DNA from: Pelotomaculum isophthalicicum JI
GTDB taxonomy: Bacteria; Bacillota; Desulfotomaculia; Desulfotomaculales; Pelotomaculaceae
Reading direction: 5' to 3'
Assembly (NCBI RefSeq): GCF_029478095.1
Contig: NZ_JAKOAV010000020.1
Location: 1 to 64,000 of the forward strand
DNA: 64,000 nucleotides
Shown: one piece after another, positions 1-64,000 of the stretch
Layout: each line of letters starts with the position of its first letter
Numbering within the stretch: the stretch's first letter is position 1
The notes under the pieces: model-generated
What the model was told of the DNA's origin: nothing
Databases searched by the model: none
The model's input: only the letters and a program-made list of their open reading frames with translations
Translations under genes and position numbers: made by a program

Positions 1-149
1 GCTGCTCCTGACATAATGATTGTCGGCGCAACCTCCGGCTGCACACGTCAATTATTGTCTCAGATTACCGCCCCCTTTGGCAAGAAAAAACTATTCATTT
101 CCCGATAGGGAAACTGAGCGGCAACACAATTGCCTACGGATATACATGG

Positions 150-656
150 ATGGTAGCGTTAGCTATTATAGCTCTGCTTGGTATTGTAACACTCTCGTAT
201 ACTCAAATTGTCCAGGCTAACCCGGGGGGCGGCGGTTCATATTCCGTGGCCAAAAAGAATCTGGGAGAAACAGCTGCTTTAACGGCTGCTGCCGCCCTAC
301 TCATAGATTATACCCTTACTGTAGCAGTTAGCATTTCTTCTGGCACCGATGCCATTATTTCTGCATTTCCTCTTCTCTCTAACTACAGGATGGGTTTAAA
401 CCTTTTTGTTTTGTTTGGAATACTTATTATACTGCATTCTCCTCACCGAGCAATCACCGCCCCATTATTCAGTTTCATTGAAAAGATTGAAAGCAAAAAA
501 AGCCCGGATGATTATATTACCATACTTATTCCGGAATTTGAGACAAAAAAATGGTGGCATCGGCTACTTCACAGCCAGACAGGATTATTATTTAGAAATT
601 TGTTGGTATTTAAAAATGTTGTTGTTACAGTGGTCCTTTATCAACTTGAAAAATAG
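150..656 (+). pseudogene. APC-family permease remnant with large internal deletion
   Basis: The frame joins two distant parts of a large APC-superfamily permease of about 600 residues. Residues 1 to about 80 match the second and third membrane segments, with a GGGGSYSVAKKNLGE loop and an AALLIDYTLTVAVS segment. From about residue 93 (LHSPHRAI) the sequence is the C-terminal cytoplasmic tail, including IPEFETKKWWHRLLH. Roughly 400 residues that should lie between are absent, with the join near position 425-430. The frame is open upstream of 150 but does not resemble the family there. It cannot be a working transporter. The call rests on recalled family motifs. Confidence 0.7.
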
Positions 657-737
657 CTGTAAGTTTATATAGGAGTTATTAGTAATAAACCACTCTTGGG
701 CAAGGACATGTTGAGAATTTTGTTCTGAGGTAAAACT

Positions 738-1610
738 TTAGAACTTGGGATAAATATACGGGTTTTGAGGCTCCTGCGCCTTACTAAAGGCAGTAATCCT
801 AATTACAGGGATTGTATTTCCCTCGTATTTTCCTAATTGAATGGTTCCCCGGATATTCAGCCAATCGCCTTCTCTAAAGTTTGACGCATTCTTATATTCG
901 CACATAAAGCCATCTGGCATAGCGTCAGCGGAGCAGCATGTAATTACATAACGAACCAGCCCAAATTGATCGGTAGTAAACTTTTGTTCTTTTAATACAA
1001 AACCGATCATGGTTATTTCTTTGCCAGCATACTGTTCGGGATACATGTTTACCTCATTGGTAACCAAAGAAAAATTATCTTCGGTTACATTAATAAGACT
1101 GGTTTTATGAAGTTCATCGATTTTTGCTTGCATTGGGTTTTGCTCCTGTGGGAGGTATCCTTGACTGTTTGAGTTGTTATTATTAGTCTGTGTTGTTGGT
1201 ACATTACCCGGGACGGTAACAGTTAGGCCGGGTTGACCTGAGGTCGTCGGCCGTGTGCTAAGGTTCATTCCTTTATTAAAAGCCATGCTGGCATCAAGAG
1301 CATTGTTAGGCAATAGAAACGCCATCATTAGAGTGACAACGAACGGGAGTAAGGCCAATTTATTATGACTATGGCCGGAATGGCACAAGCAGCTATGGAC
1401 AACAGATGTCCATCTAAAGGAATTGCCGGCTTGCACCAAAAACATGAGAAATATCAGAACTGCTGCCGCCTCGGTAAGCCTTACAAAACGAGGATTGATA
1501 TAGTAAACAATATTATTGCTTTTCACAAACCAAAAAAGAAACGCGCTAAATCCAAGAAGAATTAAAGTTTTGAAAACAGCTTCTGTGTTAAGCGAGAAAC
1601 GCCTTTTCAT
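738..1610 (-). CDS. DUF1980 / TIGR03943 family membrane protein (YcgQ-like)
   Basis: This protein of about 290 residues has hydrophobic segments near its N-terminus (starting FKTLILLGFSAFLFWF) and a soluble C-terminal domain carrying VITCCSADAMP, the CC motif of the DUF1980 family. Members are usually paired with an ArsP_1/DUF318 permease, as here, and are often zinc-regulated. The ATG at 1610 lies one base after the TAG stop of the permease gene, so translation is probably coupled. A TTG nine codons upstream would overlap the permease gene and is less likely. The low-complexity stretch rich in Asn, Thr and Gln near residues 125-160 is probably a linker. The biochemical role is unknown. Confidence 0.75.
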   Translation of the reverse strand: MKRRFSLNTEAVFKTLILLGFSAFLFWFVKSNNIVYYINPRFVRLTEAAAVLIFLMFLVQAGNSFRWTSVVHSCLCHSGHSHNKLALLPFVVTLMMAFLLPNNALDASMAFNKGMNLSTRPTTSGQPGLTVTVPGNVPTTQTNNNNSNSQGYLPQEQNPMQAKIDELHKTSLINVTEDNFSLVTNEVNMYPEQYAGKEITMIGFVLKEQKFTTDQFGLVRYVITCCSADAMPDGFMCEYKNASNFREGDWLNIRGTIQLGKYEGNTIPVIRITAFSKAQEPQNPYIYPKF

Positions 1611-1611
1611 C

Positions 1612-2682
1612 CTACCTGAAACCCCCGACTGACACAATATTGATCAAAAGAGTACTACCTATAACCAATAGACTAACTATCATAACCAGAGCAATTACAA
1701 AACGAGCCTTAAAAGCATTGAGCAACATTAAATTATTTTTCATATCAATCATAGGACCGAACACCATGAATGCGAGCAGTGAACCAGTAGTAAAATTGGT
1801 TGCAAATGACGCGGCGATAAAAGCATCGGCAGATGAGCAAACAGAAACCCCAAAGGCAAAGGTCATCATTGCCGCTATTGATGACAGTGAATTCTGCCCT
1901 ATGTTCAATATAATGTCTCGTGACACAAAGGTTTGAGCAATTGCAGCTAAAGAAGCTCCCATAATCAAATACTTACCCATATCAAAAAACTCATCGCAGG
2001 CGCTCTGGAATGTGTTAATTATTTTGGTTTTAAATGTTGGTTGTGAATTGTGATGGTGGTCATGATGTTCATGATCACAACCGCAGTAATAGAAGTTTTG
2101 GACAATACCCCTTTTCAGTTCGCTACTGTCAAACCAATAGCTCAAAAGCAGCCCGGTAACAAAAGAAACAAAGAAAGCCAGTCCTAGCCTGAACCAAACT
2201 ATTTTAGGGTTGGCGCTGAACGCAACCGCTGTTGACGAAGCGACTACCGGATTAATAATGGGCGCGGCCAACATAAAGGTTATGGCGCTATAAAGAGGAA
2301 CTCCTTTACTAACCAGCCTTCGGGCGACCGGCACAATACCGCATTCGCATACGGGAAAGATAATCCCCAGAAAACAGGCAAGGAAAATGTTTAGAATTCT
2401 GTTCCCGGGTAAAACTTTACGTATTGTTTCTTCAGAAAGAAAATTTTCCAGGATGGCGGATACAAGAACGCCGATAAGAATAAACGGCAGTGCCTCAATG
2501 ATAATGCTCAGGAAAACTGTTTTAAAGTTTAAAAAATCGTTCCAAGTTATTATTGCCCTGGCATTTTTAAAAGGTAACGCAGTCACTAATGATTTTGACA
2601 AATGCCATGTTATATAAGTAAAGAATAGCAAGAAAAGAAATGGGATAGCCAGCTTTTTTATATTTAAAATTAATACACGCAA
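1612..2682 (-). CDS. ArsP_1/DUF318-family permease (YcgR-like)
   Basis: A 356-residue integral membrane protein with about eight hydrophobic segments. It has the family landmarks: an early LPFILIGVLVSAILE segment, FPVCECGIVPVARRLVSKG, and AAPIINPVVASSTAVAF. A cytosolic-type loop near residue 205 is very His-rich (CDHEHHDHHHN), which suggests metal binding. The family exports or permeates small inorganic or organometallic species, and the substrate here is not determined. The zinc-type binding protein upstream favours zinc or a related metal. The TTG start at 2682 has a GGCGAG-type ribosome site. It reads as an operon with its neighbours on both sides. Confidence 0.75.
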   Translation of the reverse strand: MRVLILNIKKLAIPFLFLLFFTYITWHLSKSLVTALPFKNARAIITWNDFLNFKTVFLSIIIEALPFILIGVLVSAILENFLSEETIRKVLPGNRILNIFLACFLGIIFPVCECGIVPVARRLVSKGVPLYSAITFMLAAPIINPVVASSTAVAFSANPKIVWFRLGLAFFVSFVTGLLLSYWFDSSELKRGIVQNFYYCGCDHEHHDHHHNSQPTFKTKIINTFQSACDEFFDMGKYLIMGASLAAIAQTFVSRDIILNIGQNSLSSIAAMMTFAFGVSVCSSADAFIAASFATNFTTGSLLAFMVFGPMIDMKNNLMLLNAFKARFVIALVMIVSLLVIGSTLLINIVSVGGFR

Positions 2683-2713
2683 ATTAATCTCGCCTTCGTT
2701 CTTTATCTTAAGT

Positions 2714-3628
2714 TTAGTTTAACGCTTCTTCTAAAGTTTTCATGTTGGCTTCCATAGTTTTCAGATAAGCGTCCGGCTCCATGCTACCCGTTACCGCCGG
2801 ATCAAGGGTATATACTTTCGCTCCCGTTTCGCGGGCAATGGTCTCCGCAGCTTTCGCCGGATACTGGGGTTCAGCGAAGAGCGCCTTAATATTTGACTCT
2901 TTAATAGTTTCGATAGTGTCAGCCAACTCAGCGGCACTCGGTTCAGAACCGGGTTCCCTTTCGATTACATCTACAATGTTAAGGTTAAATTCCCGGGCAA
3001 AATAAGGAAATGCTTCATGAAACGTAATGATGTCCCGCTTCTTGGCGCCATCAAGATTCTGATGCATTGTCACGCGGAGGGCATCAAGCTGATCGACATA
3101 TGCGGTAGTATTAGCATTGTATTGCGCGGCATGCTCCGGATCAAGCGCGGCCAGTTGCAGCCCGATATTTTTCACCTGTTGTATGGCATTTGATATACTT
3201 ACCCATACGTGAGGATTATCTCCTTCCTCTCCGTCTCCTTTTATAAGCGGTATACCCTTGCTCGCGTCAACAATTTTCAGATCAGGCAGTTGACTGACCA
3301 CTTTATCCATAAACGCCTCCATCCCCGCACCGTTAACAATAAATATTTGAGCCTCACTAAGAGTTTTTAAGTCATCAGGCTTGAGCTGGTAATCATGCAG
3401 ACAACCTGTCGTAGGCTGGGTTATATTGACAACCTTTACACCAGGTACGTCTTTGGCGACATTCACAGCCGCTATATACATTGGGTAAAAGGACGTAGCA
3501 ATGGTCAAGGTTTTACTTGCTGTTGATTTATCCGGCACCGTTGGGGTTTGTACCTGACATGCCGACAAAAAAACAGATATAACGGCAAGTAAAATAACAG
3601 CAATTAAAAAGTTTGCAGGTTTACGCAT
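2714..3628 (-). CDS. znuA: Zinc/manganese ABC transporter substrate-binding lipoprotein (ZnuA/TroA family)
   Basis: A 304-residue cluster A-I (PF01297) metal-binding protein anchored outside the membrane. It has a lipobox signal peptide ending LSAC. Likely metal-ligand regions are GCLHDYQLKPDD, NPHVWVS and ITFHEAFPYF, each with a His, plus an acidic C-terminal site. The usual His-rich loop is replaced by a short acidic stretch (DGEEGD). The start is placed at the ATG at 3628, behind GAGAGGAAG; an in-frame start 20 codons upstream has no such site. No ZnuB or ZnuC gene is adjacent, so the membrane partner must be elsewhere, or the protein serves the downstream permease. Confidence 0.8.
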   Translation of the reverse strand: MRKPANFLIAVILLAVISVFLSACQVQTPTVPDKSTASKTLTIATSFYPMYIAAVNVAKDVPGVKVVNITQPTTGCLHDYQLKPDDLKTLSEAQIFIVNGAGMEAFMDKVVSQLPDLKIVDASKGIPLIKGDGEEGDNPHVWVSISNAIQQVKNIGLQLAALDPEHAAQYNANTTAYVDQLDALRVTMHQNLDGAKKRDIITFHEAFPYFAREFNLNIVDVIEREPGSEPSAAELADTIETIKESNIKALFAEPQYPAKAAETIARETGAKVYTLDPAVTGSMEPDAYLKTMEANMKTLEEALN

Positions 3629-3886
3629 TTTAAAACTTCCTCTCAGTATATTTTGCAAATCAATAGTTCGATCAAAAAAATAATTCAATTAGTTAATTAA
3701 ATTTCCAACGTTTTAATAGCTATAACGAAAATTCCTCATGGAATAGTATTCAGAAAATCCCCCTTTCATTCAAGGTTAAAGTGCTTATTCTTTAACAAGA
3801 AGTCTTCCTAAATAATACATATTCTTATTTGCAACTTAATATTACTTATATCCTGAAAATTTACAACTGTCAATAGCAATTAGAAT

Positions 3887-4936
3887 TTAATGTACTTTAT
3901 TAATTATTTCCTTACGGTTAATTATGCGCGGCGGTTCCTCGAACCAGCCGTTGTCTATCATAATATTGGTTCCGTCCTCTGCAAAGTCGCCGGCTTCAGC
4001 CATGATCAGGAGATATTTGGCCTTGAGGTCATGTCTGAAGTTCAAGGTCGAAAGTAAAGAGTAATCCATCGCACCGCAGGTATTTATCAATCCAATGTGA
4101 AACATCATTAATTTATCCGAAACAGGCGGCTCAACCGAGTCTGTCACCATAGTGTCCCAGAACATGGGTACAGGGATATCATCCTCTTTTAAATGCGCGC
4201 TAAACGTATCTATAATTTTATTAGCTAGTTTTATCCCCCGCTCAAGATAGTCTCCTACCTGCTTCGACCTGGTCACCTGTCTGAATCCGGTCATCAGATT
4301 CTTCCCCACCGAGTTTAAGAAAATCAAGTGAAATGAAGCGGCAATCTCTTGAGCAAGAGAAGGTCTTTTCTCACCTAGAAACCCTGTCAAGAAGTTTTGC
4401 TTTTTAACAAAATCAATTGTTTCTGATAGATTAATGTTTGGATATCTTATATAAAGACCCTTGGAAAGCAGGGTATTGGTAACATTATCAAAATACCCCA
4501 GCGAAGAGACAATGCTCCTGTTGAAGAACTCTCTTACATCATAACGGGTTGATAGTCCCAGGTTGAAGGCATTTCTGGGAATAATAAATCTTTCGAGACA
4601 AAATAAATAGTAATTGCAGAAGAGGTCGGAATAAAGACGGGGCGCCTCCAGATTAACATCTTCCGCCGTAAAACCTACCGGTATAGGCAGATTATCCGGT
4701 TCCATGATATTTCTGATGTCTTTCGCCTGCTGTTCATATAATTGCACGGCGTTTTCAGCCAAAGATTTGATATCACTGTCCTGAATATGCAGTGAAAGGT
4801 ATTTTATAAAAACGGATATCATGCTTACATACAGATACGCGTTCCAGAGGCTAGCGATTTCCGAAGAAGTCAATCCCGGGTCGAACGAGGGTTTTTCGGT
4901 AATAATGTTACTTTCATCAATATATGGCTTTTCCAT
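3887..4936 (-). CDS. DUF3231 family protein, two-repeat type
   Basis: A 349-residue soluble, largely helical protein that matches DUF3231, a family of spore-formers. It appears to contain two related halves. Each begins with a helix rich in aromatic residues around an 'LTSSEIASLWNAY' or 'PSLAQEIAASFHL' type sequence and contains a segment like 'DDIPVPMFWD' or 'DNLPIPVGF'. Family members have been linked to sporulation, and a ferritin-like fold has been suggested. No catalytic motif is visible. The ATG at 4936 follows GAGGAAG. It stands alone between two divergent regions. Confidence 0.7.
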   Translation of the reverse strand: MEKPYIDESNIITEKPSFDPGLTSSEIASLWNAYLYVSMISVFIKYLSLHIQDSDIKSLAENAVQLYEQQAKDIRNIMEPDNLPIPVGFTAEDVNLEAPRLYSDLFCNYYLFCLERFIIPRNAFNLGLSTRYDVREFFNRSIVSSLGYFDNVTNTLLSKGLYIRYPNINLSETIDFVKKQNFLTGFLGEKRPSLAQEIAASFHLIFLNSVGKNLMTGFRQVTRSKQVGDYLERGIKLANKIIDTFSAHLKEDDIPVPMFWDTMVTDSVEPPVSDKLMMFHIGLINTCGAMDYSLLSTLNFRHDLKAKYLLIMAEAGDFAEDGTNIMIDNGWFEEPPRIINRKEIINKVH

Positions 4937-5181
4937 TCAATGATTCTTCCTCTCAATATTATTTTTCCCGGTTTATTAAAAGTACCGTCACAACATAACA
5001 CAATGTAATTTTCCTTAAGTTAAAAAAAATATCCTGAATTTTATCCTTTCTATTATCCGTTTTAATATGCATACTCAATCGATTTTTTGCAAAAAAAACT
5101 TAATCTCTTCTTCCATAATTACACGTAGACTATTCTGACATAAAACCATGGAAACGGGAGAAAATAGCGGTTAATATCCGG

Positions 5182-8100
5182 TTGATGGAGGTGAACAATG
5201 AGAATTTGAGCAAATATAATCATGTCCATGCTGATAGAGCCAAGATAGTTCACCTTCTGCCCGGCCGGGTAAGGATGTTCGTGCCGCGGCTAAAGGGTAA
5301 CTGGTTAATGGCTTCGGTCATTAACCAGAAAATGACGGAAATGGCCGGTGTCCGTCAGGCGCGGGCAAACCCGCTGACAGGCCGGGTATTGGTGGTTTTT
5401 AACGAAACACAGATAAGACCAAACAACCTGATTAAAACCATTAACGACATAAATAATGAACCAGAGTTTGAGTTCCATCTGCCTCCAAAGAATAACCAAG
5501 CATCCGCTTCAACTTTGAAGAAGCTTCAGGAACCGGAAGATTTACCGATCAGCGAGCAACTGCTAAATGTGGCCATGGGGGGAGGTATACTGGCTTATTT
5601 AGGGCTAAAGCGCGTCCTGTTCGGCCGCTCCTCTCTGGCCGAGAACCCCGGTATTTTCAACCTTGCGGCAATCACTGCCATCGTTTCCGGTTATCCGGTT
5701 TTGCATAGCGGATTCCAAAGCCTAGTTAAAGGCAGGATCAACCACGACTTATTGATGGGCACAATAGCCTTGGGCACCGTTTTTTTGCGGGAAAGTATTC
5801 CCGGACTGCTGGTAATCTGGCTGGTCAACCTAACCGCTTTGGGGCAGTCTCTGGTGCTTCGGAGCTATCGCAACGCGCTGCCAGAACTGCCTGAAACAAC
5901 AGGAAAGCCGGCGCAAAAACAAGAGAAATTGACAATTCCCCGTTGGAGTGAGGCTGGGCAAGAGTATGGCCGCAAGGCGGTCCTGCCGGTATTTGGGCTG
6001 GCTTCATTATCGGGAATTGCCGGCGGCGCCGGCGGTTTCCAAAGATGGCTAGCCATGCTGCTGGCGGCCAACCCGTCTCCCGCCGGCCTTGCCGCCCCTA
6101 CCGCCGCTACCGCGGCGATGGCCGGGGCGGGGAAAAAAGGGATCCTTTACCGGGACGAGCATACACTTGAGGTTCTTTCAGCGGTGGACACAGTTGTCAT
6201 CACCAGCGCAAAGACGCTGTCTGAAGCATCCTACCAGGTGGCGGACATTCTACCGGCTCCCGGGATTACCAAAAAAGAATTGCTTGACTTGGCAGCTGAG
6301 GCTTCATGCCAAATGGATAACCATCATTGCCTGGTCTTAAGGAAAGCGCTGGCAGCCCGGGTATACCGCTTAAGATCAACAAATAACAGCCCAGGGGCAA
6401 GCGGACGGATATTAGCAGGTGATGAACATATTCTAACAGCCGGCGGCATCGACAGCAGGTGGTTTTTTTCCAAAGCCCGGCGTCTGCGGCATCTCGGTCA
6501 ACTTCCGGTATTTATTGCCACGCATGGCCGGTTAGCCGGCCTGCTCGGGATCAAGCGGTATCGGGCGGCTGATCTGCGCGAACTGGTTAACGGCTTACGC
6601 GCCCTGGGTATTAGTAACATTGGTTTAACCGTGGAAGAAGATAACAATGTGTTGCGGCAGTCCGCCCATGAACTCGGAATACACCATGTCTGGCCGGGTT
6701 TAACAACTCAAAACACAGTAGCGGAAATCGGCAATTTGAAGCGCCAGGTTAAGAAGATTGCTTTATTAATGGGTGATACAGACGACTCTCCATTATTACA
6801 AGTTGCTGACGTTAGTATTTGCCTGGCTTCCAATCTGAAATGCAATTCAGTCGACGTGGTTATTTCCAAACCCGCCTTATTACCGGAAGTATTCCGCATG
6901 GCAAGGATTGGTAGACTACGGGCCAAACAGAATTTAGCTTTAGTCCTGGCGGCTAACGTCGCAGGTTTGGCTCTGGGGGCAACAGGCCGTATGCCGCCGA
7001 TGGCCGCCTCAGTATATAACAATTTAATTTCTGTATTTGTAGGAGCAAATTCTTTGCGGCTGTTGTCAGGCAAACCCCGTCACCCAAGAAACCATTGCCG
7101 TTCGCTGCCGACAGCGCGAAAGGAAATAGCCGCGGCTTTAGCTCTTGCGGATAATTATCCTAAAACCCTTCAGCAGGAACATCGGCAAAAATATAGCTTT
7201 AACGACTTGCACAAACTGTCAGTAGCCGAAGCTTTAAGCAAACTAAAAACAGACCTGGAAAGTGGCCTGGATAAGCCTCAAGTGCTGCAGAGAATGAACT
7301 TATTCGGCCCAAATAAGTTGGCTGAAGCGAAGCCGCAGGGTTTTCTCTCCAGGATATGGGACCAACTCAAGGACTTTCTAGTAAAAGCTTTAATGGCCTC
7401 TTCAGCGGTCTGCATTGTGATGGGTGAATTTAATGACGCCCTGGCAATAGTGACTATCTTGATCTTGAATGCAGTTCTGGGCGCCCTGCAGGAGCAAAAA
7501 GCCGAGGGGGCTTTAGAAGCCCTGGATAAAATGACCGCTCCTACCGCAAAAGTTAGAAGGTCCGGAAAAGTGCGGCGTTTACCGGCAGCCGAATTGGTGC
7601 CGGGCGACATTGTATTGCTGGAGCAGGGGGACGGAGTCCCAGCGGATTTACGACTGGTAGAAGTACACGGGCTGGAAATCGAAGAGTCGGCCCTGACCGG
7701 CGAGCCATATCCAATACCTAAAAAAGCCGACCTGATCACAGATTGCGTCGCTTTATTAGATTGTGACAACCTGGCGTTCATGGGCACGAATGTTACCCGG
7801 GGGCGAGCGGTGGGACTGGTGTCGGCTACCGGCATGTCGACTGAAATCGGCAAGATTGCCGGCATGCTCAACGAGCATAAGAGGGAACCCACACCTCTGC
7901 AAAACCGCATGACCGCGGTTGGCGGCGTAATACTAAAGTACTCCCTGGCGGCCAGCGGGCTGGTGGCGCTGGCCGGCGTGCTGCGGGGCGGCTCATTGTT
8001 CCAGATGTTTTTAGCCGGGGTCAGCCTGGCAGTCGCCGCCATACCGGAAGGTTTACCGGCTGTTGTTACCATCGCCATGGCTTCCGGCGTCAAACGGATG

Positions 8101-9906
8101 GCTAAGGAAAACGCCGTGGTCAGGCGCCTGCCGGCCGTGGAGACACTGGGCAGCGCTACTTTAATCTGTACCGACAAAACGGGTACATTAACCCAAAACC
8201 GTCAGCAGGTGCAGTCGGTTTATACCAGTAGCGGCTGGTGGCAAACCCAACCGGGCGAGCGGCAGCTTAAACCGGTCCAAACCGGGAACAACGACCCGCA
8301 AGATTTGGTGAGTTTGCTGACTGCCGGAATACTGTGCAACGATGCCAGCCTGCACTGGTCACAAAACAAACCGGCCGGGAAGACTAAACCACAGTGGCAG
8401 GTAGAAGGCGACCCTACCGAAGGCGCCTTGCTGCTGGCAGCCTTGCAAGAAGGCCTGAATTACAAGGAAATACAGGAAAAGTGGCAGCGGATTCGAGAGC
8501 TTCCCTTTGACGCCGAACGGTTAAGAATGACGGTGATTTGCCGGGAAAAAAGTCTGGATTACGCGGCATTTGTGAAAGGCGCGCCGGAAGTTGTCCTTGG
8601 CCTTTGCCCACAAATGCAGCAACAGGGTAGAATTGTTCCTCTGGACGGCGCTTCCCGCCAAGCGGTGCTGGAGGCAAGCGAGCGGATGGCCGGAGACGCC
8701 ATGCGGGTACTGGCAATTGCTTACCGCCCGCTGTCTGATCCGGATTTGCCCGACCCGGAACAATCTCTTATCTTGCTCGGCCTGGCAGGCATGGTTGACC
8801 CGCCGCGGCCGGAGGTCGGCAATGCCATTGCCACTTGTCACCGCGCCGGGATCAAGGTCGCAATGATCACCGGGGATCACCCCAATACCGCACTGACTAT
8901 AGCCAAAAAGCTGGGCATTGCCGAAAGCGGCAACGTGCTTACCGGACGTGACATTGAGAGTCTCAATGACCTTGAATTAGCAACGGCTGTGCGAGAAGTG
9001 AGAGTTTTCGCCCGGGTGCTGCCGGCGCACAAATTACGCTTGGTCAAGGCTTTCCGCCAGCAGGGTGAAATCTTAGCCATGGTCGGGGACGGCGTCAACG
9101 ACGCCCCCGCCGTGAAAGAAGGAGACATCGGGGTAGCCATGGGCCGGACCGGTACCGACGTAACCAAACAAGCCGCCGATATCGTGCTGCTTGATGACAA
9201 TTTCGCCACGCTGGTTTCCGCTGTGGAACAGGGCAGGGGAATATACAGCAACATCAAGCGGTCTGCACGTTACTTATTGTCTACTAATGCCGGTGAAGTG
9301 CTTTTAATGTTCCTGTCGGTTCTTCTTGGCTTACCGATGCCTTTACTGCCCATCCAGTTGCTCTTCCTGAATTTATTGGGAGACGGCCTGCCGGCTTTGG
9401 CCCTGGGAGTTGAGCCGCTGGCCAAAGACTTGATGGACCAGGCGCCCAGGCCGGCCAATCAAAGTTTTTTTGATGAGGGGCTTAACACCCAAATAGCCAG
9501 CCGGGGTGTATCCCTTGGCCTGGTTGGATTAGGGGCCTACCACTGGGCCTTAAAACAAGGCAACCTGAGCCGGGCCAGGACTGTGGCACTGGCAACCATT
9601 ACATCAGGACAACTGTTGGCGGCCTTGGAATGCGGTGAACGAAAAGAAGGCAAATCAAGCCATTTCCTGGCTGGCTCGGTGGCTCTATCGGCAGCCTTGC
9701 TGGCCGGAGCAATCTACCTGCCATTTGGCAGGGGGATCTTTAAAACAAGTCCGCTGGGTCTGATGGACGCAGCCGTTGCATTAGGCACATCCGGGCTGAC
9801 TTCAATTATGGACCGTGCCATTGCCGATTTATGGCGTGGCAGTATACCAAGTAAAAAACCATTAATGCCGGCAATTAAAGAAAAAGCGGAGAGCTGCCAG
9901 GATTAA
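5182..9906 (+). CDS. Tandem P-type ATPase: degenerate heavy-metal-type half fused to an active calcium-type half
   Basis: A 1574-residue membrane protein. Residues 20-80 resemble a small HMA-like domain with HLLPGRVRM. Residues 120-640 follow a P1B-ATPase plan, but every catalytic signature is lost: the DKTGTLT position reads TSAKTLS at 341-347, the CPC position reads NPSP, and the hinge GDGxNDAP reads GDTDDSP near 531. Residues 660-1560 form a complete P2A-like pump with ESALTGEP (about 836), PEGLPAV (about 955), DKTGTLT with Asp998, and GDGVNDAP (1302-1309). The organisation resembles mycobacterial CtpI. The transported ion is unknown. The start is uncertain: a strong GGAGGTG lies inside the first codons and best serves an out-of-frame ATG at 5198. 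Confidence 0.85.
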   Translation: MMEVNNENLSKYNHVHADRAKIVHLLPGRVRMFVPRLKGNWLMASVINQKMTEMAGVRQARANPLTGRVLVVFNETQIRPNNLIKTINDINNEPEFEFHLPPKNNQASASTLKKLQEPEDLPISEQLLNVAMGGGILAYLGLKRVLFGRSSLAENPGIFNLAAITAIVSGYPVLHSGFQSLVKGRINHDLLMGTIALGTVFLRESIPGLLVIWLVNLTALGQSLVLRSYRNALPELPETTGKPAQKQEKLTIPRWSEAGQEYGRKAVLPVFGLASLSGIAGGAGGFQRWLAMLLAANPSPAGLAAPTAATAAMAGAGKKGILYRDEHTLEVLSAVDTVVITSAKTLSEASYQVADILPAPGITKKELLDLAAEASCQMDNHHCLVLRKALAARVYRLRSTNNSPGASGRILAGDEHILTAGGIDSRWFFSKARRLRHLGQLPVFIATHGRLAGLLGIKRYRAADLRELVNGLRALGISNIGLTVEEDNNVLRQSAHELGIHHVWPGLTTQNTVAEIGNLKRQVKKIALLMGDTDDSPLLQVADVSICLASNLKCNSVDVVISKPALLPEVFRMARIGRLRAKQNLALVLAANVAGLALGATGRMPPMAASVYNNLISVFVGANSLRLLSGKPRHPRNHCRSLPTARKEIAAALALADNYPKTLQQEHRQKYSFNDLHKLSVAEALSKLKTDLESGLDKPQVLQRMNLFGPNKLAEAKPQGFLSRIWDQLKDFLVKALMASSAVCIVMGEFNDALAIVTILILNAVLGALQEQKAEGALEALDKMTAPTAKVRRSGKVRRLPAAELVPGDIVLLEQGDGVPADLRLVEVHGLEIEESALTGEPYPIPKKADLITDCVALLDCDNLAFMGTNVTRGRAVGLVSATGMSTEIGKIAGMLNEHKREPTPLQNRMTAVGGVILKYSLAASGLVALAGVLRGGSLFQMFLAGVSLAVAAIPEGLPAVVTIAMASGVKRMAKENAVVRRLPAVETLGSATLICTDKTGTLTQNRQQVQSVYTSSGWWQTQPGERQLKPVQTGNNDPQDLVSLLTAGILCNDASLHWSQNKPAGKTKPQWQVEGDPTEGALLLAALQEGLNYKEIQEKWQRIRELPFDAERLRMTVICREKSLDYAAFVKGAPEVVLGLCPQMQQQGRIVPLDGASRQAVLEASERMAGDAMRVLAIAYRPLSDPDLPDPEQSLILLGLAGMVDPPRPEVGNAIATCHRAGIKVAMITGDHPNTALTIAKKLGIAESGNVLTGRDIESLNDLELATAVREVRVFARVLPAHKLRLVKAFRQQGEILAMVGDGVNDAPAVKEGDIGVAMGRTGTDVTKQAADIVLLDDNFATLVSAVEQGRGIYSNIKRSARYLLSTNAGEVLLMFLSVLLGLPMPLLPIQLLFLNLLGDGLPALALGVEPLAKDLMDQAPRPANQSFFDEGLNTQIASRGVSLGLVGLGAYHWALKQGNLSRARTVALATITSGQLLAALECGERKEGKSSHFLAGSVALSAALLAGAIYLPFGRGIFKTSPLGLMDAAVALGTSGLTSIMDRAIADLWRGSIPSKKPLMPAIKEKAESCQD

Positions 9907-9917
9907 CGGCAGCTCTC
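9889..9917 (-). terminator. Convergent terminator between P-type ATPase and DUF5132 gene
   Basis: A perfect 10-bp inverted repeat (GAGAGCTGCC / GGCAGCTCTC) flanks the ATPase stop codon. On the minus strand it is followed three bases later by TTTTT, so it should end transcription of the DUF5132 gene. The plus-strand side lacks a clean T tract. Confidence 0.7.
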
Positions 9918-9921
9918 ACAA

Positions 9922-10230
9922 TTATATATCTCCTTCCACATCCGCAACCGGCCCCGCTGCCTGCGGATGTGATTCATCGGGTAACTTTTGCTCCATTCTT
10001 TCCTGCATAGTCCTGGCGCTTTCCACCATTTTTCCCCATGCATCCTTTAGAGAATCACCGGCATCATTAACCATATCATTGACAGTAAACGCACTTTTTA
10101 CTGTTAACACAGCTAGACCACGGACTGTCTTTTTAAGTACCGGAACACCTGCTATACCCACTACCGCTCCAACCGCCAATAAGCCCAGAGGTGACAGTGT
10201 CCGTAAAGGACTTGCCAGTAACCATTTCAA
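9922..10230 (-). CDS. DUF5132 family small membrane-associated protein
   Basis: A 102-residue protein with one Gly- and Val-rich hydrophobic segment (about residues 13-30, LGLLAVGAVVGIAGVPV) followed by a basic helix and an amphipathic, coiled-coil-like tail. DUF5132 proteins are typically found beside P-type ATPases and HMA-like proteins in anaerobes, which fits this position. The TTG start at 10230 lies behind AGGAGGAG. The gene is convergent with the ATPase. The function is unknown. A scaffold or accessory role at the membrane is an inference from context. Confidence 0.65.
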   Translation of the reverse strand: MKWLLASPLRTLSPLGLLAVGAVVGIAGVPVLKKTVRGLAVLTVKSAFTVNDMVNDAGDSLKDAWGKMVESARTMQERMEQKLPDESHPQAAGPVADVEGDI

Positions 10231-10413
10231 TTTTGTTCAACTCCTCCTGATTAAAATATATTATATCCTTCACCAATTAGCATTCTAATATTCAATCTTA
10301 CAGCTATGCATTCAATGGAAGCAGTTATAAAAACATAATAATGTAAAACTATTGTAATAATTGGTTTTTATATGGACAAAATAATCCAGACTAAAATCTT
10401 GGGAGGAATATTA

Positions 10414-11187
10414 ATGCATCAAGAACAAGATAAAGAAATGGTTAGCAAATATGACCCCGAGGTAATCAAGCAGCTAAAGAAGGAAATTATTGAGGATCTT
10501 GAGGAACGCCGGGAATGGCGGGAGAAGCACTACCATGACGGCTATGGCCGGGGCAACTACCCGCCGGTGCACCAAAATCGAAAACGCCGGAATTATGAAG
10601 ATGACTGGTGGACTGACAGAGAAGAATATGATTATCAGCGTAATATGTCACTGGCGAGAAACCAGTTGCGGGATGAGTTAAGAGCGCTGGATAAAATGAA
10701 CCAGCGTCTTGGACAAGTCAGGGACCCTCAAATACATCAAATGCTTCATGACTTGTTATATGAAGCCCGGGAACAGGGCATGGGAGTTCAGGACCTGCTG
10801 CAAAGCCTGGGAACAAATAACAGCGGTCCCGGCAGAGCAAGACCTTTCTGGAACCGGATTACGAATCCATTGAGAGGCATCGACCGCCGCAGTTTTGGCT
10901 GGGGGGCGGGCGCGGCATTAGTTGGTCTGCTCTTTTTACCCTCGGTTTCAAAATCAATACGTCCGTTGATCTGTAAAGCAATGGAAGAAGCGATAGAAAT
11001 AAATGAACGGGTACATGGCGTTTTTGCTCAGGCAAAAGAGGAAATCGAAGATATTGTTGCCGAGGTAAGCTTTAATAAAATCGCGTCATCACCAAAGGTA
11101 CCGGTATCCAATGACGACGTGACTGGTAAAAATGAACCAGCCCACGATAACGAGCAGACTCAAGATAATGAAGCAAACCTCGAATAA
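10414..11187 (+). CDS. Unrecognised charged protein with one membrane segment, P-type ATPase neighbourhood
   Basis: About 257 residues from the ATG at 10414, chosen because GGAGG lies seven bases upstream; an ATG 14 codons earlier has no such site. The N-terminal 110 residues are extremely charged and aromatic (for example EERREWREKHYHDGYGRG), with a predicted helix near 90-140. One glycine-rich hydrophobic segment follows (FGWGAGAALVGLLFLP, about residues 163-180), then an acidic helix and a disordered tail rich in Asn, Asp and Glu. The layout resembles YtxH-like or membrane-scaffold proteins, but I do not recognise a family. The next small gene follows after about 30 bases and is probably cotranscribed. 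Confidence 0.6.
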   Translation: MHQEQDKEMVSKYDPEVIKQLKKEIIEDLEERREWREKHYHDGYGRGNYPPVHQNRKRRNYEDDWWTDREEYDYQRNMSLARNQLRDELRALDKMNQRLGQVRDPQIHQMLHDLLYEAREQGMGVQDLLQSLGTNNSGPGRARPFWNRITNPLRGIDRRSFGWGAGAALVGLLFLPSVSKSIRPLICKAMEEAIEINERVHGVFAQAKEEIEDIVAEVSFNKIASSPKVPVSNDDVTGKNEPAHDNEQTQDNEANLE

Positions 11188-11221
11188 TTAATTAATATCA
11201 GGATGAAAAGGAGGCGGCCGG

Positions 11222-11455
11222 TTGGCAGGTACGGATGAATTAATTGCACATCTTTCCAAAATACTGGCGGATTTGCGTAAAGCTATTGACGATAGTGTAG
11301 CCATTCGGAGCCGCAGCAAGGCCGACGCCAAATCTGTGGCTCAAATTTGGGAGAGTTTTCTAAGTGAATTCATCGGATATATTATGAAAAAAAGGCGGGA
11401 AACCGGCCAAAATTTACTTGATGGCATCTCCTTTCGCAATATTTGGCGCAGATAA
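11222..11455 (+). CDS. Small helical protein of unknown function
   Basis: A 77-residue, mostly helical, basic protein with no membrane segment and no recognised motif. The TTG start at 11222 is supported by AAAGGAGG eight bases upstream. It follows the charged membrane protein closely and probably shares its transcript, so it may belong to the P-type ATPase neighbourhood. No function is proposed. Confidence 0.5.
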   Translation: MAGTDELIAHLSKILADLRKAIDDSVAIRSRSKADAKSVAQIWESFLSEFIGYIMKKRRETGQNLLDGISFRNIWRR

Positions 11456-11579
11456 CCTATATCGCATGATTTGAAATTAAGAAGCTGGCCTTGGATATTT
11501 GGACCATTTTGGACAACTCCCAGGCCAGTCCCGTTAGGGAATAGAGCCAGCCAGGCGGAAGGGCGTGGCCAGGGGCGGC

Positions 11580-13076
11580 TCACTTTATCCTTTGTGCACA
11601 CTGGTAAGCTGCTGCAAGGGCGCCGGGCACACCGCCGATCTGCATCGCCCAGCAAGAGCCGATATAAAGGTTTTTCACCGGTGTTTCTATGTTCACGCTC
11701 ATGATGTTTTTATAGAACTTCTTCTTAGGGTTCCAGCTCCATGCGGAGCTCGCTCCATCTGTATTATGGGTAAATCTTTCATAAGTCAGCGGGGTTGCGG
11801 CATCTTTATATTCGATACATTCCTTTAAGCCGGGAATAAGCCTGGATGCGCTGTCTATCATCGCATCCATCGCTTTTTTCTTCAATTGTCCATATACTTC
11901 TTTATCTCCGCCGCCCCAGTTGTTCATCCAATGGTAAGGCACTATGGTCTGAAGCATCAATGAGGATTTCCCTCTAGGAGCATGTTTGGGGTTTACCATC
12001 GACGGCGAATAAAGTGAAGCAGATGTCTTACTGAAAAACTCTCCGTCTTCGGAATTATAAATGTCGTAACCGGGTTTAACCTCTAAAGGAAATACGTGAG
12101 GAACTTTCATATATTTGCCAAGTTCTTCGTTGGACATATTCAATCCCAGATATACTGTAAAGAAGGCCTCCGAAACGGCAGCCCTGTCAATATTATCCTG
12201 GAGTGCCTGTGGAATAAGGCTCTTGTCATCTAAAAGCTTTAGCAGGGTTTTCTTATAATCACTGGCAGAAATAACATAATCCGCGTCATAAAAGGTATTT
12301 TTGCATGAGACTCCAACTGCGGCCCCGTTTTTTGTGATTATCTTGTCGACATAGGAGTTCAGCTTCAAATCCCCGGCCAATTTTTTGAAGTTTTCTGCGA
12401 GAATGTTAGCCCATGATTGCATACCGTCTTTTACAGTCCAATAGTCGGTGAACATCGCCGATAAACCACTCCCAAACATGGCCGGCATATCCGGATAGCC
12501 GAATCCGCTGAACAGCTTGAATAGCTTTGAGTCTTTTTCAAAATATTGGGCGGCAAACTCCGATGACGTCATGTTGCCATACAACTTGGTTAATTTCATT
12601 TGCTTCGGACCGCTCAGGATGTAGGGGAGCATTGATGTTAACATTTTAAGCCCGCTGTAAAGAAAGGGCATGGGTTCATCCACGTTCCCCATCAGGCCGG
12701 CTATTTTGTCCAGATCTGAGAAAACCGCATCCAGCTTTTCTTTATCGGACGGGAAAGCAGAGTAAATCATTTTTTTATAATCATCGTAATTCTCAGGAGT
12801 TCCGTCGAAATCCTCTGAAACGAACCGCATTCTCTGTCTTACGAAGTTTATCTTTTCAAATACTCCGATGTCCTTCATTGCCTTGAATACCGATGCTGAG
12901 GCTTCAAAGGAAAGAGTGCCGCTTTCAAAGTAATACCCCTTCTTGTAAAATCCGGCGGTATAGCCGCCAGGCATGCTGTGTGATTCAAATATGGCTACTT
13001 TATGCCCCTTCTTTGCAAGAAGGTTGCCGGCAATAAGGCCGCCGATCCCCGAACCGATTATTATGACATTTTTCAT
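11580..13076 (-). CDS. FAD-dependent oxidoreductase of the phytoene desaturase / carotenoid isomerase type
   Basis: A 498-residue flavoprotein that begins with a Rossmann FAD motif (IIIGSGIGGLIAGNLLAKKG) and continues with the PGGY signature of CrtI-like enzymes near residue 42. The C-terminus carries a second dinucleotide-type motif (PVKNLYIGSCWAMQIGGVPGA). Relatives desaturate, saturate or isomerise polyprenoids or act on retinol-like substrates. No other carotenoid gene is present, so the substrate is open. The start at 13076 has AGGAG upstream; an in-frame ATG at 13094 overlaps that site. It is a single gene that converges with the small gene ending at 11455. Confidence 0.75.
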   Translation of the reverse strand: MKNVIIIGSGIGGLIAGNLLAKKGHKVAIFESHSMPGGYTAGFYKKGYYFESGTLSFEASASVFKAMKDIGVFEKINFVRQRMRFVSEDFDGTPENYDDYKKMIYSAFPSDKEKLDAVFSDLDKIAGLMGNVDEPMPFLYSGLKMLTSMLPYILSGPKQMKLTKLYGNMTSSEFAAQYFEKDSKLFKLFSGFGYPDMPAMFGSGLSAMFTDYWTVKDGMQSWANILAENFKKLAGDLKLNSYVDKIITKNGAAVGVSCKNTFYDADYVISASDYKKTLLKLLDDKSLIPQALQDNIDRAAVSEAFFTVYLGLNMSNEELGKYMKVPHVFPLEVKPGYDIYNSEDGEFFSKTSASLYSPSMVNPKHAPRGKSSLMLQTIVPYHWMNNWGGGDKEVYGQLKKKAMDAMIDSASRLIPGLKECIEYKDAATPLTYERFTHNTDGASSAWSWNPKKKFYKNIMSVNIETPVKNLYIGSCWAMQIGGVPGALAAAYQCAQRIK

Positions 13077-13191
13077 TTCCCATTCTCCTCGCATATCTTA
13101 TGTTCTCCACTATTCCATATATATTCCCCTAGTGTTCCCATTGTCAAGACAGATATTGCAAAAAAAATAAATAACAGTTCTCCTTCGATAA

Positions 13192-13296
13192 AAATGCTAC
13201 TACGCTGCTTGGGATGAAGAGCCTGGAGTAATGCCTGATGTGGATTGTCCACATTGTGGGAGAGAAATGTTATATACGGATAGAGATAGACCATAG
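13192..13296 (+). pseudogene. Possible C-terminal remnant of a zinc-ribbon protein
   Basis: A stop-to-stop frame without a convincing start encodes about 34 residues, including DVDCPHCGREMLYTDRDRP. The CPHCGREM segment looks like half of a zinc ribbon. Codon choice looks coding-like, but no N-terminal part or ribosome site is visible, so it may be the tail of a deleted gene. Confidence is low. Confidence 0.3.
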
Positions 13297-13381
13297 CGAA
13301 CCTATCCCTGGTTTAATTTAAGTCGCCCGATAGGGCGAATTTGTTCTATTGGTATAATTTACTATAATAAAAAGTGGAACT

Positions 13382-13420
13382 TTAACACGTGCTTAATTAC
13401 AATCTTACAGTCTTATTGGA
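13382..13420 (+). promoter_or_regulatory. Candidate Pho box upstream of phospholipase C
   Basis: Hexamers TTAACA (13382), TTAATT (13393) and CTTACA (13404) are spaced exactly 11 bases apart; the fourth position (13415, ATTGGA) is poor. A TATATT element follows at about 13434, before the gene start at 13456. The pattern matches, more weakly, the arrays upstream of the pst and phoB genes in this window. PhoB/PhoP control is an inference. Confidence 0.45.
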
Positions 13421-13455
13421 TAATAAAAAAAAGTATATTCTTTGTGGGGTATTAT

Positions 13456-14169
13456 ATGACGAACTCTAGTGTTACTGCAATTTTTAACCGGTTCATCTGC
13501 AACACTACGATAAGTGTATCCTCGTTAGCCCTTTCACTTCAGGCGGTAAACAGCTCCACCAGTACACATCCTTTCATTAATGAACAAGGAAGGCGAATAC
13601 TTTATAACGATGGCAACAAAAAGGCAGCCCAGTTATTCTACTTGTTCGCCGGGCAACTGGACAGCGGCGTGGTTTGGATTGACAAAGGTTTGAAGAGCGC
13701 CTGCCACCATTATAATCCGAATACTGGCTCAGGGTTCTGGCTCTGTCCGAATGCCGCGGATAAATGCACCGACTTGTTTTCTAAAGCAATTAAATTATGG
13801 CGCAGAGAGAAACACGCGCTGGCGATATTCTTCCTCGGCGCCGCAGTCCACCTGGTCCAAGATGTCTGTGTGCCGCATCACGCTTCCTGCAAAATTTTTA
13901 ACGGTCATCTGGACTTTGAATTATGGGTGGAAAAAAGGAAAAGCAATTATCAGATTGTAAGCGACGGCACTTATGAAATCTCTGATAAGCCGGCAGAGTG
14001 GATAGCTGAAAACGCCAGGCTGGCCAAAAGGTACTGCCACCTTGTGGAAAACAATTTACCAGGGGATTACCACCAGGCTGTTGAAGTCTTGCTTCCCCGG
14101 GCGCAGCGCACTACAGCCGGTTTTTTTATGCATTTTTACAACACCATCTATAATGGTAAAGGTGATTGA
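13456..14169 (+). CDS. Zinc-dependent phospholipase C family protein
   Basis: A 237-residue protein with the ligand pattern of zinc-dependent bacterial phospholipase C (alpha-toxin N-domain). It has THPFINEQ, an Asp near residue 70 (GQLDSGV), HHYNPNTGSGFW, and the LGAAVHLVQDVCVPHHAS block, followed by a downstream His/Glu region. Family members hydrolyse phosphatidylcholine or phosphatidylethanolamine to diacylglycerol. The N-terminus is hydrophobic and Ser-rich but is not a clear signal peptide, so the location is uncertain. The ATG at 13456 is preferred over a GTG four codons earlier because GTGGGG lies upstream of it. The glycosyltransferase follows after 3 bases, so the two are almost certainly one operon. 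Confidence 0.75.
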   Translation: MTNSSVTAIFNRFICNTTISVSSLALSLQAVNSSTSTHPFINEQGRRILYNDGNKKAAQLFYLFAGQLDSGVVWIDKGLKSACHHYNPNTGSGFWLCPNAADKCTDLFSKAIKLWRREKHALAIFFLGAAVHLVQDVCVPHHASCKIFNGHLDFELWVEKRKSNYQIVSDGTYEISDKPAEWIAENARLAKRYCHLVENNLPGDYHQAVEVLLPRAQRTTAGFFMHFYNTIYNGKGD

Positions 14170-14172
14170 TAG

Positions 14173-15309
14173 ATGAGGGTTGCAATCTTTACAGATACGT
14201 TTATACCCCAGGTGAACGGGGTTGCCGGCAATACCGGAAGGCTGGCCGATGCACTCACAAAGCGGGAAATACCCTGCATGGTTCTTTCACCGGATACTGG
14301 CTATGAAGGCGGCCAGGGTTATAATGTATATTTTACAAGACGATTTAGTTTTCCCGCTTACCCGGAATGTAAAATAGCATTGCCAAATTACTTGAAAATG
14401 TGCCGGCAACTCGATTTATTTAAACCGGACCTTATTCATCTTGTAACTCAATTTTCTATCGGCTTGTGCGGCTTAAGGTATGCCTGCTCGACCAGTATAC
14501 CTGTAATCAGTTCTTACCATACAAATTTCCCCCAGTACCTATCCTATTACAGGCTGGCTTTTCTTACTCCCTGGGTCTGGAAATACTTTCGCTGGTTTCA
14601 TAACAAGTGTCTGAAAAACTACTGCCCGTCAGAAACAACAATGAAATTGCTCAAGGAAAATGGTATCCGGAACCTGGATTTGTGCGGGAGCGGGGTGGAT
14701 ATTGCTCTCTTTAACCCTAATAAACGAAGCCCGGCTTTTATCTCCAAGATTGGCGCGGACAATAAAACCATCTTACTGTACGTTGGACGGCTGGCAAAAG
14801 AAAAAGACCTGGATATGTTGATGGAAGCGGTAAGGGTTCTTAATAACTCTTTCCAAGACATATGCCTGGTAGTTACAGGCGACGGCCCGTTGACAAAAAC
14901 GTTGAAGCGGAATGCGCCGGAAAATGTGATTTTCACCGGGTACCTAAACGGTGAGGAACTTGCTGAAGCATACGCCTCCAGTGATATTTTCGTTTTTCCC
15001 TCCACTACTGAAACATATGGCAATGTAATACTGGAAGCTATGGCTTCGGGGCTGCCTGTGGTGGCGCCATATTCCGGAGGGATACAGGAAAACCTGATAG
15101 ACAAATATAACGGTCTAACCTGCAGACCTCGCAATTATGGTGATATTGTGGCAGCGGTAACAATGCTCAAAGAAAATGATCAACTGAGGGAAGCCCTGGG
15201 CAATCAGGCCCGGACCTTTGCTCTGAAGAAGTCCTGGGATAAAATATTAGGTGACCTCATTACAGATTATTTTGAATTGGTTAAGAATAATATGCGAAAG
15301 TTGCAATAA
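14173..15309 (+). CDS. GT4-family glycosyltransferase (MgtA/SqdX-like)
   Basis: A 378-residue GT-B enzyme. The N-terminal acceptor domain starts VAIFTDTFIPQVNGVAGN, the signature seen in lipid-directed GT4 enzymes such as MgtA and SqdX. The C-terminal donor domain has LLYVGRLAKEKDLDML and the catalytic-type segment FPSTTETYGNVILEAMASG with the EX7E spacing. No signal peptide is seen, so it should act at the cytosolic membrane face. The gene starts 3 bases after the phospholipase C stop. This pairing suggests that the diacylglycerol made by the lipase is the acceptor; that is an inference. Acting on another lipid or a wall polymer remains possible. Confidence 0.8.
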   Translation: MRVAIFTDTFIPQVNGVAGNTGRLADALTKREIPCMVLSPDTGYEGGQGYNVYFTRRFSFPAYPECKIALPNYLKMCRQLDLFKPDLIHLVTQFSIGLCGLRYACSTSIPVISSYHTNFPQYLSYYRLAFLTPWVWKYFRWFHNKCLKNYCPSETTMKLLKENGIRNLDLCGSGVDIALFNPNKRSPAFISKIGADNKTILLYVGRLAKEKDLDMLMEAVRVLNNSFQDICLVVTGDGPLTKTLKRNAPENVIFTGYLNGEELAEAYASSDIFVFPSTTETYGNVILEAMASGLPVVAPYSGGIQENLIDKYNGLTCRPRNYGDIVAAVTMLKENDQLREALGNQARTFALKKSWDKILGDLITDYFELVKNNMRKLQ

Positions 15310-15665
15310 ATTCGGCACAGGTTATTTCACACGGGCCGGTCATGATCGAAATAAAGGGCTGACCATGTGCCCGGAACCCTGGCAGGCGCGCTGAATAGAG
15401 GCATGTTTGCCGCCAAGTGGCACCGGGCATGGCGTTTTGGAGAATATTGCCGGTGTTGTTATCCAGCATCAATGTGTTCAAAATACCAAAACGAGAGACC
15501 TGAATATGAATATAATTCCTATTTTGAAAGCCTGCTCTTAAAAGTGGAGCTTTGCTTTTTATAATATATTTACAAAAAATAAACGACAAAATAACAGAAA
15601 AAACGCGAAATATTAACGTTTTAGTGCTAAATTAAGAATGTCCATATTACCATCCTTTTAAATAA
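15310..15665 (+). other. Intergenic stretch with no supported gene
   Basis: About 356 bases between the glycosyltransferase and the TerC remnant. Short open frames exist on both strands, but none has a ribosome site or recognisable sequence. The last 100 bases are AT-rich. It may contain debris from the event that truncated the TerC gene. Confidence 0.5.
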
Positions 15666-15797
15666 TTACTTACCAAAGCCTCCTTTTGACACACATTCCT
15701 CTTCACCGCCGTACTGGCGGTATTTTTCTATAATTTCCAAGAATATTTTCCATTCCGGCAGAGGTACCCTCATCGGCATATCCGGTCTTTTAAACAT
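15666..15797 (-). CDS. Possible 43-residue protein or gene tail antisense to the TerC remnant
   Basis: The minus-strand frame from the ATG at 15797 encodes a charged, amphipathic peptide that contains MPMRVPLPEWKIFLEIIEKY and ends in GGFGK. An AAGGA sits directly against the ATG, too close for a good start. The C-terminal codons look coding-like. It overlaps the 5' end of the TerC remnant, so it may mark the sequence that replaced the TerC N-terminus. I do not recognise it. Confidence 0.3.
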   Translation of the reverse strand: MFKRPDMPMRVPLPEWKIFLEIIEKYRQYGGEEECVSKGGFGK

Positions 15798-16254
15798 TCC
15801 TTATATACAAACAATTGGAGGTTTATTACTGGTTTGGATCGCGGTAAAACTTCTGGTTGAAAAAAGAGAGGAAGAAGAATTGGAAGCATCTATCAACATG
15901 CTTCAAGCTATTAAAACAATTATTATTGCCGACCTTGTAATGAGCTTAGATAACACCCTCGCCGTAGCTGCAGCCAGCAAAGGAAATTATTTATTATTAA
16001 TAGCTGGCTTAACACTCAGCATCCCAATTGTTACCATGGGAAGTCAAATAATCGCTTCGCTTATGAATAAGTTTCCGGCTTTAGTCTATTTGGGCGCCGG
16101 CTTCATATCCTGGACGACCGGGGAGATGATTAACGGAGATAAGAGAGTTGCACCCTTCATGTACCACTATGTGCCTGAGAATTTGAAATCGTTGCTTCCC
16201 GCAGTTATAACAGCACTTGTTATTTTTGGGGGATGGTGGCTGAAAAATCATTAG
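15763..16254 (+). pseudogene. TerC-family (YjbE-like) membrane protein, 5'-truncated
   Basis: From about 15787 the frame reads as the middle and end of a TerC/YjbE protein. It includes IPYIQTIGGLLLVWIAVKLL, the signature IIIADLVMSLDNTLAVAAAS and a final membrane helix. TerC proteins are about 220 residues with two such halves, and the N-terminal half (the first DxxxxxDN motif) is missing. An internal TTG at 15880 could start a 124-residue product, but no clear ribosome site fits a functional protein. The family exports manganese or acts in metal and envelope stress. It is probably a relic. Confidence 0.7.
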
Positions 16255-16488
16255 AATTTCTATCATTTTCATAAAATTAACAGGAATTTAAAAAAGGCAA
16301 AATATTATTTACATATAACTATAACAATAATTTGGTACAATCCCTGATATACCAAAACATAGCATATGGGGGGATATCTTATGATACACATAGTTAATAA
16401 GCTACCTGCGTTACAATCTATATAGAAAGACATTTTTCGTGTTAAATGCATTTTATTGAGGTATAATCCGAGAAGGGGAACTTTGATA

Positions 16489-18351
16489 ATGAAAATCGCG
16501 AATAGTATAAAATTCAAGCTAATTATCACTATTATCGTCATTTTAGTAACAGCCTTGGGCACTCTTTCATACCTAAGTTATTATAAGGCGGAGCAAGCCC
16601 TCGTCAACAATATGCAGCAGAATATCACTTACTTGGCTACGGCAACCGGTAAAGAGGTTAGTTTATGGCTGGAAGAGCATAAAGTTAAAATTGATACTCT
16701 GGCTAACTCACCGGTAATTGCCGGAGGTAATCGTGATGTAATCCTAACTTATCTAAACGCAGAGCTAAAGCGTAACAACGAGTATGAAACATTTGCCGTA
16801 GCCGACGAAAAAGGCGATTTTTACACAACAGGAGGAGCGACAGGCAATGCCAGTGATCGTGAATACTTTAAACAAGCATTTGCTACCGGTCAAATAGTGA
16901 TTTCTGATCCGCTCGTCGATCGCACAACCGGAAAACTGGTCATTATGTTGGCAGCTCCCTTAAACAAAGACAACAAAGTTACCGGTCTCTTGTTGGGAAC
17001 CCTCCCGGTAGATGAATTAGTACAGGAAATTGGTAAGATAAAAGTGGGCGATACTGGCTACACCTTCATGATTCAAGGGGATGGACTTTGTATTGCCCAT
17101 CCCAATAAAGACATGGTCATGAAAGTGAACTTATTGAAAGACAGCGGCCTGCATCCAAAGCTGATTGAGGCTGCTCAAGAGATGACAAGAGGCGAAAGCG
17201 GCGTCACCCGCTACATTTTTGAAGGGGTGGACAAGTTCACGGCCTACGCGCCGGTACCTGGCAGTTCATGGTCTCTGGGAATTACTTGCCCCGTAACGGA
17301 ACTATTGAGCGAGCTTAAATCCCTGACTGTCACTTCAATCGCCTTGACTCTGGTTATCTTGTTTATCGCGTGTGGCATCGCGGTCGCCTTGGCCAACCAG
17401 ATAGTCAAGCCCGTCCAGGTCCTTAAGCGCGAGATTGGTTTGCTGGCGGAAAATGGCGGCGACTTGACTCAGGAGATCCGGGTACGCGGCAAAGACGAGA
17501 TAGGCGACTTGGCCAACGCTGTCAACCGGTTTCTTGCCAACCTGAGAATAATCATGACAGAAGTAAAAGGAGCTGCCGATAAGGTTGCCGGGACAGCCGG
17601 CCAGCTTACTTTAAGCGCTCAACAAACATCGGCGGGCGCCAGCGAAACCGCCGCCACTATGGGTGAAATCGCCTCCACGGTTGAACAGTTTAGTTATAAT
17701 GCGCAGAATATATCCCACGCTTCGGAGTCCGCCGCCAATCATGCCGGCGCTGGCAACCAGGGAGTCGCCAGAATTACCGAGCAAATGCATAGTATTGCCG
17801 ACTCAACAGCAGTGGTTTCCAAAGCTATCGACGGGCTAAAAATGAAGTCACTTGAGATCAGTAACATTGTCGGGCTAATTACAAATATCGCCGACCAGAC
17901 CAATTTGCTGGCTCTGAACGCCGCCATAGAGGCGGCCCGGGCCGGGGAGCAGGGTCTGGGATTCGCCGTCGTGGCTGAAGAAGTCAGAAAGCTGGCCGAG
18001 GAAGCGACCTCTGCTACCAAGAGAATAAACTCTCTAATATGCGAAATCCAACTTGAATCCGATAGAGCGGTGGAAAGCATGGCTGAAAATAGTAATGAGG
18101 TAGCGGCAGGGACAAAAATTGTTCAAGAAGTTGGCGGTAGTTTTAAAGAAATTATTGACGCTGTGCGGGATTTGACAACACAGGTTCAGAACATGGCGGC
18201 AGCTACTGAACAAATATCTGCCGCGATCCAAAACGTGGCGGCTTCCACAGAGGAACAAACCGCAGCCATGGAAGAAGTCTCGGCTTCTGCAGAATCTTTA
18301 TCCAGTTTGTCTGTCGAGTTGGACACTCTGGTAAACAAATTCAAAGTATAG
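16489..18351 (+). CDS. Methyl-accepting chemotaxis protein with dCache sensor
   Basis: About 620 residues. The N-terminal membrane helix (about 8-30) and a second one (about 282-303) bracket an extracytoplasmic double-Cache domain with the [15 protein letters not shown] and [12 protein letters not shown] segments. HAMP follows, then a signalling domain whose hairpin tip is [18 protein letters not shown]. The start is set at the ATG at 16489 behind AAGGGGAA; an in-frame start 11 codons upstream lacks this. Cache domains often bind amino acids, carboxylates or other small molecules, and the ligand is not predictable here. No che genes are nearby. Confidence 0.85.
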
Positions 18352-18396
18352 CTACAAAAATCATCAAGCAATGACAAAAAACTATATTTATGCCAT

Positions 18397-18424
18397 AAAG
18401 GTTGCATACATGCAACCTTTTTAA
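18397..18424 (+). terminator. Intrinsic terminator after the dCache chemoreceptor
   Basis: A 10-bp perfect stem (AAAGGTTGCA / TGCAACCTTT) with a four-base loop is followed by TTAA on the plus strand. A second perfect 7-bp hairpin (GGTGCGG / CCGCACC, 18437-18460) follows without a T tract. Confidence 0.75.
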
Positions 18425-18624
18425 TCCAATAAAAAGGGTGCGGACACAGAAAACCGCACCAAGACATTAAATTAACAGGTGAGCGTTGATTATCTTCTGC
18501 ATATAACTCCTGAAAATCGAGCAAATATATATTTCTACCCTCACTCATTATTATCGCACTGCAACTTTAACCATAGTCCCGTCTAAAACTATGGTAGAAT
18601 GCGCGTCAACAATGGAAGAACGCT

Positions 18625-18861
18625 TCACCATAGATTTTCATTATAAGTTTCATTTGAATAACTTTGATATGACGGATTCCAGCCAAACGCCCAATTATCA
18701 TTTTCTAAAACAGTGCAGTGTTCCAATTCACAACGAACACAACGGCTTGTTACAATCCTCCCGATCCTGCCGCATACCGGGCAAACCTGGATTCTCGCTT
18801 TCGGAATATTCCTATCCAGGTTCCATTCCCAAGCTGGGCAGGCGCAGTTTTTGCAAACCAT
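18625..18861 (-). CDS. Small zinc-ribbon-like protein
   Basis: A 78-residue protein that starts MVCKNCACPAWEWN. It has three CxxC pairs: C3/C6, C27/C30 (CPVCG) and C41/C44, plus Cys8 and Cys49. The pairs could form a zinc ribbon. The ATG at 18861 has a very strong AAGGAGGGG site, which supports a real gene. The Asn-, Tyr- and Ser-rich tail looks disordered. I do not recognise a family. It sits 54 bases downstream of the PhoH-type gene on the same strand and may share its transcript. Confidence 0.6.
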   Translation of the reverse strand: MVCKNCACPAWEWNLDRNIPKARIQVCPVCGRIGRIVTSRCVRCELEHCTVLENDNWAFGWNPSYQSYSNETYNENLW

Positions 18862-18915
18862 TTTCCCCTCCTTTTTATCCGGCCTTTCCCCCGCCGGACT
18901 GGGGTAAATTTCACA

Positions 18916-20229
18916 TTAAAGAAGTTCTACTCCCAAAGCGGCCAAAGAACTGCGTTCGGTCCGGTTTAAAGTGATATGCGCGTATATCTGCCGCCCCTTG
19001 AAGGCCTCGATTAAAGTTACAAAGCCGTTGTTCGTGGCTGTCAAGCGGCAGTTGTCGATCTGCTGGATGTCCCCGGTTATCACTATTTTTGTTCCCTTCC
19101 CCGCGCGCGTGATGATTGTTTTAACATTTTCCTTGGTTAGGTTCTGCGCCTCATCAATAATCACCCACTGTCCGGGAATTGAGCGTCCGCGGATATAGGC
19201 CAGGGCTTCCAGTTCAATATAGCCTTCTTCCATAAACCTGCCGACTTGCTCGGCAGGTGATGATTTTCTGTCATACTTATTTCCGGCAAAACCACTGAGT
19301 AAGAATTCCAGGTTGTCAAAGATAGCTCCCATCCAGGGCGAAAGCTTCTCTTCTTTATCACCCGGCAGCGCCCCGATGTCCTGGCTGTGTGGAATAAGCG
19401 CCCGGGAAACAATCAGCTTGCTGTATAAACCCTTGTTGATAACCTGGCACAAGCCCGCGGCTAGGGCCAGTAAGGTCTTCCCCGTACCCGCCGGGCCAAG
19501 AATGCTCACCAGTTGAATATCCGGATTGAGCAGCGCGTCCATCAAAAAGCGCTGTTCCACGTTCCCTTCCGCCGGGCCGATGCCAAAAGCTTGCAAGTCA
19601 CGCCGCAAGGGCACTATGGTTTGATCATCGACGCGATAGCGCCCGTAGTGTGTTCCTCCCGTCTTGTCAACCATTTTGACATATTGATTGGCCAGCAGTG
19701 GATAATCGGTAGAAAAATAATTGAGCTGGTAAAATTTTTGAATATCCTGGGCTGATATCTGAATTTCACACCAGCCGGAATATAAATTTCCCAACTCAAC
19801 ATTTTCAACTATGTAGTTTTCAGCCGGTATACCTAAAATATCAGCGATCAACCTGGTGTAAATGTCTTGAGTGATCAGCTCCAGCGGCTCTTCTTCCTCC
19901 ATGATGCCTTTGCTGACGGTAAGGATCCGGTTATTTATCTTGTTCTTTGATAAAATCTCGGGAAGTTGAACATCGGTATGATTTACTTCCACTTTGAAGA
20001 AGTGTCCGGTTTTGAGATGGACGCCTTGGTGAAGTTTCGGCCTCAACCCGTCAAGAAATCTAATCGCGCTGCGGGCGTAAAGGCCTCGCTGGTCTTCCAA
20101 ACCTTTAAAATTATCCAGTTCGTGAATAACCGCAAGGGGCAAGATGATCTTACAGGGAGGGAACGATTGGATTATTTCTTCTATGGGTCGATCCAGCAGA
20201 ACATTGGTATCTAGAACCCTTACTGTCAA
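18916..20229 (-). CDS. PIN domain - PhoH family ATPase (YlaK-like)
   Basis: A 437-residue protein. Residues 1-130 are a PIN nuclease domain (VLDTNVLLDRP, then HELDNFK and an Asp pattern). The C-terminal half is a PhoH P-loop ATPase with Walker A GPAGTGKTLLAL, Walker B VIIDEAQNLT and the ITGDIQQID segment. PIN-PhoH (PhoH2) proteins have been described as RNA helicase/RNase enzymes. The name reflects E. coli phosphate-starvation PhoH, but no Pho box is visible upstream of this gene. It starts at TTG 20229 behind GGGGGTAG. Confidence 0.85.
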   Translation of the reverse strand: MTVRVLDTNVLLDRPIEEIIQSFPPCKIILPLAVIHELDNFKGLEDQRGLYARSAIRFLDGLRPKLHQGVHLKTGHFFKVEVNHTDVQLPEILSKNKINNRILTVSKGIMEEEEPLELITQDIYTRLIADILGIPAENYIVENVELGNLYSGWCEIQISAQDIQKFYQLNYFSTDYPLLANQYVKMVDKTGGTHYGRYRVDDQTIVPLRRDLQAFGIGPAEGNVEQRFLMDALLNPDIQLVSILGPAGTGKTLLALAAGLCQVINKGLYSKLIVSRALIPHSQDIGALPGDKEEKLSPWMGAIFDNLEFLLSGFAGNKYDRKSSPAEQVGRFMEEGYIELEALAYIRGRSIPGQWVIIDEAQNLTKENVKTIITRAGKGTKIVITGDIQQIDNCRLTATNNGFVTLIEAFKGRQIYAHITLNRTERSSLAALGVELL

Positions 20230-20377
20230 GTTTACTACCCCCTATCTCCATAATCGTATTGTGTTGGACATGGTAGCGCGCCCTCGAGTTTATTATAAAA
20301 GATAATTATTAAATACAAACTAATTACTTATTAACTATTGGTTATTTCTTTGTAAAATGTTATATCTATTATCATTT

Positions 20378-20459
20378 AGGTATTCAGAATTCAGAATATT
20401 TCAAGATGTTTAACCATTCTTTTATTCTGACTCCTGAATTCTGACTCCTGACTCCTGTT
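20378..20459. repeat. Dispersed CTGACTCCTGA-type intergenic repeat, copy A
   Basis: The segment contains GTATTCAGAATTCAG, a middle AACCATTCT motif, then tandem TGACTCCTGA units. Its ends are partly inverted (CAGAATTCAG and CTGAATTCTG). The same succession of motifs recurs at 50193-50276, and related TGACTACTGA units occur at 54857-54917. All three lie between genes. Confidence 0.6.
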
Positions 20460-22092
20460 ATATGGTTTTAAATTTAAGCAGCTGGCCCTGGAGACTTTGG
20501 GCCTTTACAGCCAACTCTCTGGCCAGTTCCGCCACTTTCCTCGCTGAAGAACTATGCGCGTCCGTAATTGCGTCTGATTCCATTTCCGCCGTCCCGGCTA
20601 CGGACCTCATCGTCAAAACTACCTGTCCGGTACCCGTGGAGATTTGTTCCATACTCCGGCTTATTTCCGTTATGCGTTCATCGGCATTTGCTATGGAGCG
20701 ATAAATATTATTTAAATATCCTTCAGCGTTACCGGTCAATAAGAGACCTTCCTTTGCTCCCTTTCTGCCTGCTTCCACCTTCTCCAACACAGCTTTGCTT
20801 TCAACTTTGACGGCATTTGTCAACTCGCTTATTTCTTTAACCGATTGTCCGGCAATTCCCGCGAGTTTCCTTATTTCATCAGCCACCACGGAGAAACCTC
20901 TACCGTATTCCCCTGCCCGCGCCGCCTCTATTGAAGCGTTTAATGATAAAAGATGCGTTCTTTCTGATATGTCTTTGATTATATCCAATACTTGTCCGAC
21001 TTTGTCCAGATGTCCGCTCAGAAACTCAACAGAACGCGATTGGTCTTCCATTAGGGTGAAATTCTCATTGATGTTTTCCAAGATGCTTCTGAGAGCCGAA
21101 CGTCCACTTTCCACCGCCATCCGTACCTCGCGGCCGGCTTCTTCCGTCTCAAAAATCCTGGCGGATATTTCCTGAACCGAAGAAGCCATATCATTAACCA
21201 GCAAGCCTGTCTCTTGGATTAATTCTACCTGGTTGTCCGCGACAAAATTTATCTTTTTACTGTTTGCCAGGAGATCTTCCACCAGGGTTTGGAATTCATT
21301 TATCAATATTGCCAGATCGTTTAACATTTTGTTAAAACTTTTCCCCAAAACAGAATACTCCAAACCAACCCCTTCCTCATGGGCGCGCACAGTCAAATCA
21401 CCTGTTCCCGCTTTTCCCGCGACCTGCAGCATGGCGGCCAACGGTACGGCAATCCTTCTGGACACAAAAAAGCAAATCAAAAATGAAGCGGCAATAGCAA
21501 CCAGACCGATTGTCAGGGTAAAGTTTCTCAGTTTATTTATCGGGGCCATATAATCATCCACAGAAATACAAGAAACGTAAATCCAATTTTTCCCTGGTAT
21601 ATTGACATAAGCAGCGTTATACTTACTCCGTCCATTTTCAAAAAATAAAGTTCCACTTTTTTTCTTAATTATTTCCTCAATGGCAGGTTGGGGAATAAAG
21701 TCGCTTTGTCCTGTTTTTTCGCCTAGTTCAATTACATTACGGCCATCTCCATCGATCAACCGCAATTCTGCCCCGATCCCCTTATTACTGAAATATGCTA
21801 ATTCCTGGGTCATTAAATAACCGGCTTTGTTTCTTAGTTCCCTGCTATCTACTGTTGAGGTAAAAAGTTCAATTTTATCCCCAACGTTTTTTACCGAAAG
21901 ATTTAAGTTATCTGTAATCAATCTTTCCATGTTGCTTTTTAATGTGAAATATGTTGTACCCCCTAACAAAATTACAACGAGAATAACAAGGGTGGTGAAC
22001 ATTATCATAATTTGGGTTTGAAACTTTAAATTAAACCACCATTTACCAAACTTCTGAAATGTTTTTCTGTTGATAATATCTGTTGTTATCAT
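20458..22092 (-). CDS. Methyl-accepting chemotaxis protein downstream of pstA
   Basis: About 544 residues. One membrane helix lies near 30-50 and another near 190-210, with a short single-Cache-sized sensor between them. HAMP and a signalling domain follow, with the tip sequence [18 protein letters not shown]. The ATG at 22092 has AGGAGG seven bases upstream. The pstA stop is only 22 bases before it on the same strand, so this receptor is likely translated from the end of the pst transcript. A link to phosphate is an inference. The ligand domain has no diagnostic residues that I can name. Confidence 0.85.
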   Translation of the reverse strand: MITTDIINRKTFQKFGKWWFNLKFQTQIMIMFTTLVILVVILLGGTTYFTLKSNMERLITDNLNLSVKNVGDKIELFTSTVDSRELRNKAGYLMTQELAYFSNKGIGAELRLIDGDGRNVIELGEKTGQSDFIPQPAIEEIIKKKSGTLFFENGRSKYNAAYVNIPGKNWIYVSCISVDDYMAPINKLRNFTLTIGLVAIAASFLICFFVSRRIAVPLAAMLQVAGKAGTGDLTVRAHEEGVGLEYSVLGKSFNKMLNDLAILINEFQTLVEDLLANSKKINFVADNQVELIQETGLLVNDMASSVQEISARIFETEEAGREVRMAVESGRSALRSILENINENFTLMEDQSRSVEFLSGHLDKVGQVLDIIKDISERTHLLSLNASIEAARAGEYGRGFSVVADEIRKLAGIAGQSVKEISELTNAVKVESKAVLEKVEAGRKGAKEGLLLTGNAEGYLNNIYRSIANADERITEISRSMEQISTGTGQVVLTMRSVAGTAEMESDAITDAHSSSARKVAELARELAVKAQSLQGQLLKFKTI

Positions 22093-22114
22093 CCTCACAC
22101 CTCCTAATTAACCC

Positions 22115-22999
22115 TTAAGTGGCAGTCATCTTCCGGTGTATTCTCCTGCCAAGCCAGCGGGCCGTCAGGTTGAAGCCAAGCACAAACAGGATCAGCACCG
22201 CCGCGGAGCCGTCCGCTACCCTGCGCAGGTCGGGGATAAGCCCCTCGGCGTTAATCTTCCATATATGAACAGCCAGGGTTTCCGCCGGGCGGAACGGGTT
22301 TAGAGGCGAGGATCCGCTGAAAATATTCCACTGATTAAAATTCATTGCCGGGCTGGCCATGCCGGCGGTAAACAGCAACGCCGCGGCCTCTTCAAATACC
22401 CTGCCGCAGGTGATCACGACACCACTGATTAAGCCTGGAAAAGCGGCCGGCAACACTACCCTGCAGATTGTCTGCCAGTGGTTGGCGCCCAGGGCCAAGC
22501 TTCCCTCGCGCAGGCCGTCCGGCACACCGCGAATAGACACCTCGGTGATCCTGATCATGAATGGAAGGTTCAGCACCGTCAGGGCAAGCGCGCCCGAGAT
22601 TAGCGAGTAACCCCAGCCGGTCATATTGACGAAAACCAGGAGGCCGAAAAGACCGACTACAATTGAAGGCAGGGAATTCAATGTCTCAATGGATAGTCTG
22701 ATTGCTTCAGTTAACTTGTTGGTACCCGCGTATTCAGACAGATAAACCCCGGCCAATAGACCTATGGGAATTGTAATGGACATGGACAGCAGCAGGAGAT
22801 AAAAAGTATTAAAGATCTGCGGCCCGATACCTCCGCCGGCGCTGATTGCCTGTGAAGGCTTTGTTAAGAAACCCCAGTCAATATACTTTCCTCCATGGTA
22901 AAGTATGTAACCGATTATGGCGCCCAGAAAAAAAATGACGGCAAGGGCGCCGGACCAGAATATTACAGTGGCGATCCGATCGATGCGGCGTGAATTCAT
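22115..22999 (-). CDS. pstA: Phosphate ABC transporter permease PstA
   Basis: A 294-residue inner-membrane permease with six predicted membrane segments and the binding-protein-dependent transport loop near residues 165-185 (LREGSLALGANHWQTICRVVLP). It forms the PstCA channel with the preceding gene. Its ATG overlaps the pstC stop by four bases (ATGA), which shows tight coupling. A chemoreceptor gene follows after 22 bases. Confidence 0.92.
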   Translation of the reverse strand: MNSRRIDRIATVIFWSGALAVIFFLGAIIGYILYHGGKYIDWGFLTKPSQAISAGGGIGPQIFNTFYLLLLSMSITIPIGLLAGVYLSEYAGTNKLTEAIRLSIETLNSLPSIVVGLFGLLVFVNMTGWGYSLISGALALTVLNLPFMIRITEVSIRGVPDGLREGSLALGANHWQTICRVVLPAAFPGLISGVVITCGRVFEEAAALLFTAGMASPAMNFNQWNIFSGSSPLNPFRPAETLAVHIWKINAEGLIPDLRRVADGSAAVLILFVLGFNLTARWLGRRIHRKMTAT

Positions 23000-23910
23000 C
23001 GGGCTACTCCCCCTTTACGTACGACAAAACGTAAAACCAGAATAAAAAAACAAGACATCATCAAGGTAAATAAACCCATTGACCAGAGCGCGTTGTTCCA
23101 TAAGGAACCCATTGGCGTATTGCCCATATCCATGGTAATAGCGCCGGTCAAAGTAATCACCGGATCTATAATTGATGTAGGCATTTTTCTCATATTGCCG
23201 ATTACCATCTGTACAGCGAGCGCTTCGCCGAAAGCCCTGGCCAGCCCCAGCACAATACCAGTGATTAAACCGTTGCGGGCGGCAGGAATAAGGACATGGC
23301 AGATGGACTGCCAGCGGGTGGAACCCAGTGCCAGCGCCGCCTCTTTATATTCACGGGGCAAGGATCTCAGGCTGTCTGTCAACACGCTGACGATAGTGGG
23401 CAGAATCATTATTGACAGCACCAGAAAGCCGGCCAGGATGCTAAAACCCATGCCGCCAATATTATCCCGGATAAAAGGAACCAACAGGCTTAAACCGATA
23501 TACCCGTAAACCACGGATGGAATACCGGCCAGGAGCTCGATTGAAGGCTGCAAGAACCTCTGCCCCCAAGACGGCGCGATTTCGGCCATAAATACGGCGC
23601 AAATGATGCTGAGCGGCGCGCTCAAAAGAACAGCCAGCGCCGCGATTGTTATGGATCCAAAAATAAAAACCAGCACGCCGACTTGCGGGCCGCCATTTTC
23701 CGGCGGTCGGTCGGGCCACCATTGAGTGGAGAATAAAAACTCCTTAACACTGACCCCGTTGATTATAAAAGTAGACATTCCTTTTACGGTAATAAACGAC
23801 ACAATTGATACAACAGAAATTATTGCAATAACCGCCGCCCCCATGGTTAGGAGTCTGCCCAGCAATTCGCTGTTCAGTCTAAATGCCCCAGTTGCAACAT
23901 TATTTTTCAT
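22996..23910 (-). CDS. pstC: Phosphate ABC transporter permease PstC
   Basis: A permease of about 304 residues with six membrane segments and the EAA-type loop PREYKEAALALGSTRWQSIC. It pairs with PstA for high-affinity phosphate import. The ATG at 23910 is chosen because GGGGAGTG lies six bases upstream; the open frame extends eight codons further without a better site. A hairpin separates it from pstS. Confidence 0.92.
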   Translation of the reverse strand: MKNNVATGAFRLNSELLGRLLTMGAAVIAIISVVSIVSFITVKGMSTFIINGVSVKEFLFSTQWWPDRPPENGGPQVGVLVFIFGSITIAALAVLLSAPLSIICAVFMAEIAPSWGQRFLQPSIELLAGIPSVVYGYIGLSLLVPFIRDNIGGMGFSILAGFLVLSIMILPTIVSVLTDSLRSLPREYKEAALALGSTRWQSICHVLIPAARNGLITGIVLGLARAFGEALAVQMVIGNMRKMPTSIIDPVITLTGAITMDMGNTPMGSLWNNALWSMGLFTLMMSCFFILVLRFVVRKGGVAR

Positions 23911-23956
23911 CAATATCACTCCCCGATTCCACAATCAATCTACGGCGTTTTTTCAA

Positions 23957-23983
23957 AAACAGGGCCGGGTGACGGCCCTGTTT
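23957..23983 (-). terminator. Hairpin between pstS and pstC, likely partial terminator
   Basis: An 11-bp stem (AAACAGGGCCG / CGGCCCTGTTT) with a five-base loop runs into a T-rich stretch on the minus strand. It lies between the pstS stop and the pstC start. Such sites usually let the binding protein be made in excess over the permeases. Confidence 0.75.
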
Positions 23984-24024
23984 ATTGTCCAATAAAATAA
24001 TTTTCTGCTGGAACGCTGCGCAGA

Positions 24025-24924
24025 CTATTTATTTTTAACGCTGCCATCCACACTTCTGACAATTTTCATTTCAGTCCCCGGAATATAACCAAGCTGAGGA
24101 ACAATATTTTTCTGCACCTCATCAGTCATCATGAAATTCAAAAAAGCTTCCGCCACCCCGCTTGGCTTGCCCTTGGTGTAGCTGTGTTCATATCCCCACA
24201 CCAGGTACTTGCCGGTAGTGATATTTTCTTTGTTGGGCGCAACTCCGTCCAGGCTGACAGCCTTTACGCTGCCGTCCAGATAAGACAGCGCCAGGTAGCC
24301 AATCGCCCCGGGAGTATCGTGAATAATCTTGCGGACTGTGCCCGAAGAATCTTCCTCAATGCCGGTGGCCTCCTCAGCGCCGCCCAGCGCAAATTTCTTG
24401 AAGACCGCCCGTGTGCCGGAAGCTTTCGGGCGGTTCACCAGCACTATTTTTTGATCAGGACCGCCCACGCTGTTCCAGTTAGTTATTTTACCGGTAAAAA
24501 TATCCACCAACTGTTGCTTTGTCAGGTTGTCAATAGTAATTGCCGGGTTAACCACCGCAGCCATGCCGACAACACAAATCTGGTGGTCAGTAAGTTGTGA
24601 AGCATCGATACCTTCCTTTTCTTCAGCGTAAATATCCGAATTACCGATGTCAGCCGCTCCCTGCGCGACCTGGGTGAGGCCGGTGCCGCTGCCGCCGCCC
24701 TGCACCACTACTTTGGCATTCGGATTCTTGGCCATGAACTGAGTCGCGGCCTGTTCCATCAGCGGCTGCAGGGCGGTGGAACCCACCGCGGTAATGTTGC
24801 CGGACAACTGCTGGGCCTTGTTATCCGTCCCTTGTTGAGCCGCCTGTCCGCCGCAGCCGGCCAACGCTATCACAGTCGACAGGCACAATGCGGCAACTAC
24901 CATAAATTTTGCTTTTTTCAGCAA
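24025..24924 (-). CDS. pstS: Phosphate-binding lipoprotein PstS (copy 1)
   Basis: A 299-residue extracytoplasmic phosphate-binding protein. It has a lipobox signal peptide ending ALAGC and the phosphate-site segments GSTALQPL, GGGSGTGL, NRPKASGTR and TPGAIGYL. It starts at TTG 24924 behind AGGAGGAG. A near-identical paralogue lies at 36348-37247. It follows phoB in the operon and precedes pstC and pstA. Confidence 0.93.
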   Translation of the reverse strand: MLKKAKFMVVAALCLSTVIALAGCGGQAAQQGTDNKAQQLSGNITAVGSTALQPLMEQAATQFMAKNPNAKVVVQGGGSGTGLTQVAQGAADIGNSDIYAEEKEGIDASQLTDHQICVVGMAAVVNPAITIDNLTKQQLVDIFTGKITNWNSVGGPDQKIVLVNRPKASGTRAVFKKFALGGAEEATGIEEDSSGTVRKIIHDTPGAIGYLALSYLDGSVKAVSLDGVAPNKENITTGKYLVWGYEHSYTKGKPSGVAEAFLNFMMTDEVQKNIVPQLGYIPGTEMKIVRSVDGSVKNK

Positions 24925-24984
24925 GTCTTTCTCCTCCTTGTAACTTTTTTATATGATAAGTGGCTTTTACAACGCCACAAATTT

Positions 24985-25686
24985 TCAGTGCGTCTCCCGA
25001 AAACGATAGCCCACCCCGCGCACCGTTTCGATATATTCCGGGTTGGCCGGATCTTTTTCAATCTTCAGGCGTAAGTACCTGATATGAACGTCTACGGTGC
25101 GTGATTTCCGGTCATAATCGTATCCCCAGATTTTTTCCAGGAGCGAATCCCTGGTAAATACCCGGCCAGGGTTAGCTACCAGCAGGTAAAGAAGTTCAAA
25201 TTCTTTCTGGGTAAGTTCCAGTCTTACCCCGTCAAGCAACGCTTCGTACTTCTCCGGCTGAATTAACAAACAGTTTACCCTTACCTCTTTTTTTGCAGCC
25301 TCCTCCTCGACAGGAGGCTGCTTGCGGCGCAGGTGAACCTTTACCCTGGCCACCAGTTCCCTGGGGGAAAATGGCTTGGTGATGTAGTCATCCGCGCCCA
25401 GCTCCAGCCCGAGCACCTTGTCCAGCATTTCATCCCTGGCGCTTAACATAATGACTGGAATGGAGGCGCTTTGCCGGTTGGACTTTAAGATGCGGAGCAC
25501 GTCAAAACCGTCCATTCCCGGAAGCATTTTATCCAGAATAATCAAATCAGGTGTTTTTTCGCCGGTTAACTTAATCGCGTCATTCCCATTAGTTGCTTCA
25601 ATTACCTGAAAGCCTTCTTTTACCAGGTTATACTTCAGAAGCTGCAGGATATTGACCTCATCGTCCACAACCAGGACTAGCGGCAT
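24985..25686 (-). CDS. phoB: PhoB/PhoP-type response regulator (copy 1)
   Basis: A 233-residue OmpR/PhoB-family regulator. The receiver domain (1-120) has the acidic pair DD near residues 8-9, phospho-acceptor DKMLPGMDG and the conserved Lys in ITKPFSPREL. The winged-helix domain ends RTVDVHIRYLRLKIEKDP...GVGYRF. It lies inside the pst cluster, so PhoB is the likely identity. No histidine kinase gene is adjacent, so phosphorylation must come from elsewhere. It starts at ATG 25686, 20 bases after the EAL/GGDEF gene. Confidence 0.9.
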   Translation of the reverse strand: MPLVLVVDDEVNILQLLKYNLVKEGFQVIEATNGNDAIKLTGEKTPDLIILDKMLPGMDGFDVLRILKSNRQSASIPVIMLSARDEMLDKVLGLELGADDYITKPFSPRELVARVKVHLRRKQPPVEEEAAKKEVRVNCLLIQPEKYEALLDGVRLELTQKEFELLYLLVANPGRVFTRDSLLEKIWGYDYDRKSRTVDVHIRYLRLKIEKDPANPEYIETVRGVGYRFRETH

Positions 25687-25705
25687 CTCAAATCACCCTT
25701 TTTCA

Positions 25706-28057
25706 TCAACAACTTTCAATAAAACCAATCCGGCCCCTGCGGTCATGAACATATACACTGCCGGGAATGGATTTGGCATAACATTTTAGCTGCGCGGCCT
25801 TTTCAGACAGAGTCTTCAAGTCCGCCTTTTCACCTCCTTCGCACTCGATAACAGCCATGGACACTGATATAAATGGGAACCACTTGGCCCGCCCTTCCCT
25901 GTCGTACCCGAGAATCCTGCCCTCCTTTCGATCCTCCGGCAGATAAAAGGATTTAATCAAGCGGTCAAAATACTTGATGATCCGTTCACACAGCGCGTCC
26001 GTACGTTCTCTTTCAGTAACCATGATAAAATCGTCTCCACCGATATGTCCCAGAAAATCTTTCTCACTGCCGTATTTGTTAATTACACTATTCAATAGCT
26101 TCGAAGTGAACAAAATGACTTTGTCACCGTTCTCAAAACCATATTTGTCGTTGTATATTTTGAAATTGTCCAAATCAAAGTAGACAACACTAAAAATCGG
26201 ACTTTCTGTTGCACGCTTGAGCAACTCCTGCTCTATGCTAATGTTGCCCGGCAAACCGGTCAGGGGATTGGCCCCCCTGGCCAGCTCCAGGCGGATCCTG
26301 GTCATGGTGTCCAGGAGGTTTTGAACCGAAACCACGCCTTTCAGTAAATTGTTCTTTGTTACGATGATATGGTCGTAGAGTTTGAGCCGGTCACGGTTCA
26401 TAGCCACCTGAGACACTAACTCAATGGTCGCGTCCTCCTCGACAACAAGTGGGGAAACATCCATAATCATAGAAATTGGACGCTTGTAATAAAGAGGAAC
26501 CCCATACTGCGTGCCAAGGTGGCGGTAAAGAAGATGGCGCATAACCAGCCCCAGGGGTTCTCCTTCATCTGCCACCACCACGCCCGCAAGAAGCTCGTCA
26601 TTATCCAAAATTTCTTTGACTTCCCGCACAAGAGTGTTTTTTTCAACACAGACGGCGTTTTCAGTAATGCTGCCCACCGGGAAGGCAGGTTTCCAGAAAC
26701 GGTTGCGATTATTGGATGCCAGGTGGATTATTTTCGCGAAAACATCATCACTGATATGCTCCTTTGGATAAGCAGGCTTGCCTAGCAAGAAACCCTGTCC
26801 GTAATGCACGCCCATCTTGGCAAGCGTATTCAACTCTTCCTCATCCTCAATGCCCTCCGCGATAATCGAGCAACTAATCTTTTCGGCAAATGTCGTGAAT
26901 GTCTCCAGAAGCGCTCTCTTCACCCGGTTGGCATGAATGCCTCTGACCAGAGACATATCGATTTTAATAAAGTCCGGTCTTATTTCAGCAATCGATTGGA
27001 GACATGAAAATCCGGAACCGGCATCGTCAACCGCCACCAGGAAACCCTGACTACGGTAATATTCAAGAGTCTTATTGAAACAGGCAAAGTCATCAATACA
27101 GTGCCTTTCGGTTATCTCGAAAACAACATTGCATGGATTCAAGCCCATTTCTTTGATTAACTTTATGGTTTCACCCCTGACAAAGTTTGGATCACCGAGG
27201 GAACGGGGGTGGATATTCAAAAAAAGCTTCTGGTCGGCTCCCAATCTGCCAAGCTGATTGATGGACACCTGACGGCAGAGCTTTTCCAGCGGGTAAAGCA
27301 GGTTTACTTCTTCAGCAAAAGAAAAGATAACATCCGGATTGTGAAAATAGCTGTCCCGGGGTCCTCTGGTAAGCGCTTCCCAACCCAAAACACAACCTGA
27401 TTGAAAAGAAATGATGGGCTGGTATACAGCGTTAAACCCCGTGCCGTCAAGAAGTTCTTTAAATTCATGCAGCAGTTTTGCTTTTTGTTGATCTATAGAG
27501 CCTTTGGCGACACTCTGCGCTTCCCGCACGGCATTATACAGCTGGCTTTCCAAATTTCCGGACCTGTGGCTGATGACGGCGCAGCCTACATGGATTTCAA
27601 GTGCCCTTCCGGCTAATTTAATAATTTCTTGCTTTAAATTCTTCTTTAATTTAATTCGTAAAGTTAATGGCATTTCTCTCAGTATCGCCGCGTCCGGCAC
27701 TTGTTCCACCGCGATAAGCGCGACATAATCATCACCCCAAAGGTTTTCCACGGCCAGCACCTTCGCATCCGGGAACAGCCCGGGCATTATATGCTGCAGG
27801 GCTTTTTTAAATGTCGCGAGCACACGCATGGCTATTAAATGCCCGTTTATCTGTTCAATTTCATGGAATCTGGCAATGTCAAAGTAAAATACCACTACTG
27901 AGTTTAACTTATCAAGACAGGACCCGATTGTTCTCAACAATGCCGGATTCTTTAAATGTTGTTGGCTGAAAATATAACTGTTATTAACGCTGGAAAATTT
28001 GACAAACCGCTCGAACAGACCAGCAACTTTTGTTATAACGTTGTTGATGGTAAACAC
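25706..28057 (-). CDS. EAL/GGDEF protein with CBS pair in the pho operon
   Basis: A 783-residue predicted cytosolic c-di-GMP protein. Residues about 40-195 look like a degenerate GGDEF domain (WGDDY). Residues about 205-460 are an EAL phosphodiesterase domain with an intact EALTRGP, DDAGSG and AEGIE. Residues about 480-600 are a CBS pair, and the C-terminus is a GGDEF domain with the variant GGDDF. A truncated, decayed copy of the last part lies at 35609-36247. The GTG start at 28057 merges with a GGGGGG tract, so the exact start is uncertain. It is the first gene of the unit that includes phoB and pstS. Confidence 0.85.
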   Translation of the reverse strand: MFTINNVITKVAGLFERFVKFSSVNNSYIFSQQHLKNPALLRTIGSCLDKLNSVVVFYFDIARFHEIEQINGHLIAMRVLATFKKALQHIMPGLFPDAKVLAVENLWGDDYVALIAVEQVPDAAILREMPLTLRIKLKKNLKQEIIKLAGRALEIHVGCAVISHRSGNLESQLYNAVREAQSVAKGSIDQQKAKLLHEFKELLDGTGFNAVYQPIISFQSGCVLGWEALTRGPRDSYFHNPDVIFSFAEEVNLLYPLEKLCRQVSINQLGRLGADQKLFLNIHPRSLGDPNFVRGETIKLIKEMGLNPCNVVFEITERHCIDDFACFNKTLEYYRSQGFLVAVDDAGSGFSCLQSIAEIRPDFIKIDMSLVRGIHANRVKRALLETFTTFAEKISCSIIAEGIEDEEELNTLAKMGVHYGQGFLLGKPAYPKEHISDDVFAKIIHLASNNRNRFWKPAFPVGSITENAVCVEKNTLVREVKEILDNDELLAGVVVADEGEPLGLVMRHLLYRHLGTQYGVPLYYKRPISMIMDVSPLVVEEDATIELVSQVAMNRDRLKLYDHIIVTKNNLLKGVVSVQNLLDTMTRIRLELARGANPLTGLPGNISIEQELLKRATESPIFSVVYFDLDNFKIYNDKYGFENGDKVILFTSKLLNSVINKYGSEKDFLGHIGGDDFIMVTERERTDALCERIIKYFDRLIKSFYLPEDRKEGRILGYDREGRAKWFPFISVSMAVIECEGGEKADLKTLSEKAAQLKCYAKSIPGSVYVHDRRGRIGFIESC

Positions 28058-28060
28058 CCC

Positions 28061-28095
28061 CCACTACACATTTTTCTGTCAGTGCTCATGGTTGG
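28061..28095. repeat. 35-nt segment shared with the arsC-phoB2 junction, copy 1
   Basis: This 5' untranslated segment of the EAL/GGDEF gene matches 38132-38166 at 31 of 35 positions. The second copy sits across the end of arsC and upstream of the second phoB. It is a footprint of the duplication that produced the second phoB-pstS pair. Confidence 0.7.
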
Positions 28096-28125
28096 TTGAA
28101 TGTTACGTTTAATATATACCTACGA

Positions 28126-28164
28126 TGTTAAATAATGTTTATTAATGAATTAACGTTTCGTTAA
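28126..28164 (-). promoter_or_regulatory. Pho box array upstream of the EAL/GGDEF-phoB-pst unit
   Basis: On the coding strand the hexamers TTAACG, TTAATT, ATAAAC and TTAACA follow each other at exact 11-nt intervals. Eight bases after the last comes ATATATTAAAC, a likely -10 region. The same arrangement, down to that element, occurs at 38767-38805. It fits tandem PhoB/PhoP half-sites. Confidence 0.75.
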
Positions 28165-28239
28165 ATGAAGATTATATTTATGTAATATGCCCAAAGGTCA
28201 CTTATCCACAAATAGCAGAATGTATATTTCCCTAACAAT

Positions 28240-28265
28240 AAGAAAACCCGGCAATTAATACCGGG
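28240..28265 (-). terminator. Intrinsic terminator after phoU
   Basis: CCCGG / CCGGG with a nine-base loop is followed by TTTTCTTATT on the minus strand, downstream of the phoU stop. It separates the pstB-phoU transcript from the EAL/GGDEF unit. Confidence 0.65.
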
Positions 28266-28322
28266 AAAGGAGAGGAGATAGCTAATATTTCTGATTTGTC
28301 AGCGATTCGTTTAATAGTATAC

Positions 28323-28982
28323 CTAATCGTTTAATTCTTTGCGTTCACCGGTTGCCAGGTAAACAATCCGTTCACCGATGTTGGTCGCATGATCGGCGAT
28401 CCGTTCCAAGTGACGGCTGGCGAACAGGAGAGCGGTTGCCTGGTTGATGGTCTTCGGATTTTCCATCATATATATAAGCAGTTCCCGAAAGACCTGATTA
28501 TGCAGACTGTCCACCAGATCGTCTTCTTTAGCCATAGCAACGGCAAGTTGAACATCCTCCCGCACATAGGCATCCAGGGACTCTTTCACCATTTTCTGGG
28601 CAATTTGCGCCATCCGGGGAATGTCAAGCAGAGGTTTGATCAAGGGCTGGCATGCTATCCTTCTGGTTATCTTGGCAATATCACATGCCAGATCAGCCAT
28701 TCTTTCCAAGTCGGTAATGATCATCAGTCCTGTCGCAATGCGCCGCAAATCCTTGGCTATTGGCTGCTGGGTAGCAATGAGCTTCAGGCATTTATTCTCT
28801 ATCAATTGATGCTGTTCGTCGATAAGCACATCTCCGTCGATTACAGCTTGAGCCATATTTTCATCCTGCTTGGCAAGGGATTCTACTGCGCGGGAAATGG
28901 CCTCTTCCACATAAAAACCCATGCGTGTAATCTCTTGTTGGAGTTCACTTAAAGCCTGATCAAATGTTGCCCTGGTCCTCAT
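28323..28982 (-). CDS. phoU: Phosphate signalling protein PhoU
   Basis: A 219-residue all-helical cytosolic protein made of two PhoU repeats, each with the metal-site style motif (for example LERMADLACDIAKI near 92-105 and LERIADHATNIGERI near 193-207). It connects the Pst transporter to the Pho sensor and damps signalling when phosphate is plentiful. It follows pstB by about 36 bases. No PhoR kinase lies nearby, so its partner must be encoded elsewhere. Confidence 0.93.
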   Translation of the reverse strand: MRTRATFDQALSELQQEITRMGFYVEEAISRAVESLAKQDENMAQAVIDGDVLIDEQHQLIENKCLKLIATQQPIAKDLRRIATGLMIITDLERMADLACDIAKITRRIACQPLIKPLLDIPRMAQIAQKMVKESLDAYVREDVQLAVAMAKEDDLVDSLHNQVFRELLIYMMENPKTINQATALLFASRHLERIADHATNIGERIVYLATGERKELND

Positions 28983-29018
28983 GTGTGATGTTCATTCTCC
29001 TTTCATCGCCTGCCTGTT

Positions 29019-29807
29019 TTAGCCAAAGCGGCCAGTAATGTAATCTTCTGTACGCTGATCCGACGGTTTAGTAAATATTACTTCGGTTTTGCCGTATTCA
29101 ATCAGATCGCCGTTTAAGAAAAAAGCGGTGACACCGGAAACACGGGCGGCTTGCTGCATGTTATGAGTTACAATAACAATAGTGTAGTCGTTTTTTAACA
29201 CTTGAATCAACTCTTCAATTTTCATAGTTGCCAGCGGGTCTAAGGCTGAAGTGGGCTCATCCATTAGCAGCACCTCAGGCTCCACCGCAAGCAGCCGGGC
29301 GATGCACACCCGCTGCTGTTGACCGCCGGAAAGTCCCAACGCCGACTTATGTAGCCTGTCTTGCACCTCGTCCCACAGAACTGCCGCGCGCAAGCTCTTC
29401 TCTACAATCTCATCCAATTTGCGCTTGTTTCTCTCCCCGTGAATACGCGGCCCGTATGCTACATTATCATAAACCGACATCGGAAAAGGGTTGGGGCGCT
29501 GAAATACCATACCCACCCTTTTGCGCAGGTTAACCACGTCTTCGTCCTGGCGGTAGATATCCATGCCATCCAAAAGCACCACACCGTCCACTCTTACTCC
29601 CTCGATCAAGTCGTTCATTCTGTTCAAGATGCGCAAAAACGTCGACTTGCCACAGCCGGACGGTCCAATAAGAGCTGTAACCTGGTTTTCCTCTACTTCC
29701 AGGTTCACGTTCTTTAGGGCTTGAAAATCCCTGTAATAAAGGTTTAATCTTTCAACAGATATTTTTGACGATGTCAAGCTGTTTGCCCCCTCAGTCAGGC
29801 TGACCAT
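29019..29807 (-). CDS. pstB: Phosphate ABC transporter ATPase PstB
   Basis: A 252- to 262-residue ATPase that drives PstCA. It has Walker [10 protein letters not shown], the Q-loop [14 protein letters not shown] typical of PstB, signature LSGGQQQR, Walker [14 protein letters not shown] and switch His in VTHNMQQA. Two starts are possible: ATG 29807 with no ribosome site, or TTG 29777 behind GAGGGGG, which I favour. It is split from pstC and pstA: the order here is pstB-phoU first, then the regulator and the other pst genes. Confidence 0.93.
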
Positions 29808-29875
29808 TCTAGTATTAACGCAAACATGTGTCGTATAAATTATAATTGAGCCAGGTTATATTATTATTATCGCTT

Positions 29876-29914
29876 TGTTAAATGCCCTGTTAAATATTGT
29901 TAAATTTAGATTAA
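29876..29914 (-). promoter_or_regulatory. Pho box array upstream of pstB
   Basis: Four TTAACA-like sites on the coding strand start at plus positions 29876, 29888, 29898 and 29909, with spacings of 12, 10 and 11. Three of the four are exact TTAACA. A TAATAATATAA stretch downstream can serve as the -10 region. Confidence 0.7.
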
Positions 29915-29979
29915 TTCTATGCATATTTTTTAAATAAAAAAATGATCATGCCGCAAGCTTCACGGGTTATGTGCATTGG

Positions 29980-30420
29980 TTAATGGAAAAAAGTCAGAGC
30001 TGCCAGTACCCCAATTAAGACTCCTACAATAACTTCCATTGGCGTGTGTCCCAAGTTTTCCAAAAGGTCTTCACTCGGAGACACTCCTTCCTGGCGGCAA
30101 ATCAAGTTAATGCGTCGGGCATGCTCACCCACAGCGCGTCTCAAGGTTATGGCGTCATAGATGACAATACCGCCAAAAACGGCTGCCACTTGAAAAAAGG
30201 GAGATGTCCAACCGTAAATAAGGCCCATAGTGATAGCAAGTGAAGTAACCACGGCAGCATGGGAACTTGGCATTCCCCCTGGTTGGAGGAGACGGTGCCA
30301 GGGCAGACTTTTATACCTGTGTAATGCCAGTAAAAGCTTTAGCCCTTGACATGCTACCAGGCTGCTCCCTGCAACAGATAGAAAATTTTCTAAAACCCCA
30401 ACACTAGCAGGCATTAACAT
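29980..30420 (-). CDS. DUF212 / divergent PAP2 family membrane protein (YuiD-like)
   Basis: About 146 residues with three or four membrane segments. It has the family signatures PGGMPSSHAA near residues 46-55 (a PAP2-like SxxH) and GHTPMEVIVG near the C-terminus. The family resembles acid phosphatase and vanadium haloperoxidase folds, but its substrate is unknown. The start could be GTG 30426, ATG 30420 or ATG 30414; AGAAGGTG lies close by. It is the last gene in the minus-strand run from the ECF sigma operon. Confidence 0.75.
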   Translation of the reverse strand: MLMPASVGVLENFLSVAGSSLVACQGLKLLLALHRYKSLPWHRLLQPGGMPSSHAAVVTSLAITMGLIYGWTSPFFQVAAVFGGIVIYDAITLRRAVGEHARRINLICRQEGVSPSEDLLENLGHTPMEVIVGVLIGVLAALTFFH

Positions 30421-30435
30421 ATTCACCTTCTAACA

Positions 30436-31336
30436 TTACCTCCCGGAGTTGAAGTAAAAAGGAACAGCCGCACCAAACTCATTCCATAACCACCCGGTAA
30501 GTAAGGACGCAGGCAATAATCCAATCCCCACTATCATTGAATACATACCCAGCGCGCTCGCCTTTAAATTTTGAGGGGCTACGTCTGCCACTAGCGCCTT
30601 CTCGACTCCTTTTGTCAACCCGGTGTAAATTCCGTACAAGGCAAATAGCAACCAGTACCAACTGTTTGATTGAACAAAACCAAGGTAGACTACACTGTAC
30701 AATAAGTATCCTGAAACCAGCAATCCTTTTCTTCCCAATCTATCTGATAAATGACCGGCAGGATAGGCAGATAATGAGGACACTGAGTAAAATACCAGGT
30801 ATAGGAGAAGGACACCGGTTGTCGGCACTCCAGCATCAGATGCCCGAAGGATAAGGAACTGGTTTGAGGAATTGGCTATAGTAAAAAGAAGAATTACCAG
30901 CAATAAACGTTTTAATCGTTGCTCCAGACCACTCCACTTAAATTCAAATTTGTTTTGTTTTGGCTTGTGCATTTTCCTTTGACTCCCTAATCCAAAAAAG
31001 AAAACCAAATCCTATAACTACGGGTATAATCGAATAGAAAAAGACAACCGAAAAACCCTCGCTATTCCTGGATATAATCGCATAAGCTATTCCGGTGCCG
31101 GCAGCGGCTCCCAGCATATCCATCGCTTGGTGAATTCCAAAAGAGCGCCCATGCCTGCCTTTAACACCGGACTCGGCTATCATGGCATCGCGGGGTGCTG
31201 TTCTGACACCCTTGCCAATACGATCGAAGACCCGCCACAGGAAAACACCTATCCAGGAGCTTGCCGGGACCAGTAATACTCTTCCGACAGCGGAGAATCC
31301 ATACCCGAAAATAGCCAAAAATTTACGATTATTCAT
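30436..31336 (-). pseudogene. MFS transporter, truncated at both ends and frameshifted
   Basis: Two overlapping minus-strand frames together give a major facilitator protein of the type with GKGVRTAPRDAMIAES and HQAMDMLGA. The first frame (from 31336) runs to about 30944. The reading then continues in another frame from about 30955 (LLLVILLFTIANSSNQFL) with HLSDRLGRKGLLV. The first one or two membrane helices are missing at the 5' side, and the C-terminus stops early at FYFNSGR. At least three lesions make a functional product unlikely. A sequencing error could explain the frameshift but not the missing ends. Confidence 0.75.
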
Positions 31337-31351
31337 CCGATTTGATCAAGT

Positions 31352-32038
31352 TTAATTTTTATAGCACCTGATTGTATGCAGACTGGCAATGCAAGCTGCT
31401 AGCCAGATACCCCCAGCGGCAAATCCGGCGACAACATCACTGGGAAAATGCACACCGAGATAAATACGGCTAATTCCAATGGCAAGTATAAGAGCACACG
31501 TTAGCACGATCACATACCATGACTGTTTGGATCGCTCCCGCAGGTTCATCCATAGCAAGTAGCCAAGCATTCCATAAAAGGCTGCGGAAACCATCGCATG
31601 TCCGCTGGGGAAGCTATAGCCTCCTGCTTCCACCAAATGACGGATATCCGGGCGGGAGCGGTGAAATATGTCTTTCAACAGTATATTCAGAACCCACCCG
31701 CCGGCTAGGCTGCTGGTCAACGCCACTGTTTCCCAGATATGTTTCAAACGAAAAATTAAATAGCCCCCTACCACCAGTAATAAGGTTATTTCCACAAAGG
31801 CGGACCCCAGCTGGGTAATGACTATGGCTAAACTCGTTAATCGTTCGGTGGCATAGCTTTGGACAAAGTTTGTGATCGATGCGTCAAATGTCCCGAGCTC
31901 TTGCTCTAAAAGATCTTCAGCCAGATTCGCGAACAACACCAAAAGAAGAGAACTGGCCACAATCCCCCAAGTCAGATGTTTACCAAACTTTTCGATGAGG
32001 GAATGGTAAGAGAAGTCATGCGGCCACTGGCTAAGCAT
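31352..32038 (-). CDS. PAP2-family membrane phosphatase
   Basis: A 228-residue membrane protein with the three phosphatase motifs of type-2 phosphatidic acid phosphatases: KDIFHRSRP (about 122-130), PSGH (about 144-147) and SRIYLGVHFPSD (about 189-200). About six membrane segments place the active site outside. Substrates in this family include undecaprenyl pyrophosphate and lipid phosphates. The start overlaps the end of the upstream membrane gene by eight bases, so it is coupled to the ECF sigma operon. Confidence 0.85.
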   Translation of the reverse strand: MLSQWPHDFSYHSLIEKFGKHLTWGIVASSLLLVLFANLAEDLLEQELGTFDASITNFVQSYATERLTSLAIVITQLGSAFVEITLLLVVGGYLIFRLKHIWETVALTSSLAGGWVLNILLKDIFHRSRPDIRHLVEAGGYSFPSGHAMVSAAFYGMLGYLLWMNLRERSKQSWYVIVLTCALILAIGISRIYLGVHFPSDVVAGFAAGGIWLAACIASLHTIRCYKN

Positions 32039-32858
32039 CTGAGTTAACCTTCCCCGGCAGCAGGCTTGCTGCTAAAGCACCTGTGGCAAAGATAAATACA
32101 AGTATCCCCCATAATATACCTAATGCGGGGAAGTTGAGAAAAGCAACTAAAAATAGCGAGCCAATCAGAACCTGGTAATAAGGTTTTTGCCCCCAGTCAA
32201 AACTTTTTAACAATAACTCACCGATTATTGAACTTAAGGCTCCTAACCCGACAGATAATAGAATAAGAAGTATTAGTCCCAATAAAACGGCTACCGGTAT
32301 GCCCCAGATTGTTACTGTAAGAGCCGCAAAGATCAGACCCAGGCCGATCGTTGCAAATAATCCCATCAAACCAACCTTTTGCGTATTGGACTGTAGCATT
32401 AGCTTTGCCTTTTTGACCCTGTTCTTGAACACAAATAAAGAAGCAAGGCTGATTAGTAAAATCAACAAGGCCAGAAACATTTTAGCCAGCTCGATCAAAC
32501 CAAAAGCGCCAACACCCAATAGCAGACTGTTTAAATTCTTGTTAGTAAGATTAATATGGAAGAAACCTTTCCTAACCTGAGCCCCCGGTTCCTGGGTTAA
32601 TTCTCCCCCTAATAAAAATACCGCGCCATTGACCCGGGCTGTGCTGGTTAAATTAAGATTGCCGTTGATCACAACCACGTCGTCGGTAACAAAGCCGGAA
32701 ATGATTCCGTCTTCACCATAGAGGAATACATTTTCAACTCTCTGGCCTTCATTGACTGTCTTGCTATGCTCAAAGACAGACTCTACAGCAAAGGCATTGA
32801 CAGAAAAACAGCTTAATAGCGCCATCAGAACTAGTAGGAAACATATCCTTCGTTTCAT
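32031..32858 (-). CDS. Exported membrane protein with N-terminal beta domain, ECF operon
   Basis: A 275-residue protein with a signal peptide ending VNAFA. A bactofilin-like beta-repeat segment follows (VENVFLYGEDGIISGFVTDDVVVINGNL, described here as residues about 42-70), then about five membrane helices. Proteins of this shape commonly sit beside ECF sigma/anti-sigma pairs in Firmicutes, but the function is unknown. Its ATG overlaps the anti-sigma stop by four bases behind GAGAGGAGC. Confidence 0.65.
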   Translation of the reverse strand: MKRRICFLLVLMALLSCFSVNAFAVESVFEHSKTVNEGQRVENVFLYGEDGIISGFVTDDVVVINGNLNLTSTARVNGAVFLLGGELTQEPGAQVRKGFFHINLTNKNLNSLLLGVGAFGLIELAKMFLALLILLISLASLFVFKNRVKKAKLMLQSNTQKVGLMGLFATIGLGLIFAALTVTIWGIPVAVLLGLILLILLSVGLGALSSIIGELLLKSFDWGQKPYYQVLIGSLFLVAFLNFPALGILWGILVFIFATGALAASLLPGKVNSDA

Positions 32859-33370
32859 GAAATAAGCTCCTCTCTGGATAAAGCTGAATATACCCGCCCG
32901 AAGCCGTAAAAGGCGCCTATGGCTCCAACTGTCAGAATCAATCCCACGGCCAGGTTTGTTCTGTCTAACGGCAATTGCCAGCTTAGTTTTACCATAAGTG
33001 AAGTCACGGTTGCGAGGTGCTTGACAATAAAGCTGATCACTTCAAACAAAACAGAGCCGAAAAGAATTACTACGGTGCCCAGGAAAAACAGGCTTAGTAG
33101 TCCCCATGACTGAAGCAGCTTGTTGATAGGGTTCTGGCTATATCTCTCGGAGCTCTGAATTCGGTTTAGAATCTGTACTGTCAATAACGGACTCGCTACT
33201 GGAAGGGAAAATTGACGAACTACGCTCGAAAGCGCCTGTAATCTATTCAGAGTTTCCCTGCAATGAGCACAATTTTGCAGGTGGTTTTCAATAGCTTTGG
33301 CTTCTTCACTGGAGAGTTCTCCATCCAAATAGCCGGATAAATTCTCATTAGAGCAACTTAAATCAGACAC
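32855..33370 (-). CDS. Anti-sigma factor with zinc-binding ZAS domain
   Basis: A 171-residue protein. Residues 1-45 hold the zinc-finger anti-sigma motif HLQNCAHCRE (HxxxCxxC) after a short helix. Two membrane segments follow (about 88-120 and 140-160). It should hold the cognate ECF sigma factor at the membrane until an envelope signal releases it. The GTG start lies one base after the sigma stop. Confidence 0.85.
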   Translation of the reverse strand: MSDLSCSNENLSGYLDGELSSEEAKAIENHLQNCAHCRETLNRLQALSSVVRQFSLPVASPLLTVQILNRIQSSERYSQNPINKLLQSWGLLSLFFLGTVVILFGSVLFEVISFIVKHLATVTSLMVKLSWQLPLDRTNLAVGLILTVGAIGAFYGFGRVYSALSREELIS

Positions 33371-33371
33371 C

Positions 33372-33914
33372 TCAAAAACCTTCTTCCCCCAGCTTTTTTA
33401 ATAAAATCTTGCGGGCTGAGAATATGCGGGACTTGACTGTTCCGAGAGGGATATCCAAAATCTCACTGATCTCTTTATAGGAATAATCCTCCCATTCTCT
33501 CAGGATTAAAGCGGCTTTGTACTCGTCAGGCAGTGTTTTTAATGCATCGATCAATCGATCTTGTTGTTCCTTCTTTAGAGCAATTGTTTCAGGCTCATCA
33601 ATAAAAGTATCTTCCACCTGGCTGACATAATCAAGGGGAACTGTTTTGAACCTTCCCTTTTCCCGGGAACGTCTGAAAGCCAGGTGGGTGATGATTTTGG
33701 CGAACCAATTGCGAAAAGCTTCCGGCGCCTTTAGTTTCACTATATTGTGATACACTTGCAAGTAGGCCTCTTGTAGGACCTCTTCCGCGTCGTAGGGATC
33801 ATTTAAAATGCCGTAGGCTATGTTCAGCCCCCTTTGTTGAGTGCTTTGAACAAGTTTTTCAAAGGCCGTCAAATCACCTGTCTTTACTTGTTCAATAAGC
33901 GAAACCTCAACCAA
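33372..33914 (-). CDS. ECF RNA polymerase sigma factor (SigW-like)
   Basis: A 180-residue sigma factor with region 2 (YGILNDPYDAEEVLQEAYLQVY, residues about 35-56) and region 4 helix-turn-helix (LREWEDYSYKEISEILDIPLGTVKSRI, described as about 138-164). The TTG start at 33914 follows GAGGAGG. The gene heads a run that encodes its anti-sigma factor, a membrane protein and PAP2-type phosphatases. That suggests control of cell-envelope lipid carrier recycling, as with extracytoplasmic sigma factors of Bacillus; the link is an inference. Confidence 0.88.
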   Translation of the reverse strand: MVEVSLIEQVKTGDLTAFEKLVQSTQQRGLNIAYGILNDPYDAEEVLQEAYLQVYHNIVKLKAPEAFRNWFAKIITHLAFRRSREKGRFKTVPLDYVSQVEDTFIDEPETIALKKEQQDRLIDALKTLPDEYKAALILREWEDYSYKEISEILDIPLGTVKSRIFSARKILLKKLGEEGF

Positions 33915-33928
33915 CGAATAAGCCTCCT

Positions 33929-34225
33929 CTATGCGCCGGTAGACTTATCGATCAGGTGAGCCCAAATTGTTACCAACTTACCGGCAATTCCATCCATATA
34001 AAGCCATAATCTATTGGCCATAAAGCTTCCTATCAGACCTGTCACCATTCCACCCAGAATATCCAGAGGATAATGGGTTCCGCAATAGACTCTGGAAAAG
34101 ACCAGCGCAAGTGACATTACTGTCAATATTGTACCCCATCTTTTGTTTTTGCCAAAGATGCTTGCCGTAACGGCTGTCGCTCCTGTCGCGTGGTCGCTAG
34201 GGAAAATTTCATAATCCAAATTCAT
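33929..34225 (-). pseudogene. PAP2 (BcrC-like) phosphatase, N-terminal half missing
   Basis: A 98-residue frame starts just before the second PAP2 motif (FPSDHATG) and includes the third (SRVYCGTHYPLD). The N-terminal helices and the KX6RP motif of a PAP2 enzyme are absent, and a stop codon lies nine codons upstream. Even so, the ATG has a good AGGAGG site and the gene is 14 bases before the sigma factor, so it may still be translated. Without the first motif it should be inactive as a phosphatase. Confidence 0.65.
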
Positions 34226-34262
34226 TCTGGAACCTCCTGCTTCTATTTATAAAGAGACATGA

Positions 34263-34457
34263 AAGACAAAAAAGTTCGCAAAAAACCCTAAGCAGTTCTC
34301 TACCAAATTATTAGGAGCACTCCTATTATTAGATAAGGTACAAAGTAACTCTTTTGATTTATACAAACTCATCAAGGGAAGAAATGAAAAAGAAATCAAA
34401 CTTGCCATAAAGGGTTTTGAGGAAAATGGCAGAATAAAGATTACCATATCCCAATAA
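34263..34457 (+). pseudogene. Possible C-terminal remnant of an unknown gene
   Basis: A stop-to-stop plus-strand frame encodes about 64 residues, including LIKGRNEKEIKLAIKGFEEN near its end. It has coding-like codons but no start codon or ribosome site. It sits in the gap between the truncated PAP2 gene and the metallophosphoesterase, a region that has clearly lost sequence. I do not recognise it. Confidence 0.25.
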
Positions 34458-34550
34458 TCTAATGTTCAATACATGACAATTGAGGATGAAAAGATTATTA
34501 ACCTGATATAGTTGATTTTCAGGGGAAAAAACATTTGGGAGGTTTGGGGA

Positions 34551-35612
34551 TTGGTATGTTGTAGACATGGAAAAAGTCTGTTAATTATACTTTTTAGCTT
34601 ACTGGTATTGATCATTTTATCATATACAGCCTGTACCCAAAAAGCTCAAACGGGGAATAACGGCGAAGCAACTCAAAATGGTGCTGTACGGCAAAGTCCG
34701 TCAATGCAAATAGATCCTCCTCAAAAAACTACAGACCGGCAACCAGTCATAAACAAACCCGCACCGGCAATTACAAGTAACAAACAATCCTTTACGTTTG
34801 ATGTCCTAGGCGATTCAAAGATACTGCCAGGTAAGGAGAATTGGCTTGGCAACCGGGTGTTGGCGGAAGCCGTAACAAGGATTAATCAGGACAACCCAAC
34901 TCTCGTTGTTTATTTGGGAGACGGCGCTGACCAGGGTGGGCCGGTGGAAAACCTTGCGGCTTTTAGAAGCTACCTTGATAAATTACAGCCATCATGGTAT
35001 CCGGTTATTGGTAACCACGAATTGAATAAAGGGGCAGATCCTAATGGTCTGGCGGGAAACGGCGAGGGAAACTTCCAGCGGGTTTTTACCGATAAGTTAC
35101 CAATGCAAGGTCGGAGTTATTATTCTTTTAACTATCTGAACACACATTTTATCGTCCTGGATACGGCATGGCAAAGTGGATATGGGCCTGCTGAGGCAGA
35201 ACTAAAACCAGGCAGCCAACAGTGGGAATGGCTTAGCCAGGACTTAGAAAATGCCAGTAAGCAAAGTCGGCACATTTTTATTTTCGGACACAAACCACCG
35301 GTATCTCCTTTCCGTGCCGGGGGACCGGATACCGAATCCAATTTACCTGACGGGCATGGGTCTAGTTGGGGAGATCCTGGCGTTGCCGCTGAATTTATGC
35401 AACTGGCTGCCAGTTATCATGTAGATGCCGTTTTCTCCGGTCATATCCATATGTATAACCGATTAGACATACAGGGATTACCGTACATAATTACTGCGGG
35501 TGCTGGTGCAAGTTTATATGCTTCCCAGGAGTCCGGTGGCTTCTATCACTATGTCAAATGTCGTATAGATGGGGAGCAGGTAAGCTATGAGGTGGTAAAA
35601 TTATCACCTTAA
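34551..35612 (+). CDS. Calcineurin-like metallophosphoesterase lipoprotein
   Basis: About 353 residues. The TTG start at 34551 has GGAGG upstream and gives a lipoprotein signal peptide ending SYTAC. The phosphoesterase motifs appear in order: VLGDSKIL (variant of the first metal motif), YLGDGADQGG, VIGNHELN, FGHKPP and SGHIHMYN. The layout resembles purple acid phosphatases and should act outside the membrane on phosphoesters. The final codons overlap the convergent GGDEF gene by four bases. It lies between two phosphate-gene groups, but no Pho box is visible upstream. Confidence 0.8.
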   Translation: MVCCRHGKSLLIILFSLLVLIILSYTACTQKAQTGNNGEATQNGAVRQSPSMQIDPPQKTTDRQPVINKPAPAITSNKQSFTFDVLGDSKILPGKENWLGNRVLAEAVTRINQDNPTLVVYLGDGADQGGPVENLAAFRSYLDKLQPSWYPVIGNHELNKGADPNGLAGNGEGNFQRVFTDKLPMQGRSYYSFNYLNTHFIVLDTAWQSGYGPAEAELKPGSQQWEWLSQDLENASKQSRHIFIFGHKPPVSPFRAGGPDTESNLPDGHGSSWGDPGVAAEFMQLAASYHVDAVFSGHIHMYNRLDIQGLPYIITAGAGASLYASQESGGFYHYVKCRIDGEQVSYEVVKLSP

Positions 35613-36247
35613 TTTGCGGGTTCATGTATCCATACACTGCCTTGGGTGGATCTTGAATAATTTTTTAACTGCTCCACCTTTTTTGATATAACTTTTAAGT
35701 TTATCCTCTCTCCCATTCCACAATCAATCACATACATAGATAAAAAAGGCGGATCCTCTTGTTCATAGGCTAAGTTCCTGTTTGTTTTTCGCTTCTCTTG
35801 CTCAGTTAAAGACATAATCAAGCTGTCATAGCTTTTGACTGTACGCTCACAAAATGAGTCAATACGTTCTTTTTCAATAATCGCGATGAAGTTGTCACCT
35901 TTAATATGAGCCAGAAAGTCCTTCTCTCCTCCATATTTCTTTAATATGTTAGCTAAAAGTCTGGCTGCAAACAATATAATACGGTTTCCACCCGACAATC
36001 CATATTTTTGCCTGCACATTTTATGCGGCAGGCTGACGTAAACAACGCAAAAAGGCACTTTCTCAGCAATACGTCTGCGTAGTTCCTGTTCCAAAGCAAT
36101 ATTGCCGGACAAGCCGGTGAGAGGATTGATATCCCCGGCCAGTTCCAAACGAATCCTGGTCATGGTACCTGGTAATATCTGATTCTTGTTCAATAAACCA
36201 ATAAATTGTTTAACTAAGCGAACGGGCATCAAACAAATGGAGATCAT
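35609..36247 (-). pseudogene. Degenerate GGDEF-domain gene, partial copy of the pho-operon EAL/GGDEF gene
   Basis: 212 residues that align from the end of the CBS linker (MTRIRLELAGDINPLTGL) to the end of the 783-residue protein at 25706-28057. The active-site GGDDF of that protein is KGDNF here, so cyclase activity is not expected. The EAL, CBS and N-terminal parts are missing. It follows pstS2 in the same direction, with an ATG behind GGGGGG. It may be expressed as a binding or inert remnant, but decay after duplication is the simplest reading. Confidence 0.7.
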
Positions 36248-36347
36248 CTCAATCCCCCCGATAACAACTTATTAACCAAGCATGTTCAATTATTAGAAAC
36301 CGCGGGGCAGGCCACTCCGTGTCCCGCCCCCGCAACTTTCAGTCTTA

Positions 36348-37247
36348 TTATTTGCTTTTAATATTACCTTTAGCGTCTCTCGTTATTTTCATATCAGTTT
36401 CAGGAATATAGTCTAATTGCGGGATGATATTTTTCTGCACTTCATCAGTCATCATGAACTTTAAGAAATCGTCCACCACGCCGCCTGGCTTGCCCTTGGT
36501 GTAGCTGTGTTCATAACCCCACACCAGGTATTTGCCGGTTACGATATTTTCTTTATTGGGCGCTACGCCGTCCAGGTTGACAACCTTCACGCTACCGTCC
36601 AAATATGAGAGCGCCAGGTAGCCAATCGCGCCGGGAGTATCGTGAACAATTTTCCGGACAGTACCGGAAGAATCTTCCTCAATACCGGTAGCCTCCTCTG
36701 CGCCGCCCAGCGCGTATTTTTTGAAGACTGCCCGGGTGCCGGAAGCTTTCGGGCGGTTTACCAGCACTATTTTTTGATCAGGGCCGCCCACGCTGCTCCA
36801 GTTAGTCGTTTTGCCGGTAAAAATGTCAATCAGCTGCTGTTTGGTCAGGTTGTCAACAGTGATGGCCGGGTTTACCACACAAGCCATGCCGACGACACAG
36901 ATCTGGTGGTCAGTAAGCTGTGAAACATCTATACCTTCCTTCTCTTCAGCGTAAATATCCGAATTACCGATGTCGGCCGCTCCTTGCGCGACCTGGGTGA
37001 GGCCGGTGCCGCTGCCGCCGCCCTGCACTACGATCCTGGCATTCGGATTCTTGGCCATGAACTGAGTCGCGGCCTGTTCCATCAGCGGCTGCAGGGCGGT
37101 GGAACCTACCGCCGTAATGTTACCGGACAACTGCTGGGCTTTGTTGTCCGTCCCCTGTTGAGCCGCCTGTCCGCCGCAGGCAGCCAGTACCGCCGCGGCG
37201 GCCAAGCACAGCAAAACGACAAACATCAATTTTGCCTTTTTCAGCAA
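36348..37247 (-). CDS. pstS: Phosphate-binding lipoprotein PstS (copy 2)
   Basis: A 299-residue paralogue that is nearly identical to the PstS at 24025-24924, including GSTALQPL, GGGSGTGL and NRPKASGTR. It has a lipobox ending VLAAC. I set the start at TTG 37247 behind GAGGAG, which matches the TTG start of copy 1. It follows phoB2 and is followed by the degenerate GGDEF gene. No second set of permease genes is here, so it must feed the PstCA encoded elsewhere in the window. Differences are concentrated in the signal peptide and the last 20 residues. Confidence 0.9.
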   Translation of the reverse strand: MLKKAKLMFVVLLCLAAAAVLAACGGQAAQQGTDNKAQQLSGNITAVGSTALQPLMEQAATQFMAKNPNARIVVQGGGSGTGLTQVAQGAADIGNSDIYAEEKEGIDVSQLTDHQICVVGMACVVNPAITVDNLTKQQLIDIFTGKTTNWSSVGGPDQKIVLVNRPKASGTRAVFKKYALGGAEEATGIEEDSSGTVRKIVHDTPGAIGYLALSYLDGSVKVVNLDGVAPNKENIVTGKYLVWGYEHSYTKGKPGGVVDDFLKFMMTDEVQKNIIPQLDYIPETDMKITRDAKGNIKSK

Positions 37248-37314
37248 ACCTATCTCCTCCTCGAAACCTAGTTGTTTTTTATACAAAGTGACCTTCACCT
37301 AAAGCCACTAATTT

Positions 37315-38022
37315 TTAGTGAATCTCCCGAAAACGATAGCCCACCCCGCGCACCGTTTCAATATATTTCGGATTAGCCGGGTCTTTTTCAATCTTTTGCC
37401 GCAAGTAACTGATATGAACATCCACAGTACGAGATTTTGGTTCAAAATCATATCCCCAGATCTTTTCCAGCAGGATGTCTCTTGTAAAAACCCGGCCGGG
37501 GCTCCCCGCCAGCAAGTGAAGCAGTTCAAATTCTTTTTGTGTCAGTTCCAGTCTCACACCGTCAAGCAGCGCTTCATATTTCTCCGGTTGGATGACCAAA
37601 CCGTTTATCCTGACTTCCTCAACTTCCGCCGGCTCATCTTCGACTGAAAGCATTTGCCCGCGGCGCAAATGGACTTTTACCCTGGCTACCAGTTCCCTGG
37701 GAGAAAATGGTTTGGTGATATAGTCATCCGCGCCTAATTCCAGCCCAAGCACTTTGTCCAGCTCATCGCTCCTGGCACTTAACATAATCACGGGAATAGA
37801 AGCGCTTTGCCGGTTGGCTTTTAAAATGCGCAGCACATCAAAGCCGTCCATTTCCGGGAGCATTTTGTCCAGAATAATCAAGTCCGGCGCTTTTTCGCCG
37901 GTTAACTTAATCGCGTCGTTCCCATTAGTTGCTTCAATGACCTGGTAGCCCTCTTTTGTCAGGTTATACTTCAATAGTTGCAAAATATGGGCCTCATCGT
38001 CCACAACTAGGAGCAACGGCAT
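37315..38022 (-). CDS. phoB: PhoB/PhoP-type response regulator (copy 2)
   Basis: A 235-residue paralogue of the regulator at 24985-25686. It has the receiver phospho-acceptor DKMLPEMDG, the Lys in ITKPFSPREL and a winged-helix ending GVGYRFREIH. The linker differs (MLSVEDEPAEVEEV). The ATG at 38022 follows GGGGTGG. A five-hexamer Pho array lies 30-80 bases upstream, so it is probably autoregulated. No sensor kinase gene is adjacent. Confidence 0.88.
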   Translation of the reverse strand: MPLLLVVDDEAHILQLLKYNLTKEGYQVIEATNGNDAIKLTGEKAPDLIILDKMLPEMDGFDVLRILKANRQSASIPVIMLSARSDELDKVLGLELGADDYITKPFSPRELVARVKVHLRRGQMLSVEDEPAEVEEVRINGLVIQPEKYEALLDGVRLELTQKEFELLHLLAGSPGRVFTRDILLEKIWGYDFEPKSRTVDVHISYLRQKIEKDPANPKYIETVRGVGYRFREIH

Positions 38023-38055
38023 CTTAAACCACCCCAATACACTATAAAACAATCC

Positions 38056-38105
38056 GGTTAAATACGCGTTATCGGGAGTTTAACCATTTATTAAGATATT
38101 ATTAA
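38056..38105 (-). promoter_or_regulatory. Pho box array upstream of phoB2
   Basis: On the coding strand five hexamers occur at exact 11-nt intervals: TTAATA, TTAATA, TTAAAC, ATAACG and TTAACC. A TTTTATAGTG stretch follows and can serve as the -10 region, ahead of the phoB2 ATG at 38022. Confidence 0.7.
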
Positions 38106-38131
38106 CTTTGTGTAAAACCACCGCCATTTCC

Positions 38132-38166
38132 CCATTACACTTTTTTCTGCCAATGCTCATGGTTGG
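38132..38166. repeat. 35-nt segment shared with the EAL/GGDEF leader, copy 2
   Basis: It matches 28061-28095 at 31 of 35 positions and includes the last codons of arsC. It supports the view that this region arose by duplication of the pho cluster followed by rearrangement. Confidence 0.7.
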
Positions 38167-38570
38167 ATAAAAGTATCCTTGATCCAATTTCGTATTTCGT
38201 CCCTAACCCGCCTGTAAGCCGCGACAATTTCTTCCTCAGAACCTTTTGATATTGATGGATCTTCAAATCCTTTATGCAATGATTCTTTTGCCCCGGGGAA
38301 GACCGGGCAGGCTTCTCTAGCATGATCACAGACCGTGACGACACAATCAATTCCCGCGTTGTAAAATTCATCAATACTTTTAGAACGTTGTTTTGTTATA
38401 TCAATATCTATCTCTCTCATGACCTCGATGGCTTGAGGGCTGACGCGTGACGGCGCGGTACCCGCGCTATATGTTTCGTAATATTCACCAAACATATGTC
38501 TTAGCAGGCCCTCAGCCATTTGTGAACGGGCAGAGTTGTGAGTACAAATAAACAGTACCTTTTTCTTCAT
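38157..38570 (-). CDS. arsC: Arsenate reductase, LMW phosphatase type (thioredoxin-coupled ArsC)
   Basis: A 137-residue cytosolic enzyme that reduces arsenate to arsenite. The P-loop CTHNSARSQ (CX5R) starts near Cys9. The pair of downstream cysteines in VCDHAREACP supplies the disulfide relay seen in Staphylococcus aureus ArsC. The ATG at 38570 follows GAGGTGGG. It precedes phoB2-pstS2 and lies behind its own Pho array. No arsenite pump is adjacent. Arsenate enters cells through phosphate transporters, so induction with the pst genes makes sense; that link is an inference. Confidence 0.9.
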   Translation of the reverse strand: MKKKVLFICTHNSARSQMAEGLLRHMFGEYYETYSAGTAPSRVSPQAIEVMREIDIDITKQRSKSIDEFYNAGIDCVVTVCDHAREACPVFPGAKESLHKGFEDPSISKGSEEEIVAAYRRVRDEIRNWIKDTFIQP

Positions 38571-38701
38571 ATATAACCCACCTCATTTTATGAGTGATAT
38601 TGCTGTGAATTTATATTTTGGGGATTTACGAAGATTTAACGCAAATTCGTTATAAAACGGTAATATTTGATTGATAGTACATCTAAAAAGGAGGGTAAAA
38701 C

Positions 38702-38776
38702 ATGAAAAATAATATTATGAGTGCGAGTGAAGTAATAAATCATTCGGGTTTAATATATCCCATGAATGTTAAATAA
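38702..38776 (+). CDS. Possible 24-residue small ORF with strong ribosome site
   Basis: An ATG with AAAAAGGAGGGT eight bases upstream opens a 24-codon frame ending in TAA. The peptide begins MKNNIMSASEVINHSGLIYP. The frame overlaps the arsC promoter elements on the other strand (-10-like element and first Pho hexamer), which may explain part of its sequence. The ribosome site is the only positive evidence. Confidence 0.3.
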   Translation: MKNNIMSASEVINHSGLIYPMNVK

Positions 38777-38805
38777 TATTTATTTTTAATTTAAGATTTT
38801 GTTAA
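38767..38805 (-). promoter_or_regulatory. Pho box array upstream of arsC
   Basis: On the minus strand TTAACA, TTAAAT, ATAAAT and TTAACA occur at exact 11-nt intervals. Eight bases after the last is ATATATTAAAC, identical in sequence and spacing to the array at 28126-28164. The arsC start is about 195 bases downstream. Confidence 0.7.
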
Positions 38806-38811
38806 TTTTTT

Positions 38812-39492
38812 TTATTCCTGCCATGACCATCCGGCGGTCAACCGGGCATCTTCCCCGGTCCAACCGCTCTCTAGCGCCAGGATCGTGTCGCCTAGAAATT
38901 CGGCTTCTTCCTCATCGTGGGTTACCAGAACAAAAGGTATCCGCCACTGCTGGTGCAGGCTTTTTAGTTCATGCCTCAGGTGAACCCTGGTTCTCTTGTC
39001 CAACGCGCTGAATGGTTCATCCAACAAAAGCAGCTGCGGCTGCACGGCCAGAGCCCTGGCCAGGGCCACCCGCTGTTTCTCACCGCCGGAAAGCCGGTCG
39101 GTGTAACGGTCGACAAGATGCCCCACGCCAAAGAAATCAAGTAAATCCAGTGGGTTCCGGGAGGTACTATCCTGCTTGCGCTTCCTGCACTTCAGACCAT
39201 ATAGAACATTTTGCCGCACAGTCATATGAGGGAAAAGGGCATAATCCTGAAATAAATAACCAATATTGCGATACTGAGCCGGGATGTTAATCTTTTTTTC
39301 AGATGAATAAAGAATTTTTCCATTTAACTTCAAGAAACCCGATGAAGGCCTCAACAGGCCGGCCAAACAATGCAGAACCGTTGTTTTACCTGAGCCGGAA
39401 GGTCCCCAGAGCACCAGGATCTGATTGGCAACCCTAAACTTTAAATCAAGGGTAAAATTCATCAGTTTTTGGGTAAAACAAGCCTCCAACAT
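38812..39492 (-). CDS. modC: Molybdate ABC transporter ATPase ModC, short form
   Basis: About 226 residues. It has Walker A GPSGSGKTT, signature LSGGEKQRVALARALA, Walker B LLLLDEPFSALD and switch VTHDEEEAEF. It ends right after the ATPase domain and lacks the C-terminal TOBE/MOP molybdate-binding domain of typical ModC (about 350 residues). It follows modB by 16 bases. The start is the ATG at 39492; the ribosome site is weak, so an upstream start inside modB is possible. Supplying molybdenum to the adjacent nitrogenase is its likely task. Confidence 0.85.
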   Translation of the reverse strand: MLEACFTQKLMNFTLDLKFRVANQILVLWGPSGSGKTTVLHCLAGLLRPSSGFLKLNGKILYSSEKKINIPAQYRNIGYLFQDYALFPHMTVRQNVLYGLKCRKRKQDSTSRNPLDLLDFFGVGHLVDRYTDRLSGGEKQRVALARALAVQPQLLLLDEPFSALDKRTRVHLRHELKSLHQQWRIPFVLVTHDEEEAEFLGDTILALESGWTGEDARLTAGWSWQE

Positions 39493-39508
39493 GACTATCA
39501 CCGCGATA

Positions 39509-40180
39509 TTATTTATTTTTCCTGCCCCAGCAATTAGCCAAGAAAATGACCAGCAGGCTGAAAGCGGTAACAATAGCTACCAATGACTTGGCTGTGGCGT
39601 TATCCCCCACCTCTACCGCAAAATAAATGGCCAACGGGATGGTTTGTGTTTGCCCGGGGATGTTGCCCGCCACCATCAGTGTGGCGCCGAACTCACCCAG
39701 CGCCCGGGCGAAGGACATTACCAGGCCGGCCATAATGCCCGGCCAGGCCAGTGGGAGAGTGATAGTGAAAAGTATCCTTGCTTCACTGGCGCCCAGAGTT
39801 CTGGCCGCTTTCTCACAATTGACGTCCACACTATTAAAAGCTGCTTTGGCGCTTTGGTACATTAACGGGAATGCCACCACAGTTGAAGCCAGTACCGCCG
39901 CCCACCAGGTGAAAATTATCGATATTCCCATACCGTTCAAGAGTTTCCCTAATACACCGTTTTTCCCGATAAACATTAATAAACCATAGCCTAATACAGA
40001 AGGCGGCAGCACCATAGGTAAAGTTAAAACCGCTTCCAGCGCCTCTTTGCCGAAGAACTCCCGGCGGGCCAGCAGCCGGGACAGCGGCAGCCCCAGACAA
40101 CTAACCGCGATCAATGAGATTAGAGCAACCTTAAGAGACAGAATTACCGGGTGCCATTCAACTGATTGGATAAACGTCAT
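39509..40180 (-). CDS. modB: Molybdate ABC transporter permease ModB
   Basis: A 223-residue permease with five or six membrane helices and the EAA loop VNCEKAARTLGASEARILF followed by LPLAWPGI. Its start overlaps the modA stop by four bases (ATGA). Together with modA and modC it forms a high-affinity molybdate importer placed directly downstream of the nif genes. Confidence 0.9.
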   Translation of the reverse strand: MTFIQSVEWHPVILSLKVALISLIAVSCLGLPLSRLLARREFFGKEALEAVLTLPMVLPPSVLGYGLLMFIGKNGVLGKLLNGMGISIIFTWWAAVLASTVVAFPLMYQSAKAAFNSVDVNCEKAARTLGASEARILFTITLPLAWPGIMAGLVMSFARALGEFGATLMVAGNIPGQTQTIPLAIYFAVEVGDNATAKSLVAIVTAFSLLVIFLANCWGRKNK

Positions 40181-40980
40181 ACCCTGGAATCATTCCTTAA
40201 CTTTTTAAAACAGTATTTCTCAAAAACCTGGGACGCCTCTTCACTTTGCAGATAGTTGACAAATTCCTCAGCTTCTTTCTGGTGTTTTGAACTGTTGAGA
40301 ATAGCCACGGGGTAAACAATATTTTTATGTAAACCAGAAGGGACGGCGGCTATAATTTTAATGTTCTTGCCGGCTACGGCATCGGAACGGTAAACAAAAC
40401 CCGCGTCCACGTTGTCTGTTTCCACATACGTGATCACCTGGCGCACATCTTTGGCCAGTAGTATCTTAGCCTGTAGCTTATCCCAGAGATTAAGGGTAGT
40501 TAATGCCTCCCTGGCATACTCCCCGGCGGGCACCGTTTCCGGGATACCGATACTTATTCTGGCCACACTACCACCGGTTAAGCCTTCAATACTTGAGAGA
40601 CTGCTGTCTTTCGGCGCTATCAGCACCAACTCGTTCCCCAGGAGGTCTTTAACGGAATTGTGCACAATCAACCCCCTCTGGTCCAGGTTTGACATTTGCG
40701 GTTTGCCGGCGGAAATAAAGATATCCACAGGGGCTCCCTCTTCAATTTGCTTTTGCAGGGTTCCGGACGCGGCAAAATTATAACTTATATTTACATTCGG
40801 GCGCTGCGCGGCGTATACATTCTTCAACTCTTCCATAGCGTCCTTCAGGCTGGCGGCTGCCGAGACGACTAAATTTACCGGCTCCGCTTTGGCCGGGGTT
40901 TGTTCTTTGCCACCTGTACAGCCTGTAAGTACAGCTAGAGAAAAAAACACAACTCCCAAGAAAACCTGCCATCTTCTCAT
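40177..40980 (-). CDS. modA: Molybdate-binding lipoprotein ModA
   Basis: A 267-residue binding protein with a lipoprotein signal ending VLTGC. Oxyanion-site segments are VSAAASLKDAMEEL, NFAASGTLQKQIEEGAPVDIFISAG and the conserved Tyr region YVETDNVDAGFVYRSDA. This is the ModA/WtpA-like fold that binds molybdate or tungstate. The ATG at 40980 has GGGGCGATGG upstream. It follows the NifB-like gene by about 40 bases. Confidence 0.9.
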   Translation of the reverse strand: MRRWQVFLGVVFFSLAVLTGCTGGKEQTPAKAEPVNLVVSAAASLKDAMEELKNVYAAQRPNVNISYNFAASGTLQKQIEEGAPVDIFISAGKPQMSNLDQRGLIVHNSVKDLLGNELVLIAPKDSSLSSIEGLTGGSVARISIGIPETVPAGEYAREALTTLNLWDKLQAKILLAKDVRQVITYVETDNVDAGFVYRSDAVAGKNIKIIAAVPSGLHKNIVYPVAILNSSKHQKEAEEFVNYLQSEEASQVFEKYCFKKLRNDSRV

Positions 40981-41019
40981 TATCCATCGCCCCTATAGAG
41001 GTTTTTACAATCAAAGGCA

Positions 41020-41811
41020 CTAGCAAAAACACTGATAGTTTTGTTTCGTCTGGCGGATAATCGGCTCCAGTTCATGCTTGGCTCCGTCCAGTACACCGTC
41101 GCTGGTAGCCGGCAGTAAAGTGAACTCAGCTTGAGGGAAAAATGGTACCAAGTTCATGATAAAAGCGCCGGCTTCTTTTACAGCGATGGCTACCTGATTC
41201 AAATGATGATGGTTAATGCCGGGAATCAAAACCGTATTAACTTTTACCAGCATACCTCTCTTTCTGGCTTCCCGAATGCCCGCCAACTGCTTATTAAGCA
41301 GCAATTTGGCTCCCGCAATCCCCTGGTAAGGTTTATTATTATAAAAAACCGCGCTGTATATCTTACTGCCTATTATTGGGTCTACGGCATTTACTGTCAC
41401 GGTTATTGTCTTGACTCCAACGGATTCCAGTTGATCAATACTATCTTCCAACATCAGGCCGTTGGTGCTGACGCACTTGATGATATGTGGGTAGCGTTCG
41501 TGCACCCGTTTCAGGGCGTCAATGGTTTCATTACTGGCCAGTGGCTCGCCGGGACCGGCCACGCCGATCACCCGAATCCGCTCGTCTTGACTAAGAATAT
41601 TATAGACACTTTTTAATACATGCCGGGGTGGTAGAGGCCTGCTGGCAACACCCGGTCTGTTTTCATTTACACAGTCGTACTCTCTGGAGCAGTAACGGCA
41701 TCTAATGTTACAGCAGGTTGCCACCGGTAAATGAAGCCGGGTAAACCAGCGGCTGACTTTGTGGTTGAAACAGGGATGCTGGCTTAAGATTACTTTTTCA
41801 TCACTGGTCAT
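41020..41811 (-). CDS. Second NifB-like radical SAM protein, C-terminally shortened
   Basis: A 263-residue radical SAM enzyme very similar to NifB. It has the N-terminal SQHPCFNHK, the SAM-cluster motif CCNIRCRYCSREYDC, GVAGPGEPLA and CVSTNGLMLED. The C-terminal segment that in NifB carries CTQCRADAIG is lost: this protein ends NYQCFC. It could modify a related cluster or be a backup for NifB. The ATG at 41811 has AAGGAGG upstream. It follows the AnfO-family gene after a large hairpin. Confidence 0.8.
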   Translation of the reverse strand: MTSDEKVILSQHPCFNHKVSRWFTRLHLPVATCCNIRCRYCSREYDCVNENRPGVASRPLPPRHVLKSVYNILSQDERIRVIGVAGPGEPLASNETIDALKRVHERYPHIIKCVSTNGLMLEDSIDQLESVGVKTITVTVNAVDPIIGSKIYSAVFYNNKPYQGIAGAKLLLNKQLAGIREARKRGMLVKVNTVLIPGINHHHLNQVAIAVKEAGAFIMNLVPFFPQAEFTLLPATSDGVLDGAKHELEPIIRQTKQNYQCFC

Positions 41812-41859
41812 TACAATTACCTCCTTCTGTTATTTCCACCTGCTGTTATGTATGTATAT

Positions 41860-41929
41860 GGCCGCCGTACGGACCGGGCGCCATATGGTAAGGAAGGAAG
41901 CTTCCTTACCATCCGGCCCGTGTGCGGCC
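41860..41929. repeat. 70-nt nested stem-loop between AnfO-family and NifB-like genes
   Basis: An outer GGCCGC / GCGGCC pairing surrounds an inner perfect 10-bp stem (TGGTAAGGAA / TTCCTTACCA) with a six-base loop. There is no T tract on the minus strand, so it is more likely an mRNA-stability or processing element than a terminator. Confidence 0.65.
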
Positions 41930-41976
41930 AAAAATTGGGTAACCTGCGGGCTTACAACGCGGCTTATGTTCGGCCC

Positions 41977-42612
41977 TTATGGCTGGCAGCAGTACTTCCT
42001 GGTTATTGTAATCTTGAATTCATTATCACCTGTTTTGCTTTTTTCCCCGCAGAGGCTACCTGCGGCTAGTTCGGCTTCCAGCCACGGCGGAACATGGCTG
42101 CACAGTACTTCCAGTTCATAAAATTCGCCTTTGCGGATAAAGGGAAGCAAGGCCTGTTTCGTGGTAATTCCAGTATTCCCTTCTTGAATCTCTTTCAGGG
42201 AAATCCGGTAGCAACCATCAGCAACCGCCACGGGAGCCACCCGGTCCACACCGCATTCCCCGGCAACTCTCTTCATCAGCGAATTTTCTTCTTCCATAAT
42301 GATATGATCAAGAAAATCTAAGGGATTGCCCTCGTATTCCCATACACTGAAACCGCCCTTTTCCAGTTCAAAGTATGGAACACCGGTAATGGAAAGACCT
42401 ACGAAAATTTTGCACTCGCCCAGGAAATCCTGTACATTCGTCATTTTTTTGCGAAGCTCCGGCAGGCCGGAAGTCCGGCTTATGGAGAACTCTTTTTCTT
42501 TTAATATTGTCCAATGGCCTTGTTCCTTCCGGCAGACAGCGATCATACCCCTCTCAAACAAGGAGGCTGTCCGGCCGTCTTCCCCAATATATACGGCAAT
42601 ATCTTCGGGCAT
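41977..42612 (-). CDS. AnfO family protein (Fe-only nitrogenase accessory family)
   Basis: A 211-residue soluble protein that resembles AnfO (PF09582). The matching segments are an N-terminal IAVYIGEDGRTASLFE, GECKIFVGLSITGVPYFELEKGGFSVW, GCYRISLKEIQEGN and VLCSHVPPWLEAEL. The family was named from iron-only nitrogenase loci, but here it sits in a molybdenum nitrogenase operon and no anf structural gene is in the window. Its biochemical role is unsettled. The ATG at 42612 follows GGAGGAG. It lies between the two NifB-type genes. Confidence 0.75.
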   Translation of the reverse strand: MPEDIAVYIGEDGRTASLFERGMIAVCRKEQGHWTILKEKEFSISRTSGLPELRKKMTNVQDFLGECKIFVGLSITGVPYFELEKGGFSVWEYEGNPLDFLDHIIMEEENSLMKRVAGECGVDRVAPVAVADGCYRISLKEIQEGNTGITTKQALLPFIRKGEFYELEVLCSHVPPWLEAELAAGSLCGEKSKTGDNEFKITITRKYCCQP

Positions 42613-42652
42613 TGATTTTCTCCTCCTCCACTGCCATCATTCCCCTTAATTT

Positions 42653-43537
42653 TTATATGGCTTTCCTACTCCACAGGCCACTGAATTCCAAGGACCTGTC
42701 TTCACCCAGCAGGCCGATGGCATCCGCCCTGCACTGAGTGCAGTGGTACATCTGCTGCAGCTCATCCCGGCAAATATTTCTCATTTTATTGACTTCCTTC
42801 ATGGGTGTCTGGGACATATACTCAAAGGCGCTCCCCTTGGCCGGGATGAGCGGCATGATATTAGTGATGAATACACTCAGATCTTTGACTTTTTTTACGA
42901 TTTCCGGGATGTGGCCGTCATTTATACCCTTAATCATCACTATATTAACTTTCACCACCACACCCTGCCTGGTCAGGCGTTCTATTCCAGCCAATTGATT
43001 TTTGGTCAATATGGCGGCCCCTTCAGCGCCCTGATACCTCTTGCCTTGATAGTTAACGAACTGATAAATTCTTTTACCGATTTCCGGTGTCAGGCAGTTT
43101 ACCGTCACGGTGACATGCCTGACGCCTAATTCAACCAATTGATCAGCATAATCAGGGAGCATCAGCCCGTTTGTGGATAAACAAAATATCACATTCGGAT
43201 TGGACTTTTTAATCAGTTCAATGGTTGACTTCGTCTCATTCCAATTGGCCAGGGCTTCCCCGGGCCCGGCTATCCCCACCACGCTCAGGTTTTCCACCCT
43301 GTCTTTCACAAAATCATACTTTTCCCTGGCGGATTCAGGGGTTAATATCTCACTGGTCACACCCGGCCGGCTCTCATGCAGGCAGTCGAATTTTCTGTTG
43401 CAATAGTTGCAGTTGATATTGCACCGGGGCGCCACGGGCATGTGGATCCTGGCGTATTTATGTTTTGCTTCAAAGGAAAAACATGGATGCTGTGAAGTTC
43501 TATACCCGTTTTGCACCGGGTTGCAGGCGCAGTTCAT
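42653..43537 (-). CDS. nifB: Nitrogenase cofactor biosynthesis protein NifB
   Basis: About 294 residues. A radical SAM enzyme that builds the carbide-containing NifB-co precursor. It has SQHPCFSFEAKHKYARIH, the cluster motif CNINCNYCNRKFDC, GIAGPGEALAN, CLSTNGLMLPD and the C-terminal CTQCRADAIGLLGED. It is the stand-alone form without the C-terminal NifX-like domain. The ATG at 43537 (behind GAGGTG) overlaps the end of nifN by about 38 bases; a GTG at 43546 is the alternative. Confidence 0.92.
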   Translation of the reverse strand: MNCACNPVQNGYRTSQHPCFSFEAKHKYARIHMPVAPRCNINCNYCNRKFDCLHESRPGVTSEILTPESAREKYDFVKDRVENLSVVGIAGPGEALANWNETKSTIELIKKSNPNVIFCLSTNGLMLPDYADQLVELGVRHVTVTVNCLTPEIGKRIYQFVNYQGKRYQGAEGAAILTKNQLAGIERLTRQGVVVKVNIVMIKGINDGHIPEIVKKVKDLSVFITNIMPLIPAKGSAFEYMSQTPMKEVNKMRNICRDELQQMYHCTQCRADAIGLLGEDRSLEFSGLWSRKAI

Positions 43538-44942
43538 TTTTTTCACCTCGACCTTTGCCGGCTGGCTTTATAGTTCCATAGTAAAATTGCTGGTAAATGT
43601 TCCTCCGGTAGTTCTTGTATTTGTTTTCCAGAAGTGTATTGGTAATCCGGTCCAACAACATGGTAGTGCCCGCATAACCTACTGATAAGAGCCGTTGGCC
43701 GCCTACCCGGTCGTGGATGGGGAAACCATATCTCACCAGAGGGATGCCCTCCCATTCGGTGAGGTACCTGCCGCCGGAATGGCCGATGGCGATATTGGCT
43801 TCCATTTCCCTGCTTTTTTCCCGGATCCGTGAAAAATCCGTCTCACAGAGGACCTGTGCGTTACTACATCCGGCCTCATTTAATCGGGCTTTTAAAAGTC
43901 CGGCCAGTTTACCGCTCTTGCCACCCGTCGCCGTCACCACCGGGGTAATGCCGTTTTCCAGGCAGATACCGGCAACGGCGTAAATATTCTCCGGCTCGCC
44001 AAAAACCACGCATTTCCCCTGGGCATTATATTTATGAGAATCGATCATGCAGTCGATCAGCCTGCCCCTTTCTCGTTCCAGGCTTTCAGGAACCGGGTTT
44101 CCGGTCAACCGTTTTAGCAGGTTTATAAATAAGTCTGTATTTTCCACGCCAATAGGCACGGGCACATTGTACAACGGCACTCCGAAAGCGGATTCCAGGT
44201 AATGCCCCGGCGAGAAAACCTCGTCCACCGTCACGCCCATTTGGATAGTGGCCTGCGCACCGGCCATTCCGGCTATATCCGCCAGCTTCGTCCCCCCCGC
44301 CGGAACCTTCCGGTAAGGCCTTTCAAAGGCACGGTCCAGAGTGTCTGAAAAGTCGGGCAGCAAGATATAGCTGACTTTCATCATTTTGAGGATTCTCTTA
44401 ATCTCCCTGATATCGGCGGGACTTATGTTGGGCACAATGATATTAATACCTTTGTGCTTCACTGTTTTCTTAACCAATTCCGCGACAACCCTTTTCACGG
44501 CCAGGAAGTATCCTTCAAAGTGGCTGTAACCATAACCCGGAGTGGAAACGGTTACCACCTGTAAATTTTCAAAACCCCTTTCCTCCAGGTAATCCGCCGC
44601 GATCCTGTCAATATCCTCACCGATGGTCTCCGCCAGGCAGGTAGTGAGTATACCCACCACTTTCGGTTTGTATAATTTAATTGAGTTGTCCAGGCCTTTT
44701 TTCAGGCTGGCTTCCCCACCGTAAATAGTCCCTTTTTCGTTAAGTGATGAGGAGGCGACGTCAATGGGCTCGTTGAAGTGTTCGGCGATATGCCGGCGCA
44801 TATAAGTGCTGCAGCCCTGTGAGCCGTGGATGATCACCATGGAACCCTCTACCCCTTTGAGAGCAAGAATGGCCCCCAGCGGCATGCACATGCCGCACTG
44901 GTTTTCGTTGACATTAAGGTAGTGGGCCTGTTCCATCCCCAT
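43500..44942 (-). CDS. nifN: Nitrogenase cofactor scaffold subunit NifN
   Basis: A 480-residue NifK-like protein that forms the NifEN scaffold on which NifB-co matures. It has the N-terminal NENQCGMCMPLGAILAL, GSQGCSTYMRRHIAEHFNEP, a CLAETIGEDI segment and the late GHSGGRYLTEWEGIPLVRYG. Its position after nifE and before nifB separates it from NifK. The ATG at 44942 is preceded by GGGAGGTG. The gene end overlaps nifB. Confidence 0.9.
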   Translation of the reverse strand: MGMEQAHYLNVNENQCGMCMPLGAILALKGVEGSMVIIHGSQGCSTYMRRHIAEHFNEPIDVASSSLNEKGTIYGGEASLKKGLDNSIKLYKPKVVGILTTCLAETIGEDIDRIAADYLEERGFENLQVVTVSTPGYGYSHFEGYFLAVKRVVAELVKKTVKHKGINIIVPNISPADIREIKRILKMMKVSYILLPDFSDTLDRAFERPYRKVPAGGTKLADIAGMAGAQATIQMGVTVDEVFSPGHYLESAFGVPLYNVPVPIGVENTDLFINLLKRLTGNPVPESLERERGRLIDCMIDSHKYNAQGKCVVFGEPENIYAVAGICLENGITPVVTATGGKSGKLAGLLKARLNEAGCSNAQVLCETDFSRIREKSREMEANIAIGHSGGRYLTEWEGIPLVRYGFPIHDRVGGQRLLSVGYAGTTMLLDRITNTLLENKYKNYRRNIYQQFYYGTIKPAGKGRGEKNELRLQPGAKRV

Positions 44943-44958
44943 GAAAACTGCACCTCCC

Positions 44959-46371
44959 TCACGCTATGATAATTTCACGCTTGCCCGCGTTCCCGTCCAG
45001 CCAGTCAGGAGCGTCCGCGGGAACCTGTGTAAAGCGCCAGACCGGAGAACAGACGGTCGAATAAACCTCTTCGGCAAAGTTCACCGCCCCCACAAAGCCG
45101 CTTAAGGGATGTTTGCGGTCATGGTTGTGGTCAATGAAGGCAACGCCCAGCTTATAGGCCAGTGGCCTTTCCTTCACCCCCCCCACCAGCAGGTGCGCTC
45201 CTTTCTTCACAATAAACTGCTCCAGCTCAGCGGGATTAGCGTCATCCAGAATTACAGTTCCCTCATCCACCAGATCATTGATAGTATCGTATTCCTCCTG
45301 ACGGCCTGTCTGGGTTCCCACCATTACCACATCTATGCCGATTTCCCTGAACTGCTTGATCAGGGAGATAGCTTTGAATCCACCGCCTACGTAGACCGCC
45401 GCCTTTTTGCCCCGCAGTTTTTCCCGGTAGCCCCGGACAATGTCACCGTTAGCGTTTATCTCTCTTTCGATCAGTTCTTCGGCCTTACACATAGTTTCCG
45501 GATCACCGAAAAACTTGGCGATTTTCCTCAGAGACTCCGCCGTGTCTTCCAAGCCGAGGAAGGAGATGTTCATATAAGGGATGCCATAGATCTGCTCCAT
45601 TTTTCCAGCCAGGTAGAACATCGATCCGGTGCATTGAACGATGTTGAGAGAAGCCTTGGCGGCGGTTTTCAACGCCGCGCATGAGGAGTCGCCGGTAAAA
45701 GCCACGTTCATGTCTATGTCCATCTCCCTGAGGTAACTTTTGATAATCCAGACCTCGCCGGCCAGGTTAAAGTCACCCAGGTAATTAAGGCTTTTGCTCT
45801 TTTTAACTTCTTTCTTATTTTTCGGTTCGATCAGGCGCAGCAGAGCGTCGCAGGCCGCCCGGTACCCGGCCGACTTATTACCGGCGAAACCGCTGGACTG
45901 AACCGGTATCACATCAATCCCGTGTTTGCGCGCGGCAACCCTGCACACCATCTCCAGATCGTCGCCGATAACCCCAACGATGCAGGTGGAGTAAACAAAA
46001 ACGAGCTTGGGATTATATTTTAAAACCAGTTCGTCTATTGCCAGGGCCAGCTTTTTTTCACCGCCGAAGATAACGTCTTGCTCCTTCAAATCGGTGGAAA
46101 AGCTGAAACGGTAAAGATCAGAACCGCTGCTCAAAGCGCCCCGGATATCCCAGGTATAACTGGCGCAGCCGATGGGGCCGTGCACCAGGTGGACGGCGTC
46201 GGTCACCGGGTTCAGCACTACCCTGGCGCCGCAGTATACGCAGGCCCTCTGGCTGACAACCCCGGCTATGCTGTCGGTGTCGCACTTCAGGTTCGGCTTT
46301 TGTTTCCCTTTGGCATAGATGGACTCTTTTCTTTCCTCCACCGGCAGCTCTAACAGGTTTACCGCTTTCAT
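44959..46371 (-). CDS. nifE: Nitrogenase cofactor scaffold subunit NifE
   Basis: About 470 residues. A NifD-like scaffold subunit with ACVYCGARVVLNPV, HGPIGCASYTWDIRGA, a STCIVGVIGDDLEMV segment, VQSSGFAGNKSAGYRAA and HDRKHPLSGFVGAVNFAEEV near the end. The ATG at 46371 is chosen over GTG 46380; neither has a strong ribosome site. It follows nifK by about 20 bases and precedes nifN by 16. Confidence 0.9.
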   Translation of the reverse strand: MKAVNLLELPVEERKESIYAKGKQKPNLKCDTDSIAGVVSQRACVYCGARVVLNPVTDAVHLVHGPIGCASYTWDIRGALSSGSDLYRFSFSTDLKEQDVIFGGEKKLALAIDELVLKYNPKLVFVYSTCIVGVIGDDLEMVCRVAARKHGIDVIPVQSSGFAGNKSAGYRAACDALLRLIEPKNKKEVKKSKSLNYLGDFNLAGEVWIIKSYLREMDIDMNVAFTGDSSCAALKTAAKASLNIVQCTGSMFYLAGKMEQIYGIPYMNISFLGLEDTAESLRKIAKFFGDPETMCKAEELIEREINANGDIVRGYREKLRGKKAAVYVGGGFKAISLIKQFREIGIDVVMVGTQTGRQEEYDTINDLVDEGTVILDDANPAELEQFIVKKGAHLLVGGVKERPLAYKLGVAFIDHNHDRKHPLSGFVGAVNFAEEVYSTVCSPVWRFTQVPADAPDWLDGNAGKREIIIA

Positions 46372-46392
46372 ATCAGCCACTTCTTTCTTTTC

Positions 46393-47778
46393 TTACATTA
46401 CTAGTTCGAAATCCTCGTCTCTGGCATCCCGGTCCACTCTTTCCAGCAGGGCATTGCTGATTAATTCAAGCAGTCGCATGGCTCCCCTGTAGCCGACTAC
46501 CGGGAGGTAGGGGTGCATACTCCGGTCAAGGATGGGAAAACCGACCCGTACGAAGGGTATGTCTTCCGCCCTGGCGATATATTTCCCGTAGGTGTTCCCT
46601 ATTAATAAATCAACAGGTTCGTTCTTGATCCACTGGTGAAGTTCGAACAGATCACCGGCTGCTTTTACCTTTCCCTCAATACCTGCCTCCACCAACATGT
46701 CTTTGATTTCCTTCTCGAACATCCCCTTCGGGCCGCCTATTGTTCCCCCCGGTGTGCCGGTCAACACGTAAACAGGCTTCATACCTAAACTCAAGACAAA
46801 CTCAGTCAACCCGATGATAATGTCCGGATCACCGAAGATAGCCACCTTTTTACCATGAAAATGGTAATGGGTATCAATCATAATATCCGCCAGTTGCCCT
46901 CTTTCTTCTTCCAACTGGTAAGGCACTTCTTTGATAAAGCTTTGCCGCAGGGTCATCAGAAACTCATCGGTGGCTTTGATCCCTATGGGTGTTTTCAGGG
47001 TCACAGCGGGCACGTTGCATTTTCTCTCCAACAGGTTGGCGGCATCGCTGGAAGCATAGGTCCCCAACGCGATGGTGAGTTTGGAATTGCCTGTGTCCCG
47101 GAGATCTTCCACCTTGACGCCTCCCTTTGGGTACATGGCAAATTTGCCGGTCATGGGCGAGTCCAGCACACCCGAGGTATCCGGGAACATTATGAATTTC
47201 ATTCCCATCAGGTTGACAATTCTTTTAATTTCCCGCATATCCCCTGGGTTGACAAAACCCGGGATGATATTAACCTGCTCCTTTTTGGCTTCTAATGTCG
47301 CCTCGGCCAGATAACTGACTATGCCTTTCGTCATGTTCGAAAACCCCGTTATATGTGAACCCTGGTAGCTAGGTGTGTTGGCATGGATCACCAGCTTTCC
47401 CTCGGGAACCTCGGCGCTCTTGATAATTGTAGTGATGTCATCACCAATGGTTTCAGATAGACATGTGGTATGGACAGCCATCACATCAGGATTATAAATG
47501 GCAAAAACATTCTTAATGGCAGTCTTTAAGTTGGCCACGCCACCAAAAACCGAAGCGCCTTCCGTAAATGAACTGGTTGTGGCCATGACAGGTTCCCGGA
47601 AATGACGGGTCAGATGCATCCGGTGGTACGAGCAGCATCCCTGAGAACCATGGCTGTGCGGGAGACAATTATGAATACCCAGGGCGGCGTACATGGCCCC
47701 GATCGGTTGACAGGTTTTAGCCGGATTAATTACTCCACCGCTTCGCTCTATAATTTCCTTCGGCGTGCAGTCTAACAT
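46393..47778 (-). CDS. nifK: Nitrogenase MoFe protein beta subunit NifK
   Basis: A beta subunit of 461 residues from the ATG at 47778 (AAGGAG upstream); a longer frame of 17 codons overlaps nifD. P-cluster cysteines fall in PAKTCQPIGAM, GSQGCCSYHRMH and TTCLSETIGDD. It lacks the N-terminal extension of proteobacterial NifK, as expected for the clostridial and methanogen-like lineages. It pairs with NifD, 16 bases upstream. Confidence 0.93.
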   Translation of the reverse strand: MLDCTPKEIIERSGGVINPAKTCQPIGAMYAALGIHNCLPHSHGSQGCCSYHRMHLTRHFREPVMATTSSFTEGASVFGGVANLKTAIKNVFAIYNPDVMAVHTTCLSETIGDDITTIIKSAEVPEGKLVIHANTPSYQGSHITGFSNMTKGIVSYLAEATLEAKKEQVNIIPGFVNPGDMREIKRIVNLMGMKFIMFPDTSGVLDSPMTGKFAMYPKGGVKVEDLRDTGNSKLTIALGTYASSDAANLLERKCNVPAVTLKTPIGIKATDEFLMTLRQSFIKEVPYQLEEERGQLADIMIDTHYHFHGKKVAIFGDPDIIIGLTEFVLSLGMKPVYVLTGTPGGTIGGPKGMFEKEIKDMLVEAGIEGKVKAAGDLFELHQWIKNEPVDLLIGNTYGKYIARAEDIPFVRVGFPILDRSMHPYLPVVGYRGAMRLLELISNALLERVDRDARDEDFELVM

Positions 47779-47794
47779 GTTACGTTTCTCCTTC

Positions 47795-49420
47795 CTAGTC
47801 GGCACTACTGTTCTTAGCGGGCTTCTCAATGGTACCTTCCAGCAACGGCTTGTTTTTCCACGGCGGTTCTATAAAATTCCAGGTCGGCGTCGTGAAGCTC
47901 ATGCTGATGTCCCGGGCAAAGTTCACAGCCCCTTTAAACCCGGCATAAGGGCCGCTATAGTCATAATTGTGCAGTTGCTTGGCCGGGATGCCCATTTTAT
48001 GAGGCACATATTTATCTTTAATACCCGATGAAAAAATATCCGGCTTCATGGTCCTGATAAATTCCTCGGTTTCGTAATGGTTCATGTCGTCAACTATGAG
48101 GCTGCCATCCTTCATCGTCATATTCATTCCCTTATAATGGCTCAGTGGAATCTTATCCTTTAACTCCTCTGTTCTCTCATTGGACAACTTTAAGCGGTAA
48201 CGGCGCTCGTCCGGGACGACATGCAGCTCAGGAATATTTTTGCTGTCCGCGTCCGGCTTGATATTTGGAAGAACATCCCGCCCTTCATAATCGTCGCGGT
48301 GGGCAAATTCATAACCGGCCAGCGTTGTTTCAATGCCAATTTCCTCATATAGCCCCTGGTAATGGTGGCCGCGGGACCCCCCTACGAAACAAAAAGTTGT
48401 TTTCCCAGCGCAAATCTTTTGATATGGCTCAAGCTGCCGCTCAGTTTCCGCCAGTTCTCTGGCAATGACTTCTTCAGTCTTCTTGATTAAATCTTCGTCA
48501 CCGAAGTAGAGAGCCATATTGCGCAGCGACTCGCAGGTAGCCCGGATGCCGATAAAGTTCACCTTAAGCCATGGCGTACCGTATTTCTTTTCCAGCATGT
48601 CGGCAATGTAATTAATCGAGCGGTGGCACTGGACCAGGTTTAATTCAGCTACGTGGGCGTTTTTCAAGTCCTCATAAGAGCCGTTGCCGGTCATTACCGC
48701 CTGAACGTGGTAGCCGATTTCATTTAAGACTCTCTCAATCTCCCAGCTGTCGCCGCCAATGTTGTATTCGCCCAACATGTTGATGGTATATTTAGCGGGT
48801 GGTTCCTCCCAGTCCCCTTGACCGACGACCAATTCCATCAACCCGTTATTGGCGATGTGGTGTCCGGCGGACTGGCTGACACCTTTATAACCCTCACAAT
48901 TGTACGCGGTAATGTTCAGGCCGTGTTTTTGCTGCGCCGCCCTGGCCACAGCCTGGATGTCGTCACCAATCAATCCCACTGGGCAAGTGGCGGAAATAGT
49001 AATGGCGTTAGGCTTGAGTACTTCCACGACTTCATCAATCATTCTGGCCAATTTCTTCTCGCCGCCGAATACAATGTCGCTTTCCTGCATATCGGTTGAT
49101 ACACAGTAAGTTAGATAGTTTTTTCCCGGCTCTTTAGGTATTGCCTTGTTCCGGCGCGTTAACCAGCTGTAATAAGCGCACCCGATGGGACCGTGGACAA
49201 TGTGCACCATGTCCTTTAACGGGCCCAGAACCACTCCCTTGCAGCCGGCGAAGGCACAGCCGCGATTTGTCATGATGCCCGGGACGGTGCGGGTGTTGGC
49301 TTCGATCTCCTGGTGAGCCAGTGAGGAATCCCGGAGCAGAATGTGCTTCTTGCGCGTCCTCTTTACTTTAGCCGGATATGAATTTAGAATTTCATCCAAA
49401 ACCCTCTCATTAACAGCCAT
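47795..49420 (-). CDS. nifD: Nitrogenase MoFe protein alpha subunit NifD
   Basis: A 541-residue alpha subunit, longer than the roughly 480-residue proteobacterial form because of the insertion near residues 390-430 typical of group III enzymes. Cluster ligands appear in NRGCAFAGCKGVV, HGPIGCAYYSW, SATCPVGLIGDD and the cofactor Cys in NLVQCHRSINY. The active-site GVSQSAGHHIAN has the conserved Gln and His. The C-terminal cofactor-binding region has LHNYDYSGPYAGFKGA. The ATG at 49420 follows AAAGGGGG. Confidence 0.94.
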   Translation of the reverse strand: MAVNERVLDEILNSYPAKVKRTRKKHILLRDSSLAHQEIEANTRTVPGIMTNRGCAFAGCKGVVLGPLKDMVHIVHGPIGCAYYSWLTRRNKAIPKEPGKNYLTYCVSTDMQESDIVFGGEKKLARMIDEVVEVLKPNAITISATCPVGLIGDDIQAVARAAQQKHGLNITAYNCEGYKGVSQSAGHHIANNGLMELVVGQGDWEEPPAKYTINMLGEYNIGGDSWEIERVLNEIGYHVQAVMTGNGSYEDLKNAHVAELNLVQCHRSINYIADMLEKKYGTPWLKVNFIGIRATCESLRNMALYFGDEDLIKKTEEVIARELAETERQLEPYQKICAGKTTFCFVGGSRGHHYQGLYEEIGIETTLAGYEFAHRDDYEGRDVLPNIKPDADSKNIPELHVVPDERRYRLKLSNERTEELKDKIPLSHYKGMNMTMKDGSLIVDDMNHYETEEFIRTMKPDIFSSGIKDKYVPHKMGIPAKQLHNYDYSGPYAGFKGAVNFARDISMSFTTPTWNFIEPPWKNKPLLEGTIEKPAKNSSAD

Positions 49421-49443
49421 AAATACTACCCCCTTTACCGCTT

Positions 49444-49824
49444 CTAAACCGCCGCTTCGCCCCGTTCGCCGGTCCTGACCGTGACAGCGTCTAGAGCCGG
49501 CGCCACGAAGATTTTACCATCGCCTTTATTTCCCGCTTTGTTAACTTTAATGATCATATCCACCACTTTATTTACCTCGCTGTCTTTGGCGAAAATGGTT
49601 AATAAACGTTTGGGAATGAGTCTGCTTCCTTTAGCCAGGCCGTCTGCCAGGATGCCGCCAATCTCTTCCTGGGCGCCCAAACTGTCCAGCACGGAAAAGT
49701 TAACCTGCATTTTACCCCGTCCCATCACCTTCATCGCGTGCAATCCGCAAATCCCGTCATCGGCCAGTGCTTTTTTGGTCTCATTGACCTTATTCATACG
49801 AATAATAGCTATGATTTCTTTCAT
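49444..49824 (-). CDS. nifI2: Nitrogenase PII-like regulator NifI2
   Basis: A 126-residue PII-family protein encoded between nifH and nifD, the hallmark position of nifI2. It has the PII core (IIAIIRMNKVNETKKAL and GNKGDGKIFVAPALDAVTVRTGE) with the extended T-loop region of this subfamily. In methanogens NifI1-NifI2 complexes bind and inhibit dinitrogenase when ammonium is available and are relieved by 2-oxoglutarate. The ATG at 49824 has AAGGGGTG upstream. Confidence 0.9.
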   Translation of the reverse strand: MKEIIAIIRMNKVNETKKALADDGICGLHAMKVMGRGKMQVNFSVLDSLGAQEEIGGILADGLAKGSRLIPKRLLTIFAKDSEVNKVVDMIIKVNKAGNKGDGKIFVAPALDAVTVRTGERGEAAV

Positions 49825-49836
49825 TATGGTCACCCC

Positions 49837-50163
49837 TTACAAGCCCTTCGTGCCGCTGCTGATTGTGTATGCCTCTTCCACCGGGCTGACAAAGATTTTG
49901 CCATCGCCGAAAGCTCCCTTTTCCCCAGTCTTGGCGTATCTTGATACAATGCTGATTACATCCTCCTTATCTTCGTCCCTCACAACCAGCATCAATAACT
50001 CTTTTGGAATTTCGTCGTAAACAACTTCCCCAACCCTAACACCTCTTTGCTTGCCGCGCCCGACCACATCCATCTTGGTTACGGCGGGAAAACCCGCGCT
50101 GTTCAGCTCTGCCAAAATAGTGTTGGTTTTTTCAGGCCTGACAATAGCCCTGATCATTATCAT
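49837..50163 (-). CDS. nifI1: Nitrogenase PII-like regulator NifI1
   Basis: A 108-residue PII-family protein with MIRAIVRPEKTNTILAEL, a short T-loop (GRGKQRGVRVGEVVYDEIPK) and FGDGKIFVSPVEEAYTISSG. It sits directly before nifI2 and works with it. The ATG at 50163 has GGAGTG six bases upstream. A 218-nt structured element separates it from nifH. Confidence 0.9.
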   Translation of the reverse strand: MIMIRAIVRPEKTNTILAELNSAGFPAVTKMDVVGRGKQRGVRVGEVVYDEIPKELLMLVVRDEDKEDVISIVSRYAKTGEKGAFGDGKIFVSPVEEAYTISSGTKGL

Positions 50164-50192
50164 GGCGGTCACTCCTTCTTTTAAATTCAAGT

Positions 50193-50276
50193 ATTCAGAA
50201 TTCAGCAGTCAGTAGTCAGAATGTTTCGATACGGTAAACCATTCTCATTCTTTCTCTTTACTCCTGAGTAGCTACA
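50193..50276. repeat. Dispersed CTGACTACTGA-type intergenic repeat, copy B
   Basis: It shares GTATTCAGAATTCAG, AGAATRTTTC, AACCATTCT and ACTCCTGA in the same order with copy A at 20378-20459, and adds CAGTCAGTAGTCAG. It lies next to the large inverted repeat between nifH and nifI1. Confidence 0.6.
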
Positions 50277-50287
50277 GTTTATTTATA

Positions 50288-50505
50288 ATAAAGTTTGCTC
50301 AGGTTGGAGTGGCGCTTGCCATTAGGGCGATTTTAAGCCCTAATTCAAAGAGCGAGTGAACCTGAGGACAAGCGAGGGAACTGTTTGAGCGAGTGAAGCG
50401 AGCGAGCAAGACCTTCGCCCGAAGGTGAACGAACTCGAACATTTTTAAGGGGCGAATATGAGCCCGTTGGCAAGCGCCACTCCAGTTCTTCTGAGTAAAC
50501 TTTAT
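50288..50505. repeat. 218-nt structured inverted-repeat element between nifH and nifI1
   Basis: The ends pair as ATAAAGTTT...CTCAG...GGAGTGGCGCTTGCCA with TGGCAAGCGCCACTCC...CTGAG...AACTTTAT; the inner 16 bp are perfect. Inside are further hairpins (ATTAGGGC / GCCCTAAT at 50321-50344 and ACCTTC / GAAGGT near 50411-50426) and a stretch of GAGCGAGTGAAGCGAGCGAG. No coding sequence is apparent. It could be an mRNA-stabilising or processing structure for nifH, or a small MITE-like insertion. Confidence 0.75.
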
Positions 50506-50517
50506 TTCCCTAAAGAC

Positions 50518-51459
<942 letters not shown>

Positions 51460-51539
51460 TCATCTTAGTATTGCGATGTTGAATCCTGCCGCTCCATTGC
51501 TAAGCAATTTTTCAACATAATTTCATATAGACTTGTTAA

Positions 51540-51878
51540 CTAGATAGCATCATCACCTTTTTCACCGGTTCTGATCCGAATCGCATCATCAATCTTATAC
51601 GTAAAGATCTTGCCGTCACCTATCTCACCGGTACGGGCGACTTCCGTAATTATCTTCAATACTTCAGCTACGTCTTCATCAGGTATAACCATCTCCAACT
51701 TAATCTTCGGCAACAGGTTAATACTGTATTCGGCGCCGCGGTATACTTCGGTACGGCCTTTCTGAAGCCCACAACCAATCACCTGGGTCACGGTCATCCC
51801 GTGAATACCGTATTTGTTTACGGCTTCCTTGACGTCCTCAAGCTTACCCGGACGAAGGATACATTCAATTTTGGTCAA
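51540..51878 (-). CDS. glnK: PII nitrogen regulatory protein GlnB/GlnK
   Basis: A 112-residue PII protein with MTKIECILRPGKLEDVKEAV, a T-loop containing EVYRGAEYSINLLPK with the modifiable Tyr position, and GDGKIFTYKIDDAIRIRTGE. It follows amtB, the usual partner that GlnK blocks at high ammonium. The TTG start at 51878 has GGGGGAG upstream. It differs from the NifI proteins, which lack this T-loop. Confidence 0.92.
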   Translation of the reverse strand: MTKIECILRPGKLEDVKEAVNKYGIHGMTVTQVIGCGLQKGRTEVYRGAEYSINLLPKIKLEMVIPDEDVAEVLKIITEVARTGEIGDGKIFTYKIDDAIRIRTGEKGDDAI

Positions 51879-51941
51879 GGTTATTTCTCCCCCTTTGTTT
51901 TTCTACGATAGAATATATTTATTGTCCGCTATTCACACTGG

Positions 51942-53354
51942 TCACATAACAGGCTTTACTACAGTTGAACGTTCCTTTACCTCTGAAAACCCAGGCATAT
52001 TCATGGATGCTGAAAGAACAAAATCGGTGTATGCGTCCTCTCCGTGCTGGGATATATCCATGCCGGACTCCTGCTCTTCATCTGTCGCACGCAACTTGAC
52101 AAACACGTCAACAACTTTCAGGATGACGTAAGTGCCGATTATCGCCACAGCCCAGCTTGAAGCTGTTGCGATTAGCTGGATACCTAACTGCTCGGGGTTG
52201 CCGTAAAAGAGCCCGTCATTGCCGAGTGGGTTGACTGCCTTGGTGGCGAACAACCCGGTCGCCAGGGCGCCCCAGGTACCGCCGATACCGTGCACGCCAA
52301 AGGCGTCAAGCGAGTCGTCGTAACGGAGCTTCGCCTTGACCACACCTACCGCCAGGTAGCAGAGCATGCCGGCTACCAGTCCGATGATGATTGCCGACAT
52401 CGGCTCTACAAAACCGGAAGCGGGTGTGATGGCCACCAGACCGGCTACCGCGCCTGAAGCTGCGCCGAGGGTGGTTGGCTTGCCGTGATGAATCCATTCT
52501 GAAATTACCCAGGACAGTGCCGCCGCCGCCGTAGCCAGGTGAGTCACAACGAAAGCGCTCGCGGCCAGGCCGTTGGCGCCTAGGGCGCTGCCGGCGTTAA
52601 AACCGAACCAGCCAAACCACAGCAGGGCTGCGCCAATTACTGTGAAAGGCAGGTTGTGCGGAATCATCGGCACACTGCCGTGCCCCTTGCGCTTGCCCAG
52701 AACTATACACGCAACCAAACCGGAAACACCGGAAATAATGTGGACTACGGTACCACCCGCGAAGTCTAAAGCGCCAAGGTTGCGCAGCCAACCGTTTACA
52801 CCCCACACCCAGTGCGCTACCGGGTCGTAAATGAAAGTCGCCCAGAGAATCAGGAATGCCAGAAAGGCCGGAAAGCGCATCCTTTCCGCGAAGGCACCTG
52901 ATATTAAAGCCGGGGTAATCACCGCGAACATCATCTGAAAGACCATGAACGCCTGGTGGGGAATCGTCGCTGAGTAATCCGGGTTCGCGTCAAGTCCGAC
53001 GTTTTTTAATCCGATCCAGTCAAGGCTGCCGATGATATGGTGCACGTCCGGTCCAAAAGATAAGCTGTAACCGTAAAGCGCCCACTGAATACTGATTACT
53101 ATCATTGCAAAAAAGCTGTACATGATCGTGCTGAGAACATTCTTCTTGCGGGACAAGCCCCCGTAGAACAAGGCCAGGCCGGGCAAGGTCATCAGCATCA
53201 CCAGAGCGGCTGATATTAATACAAATGCAGTATCGCCCGCGCTAATGGTATTTTCCACAACAGCTTCCGTAGTATCGTCAGCCCAGGCTAAGGCTGGTAT
53301 TGCCATAAAAATTGTCGTAAGTATCATTACAAGACGCAAGTACAATTTTGTCAT
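51942..53354 (-). CDS. amtB: Ammonium transporter Amt
   Basis: A 470-residue transporter with a cleavable N-terminal signal-like segment and eleven membrane helices. It has the twin-His pore segments (DFAGGTVVHIISG and FGVHGIGGTWG) and the Asp/Phe gate region. The cytosolic tail after residue 420 is longer than usual. It is cotranscribed with glnK, and the leader upstream of it carries three RNA hairpins. The ATG at 53354 follows AAGGAGG. Confidence 0.93.
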   Translation of the reverse strand: MTKLYLRLVMILTTIFMAIPALAWADDTTEAVVENTISAGDTAFVLISAALVMLMTLPGLALFYGGLSRKKNVLSTIMYSFFAMIVISIQWALYGYSLSFGPDVHHIIGSLDWIGLKNVGLDANPDYSATIPHQAFMVFQMMFAVITPALISGAFAERMRFPAFLAFLILWATFIYDPVAHWVWGVNGWLRNLGALDFAGGTVVHIISGVSGLVACIVLGKRKGHGSVPMIPHNLPFTVIGAALLWFGWFGFNAGSALGANGLAASAFVVTHLATAAAALSWVISEWIHHGKPTTLGAASGAVAGLVAITPASGFVEPMSAIIIGLVAGMLCYLAVGVVKAKLRYDDSLDAFGVHGIGGTWGALATGLFATKAVNPLGNDGLFYGNPEQLGIQLIATASSWAVAIIGTYVILKVVDVFVKLRATDEEQESGMDISQHGEDAYTDFVLSASMNMPGFSEVKERSTVVKPVM

Positions 53355-53476
53355 TTTTTCAGCCTCCTTAAAACTAGTTCCTTTTACTCATTGAGAACCG
53401 CTTGACGGCGTAGCCCCGGACTTGGCGCCTCATTTCGGAAGCCTACGCTTGTTTTCTGGTTCCCTTATAACAGAAA

Positions 53477-53514
53477 ACGCTCTTACCGCAGGATAATTTC
53501 CTGTGCAAGAGCGT
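53477..53514 (-). terminator. Second terminator in the amtB leader
   Basis: ACGCTCTT / AAGAGCGT with an inner CAGGA / TCCTG is followed by TTTTCTGTTAT on the minus strand. It lies about 120 bases before the amtB ATG. Confidence 0.7.
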
Positions 53515-53549
53515 CACTGCCCTATCAAGTTACGTCTTTATAACCCTAA

Positions 53550-53617
53550 CAAAAAAGCTTTTCAGGAATTTACTCCCAAAAAGCGTCTTCGCCAGTTTGA
53601 TACTGCTTCGTATCAAA
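53550..53617 (-). promoter_or_regulatory. Dual-hairpin leader with overlapping terminator upstream of amtB (ANTAR-target-like)
   Basis: In the amtB leader, the first hairpin (53596-53617) has a perfect 8-bp stem TTTGATAC / GTATCAAA and six-base loop GAAGCA. Two bases later GGC-GAAGAC-GCT (53582-53593) can form a second small hairpin. Its 3' arm is the 5' arm of an 11-bp terminator stem (53550-53585) that ends in TTTTTTG. This arrangement is that of ANTAR antitermination targets, but both loops start with G rather than the consensus A at position 1 (G4 is present). Confidence 0.5.
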
Positions 53618-53707
53618 AACTCTTATTAACAAGTATTCTAGATTAGTTCATTTTACTTGTCAATATATATTATCAAATATAACCTCAAGAATATTGTATA
53701 CCGATAT

Positions 53708-54835
53708 TCACAGTATCTGTTTCACCATATCGCTTACTATATCGGCGATCGCCGGAGAAGCGGTGATTCCGGGTGATTCTATCCCGATAAGATTGATCAA
53801 CCCGGGTAAGCCACGGTCAGTCTCGTGCCGGATGATAAAATCTTTTTGCCCTTCCCCCGGTTTTTGCAGCTTTGGCCTTATTCCCACCATCTCTGGCTCT
53901 ATATCATCATAGTCCAGAAACGGAAGCAGTTTTTTTGCTTCCGCGTAAAATTGCCGCTTGTTCGAGTCGTCTATATGATAGTCGATTTCGTCTATATATT
54001 GCGCGCTCGGGCCTAGCCGTATCCTGCCGTCCAGATCCAGGGTCACATGTACTCCGACGCCAGTCAGCTTGGCCGGCGGCACCGGGTATACCAGCCGGTC
54101 GATCAACCTGCTTTTTCCCCATGAAACACTGTAGTATTCTCCTTTACAGTAATACAAAGTATAACCCGCCCCAGCAATGTCGATACCAGCCATACGGGCT
54201 ACCTCATCCGCGTGTAAACCAGCGCTATTGATCACAACCCGGGTTTCAAATAAAAACTTCTCCCCGGAACTGTCAACTTCAATCTGATAGAGAGCGTTGT
54301 CTTTTTCAACGCCGGTTACTTCCGACTTGTATACTACCTGTGCTCCCAACTCTTTAGCTTGATTCAAAAACATTTTGATCAATTCATGTACGTTGAGAAT
54401 TCCGGTTGACGGCGATAAGAGGGCGGCTACACCGGCAATGTTTGGCTCCAAAGACTGCAATTCACGCCTTGACAGCAACCGTAAATCTTCTACGCCATTT
54501 TTCCTGCCCTTATTCAACAAATCTTCCAAAGCGTCACACTCAAACGAATCCACCGCTACAATTATCTTGCCGGTATTTCTATGTCCGATCGCAAAGCGCC
54601 GGCACAGGTCATAAAGGAGTTTGTTTCCCTCCACACAGGTTTTTGCTTTCAAAGAATTCTCGGGATAGTACAAACCTGCATGGATAACCTGGCTGTTCCT
54701 GCTGCTGGTTTCCATGCCGAATGATTCATTTTTTTCAATAACGTAAACCTGCCGGCTTTCTTGGGCCACCTTTGCTGCGATAGCCGCTCCGATCACACCG
54801 GCTCCAATAATGGTTACGTCTGCTACTTCATTCAT
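53708..54835 (-). CDS. FAD-dependent oxidase, L-2-hydroxyglutarate oxidase (LhgO) family
   Basis: A 375-residue DAO-fold flavoprotein. It has the FAD motif IIGAGVIGAAIAAKVAQ, the SSRNSQVIHAGLYYP segment that marks the LhgO/L2HGDH family, a VINSAGLHADEVARMAG block and the C-terminal LIGIESPGITASPAIADIV. It probably oxidises an L-2-hydroxy acid to the keto acid. No electron-transfer partner is next to it. The ribosome site is weak. It is the last gene of the minus-strand run from tepA, and a repeat separates it from rodZ. Confidence 0.75.
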   Translation of the reverse strand: MNEVADVTIIGAGVIGAAIAAKVAQESRQVYVIEKNESFGMETSSRNSQVIHAGLYYPENSLKAKTCVEGNKLLYDLCRRFAIGHRNTGKIIVAVDSFECDALEDLLNKGRKNGVEDLRLLSRRELQSLEPNIAGVAALLSPSTGILNVHELIKMFLNQAKELGAQVVYKSEVTGVEKDNALYQIEVDSSGEKFLFETRVVINSAGLHADEVARMAGIDIAGAGYTLYYCKGEYYSVSWGKSRLIDRLVYPVPPAKLTGVGVHVTLDLDGRIRLGPSAQYIDEIDYHIDDSNKRQFYAEAKKLLPFLDYDDIEPEMVGIRPKLQKPGEGQKDFIIRHETDRGLPGLINLIGIESPGITASPAIADIVSDMVKQIL

Positions 54836-54856
54836 TTTTATCTTAGCCTTTTAATA

Positions 54857-54917
54857 GTTAGTTGTTCTACTGACTACTGACTACTGACTACTGACTACTG
54901 AATATACTGACTACTGT
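54857..54917. repeat. Tandem TGACTACTGA repeats
   Basis: Four to five direct units of the 7-mer ACTGACT / CTACTGA type occur in a row upstream of the oxidase gene, with one more unit after an AATATA interruption. The unit resembles parts of the repeats at 20378 and 50193. Confidence 0.65.
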
Positions 54918-54920
54918 TTT

Positions 54921-55673
54921 TTAACCATTGGGCTGCACCTTAAATTCGCGGTCAACAACATCTCCGGGGCTACCCATTAAACCGAGATTTTGACCGTTTA
55001 GCGAGGCTTCAACCGCTCCGGCGTTACCAAGAGTGACATTAATTTTATCTTTTCCTTCAAAGTGTTTTGACTGACCGGGAATCAAAGTCCCCTCAAAAGC
55101 CTGTCTCCCGTCTACGGTAACACTCATCCAGCAGTTGCTATTCTTGACGTTAAGGTCAAGTTTAACCATGGAGGAAGCAGCCGGCTGTTGCTGCACAACC
55201 GGGGGTTGCTGATTGACAGGAGGCGCCGTCTGTTCGCTCGTAACAGCATTCCCGCTGTTGTTAGACGCCATGTTGTTGCCTGACGTGTTGCCCTTGTCTT
55301 TTAATCCATTGGCAAATAAAGCCAGAACAACCATACCGACAATAACAGCGGCTATCGTGAGAAAGAGGCGGGAACGGGATTTACGGGGAACTCCGGCTTT
55401 ACTCTCCTCTTCAAAATACATGTCCGACGATTCTGTAGGAGCCTCCGTAAATAAACCGTTGAAATTTTCGAAAACATCTTCCGCGTCAATACCAAGAAAC
55501 CGCGTGTAGGTCCTTAAAAAAGCTTTCGCATAAACTGACCCGGGGAGAACTTGAAATTGCTCTTCTTCCAGCGCGCGAATATACTTGCGGCGTATTTTGG
55601 TTTCCTCTTCAACAGCCTCCAGGGTTAAGCCTTTGCCTTCCCTGGCTTCTTTCAACCTTTTCCCTATTTCCAC
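54921..55673 (-). CDS. rodZ: RodZ-like cell-shape protein
   Basis: A 250-residue bitopic membrane protein. An N-terminal HTH_25 domain (IGKRLKEAREGKGLTLEAVE, residues 3-22, through about 70) is followed by one membrane helix (about 104-124), a Gln-, Pro- and Val-rich linker and a C-terminal DUF4115 beta domain. RodZ links MreB to the wall-elongation machinery. The GTG start at 55673 has GGGAGGTG upstream. A RodZ homologue (YmfM) lies in the same region as tepA and spoIIIE in Bacillus, as here. Confidence 0.85.
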   Translation of the reverse strand: MEIGKRLKEAREGKGLTLEAVEEETKIRRKYIRALEEEQFQVLPGSVYAKAFLRTYTRFLGIDAEDVFENFNGLFTEAPTESSDMYFEEESKAGVPRKSRSRLFLTIAAVIVGMVVLALFANGLKDKGNTSGNNMASNNSGNAVTSEQTAPPVNQQPPVVQQQPAASSMVKLDLNVKNSNCWMSVTVDGRQAFEGTLIPGQSKHFEGKDKINVTLGNAGAVEASLNGQNLGLMGSPGDVVDREFKVQPNG

Positions 55674-55721
55674 AAGCTATGCACCTCCCCACCCAAACTG
55701 TTTGTCCACCGCGCAAAGATG

Positions 55722-56777
55722 CTACTGCAGCGACTCATGTAACGGCAAGTCTGTTACAAATTCGCAAATGATTTTAACCGCGTTTTCCATGTCGGCGGTA
55801 TCCACACATAAATCATAACCGGCGCCGGGACTATCCGGGTAATTGTATAACGGGTCGTAATGATATTTCAACATGAAAGAAATGACATGGTCGAAATTTT
55901 TTTCCGCCAACAGCTGGTTTAATTCTTCCACCCGGGCCCGCCCCAGCCTTTTCACCAGGGAAGAGGTCGCCCTCTGCAATTCAATCACACTTGAACCCGG
56001 CCCGCCGGCGTACACTTCCCGAATTCTTTTTATCCTGTTTTCAATGGATGTATAAAGTAGAATTCTTTCGCCGTGACGGATGAATTCCATCACCAGAGGC
56101 GGCACAAACAAATTGCCCACCCGGCGGCTCTCACACTCGACCACAAAGAAACCTCTACCGCAGGCTTTTTTTAACAACTGCACAATATGGCCTTCAAAAG
56201 CCTTCTGAGACGGGGAAGGGGGCAAACCGATCTTGCCGTAGACCGACCCGCGGTGCCGGGCCAATCCTTCCAGATCCAGCACGGGCACCCCTTTTTGAGC
56301 AAGACTGTTAAGTACATCTGTTTTCCCCACGCCTGTTAAACCGTGCAAGACGACTGCTCTTAAAGGTAGTTTTTGCTGACTCAGGTATTCGTTTACATAA
56401 CTGCGGTAAGCTTTATAACCACCTGCAATACGGTAAACCGGATAACCAGCGGTATCTAAAAACAAGGCCATCAACTCGCTGCGCTGCCCTCCACGCCAGC
56501 AAAAAACTACGACTTTTCTGCCGCGAGACAGCTTGTCAACCGCAGACAGTTTGTCACCGAGTTTCGGCGAGACCAATTCCAAACCCAACCTGACGGCCTG
56601 CTCCGTGCCGTCTCTGTGGTAGGTTAATCCTACCGCCGCCCGTTCCTCATTATTTAATACAGGTATGTTTACAGCACCCGGTATGGTATCTGTCAAGTAT
56701 TCATTCTCTGACCGCACGTCAACCAACAAAGCTTCGTCCAGTTCAAGAGCTTCTTCTAATGTGATGTCTTTAAACAA
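55722..56777 (-). CDS. mnmH: tRNA 2-selenouridine synthase (MnmH/SelU/YbbB)
   Basis: A 351-residue enzyme that replaces sulfur with selenium in the wobble 2-thiouridine of tRNAs. The N-terminal rhodanese domain has LVDVRSENEY and the catalytic Cys in VVFCWRGGQRS. The C-terminal domain has a P-loop (GLTGVGKTDVL) and AFEGHIVQLLKK. Its presence implies selenophosphate supply in the organism. The TTG start at 56777 has a weak GGAG. It follows the spoIIIE gene and overlaps no neighbour. Confidence 0.9.
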   Translation of the reverse strand: MFKDITLEEALELDEALLVDVRSENEYLTDTIPGAVNIPVLNNEERAAVGLTYHRDGTEQAVRLGLELVSPKLGDKLSAVDKLSRGRKVVVFCWRGGQRSELMALFLDTAGYPVYRIAGGYKAYRSYVNEYLSQQKLPLRAVVLHGLTGVGKTDVLNSLAQKGVPVLDLEGLARHRGSVYGKIGLPPSPSQKAFEGHIVQLLKKACGRGFFVVECESRRVGNLFVPPLVMEFIRHGERILLYTSIENRIKRIREVYAGGPGSSVIELQRATSSLVKRLGRARVEELNQLLAEKNFDHVISFMLKYHYDPLYNYPDSPGAGYDLCVDTADMENAVKIICEFVTDLPLHESLQ

Positions 56778-56870
56778 TTTATTTGCTCCAACTCACCCTG
56801 ATATAGCGTTTCCTATTACCCCAAATATATAACACAAGGTGAGGGTAGTGTCAACGAAACATATTTTATT

Positions 56871-59108
56871 CTAACTTTTCCTGAACATCTGGTTAAATTG
56901 TTCTAAAGTCATCAGTATAGCTCTGGGCTTACTACCTTCATAGCCACCAACGATCCCTTTCTTTTCCATCATGTCAATTAATCTGGCCGCCCTGGCATAT
57001 CCGATGTGCAGCCTTCTTTGCAGCAGCGAGATGGAAGCGTGGCCGCTTTCAATAAGAATTTGCACTGCCTGGGGCAAAAGCTCGTCCTCAATTTCAGGAA
57101 TAGCCTCTTTCGCCGGCTCATCATGCAAGATCTTATCATTATATACGGGTTCAGCTTGTTTTTTTAGGTAATTAACCAGATCCTCGACTTCCTTGTCAGA
57201 CAGAAAAGCGCCCTGTACGCGTAAAGGCTTTGAAGCCCCTACCGGCGAAAAGAGCATGTCCCCCTTTCCAAGGAGCTTTTCCGCGCCGGCCATATCCAGA
57301 ATTGTGCGCGAGTCAATTTGAGAAGACACCGCGAATGAGATGCGGGAAGGAATGTTCGCCTTGATCAAACCGGTGATTACGTCCACAGACGGCCGCTGGG
57401 TGGCAACCAGCAGGTGTATGCCCGCAGCCCTGGCCATTTGCGCCAAACGGCAAACAGCGTCCTCCACATCCGCCGGGGCAACCATCATCAGGTCGGATAA
57501 TTCGTCAATGATCACTACCATTAAAGGCAGCGGCATCTGCTTATTATCCTGGTCATGGTCCTTATTCTTAAACAATTGGTTATAGTGGGTGATATCACGC
57601 ACTCCAGCCGCGGCGAACAACTCATAGCGGTGTTCCATTTCCTTCACGGCCCACCTCAAGGATGTGGCCGCTTTTTTCGGCTCAATCACTACAGGTGAAA
57701 CCAAATGTGGAATTCCATTGTACATGGCGAGTTCCACCATTTTCGGATCAATCATCAGGAATTTAACTTCTTCAGGTGTTGCCTTAAAGAGTATACTGAC
57801 AATCAAAGTGTTGATGCAGACACTTTTACCGGAGCCGGTGGCGCCGGCGATCAGCAGATGGGGCATTTTGGCTAAATCCGCGACAACCGGGTTGCCGGCA
57901 ATGTCTTTCCCCAACGATATTGTTAGTTTTGAACCGCCTTGAATGAATTCCTGCGTTTCCAGCAGGTCACGCAAGTGAACCATGGAGGTTTCCTTATTTG
58001 GTATTTCTATGCCGACGGCAGCTTTGCCGGGTATAGGCGCCTCAATCCGCACACCCGGCGCCGCCATGCTCAAAGCGATATCGTCAGCTAAACTGACAAT
58101 CCGGCTGACTTTGACGCCGGAAGGCGGCTGGATTTCGTAACGGGTAATGGCCGGACCCCGGGAAACTTGAATTACTCTAGCCTTAATCCCGAAGCTGTCC
58201 AAGGTTTCTTCCAACTTACGGATATTTTCATTTATATCTTTACTTAACCGGTTATTCTTCAGCCTGAACGGCCTCGAAAGAATCGTCAACGGAGGCAACC
58301 GGTAGGATGTATTTTCCGGTAAAAAATCCAACGTTATATTTGGTTCGTGTTCTGTTTCTTCTTCGGCGGGCTCCTGTTTGCCGGCAGCGTTTTTCGCTTT
58401 TACCGGCTCTTTTTTATTTTTGACTTGCGTTTCCTCCTGATCTTGTCCTTCAACAGGTTGTTCGGAAACGACCGGGGCTCCCTGCATTGTTACACGCTCA
58501 CCCTGATCAATAATGACAGGAGTTGGCGGCAATGCTTGTTCACTATCCTCTTCAACTTCAGTAAAGAAGTAGTCTACCACTCCCCGTAAACCTTTTTGAG
58601 ACCCCTCTTTCAATTTAGCTGAAAACACCTGGGCCAATGACCATAGGGAAAGGTTTGTCAACAGCAATAAAGCGATAAGCCCGGCCGTAATCAAGATGAT
58701 ATAAGTGCCAAACATTCCAAAAGACTTTCTAATCAAATAACTAAGCAGCGCTCCGAGCAACCCGCCCCCGTCTCCGGCGATCCCCGCCTTAAAGGAATCT
58801 TCCAGGGGGATAATCAGATGAAAAAAAGTTAATACAGTGAGATAGATCAGCAATATCCCATACATCCTCGGTGAAACCACAGTCTGCTCCCGCCTGCGCA
58901 CCAGCCTGCCCCCTGCCAGGACCAGTAATAGCGGGAAAAAGTAGCATCCTTCACCAGCGATACTCTTTAAAATCTTCACTGCGAAATCGCTTATAAAACC
59001 AGACGGTTGCGACAGAAGGCTGACAATACAGAGCACGCCAAGCGCAACCAAAATAACCCCGGATATTTCGTGTTTTAATCCTTCCTTTAGTTGGCCCTGA
59101 TTTGCCAT
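56871..59108 (-). CDS. spoIIIE: DNA translocase FtsK/SpoIIIE
   Basis: A 745-residue septal DNA pump. Four N-terminal membrane helices (to about residue 165) are followed by a charged linker rich in Glu, Pro and Lys, and a RecA-like motor with Walker A GATGSGKSVCINTL, Walker B VVIIDELSDLMMV and TQRPSVDVITGLIKANIPSRI. The C-terminal gamma winged helix (SISLLQRRLHIGYARAARLIDMME) reads DNA orientation. The position next to tepA and ylzJ matches spoIIIE in Bacillus. The ATG at 59108 has AGGAGGG. Confidence 0.92.
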   Translation of the reverse strand: MANQGQLKEGLKHEISGVILVALGVLCIVSLLSQPSGFISDFAVKILKSIAGEGCYFFPLLLVLAGGRLVRRREQTVVSPRMYGILLIYLTVLTFFHLIIPLEDSFKAGIAGDGGGLLGALLSYLIRKSFGMFGTYIILITAGLIALLLLTNLSLWSLAQVFSAKLKEGSQKGLRGVVDYFFTEVEEDSEQALPPTPVIIDQGERVTMQGAPVVSEQPVEGQDQEETQVKNKKEPVKAKNAAGKQEPAEEETEHEPNITLDFLPENTSYRLPPLTILSRPFRLKNNRLSKDINENIRKLEETLDSFGIKARVIQVSRGPAITRYEIQPPSGVKVSRIVSLADDIALSMAAPGVRIEAPIPGKAAVGIEIPNKETSMVHLRDLLETQEFIQGGSKLTISLGKDIAGNPVVADLAKMPHLLIAGATGSGKSVCINTLIVSILFKATPEEVKFLMIDPKMVELAMYNGIPHLVSPVVIEPKKAATSLRWAVKEMEHRYELFAAAGVRDITHYNQLFKNKDHDQDNKQMPLPLMVVIIDELSDLMMVAPADVEDAVCRLAQMARAAGIHLLVATQRPSVDVITGLIKANIPSRISFAVSSQIDSRTILDMAGAEKLLGKGDMLFSPVGASKPLRVQGAFLSDKEVEDLVNYLKKQAEPVYNDKILHDEPAKEAIPEIEDELLPQAVQILIESGHASISLLQRRLHIGYARAARLIDMMEKKGIVGGYEGSKPRAILMTLEQFNQMFRKS

Positions 59109-59170
59109 GATTTACCCTCCTAAAATAAATATACCATAGGTGCCTCTAAAAGTCCTTGCAATTCGCAAAA

Positions 59171-59204
59171 AAAAAGCCCATATCACGAAAAATAAGGGCT
59201 TTTT
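59171..59204 (-). terminator. Intrinsic terminator after uppP
   Basis: AAAAAGCCC / GGGCTTTTT with a 16-base loop is followed by further T residues on the minus strand, between the uppP stop and the spoIIIE start. Confidence 0.75.
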
Positions 59205-59230
59205 AACAATATAAGTTCTTTCTCTAATAT

Positions 59231-60025
59231 TTAGACCCCGGCAGTCCTGACTAACGCCAGGATAATCACCGCAAACCCCACAATAAAACGGTACCATACA
59301 AATATAACAAAGCTGCGCTCAGTCAAATATCTCAGCAAAAAACCAATTGAAATAAAGCCCACCACAGCCGAAGAGACAATTCCGGTGATAAAAGCCGCGT
59401 TTAAATCCCCGGCGGATAATTCCATTAATTTTGCCATGCCCGCTCCGAAAATAATCGGCGTCGAGAGTAAAAATGAAAATCTAGCCGCGGTTTCACGTGT
59501 CAGCCCGCGGAAACGTCCCGCGGTCATGGTTATACCCGAACGGGATACTCCAGGGATAATTGACAACGCTTGTAAAAAACCGATAAATAAGCTGTCCGTC
59601 AAAGTGATCCCATAAAGCTGCTTCCTTCTTACCGCTTTCCGGTCAACCCAGTATAAAATCATACCCATGACAATAAGCATTATACCAATCAAGATTGGAT
59701 TTCTAAAAATAGTTTCAGCCTGTTTTTCAAACAAAAAACCGGATGCAGCGCCAGGTACTGTGGCAACAACCAGATACCAGAACAAAGATCCTTCCCTGGT
59801 AGGTCTGCGCATTAAGCCATCAGCAATCAATACCACCCAGTCCTTCCAAAAGAAGGCTACCACCGCCACCAATGTTCCCATATGTAGTGCCACGTCAAAT
59901 GATAACCCGGGATCCTGCCACTTGAAAGCCCAAGGTACAAGGACTAGATGGGCGGAACTGGATATGGGAAGAAATTCTCCGAGCCCCTGGACTATCCCCA
60001 GTACCAGCGCCTGTAAAACAGTCAA
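59231..60025 (-). CDS. uppP: Undecaprenyl-diphosphatase UppP/BacA
   Basis: About 264 residues and eight membrane helices. It dephosphorylates undecaprenyl pyrophosphate to recycle the wall lipid carrier. The signatures are LGIVQGLGEFLPISSSAHLV and IPGVSRSGITMTAGRFRG. The start is set at TTG 60025 behind AGGAGGGG; the longer frame adds 13 codons that do not fit the family. It is unrelated in sequence to the PAP2 enzymes elsewhere in the window, although they can share the substrate. Confidence 0.92.
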   Translation of the reverse strand: MTVLQALVLGIVQGLGEFLPISSSAHLVLVPWAFKWQDPGLSFDVALHMGTLVAVVAFFWKDWVVLIADGLMRRPTREGSLFWYLVVATVPGAASGFLFEKQAETIFRNPILIGIMLIVMGMILYWVDRKAVRRKQLYGITLTDSLFIGFLQALSIIPGVSRSGITMTAGRFRGLTRETAARFSFLLSTPIIFGAGMAKLMELSAGDLNAAFITGIVSSAVVGFISIGFLLRYLTERSFVIFVWYRFIVGFAVIILALVRTAGV

Positions 60026-60160
60026 CCAAATCCCCTCCTGATAAGCGCCCGTCACTAGGCACATGGCAATCTCCCGCTAAAACAACGCTGCCCCATACGT
60101 TTTAAGCGTTTACCAGAGTATTATAACATAGCACATTTTGTCCGTAAAAACCTTTTTTGA

Positions 60161-60373
60161 TTAACACTCGATTAAGCTTCCGGGTTGCAAATTTGTTTTC
60201 AAATAATCATAGGGATTTGTGCTTAAAAGTTTTACTATTCTTTTCTTTCCGCTGCTCGTATTTTCAACCAGCATTGAAACACCGTCGTAGTTAATTTCCT
60301 GATACTCCGGGTATTTTGTCCCGTCAAAACCTTCCAAAACCAATTCCAGCTGCATTGGAGTATATAGAATCAT
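60161..60373 (-). CDS. ylzJ: YlzJ-like protein
   Basis: A 70-residue protein beginning [17 protein letters not shown] and containing [14 protein letters not shown], a match to the YlzJ-like family of spore-formers. The ATG overlaps the tepA stop by four bases. The function is unknown; in Bacillus the gene also lies between tepA and spoIIIE. Confidence 0.8.
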
Positions 60374-61197
60374 TGTAGTGGCGCCTCTTTTTTCATATTT
60401 TCGTTTGTTTCAATTAAATCGTTGAGTTTTTTTACCGCGTCACCGATACCCCCCACCTCGTTAATCAAGCCGATATCCACCGCTTCTTTGCCGATCAGTA
60501 CCGTCCCGATATCTCTGGCTAATTCCCCGGTGCGAAACATTAATTCGCGGAATTTCTCCTCCGTTATGTCCGAATGATCCGTAACGAAACGCACTACCCG
60601 ATCCTGCATCTTATCCAGATATTCATAAGTCTGGGGAACGCCGATTACCAAGCCGTTCAAACGGATCGGGTGTATGGTCATGCTTGCTGTTGAAGCGATA
60701 AAGCTATAGGTGCATGATACCGCAACCGGCACGCCGATTGAATGTCCGCCTCCCAGTACAACAGATACGGAAGGCTTGGACATGCTGGCAATAATCTCTG
60801 CAATCGCTAAGCCCGCTTCCACATCTCCCCCCACCGTATTAAGCACAATTAAAATGCCTTTTACCTCGGGAGCTTGTTCCAAAGCCACCAACTGTGGAAT
60901 CATATGTTCGTATTTTGTGGTCTTATTCTGCGGCGGGAGCACTAAATGGCCTTCAATCTGACCTACTATGGTCAGGCAGTGAATGTTACTTTTTACCTCG
61001 GGTATCGGTGTTGAGCCCATTTCCTTGACCGATTCAAGCGCGCCTTTGGTCTGGCCGGCCACTCTCTTACCGGGTTTCGGTTCTTTTTCAGGCTCATCCC
61101 TTCGTTCAGGTTCTGGCAATACATCCGGATCGGGCTCAGGCACACCGGGATCGCCGGGTATTATTCCCGAATCGGATTTACAACCGGCAGTGGTCAT
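60370..61197 (-). CDS. tepA: ClpP-class protease TepA-like
   Basis: About 275 residues. A Pro-, Glu- and Asp-rich N-terminal 50 residues precede a ClpP-fold domain with [13 protein letters not shown], the nucleophile region [18 protein letters not shown] and a His in MTIHPIR. TepA in Bacillus was reported to aid protein translocation and to degrade small acid-soluble spore proteins. The ATG at 61197 has GAGGAGTG; an upstream in-frame start has no site. It is followed directly by ylzJ. Confidence 0.8.
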
Positions 61198-61467
61198 TTT
61201 CTTCACTCCTCGCAATACTTAGAAATTTTCTGATTCATTCATCTCTTAGTATGCTTTGGAAGAAGTAAAAGTAACCACCAAAAATTCATGATAAATAATC
61301 AATATAAAAGCACAAAGTCACATAACGGCCCTTGCAAAGACAGAGGACAAAAGTTGTGCCATGGAAATTATTTACTAAAAATGATTAAAAGCATTAAGAA
61401 GAAGGATAGAAAAGAATAAGCCAGGGGTAAGTAGTTCCTTGGCTTTGGCATATTTTACACCGTTTAT
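61198..61467. other. Gene-free stretch upstream of tepA
   Basis: An AT-rich region with no supported gene. A hairpin AAGCCAGG / CCTTGGCTT at about 61424-61448 (one bulge) is followed on the minus strand by ATTCTTTTC and may be a terminator for the frame at 61468-61668. Confidence 0.45.
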
Positions 61468-61668
61468 TCAATCACAAACACGTTCCGGCAACCACCCCGC
61501 CCGATCCTTTACGAGATCGCGCACCAATCCCTGCTCCGTCTCACACCGATAACGCAATAAAGCTAAGGAGATCCTTGCCCTCATTGGTGCCGTATGATAA
61601 GGTGTGGCACTTACCTCACGGGAGTCTCCACTTTTAAAACTCTGACACGCGATAATAGCAGGTAGCAC
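61468..61668 (-). CDS. Possible small basic protein, unrecognised
   Basis: A 66-residue frame from a GTG with no clear ribosome site. The C-terminal part (MRARISLALLRYRCETEQGL onwards) is helical and basic. Codon choice is coding-like and a terminator-like hairpin follows, but the start is poor, so it may be a remnant of a longer gene. I do not recognise a family. Confidence 0.3.
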   Translation of the reverse strand: MLPAIIACQSFKSGDSREVSATPYHTAPMRARISLALLRYRCETEQGLVRDLVKDRAGWLPERVCD

Positions 61669-61715
61669 CGTTTGCAGTCATCTTAATGCCAGCCGCTTTA
61701 ATCTCTCAAATATCC

Positions 61716-62318
61716 TTACGGTTCTACAATATCCTTTCCCGTACTTAAAAACACCTTTTTTTCACGCATGAAACTCTGGACATCGTTCAGCGTCTCGCCA
61801 AAGCGCTGAAAGTGTACTACCTCCCTCTGCCTTAGGAATTTAAGCACATCAGTGACACAAGGGTCATCACTTAAATGGATCAGATGCTCGTAAGTAGCCC
61901 TAGCCTTTTGCTCAGCATCCATATCTTCGGTCAGATCAGCAACCGGGTCGCCTGTGGCAGCTACATAGGCGGCTATCCAGGGCACGCCGTTGGGGTCGCT
62001 CCAGAACAGGGCGGTGTCATGCTGGGCGTAATGCCCGCCCAGTCCGGCGGCCTGCATTTGCTGGGGGCTGACTCCCCTGGTCAGCTTGTAAAAAAGAGTT
62101 GCCACAATTTCCATATGAGCCATCTCTTCAGTGCCAATATCCGTCAGCAACCCTTTTGCCTTGTCCGTGGGCATGGTGTATCTTTGGTTCAGGTACCGTA
62201 AAGAGGCCGACAATTCCCCGTCCGGCCCGCCATATTGAGTAATAATCACTTTTGCCAACTTGGGATTAGGACCGGATACCCTTACCGGGTATTCTAATTT
62301 TTTTTGATAAACCCACAT
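61716..62318 (-). CDS. cotJC: CotJC manganese-catalase-like spore coat protein
   Basis: A 200-residue ferritin-like dimetal protein that matches manganese catalase and CotJC. It starts MWVYQKKLEYPVRV and carries metal-ligand helices with GELSASLRYLNQRY, GTEEMAHMEIVA and a late LRQREVVHFQRFGE. It belongs to the inner spore coat and probably degrades peroxide. The ATG at 62318 has AGGAAGGG. It is the last gene of cotJABC. Confidence 0.92.
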   Translation of the reverse strand: MWVYQKKLEYPVRVSGPNPKLAKVIITQYGGPDGELSASLRYLNQRYTMPTDKAKGLLTDIGTEEMAHMEIVATLFYKLTRGVSPQQMQAAGLGGHYAQHDTALFWSDPNGVPWIAAYVAATGDPVADLTEDMDAEQKARATYEHLIHLSDDPCVTDVLKFLRQREVVHFQRFGETLNDVQSFMREKKVFLSTGKDIVEP

Positions 62319-62345
62319 TAATTAATCCCTTCCTTAATTCTAGAT

Positions 62346-62669
62346 TTACATATCCCAAGGCCAGGGGGAGTTGATCCACTGCCAAGGGTGCTGACTGGAA
62401 GCCATACCGAAAGGAAATAGCGGACCGTAATATTGTTCATAGGCCTCAATACATTTTTTTAGCTGAGGCACAACCGAATTATATAAACTCAGGGCCTGCT
62501 GGTCATCCGGATGTGTATCCAGGTATAAGTTTAATTCAATAGCGGTAAACTCAAGTTCTTGTATTTTTAAAAGCATTTGCGCCTGTTGATTATACATGTT
62601 TTCAGCTTTGGCCTTATCTTCATGTTTGTCTGTTTTTTGAGTCTGGGTCTTTTCTTGTTTATTGTCCAT
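62346..62669 (-). CDS. cotJB: Spore coat protein CotJB
   Basis: About 107 residues. A charged N-terminal 30 residues precede the CotJB domain, with LKIQELEFTAIELNLYLDTHPDDQQAL and a Trp-rich end (HPWQWINSPWPWDM). The ATG at 62669 has GAGAGGTG; a GTG three codons earlier overlaps it. It lies between cotJA and cotJC, as in Bacillus. Confidence 0.9.
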   Translation of the reverse strand: MDNKQEKTQTQKTDKHEDKAKAENMYNQQAQMLLKIQELEFTAIELNLYLDTHPDDQQALSLYNSVVPQLKKCIEAYEQYYGPLFPFGMASSQHPWQWINSPWPWDM

Positions 62670-62686
62670 TTGATTCACCTCTCTAT

Positions 62687-62905
62687 CTAACCTGGGTATG
62701 GCGATACCAGTTCAGGGAATATGGTACCGTGGGCTAAAGCTTCCGCCGGACTGAAGACCTGCCCCATTTTTTGCCATGGAACATAGGCGCGCGCTAGTTG
62801 CATTGGCGGCATTGTATCGCCTGTGTATGGTAGCGTATTTGGAAGTCCTGGCATATTGGGGGCAGTTGGATAATTTGACGGGGGAAGATATTTATTGAAG
62901 CTCAT
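62687..62905 (-). CDS. cotJA: Spore coat associated protein CotJA
   Basis: A 72-residue Pro-rich protein with the CotJA core LARAYVPWQKMGQVFSPAEA and a FPELVSPYPG ending. The ATG at 62905 has AAGGAGG seven bases upstream. It is the first gene of the cotJ operon. Confidence 0.9.
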   Translation of the reverse strand: MSFNKYLPPSNYPTAPNMPGLPNTLPYTGDTMPPMQLARAYVPWQKMGQVFSPAEALAHGTIFPELVSPYPG

Positions 62906-63121
62906 AGAAAAACCTCCTTATTATAGATACTTTATCTTATGAAAGAATTACCTTAATGCACACGCTGTAGTCCCTGGTGGTATTTGGCAGTATACACAAC
63001 CTTATCTTTTTACCCGCTTATTCCCAATTTTAATTTGTCATTAAACAAAAGCCCCCCGGGGATTCCGGGGGCGCAAACTGCTGCACTGTAATTTATAACG
63101 GAAAGGATAAATACAATACAT

Positions 63122-63328
63122 TTAATTATGTCTGCTGTAATTTTTATTTTTTTTCTGCTGATACATCCTTTGGTCGGCTTCTTCTATTAAATTAATAATA
63201 GTTTTCGAATCAGACGGTTTCCAAATGACAGTACCGAAGCTAATTCCAATTTCTTTCACAGTCTCATCTATATTTTTCCATAGGTTTAGCTCTTTATAAA
63301 GCGATTGAATTATTGAAAATGGTACCAA
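63122..63328 (-). pseudogene. C-terminal fragment of a GGDEF domain
   Basis: A 68-residue frame has only the end of a diguanylate cyclase domain (GISFGTVIWKPSDSKTIINL and EEADQRMYQQKKN). The GGDEF motif and everything before it are gone. The start is a TTG without a ribosome site. It is a relic. Confidence 0.6.
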
Positions 63329-63370
63329 AAAGACACTAGGTTATCTGTAAGAAGCTGAATATGTTTACAT

Positions 63371-63429
63371 GCAAGCCGCTCTTCTTTCCCCCGGGGTGGC
63401 AGTACCTGGGGGAGAGAAGAGCGGCCTGC
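63371..63429. repeat. Long near-perfect hairpin
   Basis: GCCGCTCTTCT and CCCCC pair with GGGGG and AGAAGAGCGGC around a short loop; with the flanking GCA / TGC, almost 20 bp can pair. There is no T tract on either strand in the right place. It may be an element end or a stable RNA structure downstream of ymaF. Confidence 0.6.
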
Positions 63430-63495
63430 GAGCATAAAAAATATAACCGTACTATTTTGCACAACTCCTCTATTGCACTGGAATTATTTAAAGCT

Positions 63496-63912
63496 CTATG
63501 GTCTAGAATCAATAAGATAAGTTTCGATCGTTGTAGCAAAAAAAATACTATGGGAGTGCTCATCATTTAGTTTAGTGATTCCCTTAATCAAGTGTACATG
63601 CTTTTCATCATCAAGAGGTATTGCAGGTCCAGTCTCAATCACTATTTCATGTTGGTGACCTTCAAATAAATCTGTGTTTATTAATATGCCGTGTATATGT
63701 CTGAAGTGTCCGTTGGGTAGTTTTACAGGTATGACTTCACTTGTCACTCCAATAAAACGGTGTTTATGTCTTTCATCATTTTCTTGAGCACACTGTGTAC
63801 TGCCCAAAAACTCATGCACATGAGTCTGTGGATTATTTTGGGGCTTTTTTAGGGCAACAGAACCAGTAATTGGGCCGTATACGGTAGCCGCGCTGTCATT
63901 TTTCTCCGGCAT
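63496..63912 (-). CDS. YmaF-like His-rich protein
   Basis: A 138-residue protein with at least six HxH-type sites in a regular series: HVHEF, HKHRF, HIHGI, HQHEI, HVHLI and HSHSI. Spacing is about 16-22 residues. This is the pattern of the YmaF family (PF12788) of spore-formers. The regular His pairs suggest binding of a metal such as zinc, copper or nickel, but no activity is known. The ATG at 63912 has TTTGGAGGAG. Confidence 0.75.
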   Translation of the reverse strand: MPEKNDSAATVYGPITGSVALKKPQNNPQTHVHEFLGSTQCAQENDERHKHRFIGVTSEVIPVKLPNGHFRHIHGILINTDLFEGHQHEIVIETGPAIPLDDEKHVHLIKGITKLNDEHSHSIFFATTIETYLIDSRP

Positions 63913-64000
63913 CAGAACTCCTCCAAACTTATTATAGTATTTTATTATATGGAAAACCGATGCCTTATTGTTACTACATAACTTTATAGCGCATATCTAA

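Follow-up and report, generated by a model that had tools for sequence, protein, structure and literature searches.

The stretch of DNA analysed here (64,000 nucleotides of a Pelotomaculum isophthalicicum JI contig, hereafter the window) encodes a 1574-aa double P-type ATPase in which an HMA_2 domain and a dead P1B-derived half are joined to a live P2A-type half (Table 1). Relatives keep the HMA_2 head and front membrane helices of the dead half, beside genes for PacL-like small membrane proteins, and the half is therefore probably not junk but a platform for docking or control. The same fused gene is present in independent genomes, including that of Pelotomaculum terephthalicicum (L055), and the fusion is thus no assembly artefact.

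Anatomy of the double ATPase

An earlier note on this DNA had proposed a dead heavy-metal-type half followed by a live calcium-type half, and motifs, domain matches and fold agree with this. The N-half lacks the P1B motif set: Thr341 replaces the phosphorylation Asp, as the note had numbered it, in TSAKT (for DKTGT), the CPx site reads NPSPAG, GDGxND reads MGDTDD and there is no A domain (TGES). Compared with the live HMA2-P1B pump that adjoins an orthologue in L042, which served as the reference for these losses, CPC has become PSP, DKTGT has become TSAKT and TGD has become VEE, HP is absent and GDGxND is lost. The P1B-like layout that the note described is P1B-derived but incomplete, because the actuator domain between TM4 and TM5 has been deleted; in the alignment the TM4–TM5 gap measures 24 residues, versus 105–118 in P1B homologues that bear an A domain.

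NCBIfam P1B models match residues 286–630. An AF2 model of the N-half, built from 8 sequences and of moderate quality (pLDDT 62), has its best structural matches in CopA, Cd-ATPase and ZntA (VIA Z 24–26; Foldseek E to 2e-20), which points to a P1B fold; KdpB is also among the fold matches. The domains lost differ by lineage, namely the A domain in the window clade and the N domain in L046/L047. At the head of the protein, Pfam places HMA_2 (PF19991) at residues 21–89, with a score of 43.2–47.5 bits against a curated cut-off of 30. This leading domain, the loss of the A domain and the two neighbouring small-protein gene families had been overlooked in the earlier note. The start codon of the open reading frame is given as TTG by the ORF tool, and the true start is uncertain within ~25 bases.

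The C-half, matched as a full P2 pump by Pfam at residues 677–1544, has all catalytic motifs, as had been claimed (TGEP839, DKTGT998, GDGVND1302), with Asp998 correctly numbered and encoded at 8173. It also has the Ca site II side chains in PEGL955 (M4), NAGE1369 (M5) and N-x-x-G-D (M6). In these features, and in its best NCBIfam model (TIGR01522, PMR1-type), it resembles PMR1/SPCA-type P2A Ca2+ pumps. It differs from them in that its score of 673.8 bits lies below the equivalog cut-off of 798.3, in that the M6 Thr (SERCA T799) is Gly, and in its place in the P2 tree, where a branch with support of 98/97 splits ordinary P2A pumps, to which the C-half stands at 40–50%, from all HMA_2-linked P2 pumps. 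From family knowledge, we take its likely cargo to be Ca2+ or Mn2+.

Table 1. Features of the double ATPase gene and its two small-protein neighbours (window coordinates).
Feature	Position	Strand	Basis
Double P-type ATPase, 1574 aa (HMA_2 – dead P1B half – live P2A-type half)	5182..9906	+	ORF, Pfam/NCBIfam
HMA_2 domain, residues 21–90; LPGRxR signature retained, cysteine-free	5242..5451	+	Pfam PF19991 above cut-off
TM1–4 of dead half, residues 121–231; best-conserved part among orthologues	5542..5874	+	AF2 model
Site of deleted actuator (A) domain; 24 residues remaining of ~117	5878..5946	+	Alignment
Former CPC metal site, reads ANPSPAGL	6067..6090	+	
Former DKTGT phosphorylation site, reads TSAKT (Thr341)	6202..6216	+	
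Degenerate P/N catalytic region, residues 319–562	6136..6867	+	Foldseek/VIA match to CopA, ZntA P-N domains
Former GDGxND site of dead half, reads MGDTDD	6769-6786	+	
TM7–8 of dead half, residues 563–628	6868..7065	+	AF2, alignment
Live P2A-type half, residues 677–1546; TGEP, DKTGT, GDGVND, Ca site II residues	7210..9819	+	Pfam/NCBIfam
S102, small single-TM protein; PacL/DUF6110-like (sub-threshold), GxxxG in TM, conserved neighbour	9922..10230	-	
S271, 257-aa helical protein; C-terminal TM and S102-like region, YtxH/DUF5132-like (sub-threshold), conserved neighbour	10414..11187	+	

Relatives and selection on the dead half

Of 398 Bacillota genomes, 97 have HMA_2 at E 0.001, and 47 exceed the cut-off. 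The frames concerned measure ~200 aa, 600 aa (lone dead halves), 720–790 aa (HMA2-P1B), 985–1120 aa (HMA2-P2) and 1530–1650 aa (doubles); the doubles occur in about five of the 398. The fusion is present at fifteen Bacillota loci, and a search with a 5-member N-half alignment retrieved three loci. Judged from their motifs, related genomes hold a graded series that runs from an unfused, semi-dead P1B partner (L089, L104 and L106, where HMA2-P2 adjoins a separately encoded P1B that retains DKTG and GDGxND but has TGES or CPC altered) through a fused half with DKTG retained (L093, L094) and a separate dead half beside HMA2-P2 (L087, L088) to the fused dead half (window, L039–L048, L091, L092).

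Nine window-type doubles form a clade in the P2 tree (100/99), and their N-halves do so in the P1B tree (98/86), where the degenerate halves are separated from live P1B pumps by a branch with support of 95/91, long branches being a caveat. The lone dead half of L087 groups with the fused N-half of L046/L047 and that of L088 with L092 (both 100/100); correspondingly, the P2 half of the L046/L047 doubles is joined by an HMA2-P2 pump of L087 (1012 aa), again at 100/100. In L087 the dead half and two HMA2-P2 pumps are three separate parts, and its relative L046 has the same three parts, but there the dead half is joined to precisely the corresponding P2. The trees of the two halves agree, unfused pairs included. 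Distances for the N- and C-halves correlate (Mantel r 0.91 for all sequences and 0.57 for the thinned set; reached in 0 of 10000 permutations). The double state requires at least four changes on the P2 tree, and fusion or fission must therefore have been repeated.

Several of these loci carry further variants. In L040 (5295-10009, G008) the double-ATPase gene is split into two overlapping frames at 7421-7487, at the start of the P2 half, which looks like a frameshift mutation or an assembly error. Semi-dead HMA2-P1B pumps, with DKTG and GDGxND kept and TGES altered to TGQ or RGK, occur in L095 (3594-5753), L105 (1258-3420), L094 (7540-9681), L104 (2916-5135) and L106 (5858-8071); those of L095 and L105 adjoin a live HMA2-P1B and those of L104 and L106 an HMA2-P2. 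Such pumps may phosphorylate but not dephosphorylate. HMA_2-headed P2 ATPases of 950–1080 aa (L098, L101–L103, L104, L106 and L046 7728-10799), for which we found no description as a class, have Glu in place of the M6 Asp (NLVTEG) and are adjoined by S102/S271-like genes.

The closest named family is FUPA24 (TC 3.A.3.24), of which the window protein would be a variant. FUPA24 proteins, including mycobacterial CtpH and CtpI, are about twice the normal length with catalytic motifs only in a C-terminal P2-like half, and the published account treats their N-segment as one large stretch containing two TMS (PMC3573892); its identity as a dead P1B pump is not stated in the accessible papers. The family has been described as uncharacterised (PMC10654040), and in reviews CtpI and CtpH count as P-type ATPases whose function is unknown. 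The window protein shares the confinement of the motifs to the C-terminal half and, at 1574 aa, lies within the ~1500–1650 aa range; it differs in a P2 half nearer the PMR1 type, a well-defined HMA_2 and PacL-like neighbours. The likeness to CtpI suggested by the earlier note is upheld for architecture and for N-half homology, the latter measured with the actinobacterial CtpI-sized doubles L143/L144, CtpI and CtpH themselves being compared by description: hhalign aligned the N-halves from HMA_2 to the P-domain, with a probability of 88.6 and E 2.7e-6 across 477 columns. These actinobacterial doubles also have an HMA2-like start, a deleted A domain (33 residues) and a degenerate D-T-V-V site. 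In the P2 tree the P2 half here and those of the actinobacterial doubles do not group in one clade, L143/L144 lying on a long branch with L100. A plasmid search with an actinobacterial double found partial relatives only, one being a Streptomyces ATPase of 1442 aa whose N-half match is very weak, and a literature search outside subscription papers (such as the TCDB superfamily papers) turned up no work under the name of degenerate or double P-type ATPases.

Random decay of the N-half among orthologues, a prospect raised by the earlier note, is seen at the catalytic residues and not in the half as a whole. Catalytic positions vary freely, the DKTGT site alone reading TSAKT, TSVET, NGIEA, AGTEA, DSETV, ENSWG, TEQEM, TDVNV or SGTEI. 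The dN/dS of the N-half is 0.38–0.43 by YN00 (~0.25 by NG86), about twice that of the P2 half (0.16–0.21, YN00); the half as a whole is thus under purifying selection and not decaying. Mean pairwise identities in dead halves (the nine window-type orthologues) and live HMA2-P1B pumps are 0.56 versus 0.52 for TM1–4, 0.39 versus 0.37 for HMA_2, 0.40 versus 0.77 for the P-domain and 0.48 versus 0.75 for TM5–6; the two sets are of unequal depth, and we therefore lean only on the reversed order within each. HMA_2 and TM1–4 of the dead half thus seem as conserved as in live P1B pumps and the P-domain and TM5–6 relaxed, which suggests that selection has moved off the engine and onto the head and front membrane helices.

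Neighbouring small proteins and the role of the dead half

S102, with a single TM judged from its sequence and two invariant glycines (GxxxG), has the context of PacL proteins, its gene lying beside a P-type ATPase and its TM bearing a glycine motif. It falls under the Pfam cut-offs for DUF6110/DUF1490 (12.5 bits versus 26), one member of its family matches DUF1490 at E 0.0031, and PF19605 gave no match above cut-off in this genome or three others. S271 has a weak EncFtn-like match (E 0.002–0.006) and a poor structure model (pLDDT 48). All 14 of the other double loci have an S102- or S271-like gene, in most cases no more than ~1 kb away; none is present at 86 control loci of P-type ATPases, which cover 465 kb and mostly have flanks of 1.5 kb. 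S271-like genes also lie beside HMA2-P2 pumps with no P1B partner in view (L098, L101–L103); the dead half is therefore not needed for that association. In P. terephthalicicum (L039 3756-4015) the S102 gene is absent from the locus, and S271 and the double ATPase are kept.

A comparable arrangement of a P-type ATPase with an N-terminal metal-binding-type domain and adjoining genes for single-TM, glycine-motif small proteins is found in the PacL-CtpC and PacL2-CtpG effluxosomes of M. tuberculosis (PMC9374683, PMC13043812), where acidic repeats of PacL bind the N-terminal domain of CtpG and cluster the pumps (PMC13043812). There the P1B pump is live, whereas here it is dead with a P2 pump attached, and S102 falls short of the DUF1490 and DUF6110 cut-offs. 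It is these PacL-like neighbours that lead to a docking hypothesis. We propose, with confidence about evenly balanced, that the dead half is a retained pseudo-pump, a platform on which the live P2 pump docks and through which it is regulated, with the PacL-like small proteins as organisers. In this half a P1B ATPase has lost phosphorylation, dephosphorylation (with the whole A domain) and its transmembrane metal site, and has retained the HMA_2 head, membrane helices and a worn P-domain. The presumed order is that it began as a protein of its own, the P1B partner to an HMA_2-headed P2 pump, and was fused to that pump later. HMA_2 and TM1–4 would hold the live pump in a membrane assembly with S102 and S271 through putative physical docking and regulation, on the model of PacL proteins holding CtpC and CtpG via their N-terminal domains, and the C-half alone would pump, probably Ca2+ or Mn2+. 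Among the roles listed in the earlier note, a membrane platform or regulatory domain is favoured by the conservation of HMA_2 and TM1–4 and by the PacL-like neighbours; metal sensing is doubtful because the HMA_2 domain is free of Cys and the CPC site has been lost.

The purifying selection on the N-half and its co-inheritance with the P2 half, fused and unfused, would also suit an autoinhibitory or allosteric domain that acts directly on the P2 half, through contact by the P-domain remnant or HMA_2 and with no part for the small proteins. The P-domain fold is indeed still recognisable, but conservation is lowest in the cytoplasmic remnant, HMA_2 and the membrane portion hold up better by comparison with live pumps, and the lineage-specific losses of cytoplasmic domains are better suited to a membrane role; we consider direct control of this kind unlikely. 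That the half is a functionless relic carried along by fusion is improbable. Its freely varying catalytic residues, doubled dN/dS and shrinkage through domain loss would be expected of one, but dN/dS is clearly below 1, the open reading frame has been kept over many genera, TM1–4 and HMA_2 match live pumps in conservation, and dead halves that are unfused persist as genes of their own.

Ferrosome (fez) clusters share HMA_2 modules, a P1B ATPase and a small membrane protein with this locus, which could reflect a ferrosome-like iron-storage function with HMA_2 from FezC, P1B from FezB and the small protein from FezA. In other Bacillota, presumed fez-like clusters (L056, L107–L111) do have a P1B ATPase flanked by HMA_2 proteins, and PacL/DUF6110-like small proteins are common to both. 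However, the FezB-like enzymes, so labelled from cluster layout and not from a named fezB, are live, have no P2 half and form their own clade (100/100) with the dead halves outside; the live pump here is of the P2 type and a stand-alone FezC-like gene is absent from the locus, making this origin very improbable. KdpFABC is a precedent for a P-type subunit that works with a partner, and with KdpB among the fold matches the dead half might supply part of an ion path with the P2 half driving transport, as KdpB drives KdpA. The relaxation of TM5–6 and the ion site relative to live P1B, and the full site II of the P2 half itself, leave such sharing scarcely credible.

The platform reading can be extended, tentatively and at somewhat less than even confidence, to a class of heteromeric P-type ATPases in which an inactive P1B pseudo-pump is the obligate partner of an active P2 pump, separate at first, repeatedly fused and PacL-organised, with the actinobacterial CtpH/CtpI type as its fused form. 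If the N-half is a retained pseudo-pump with an unfused, separate-gene form, the role of the mysterious half could be tested in a non-pathogen. P-type ATPases, usually seen as self-contained, would gain a pseudoenzyme-regulated class, and PacL-type platforms would extend from heavy-metal to Ca-type pumps.

Other features of the genome and window

The same genome encodes a second dead pump outside the window (G000:C9:23907-26696; L148 6905-9700, minus strand), a P2A Ca-type ATPase of full length (931 aa) whose gene lies next to dapF and an fbpA/rqcH-like gene. In it DKTGT reads NKIGT, GDGVND reads GSGLED, PEGL reads PAGL and TGES reads VGES. Dead orthologues (dN/dS 0.22–0.33) are present in P. 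terephthalicicum (L151), L168, L176, L178 and L179, spanning three genera of the family, and the other relatives compared keep a live version. This ATPase is dead in four of four family members with a window-type double and in two without one.

Two further clusters were judged from their translations. Upstream of the double ATPase, on the minus strand at 738-3688, a TIGR03943-like protein, a permease and a ZnuA-like binding protein make up what looks like a metal (zinc) uptake cluster. A nitrogenase-like cluster (NifH-, NifD-, NifK-, NifE- and NifN-like) at 43500-51444 is accompanied by a molybdate-type ABC transporter (38812-40980) and an ammonium transporter (51942-53354). A local duplication accounts for a pair of closely similar PstS-like phosphate-binding proteins (24025-24924 and 36348-37298), each with a PhoB-like response regulator beside it (24985-25686 and 37315-38052).
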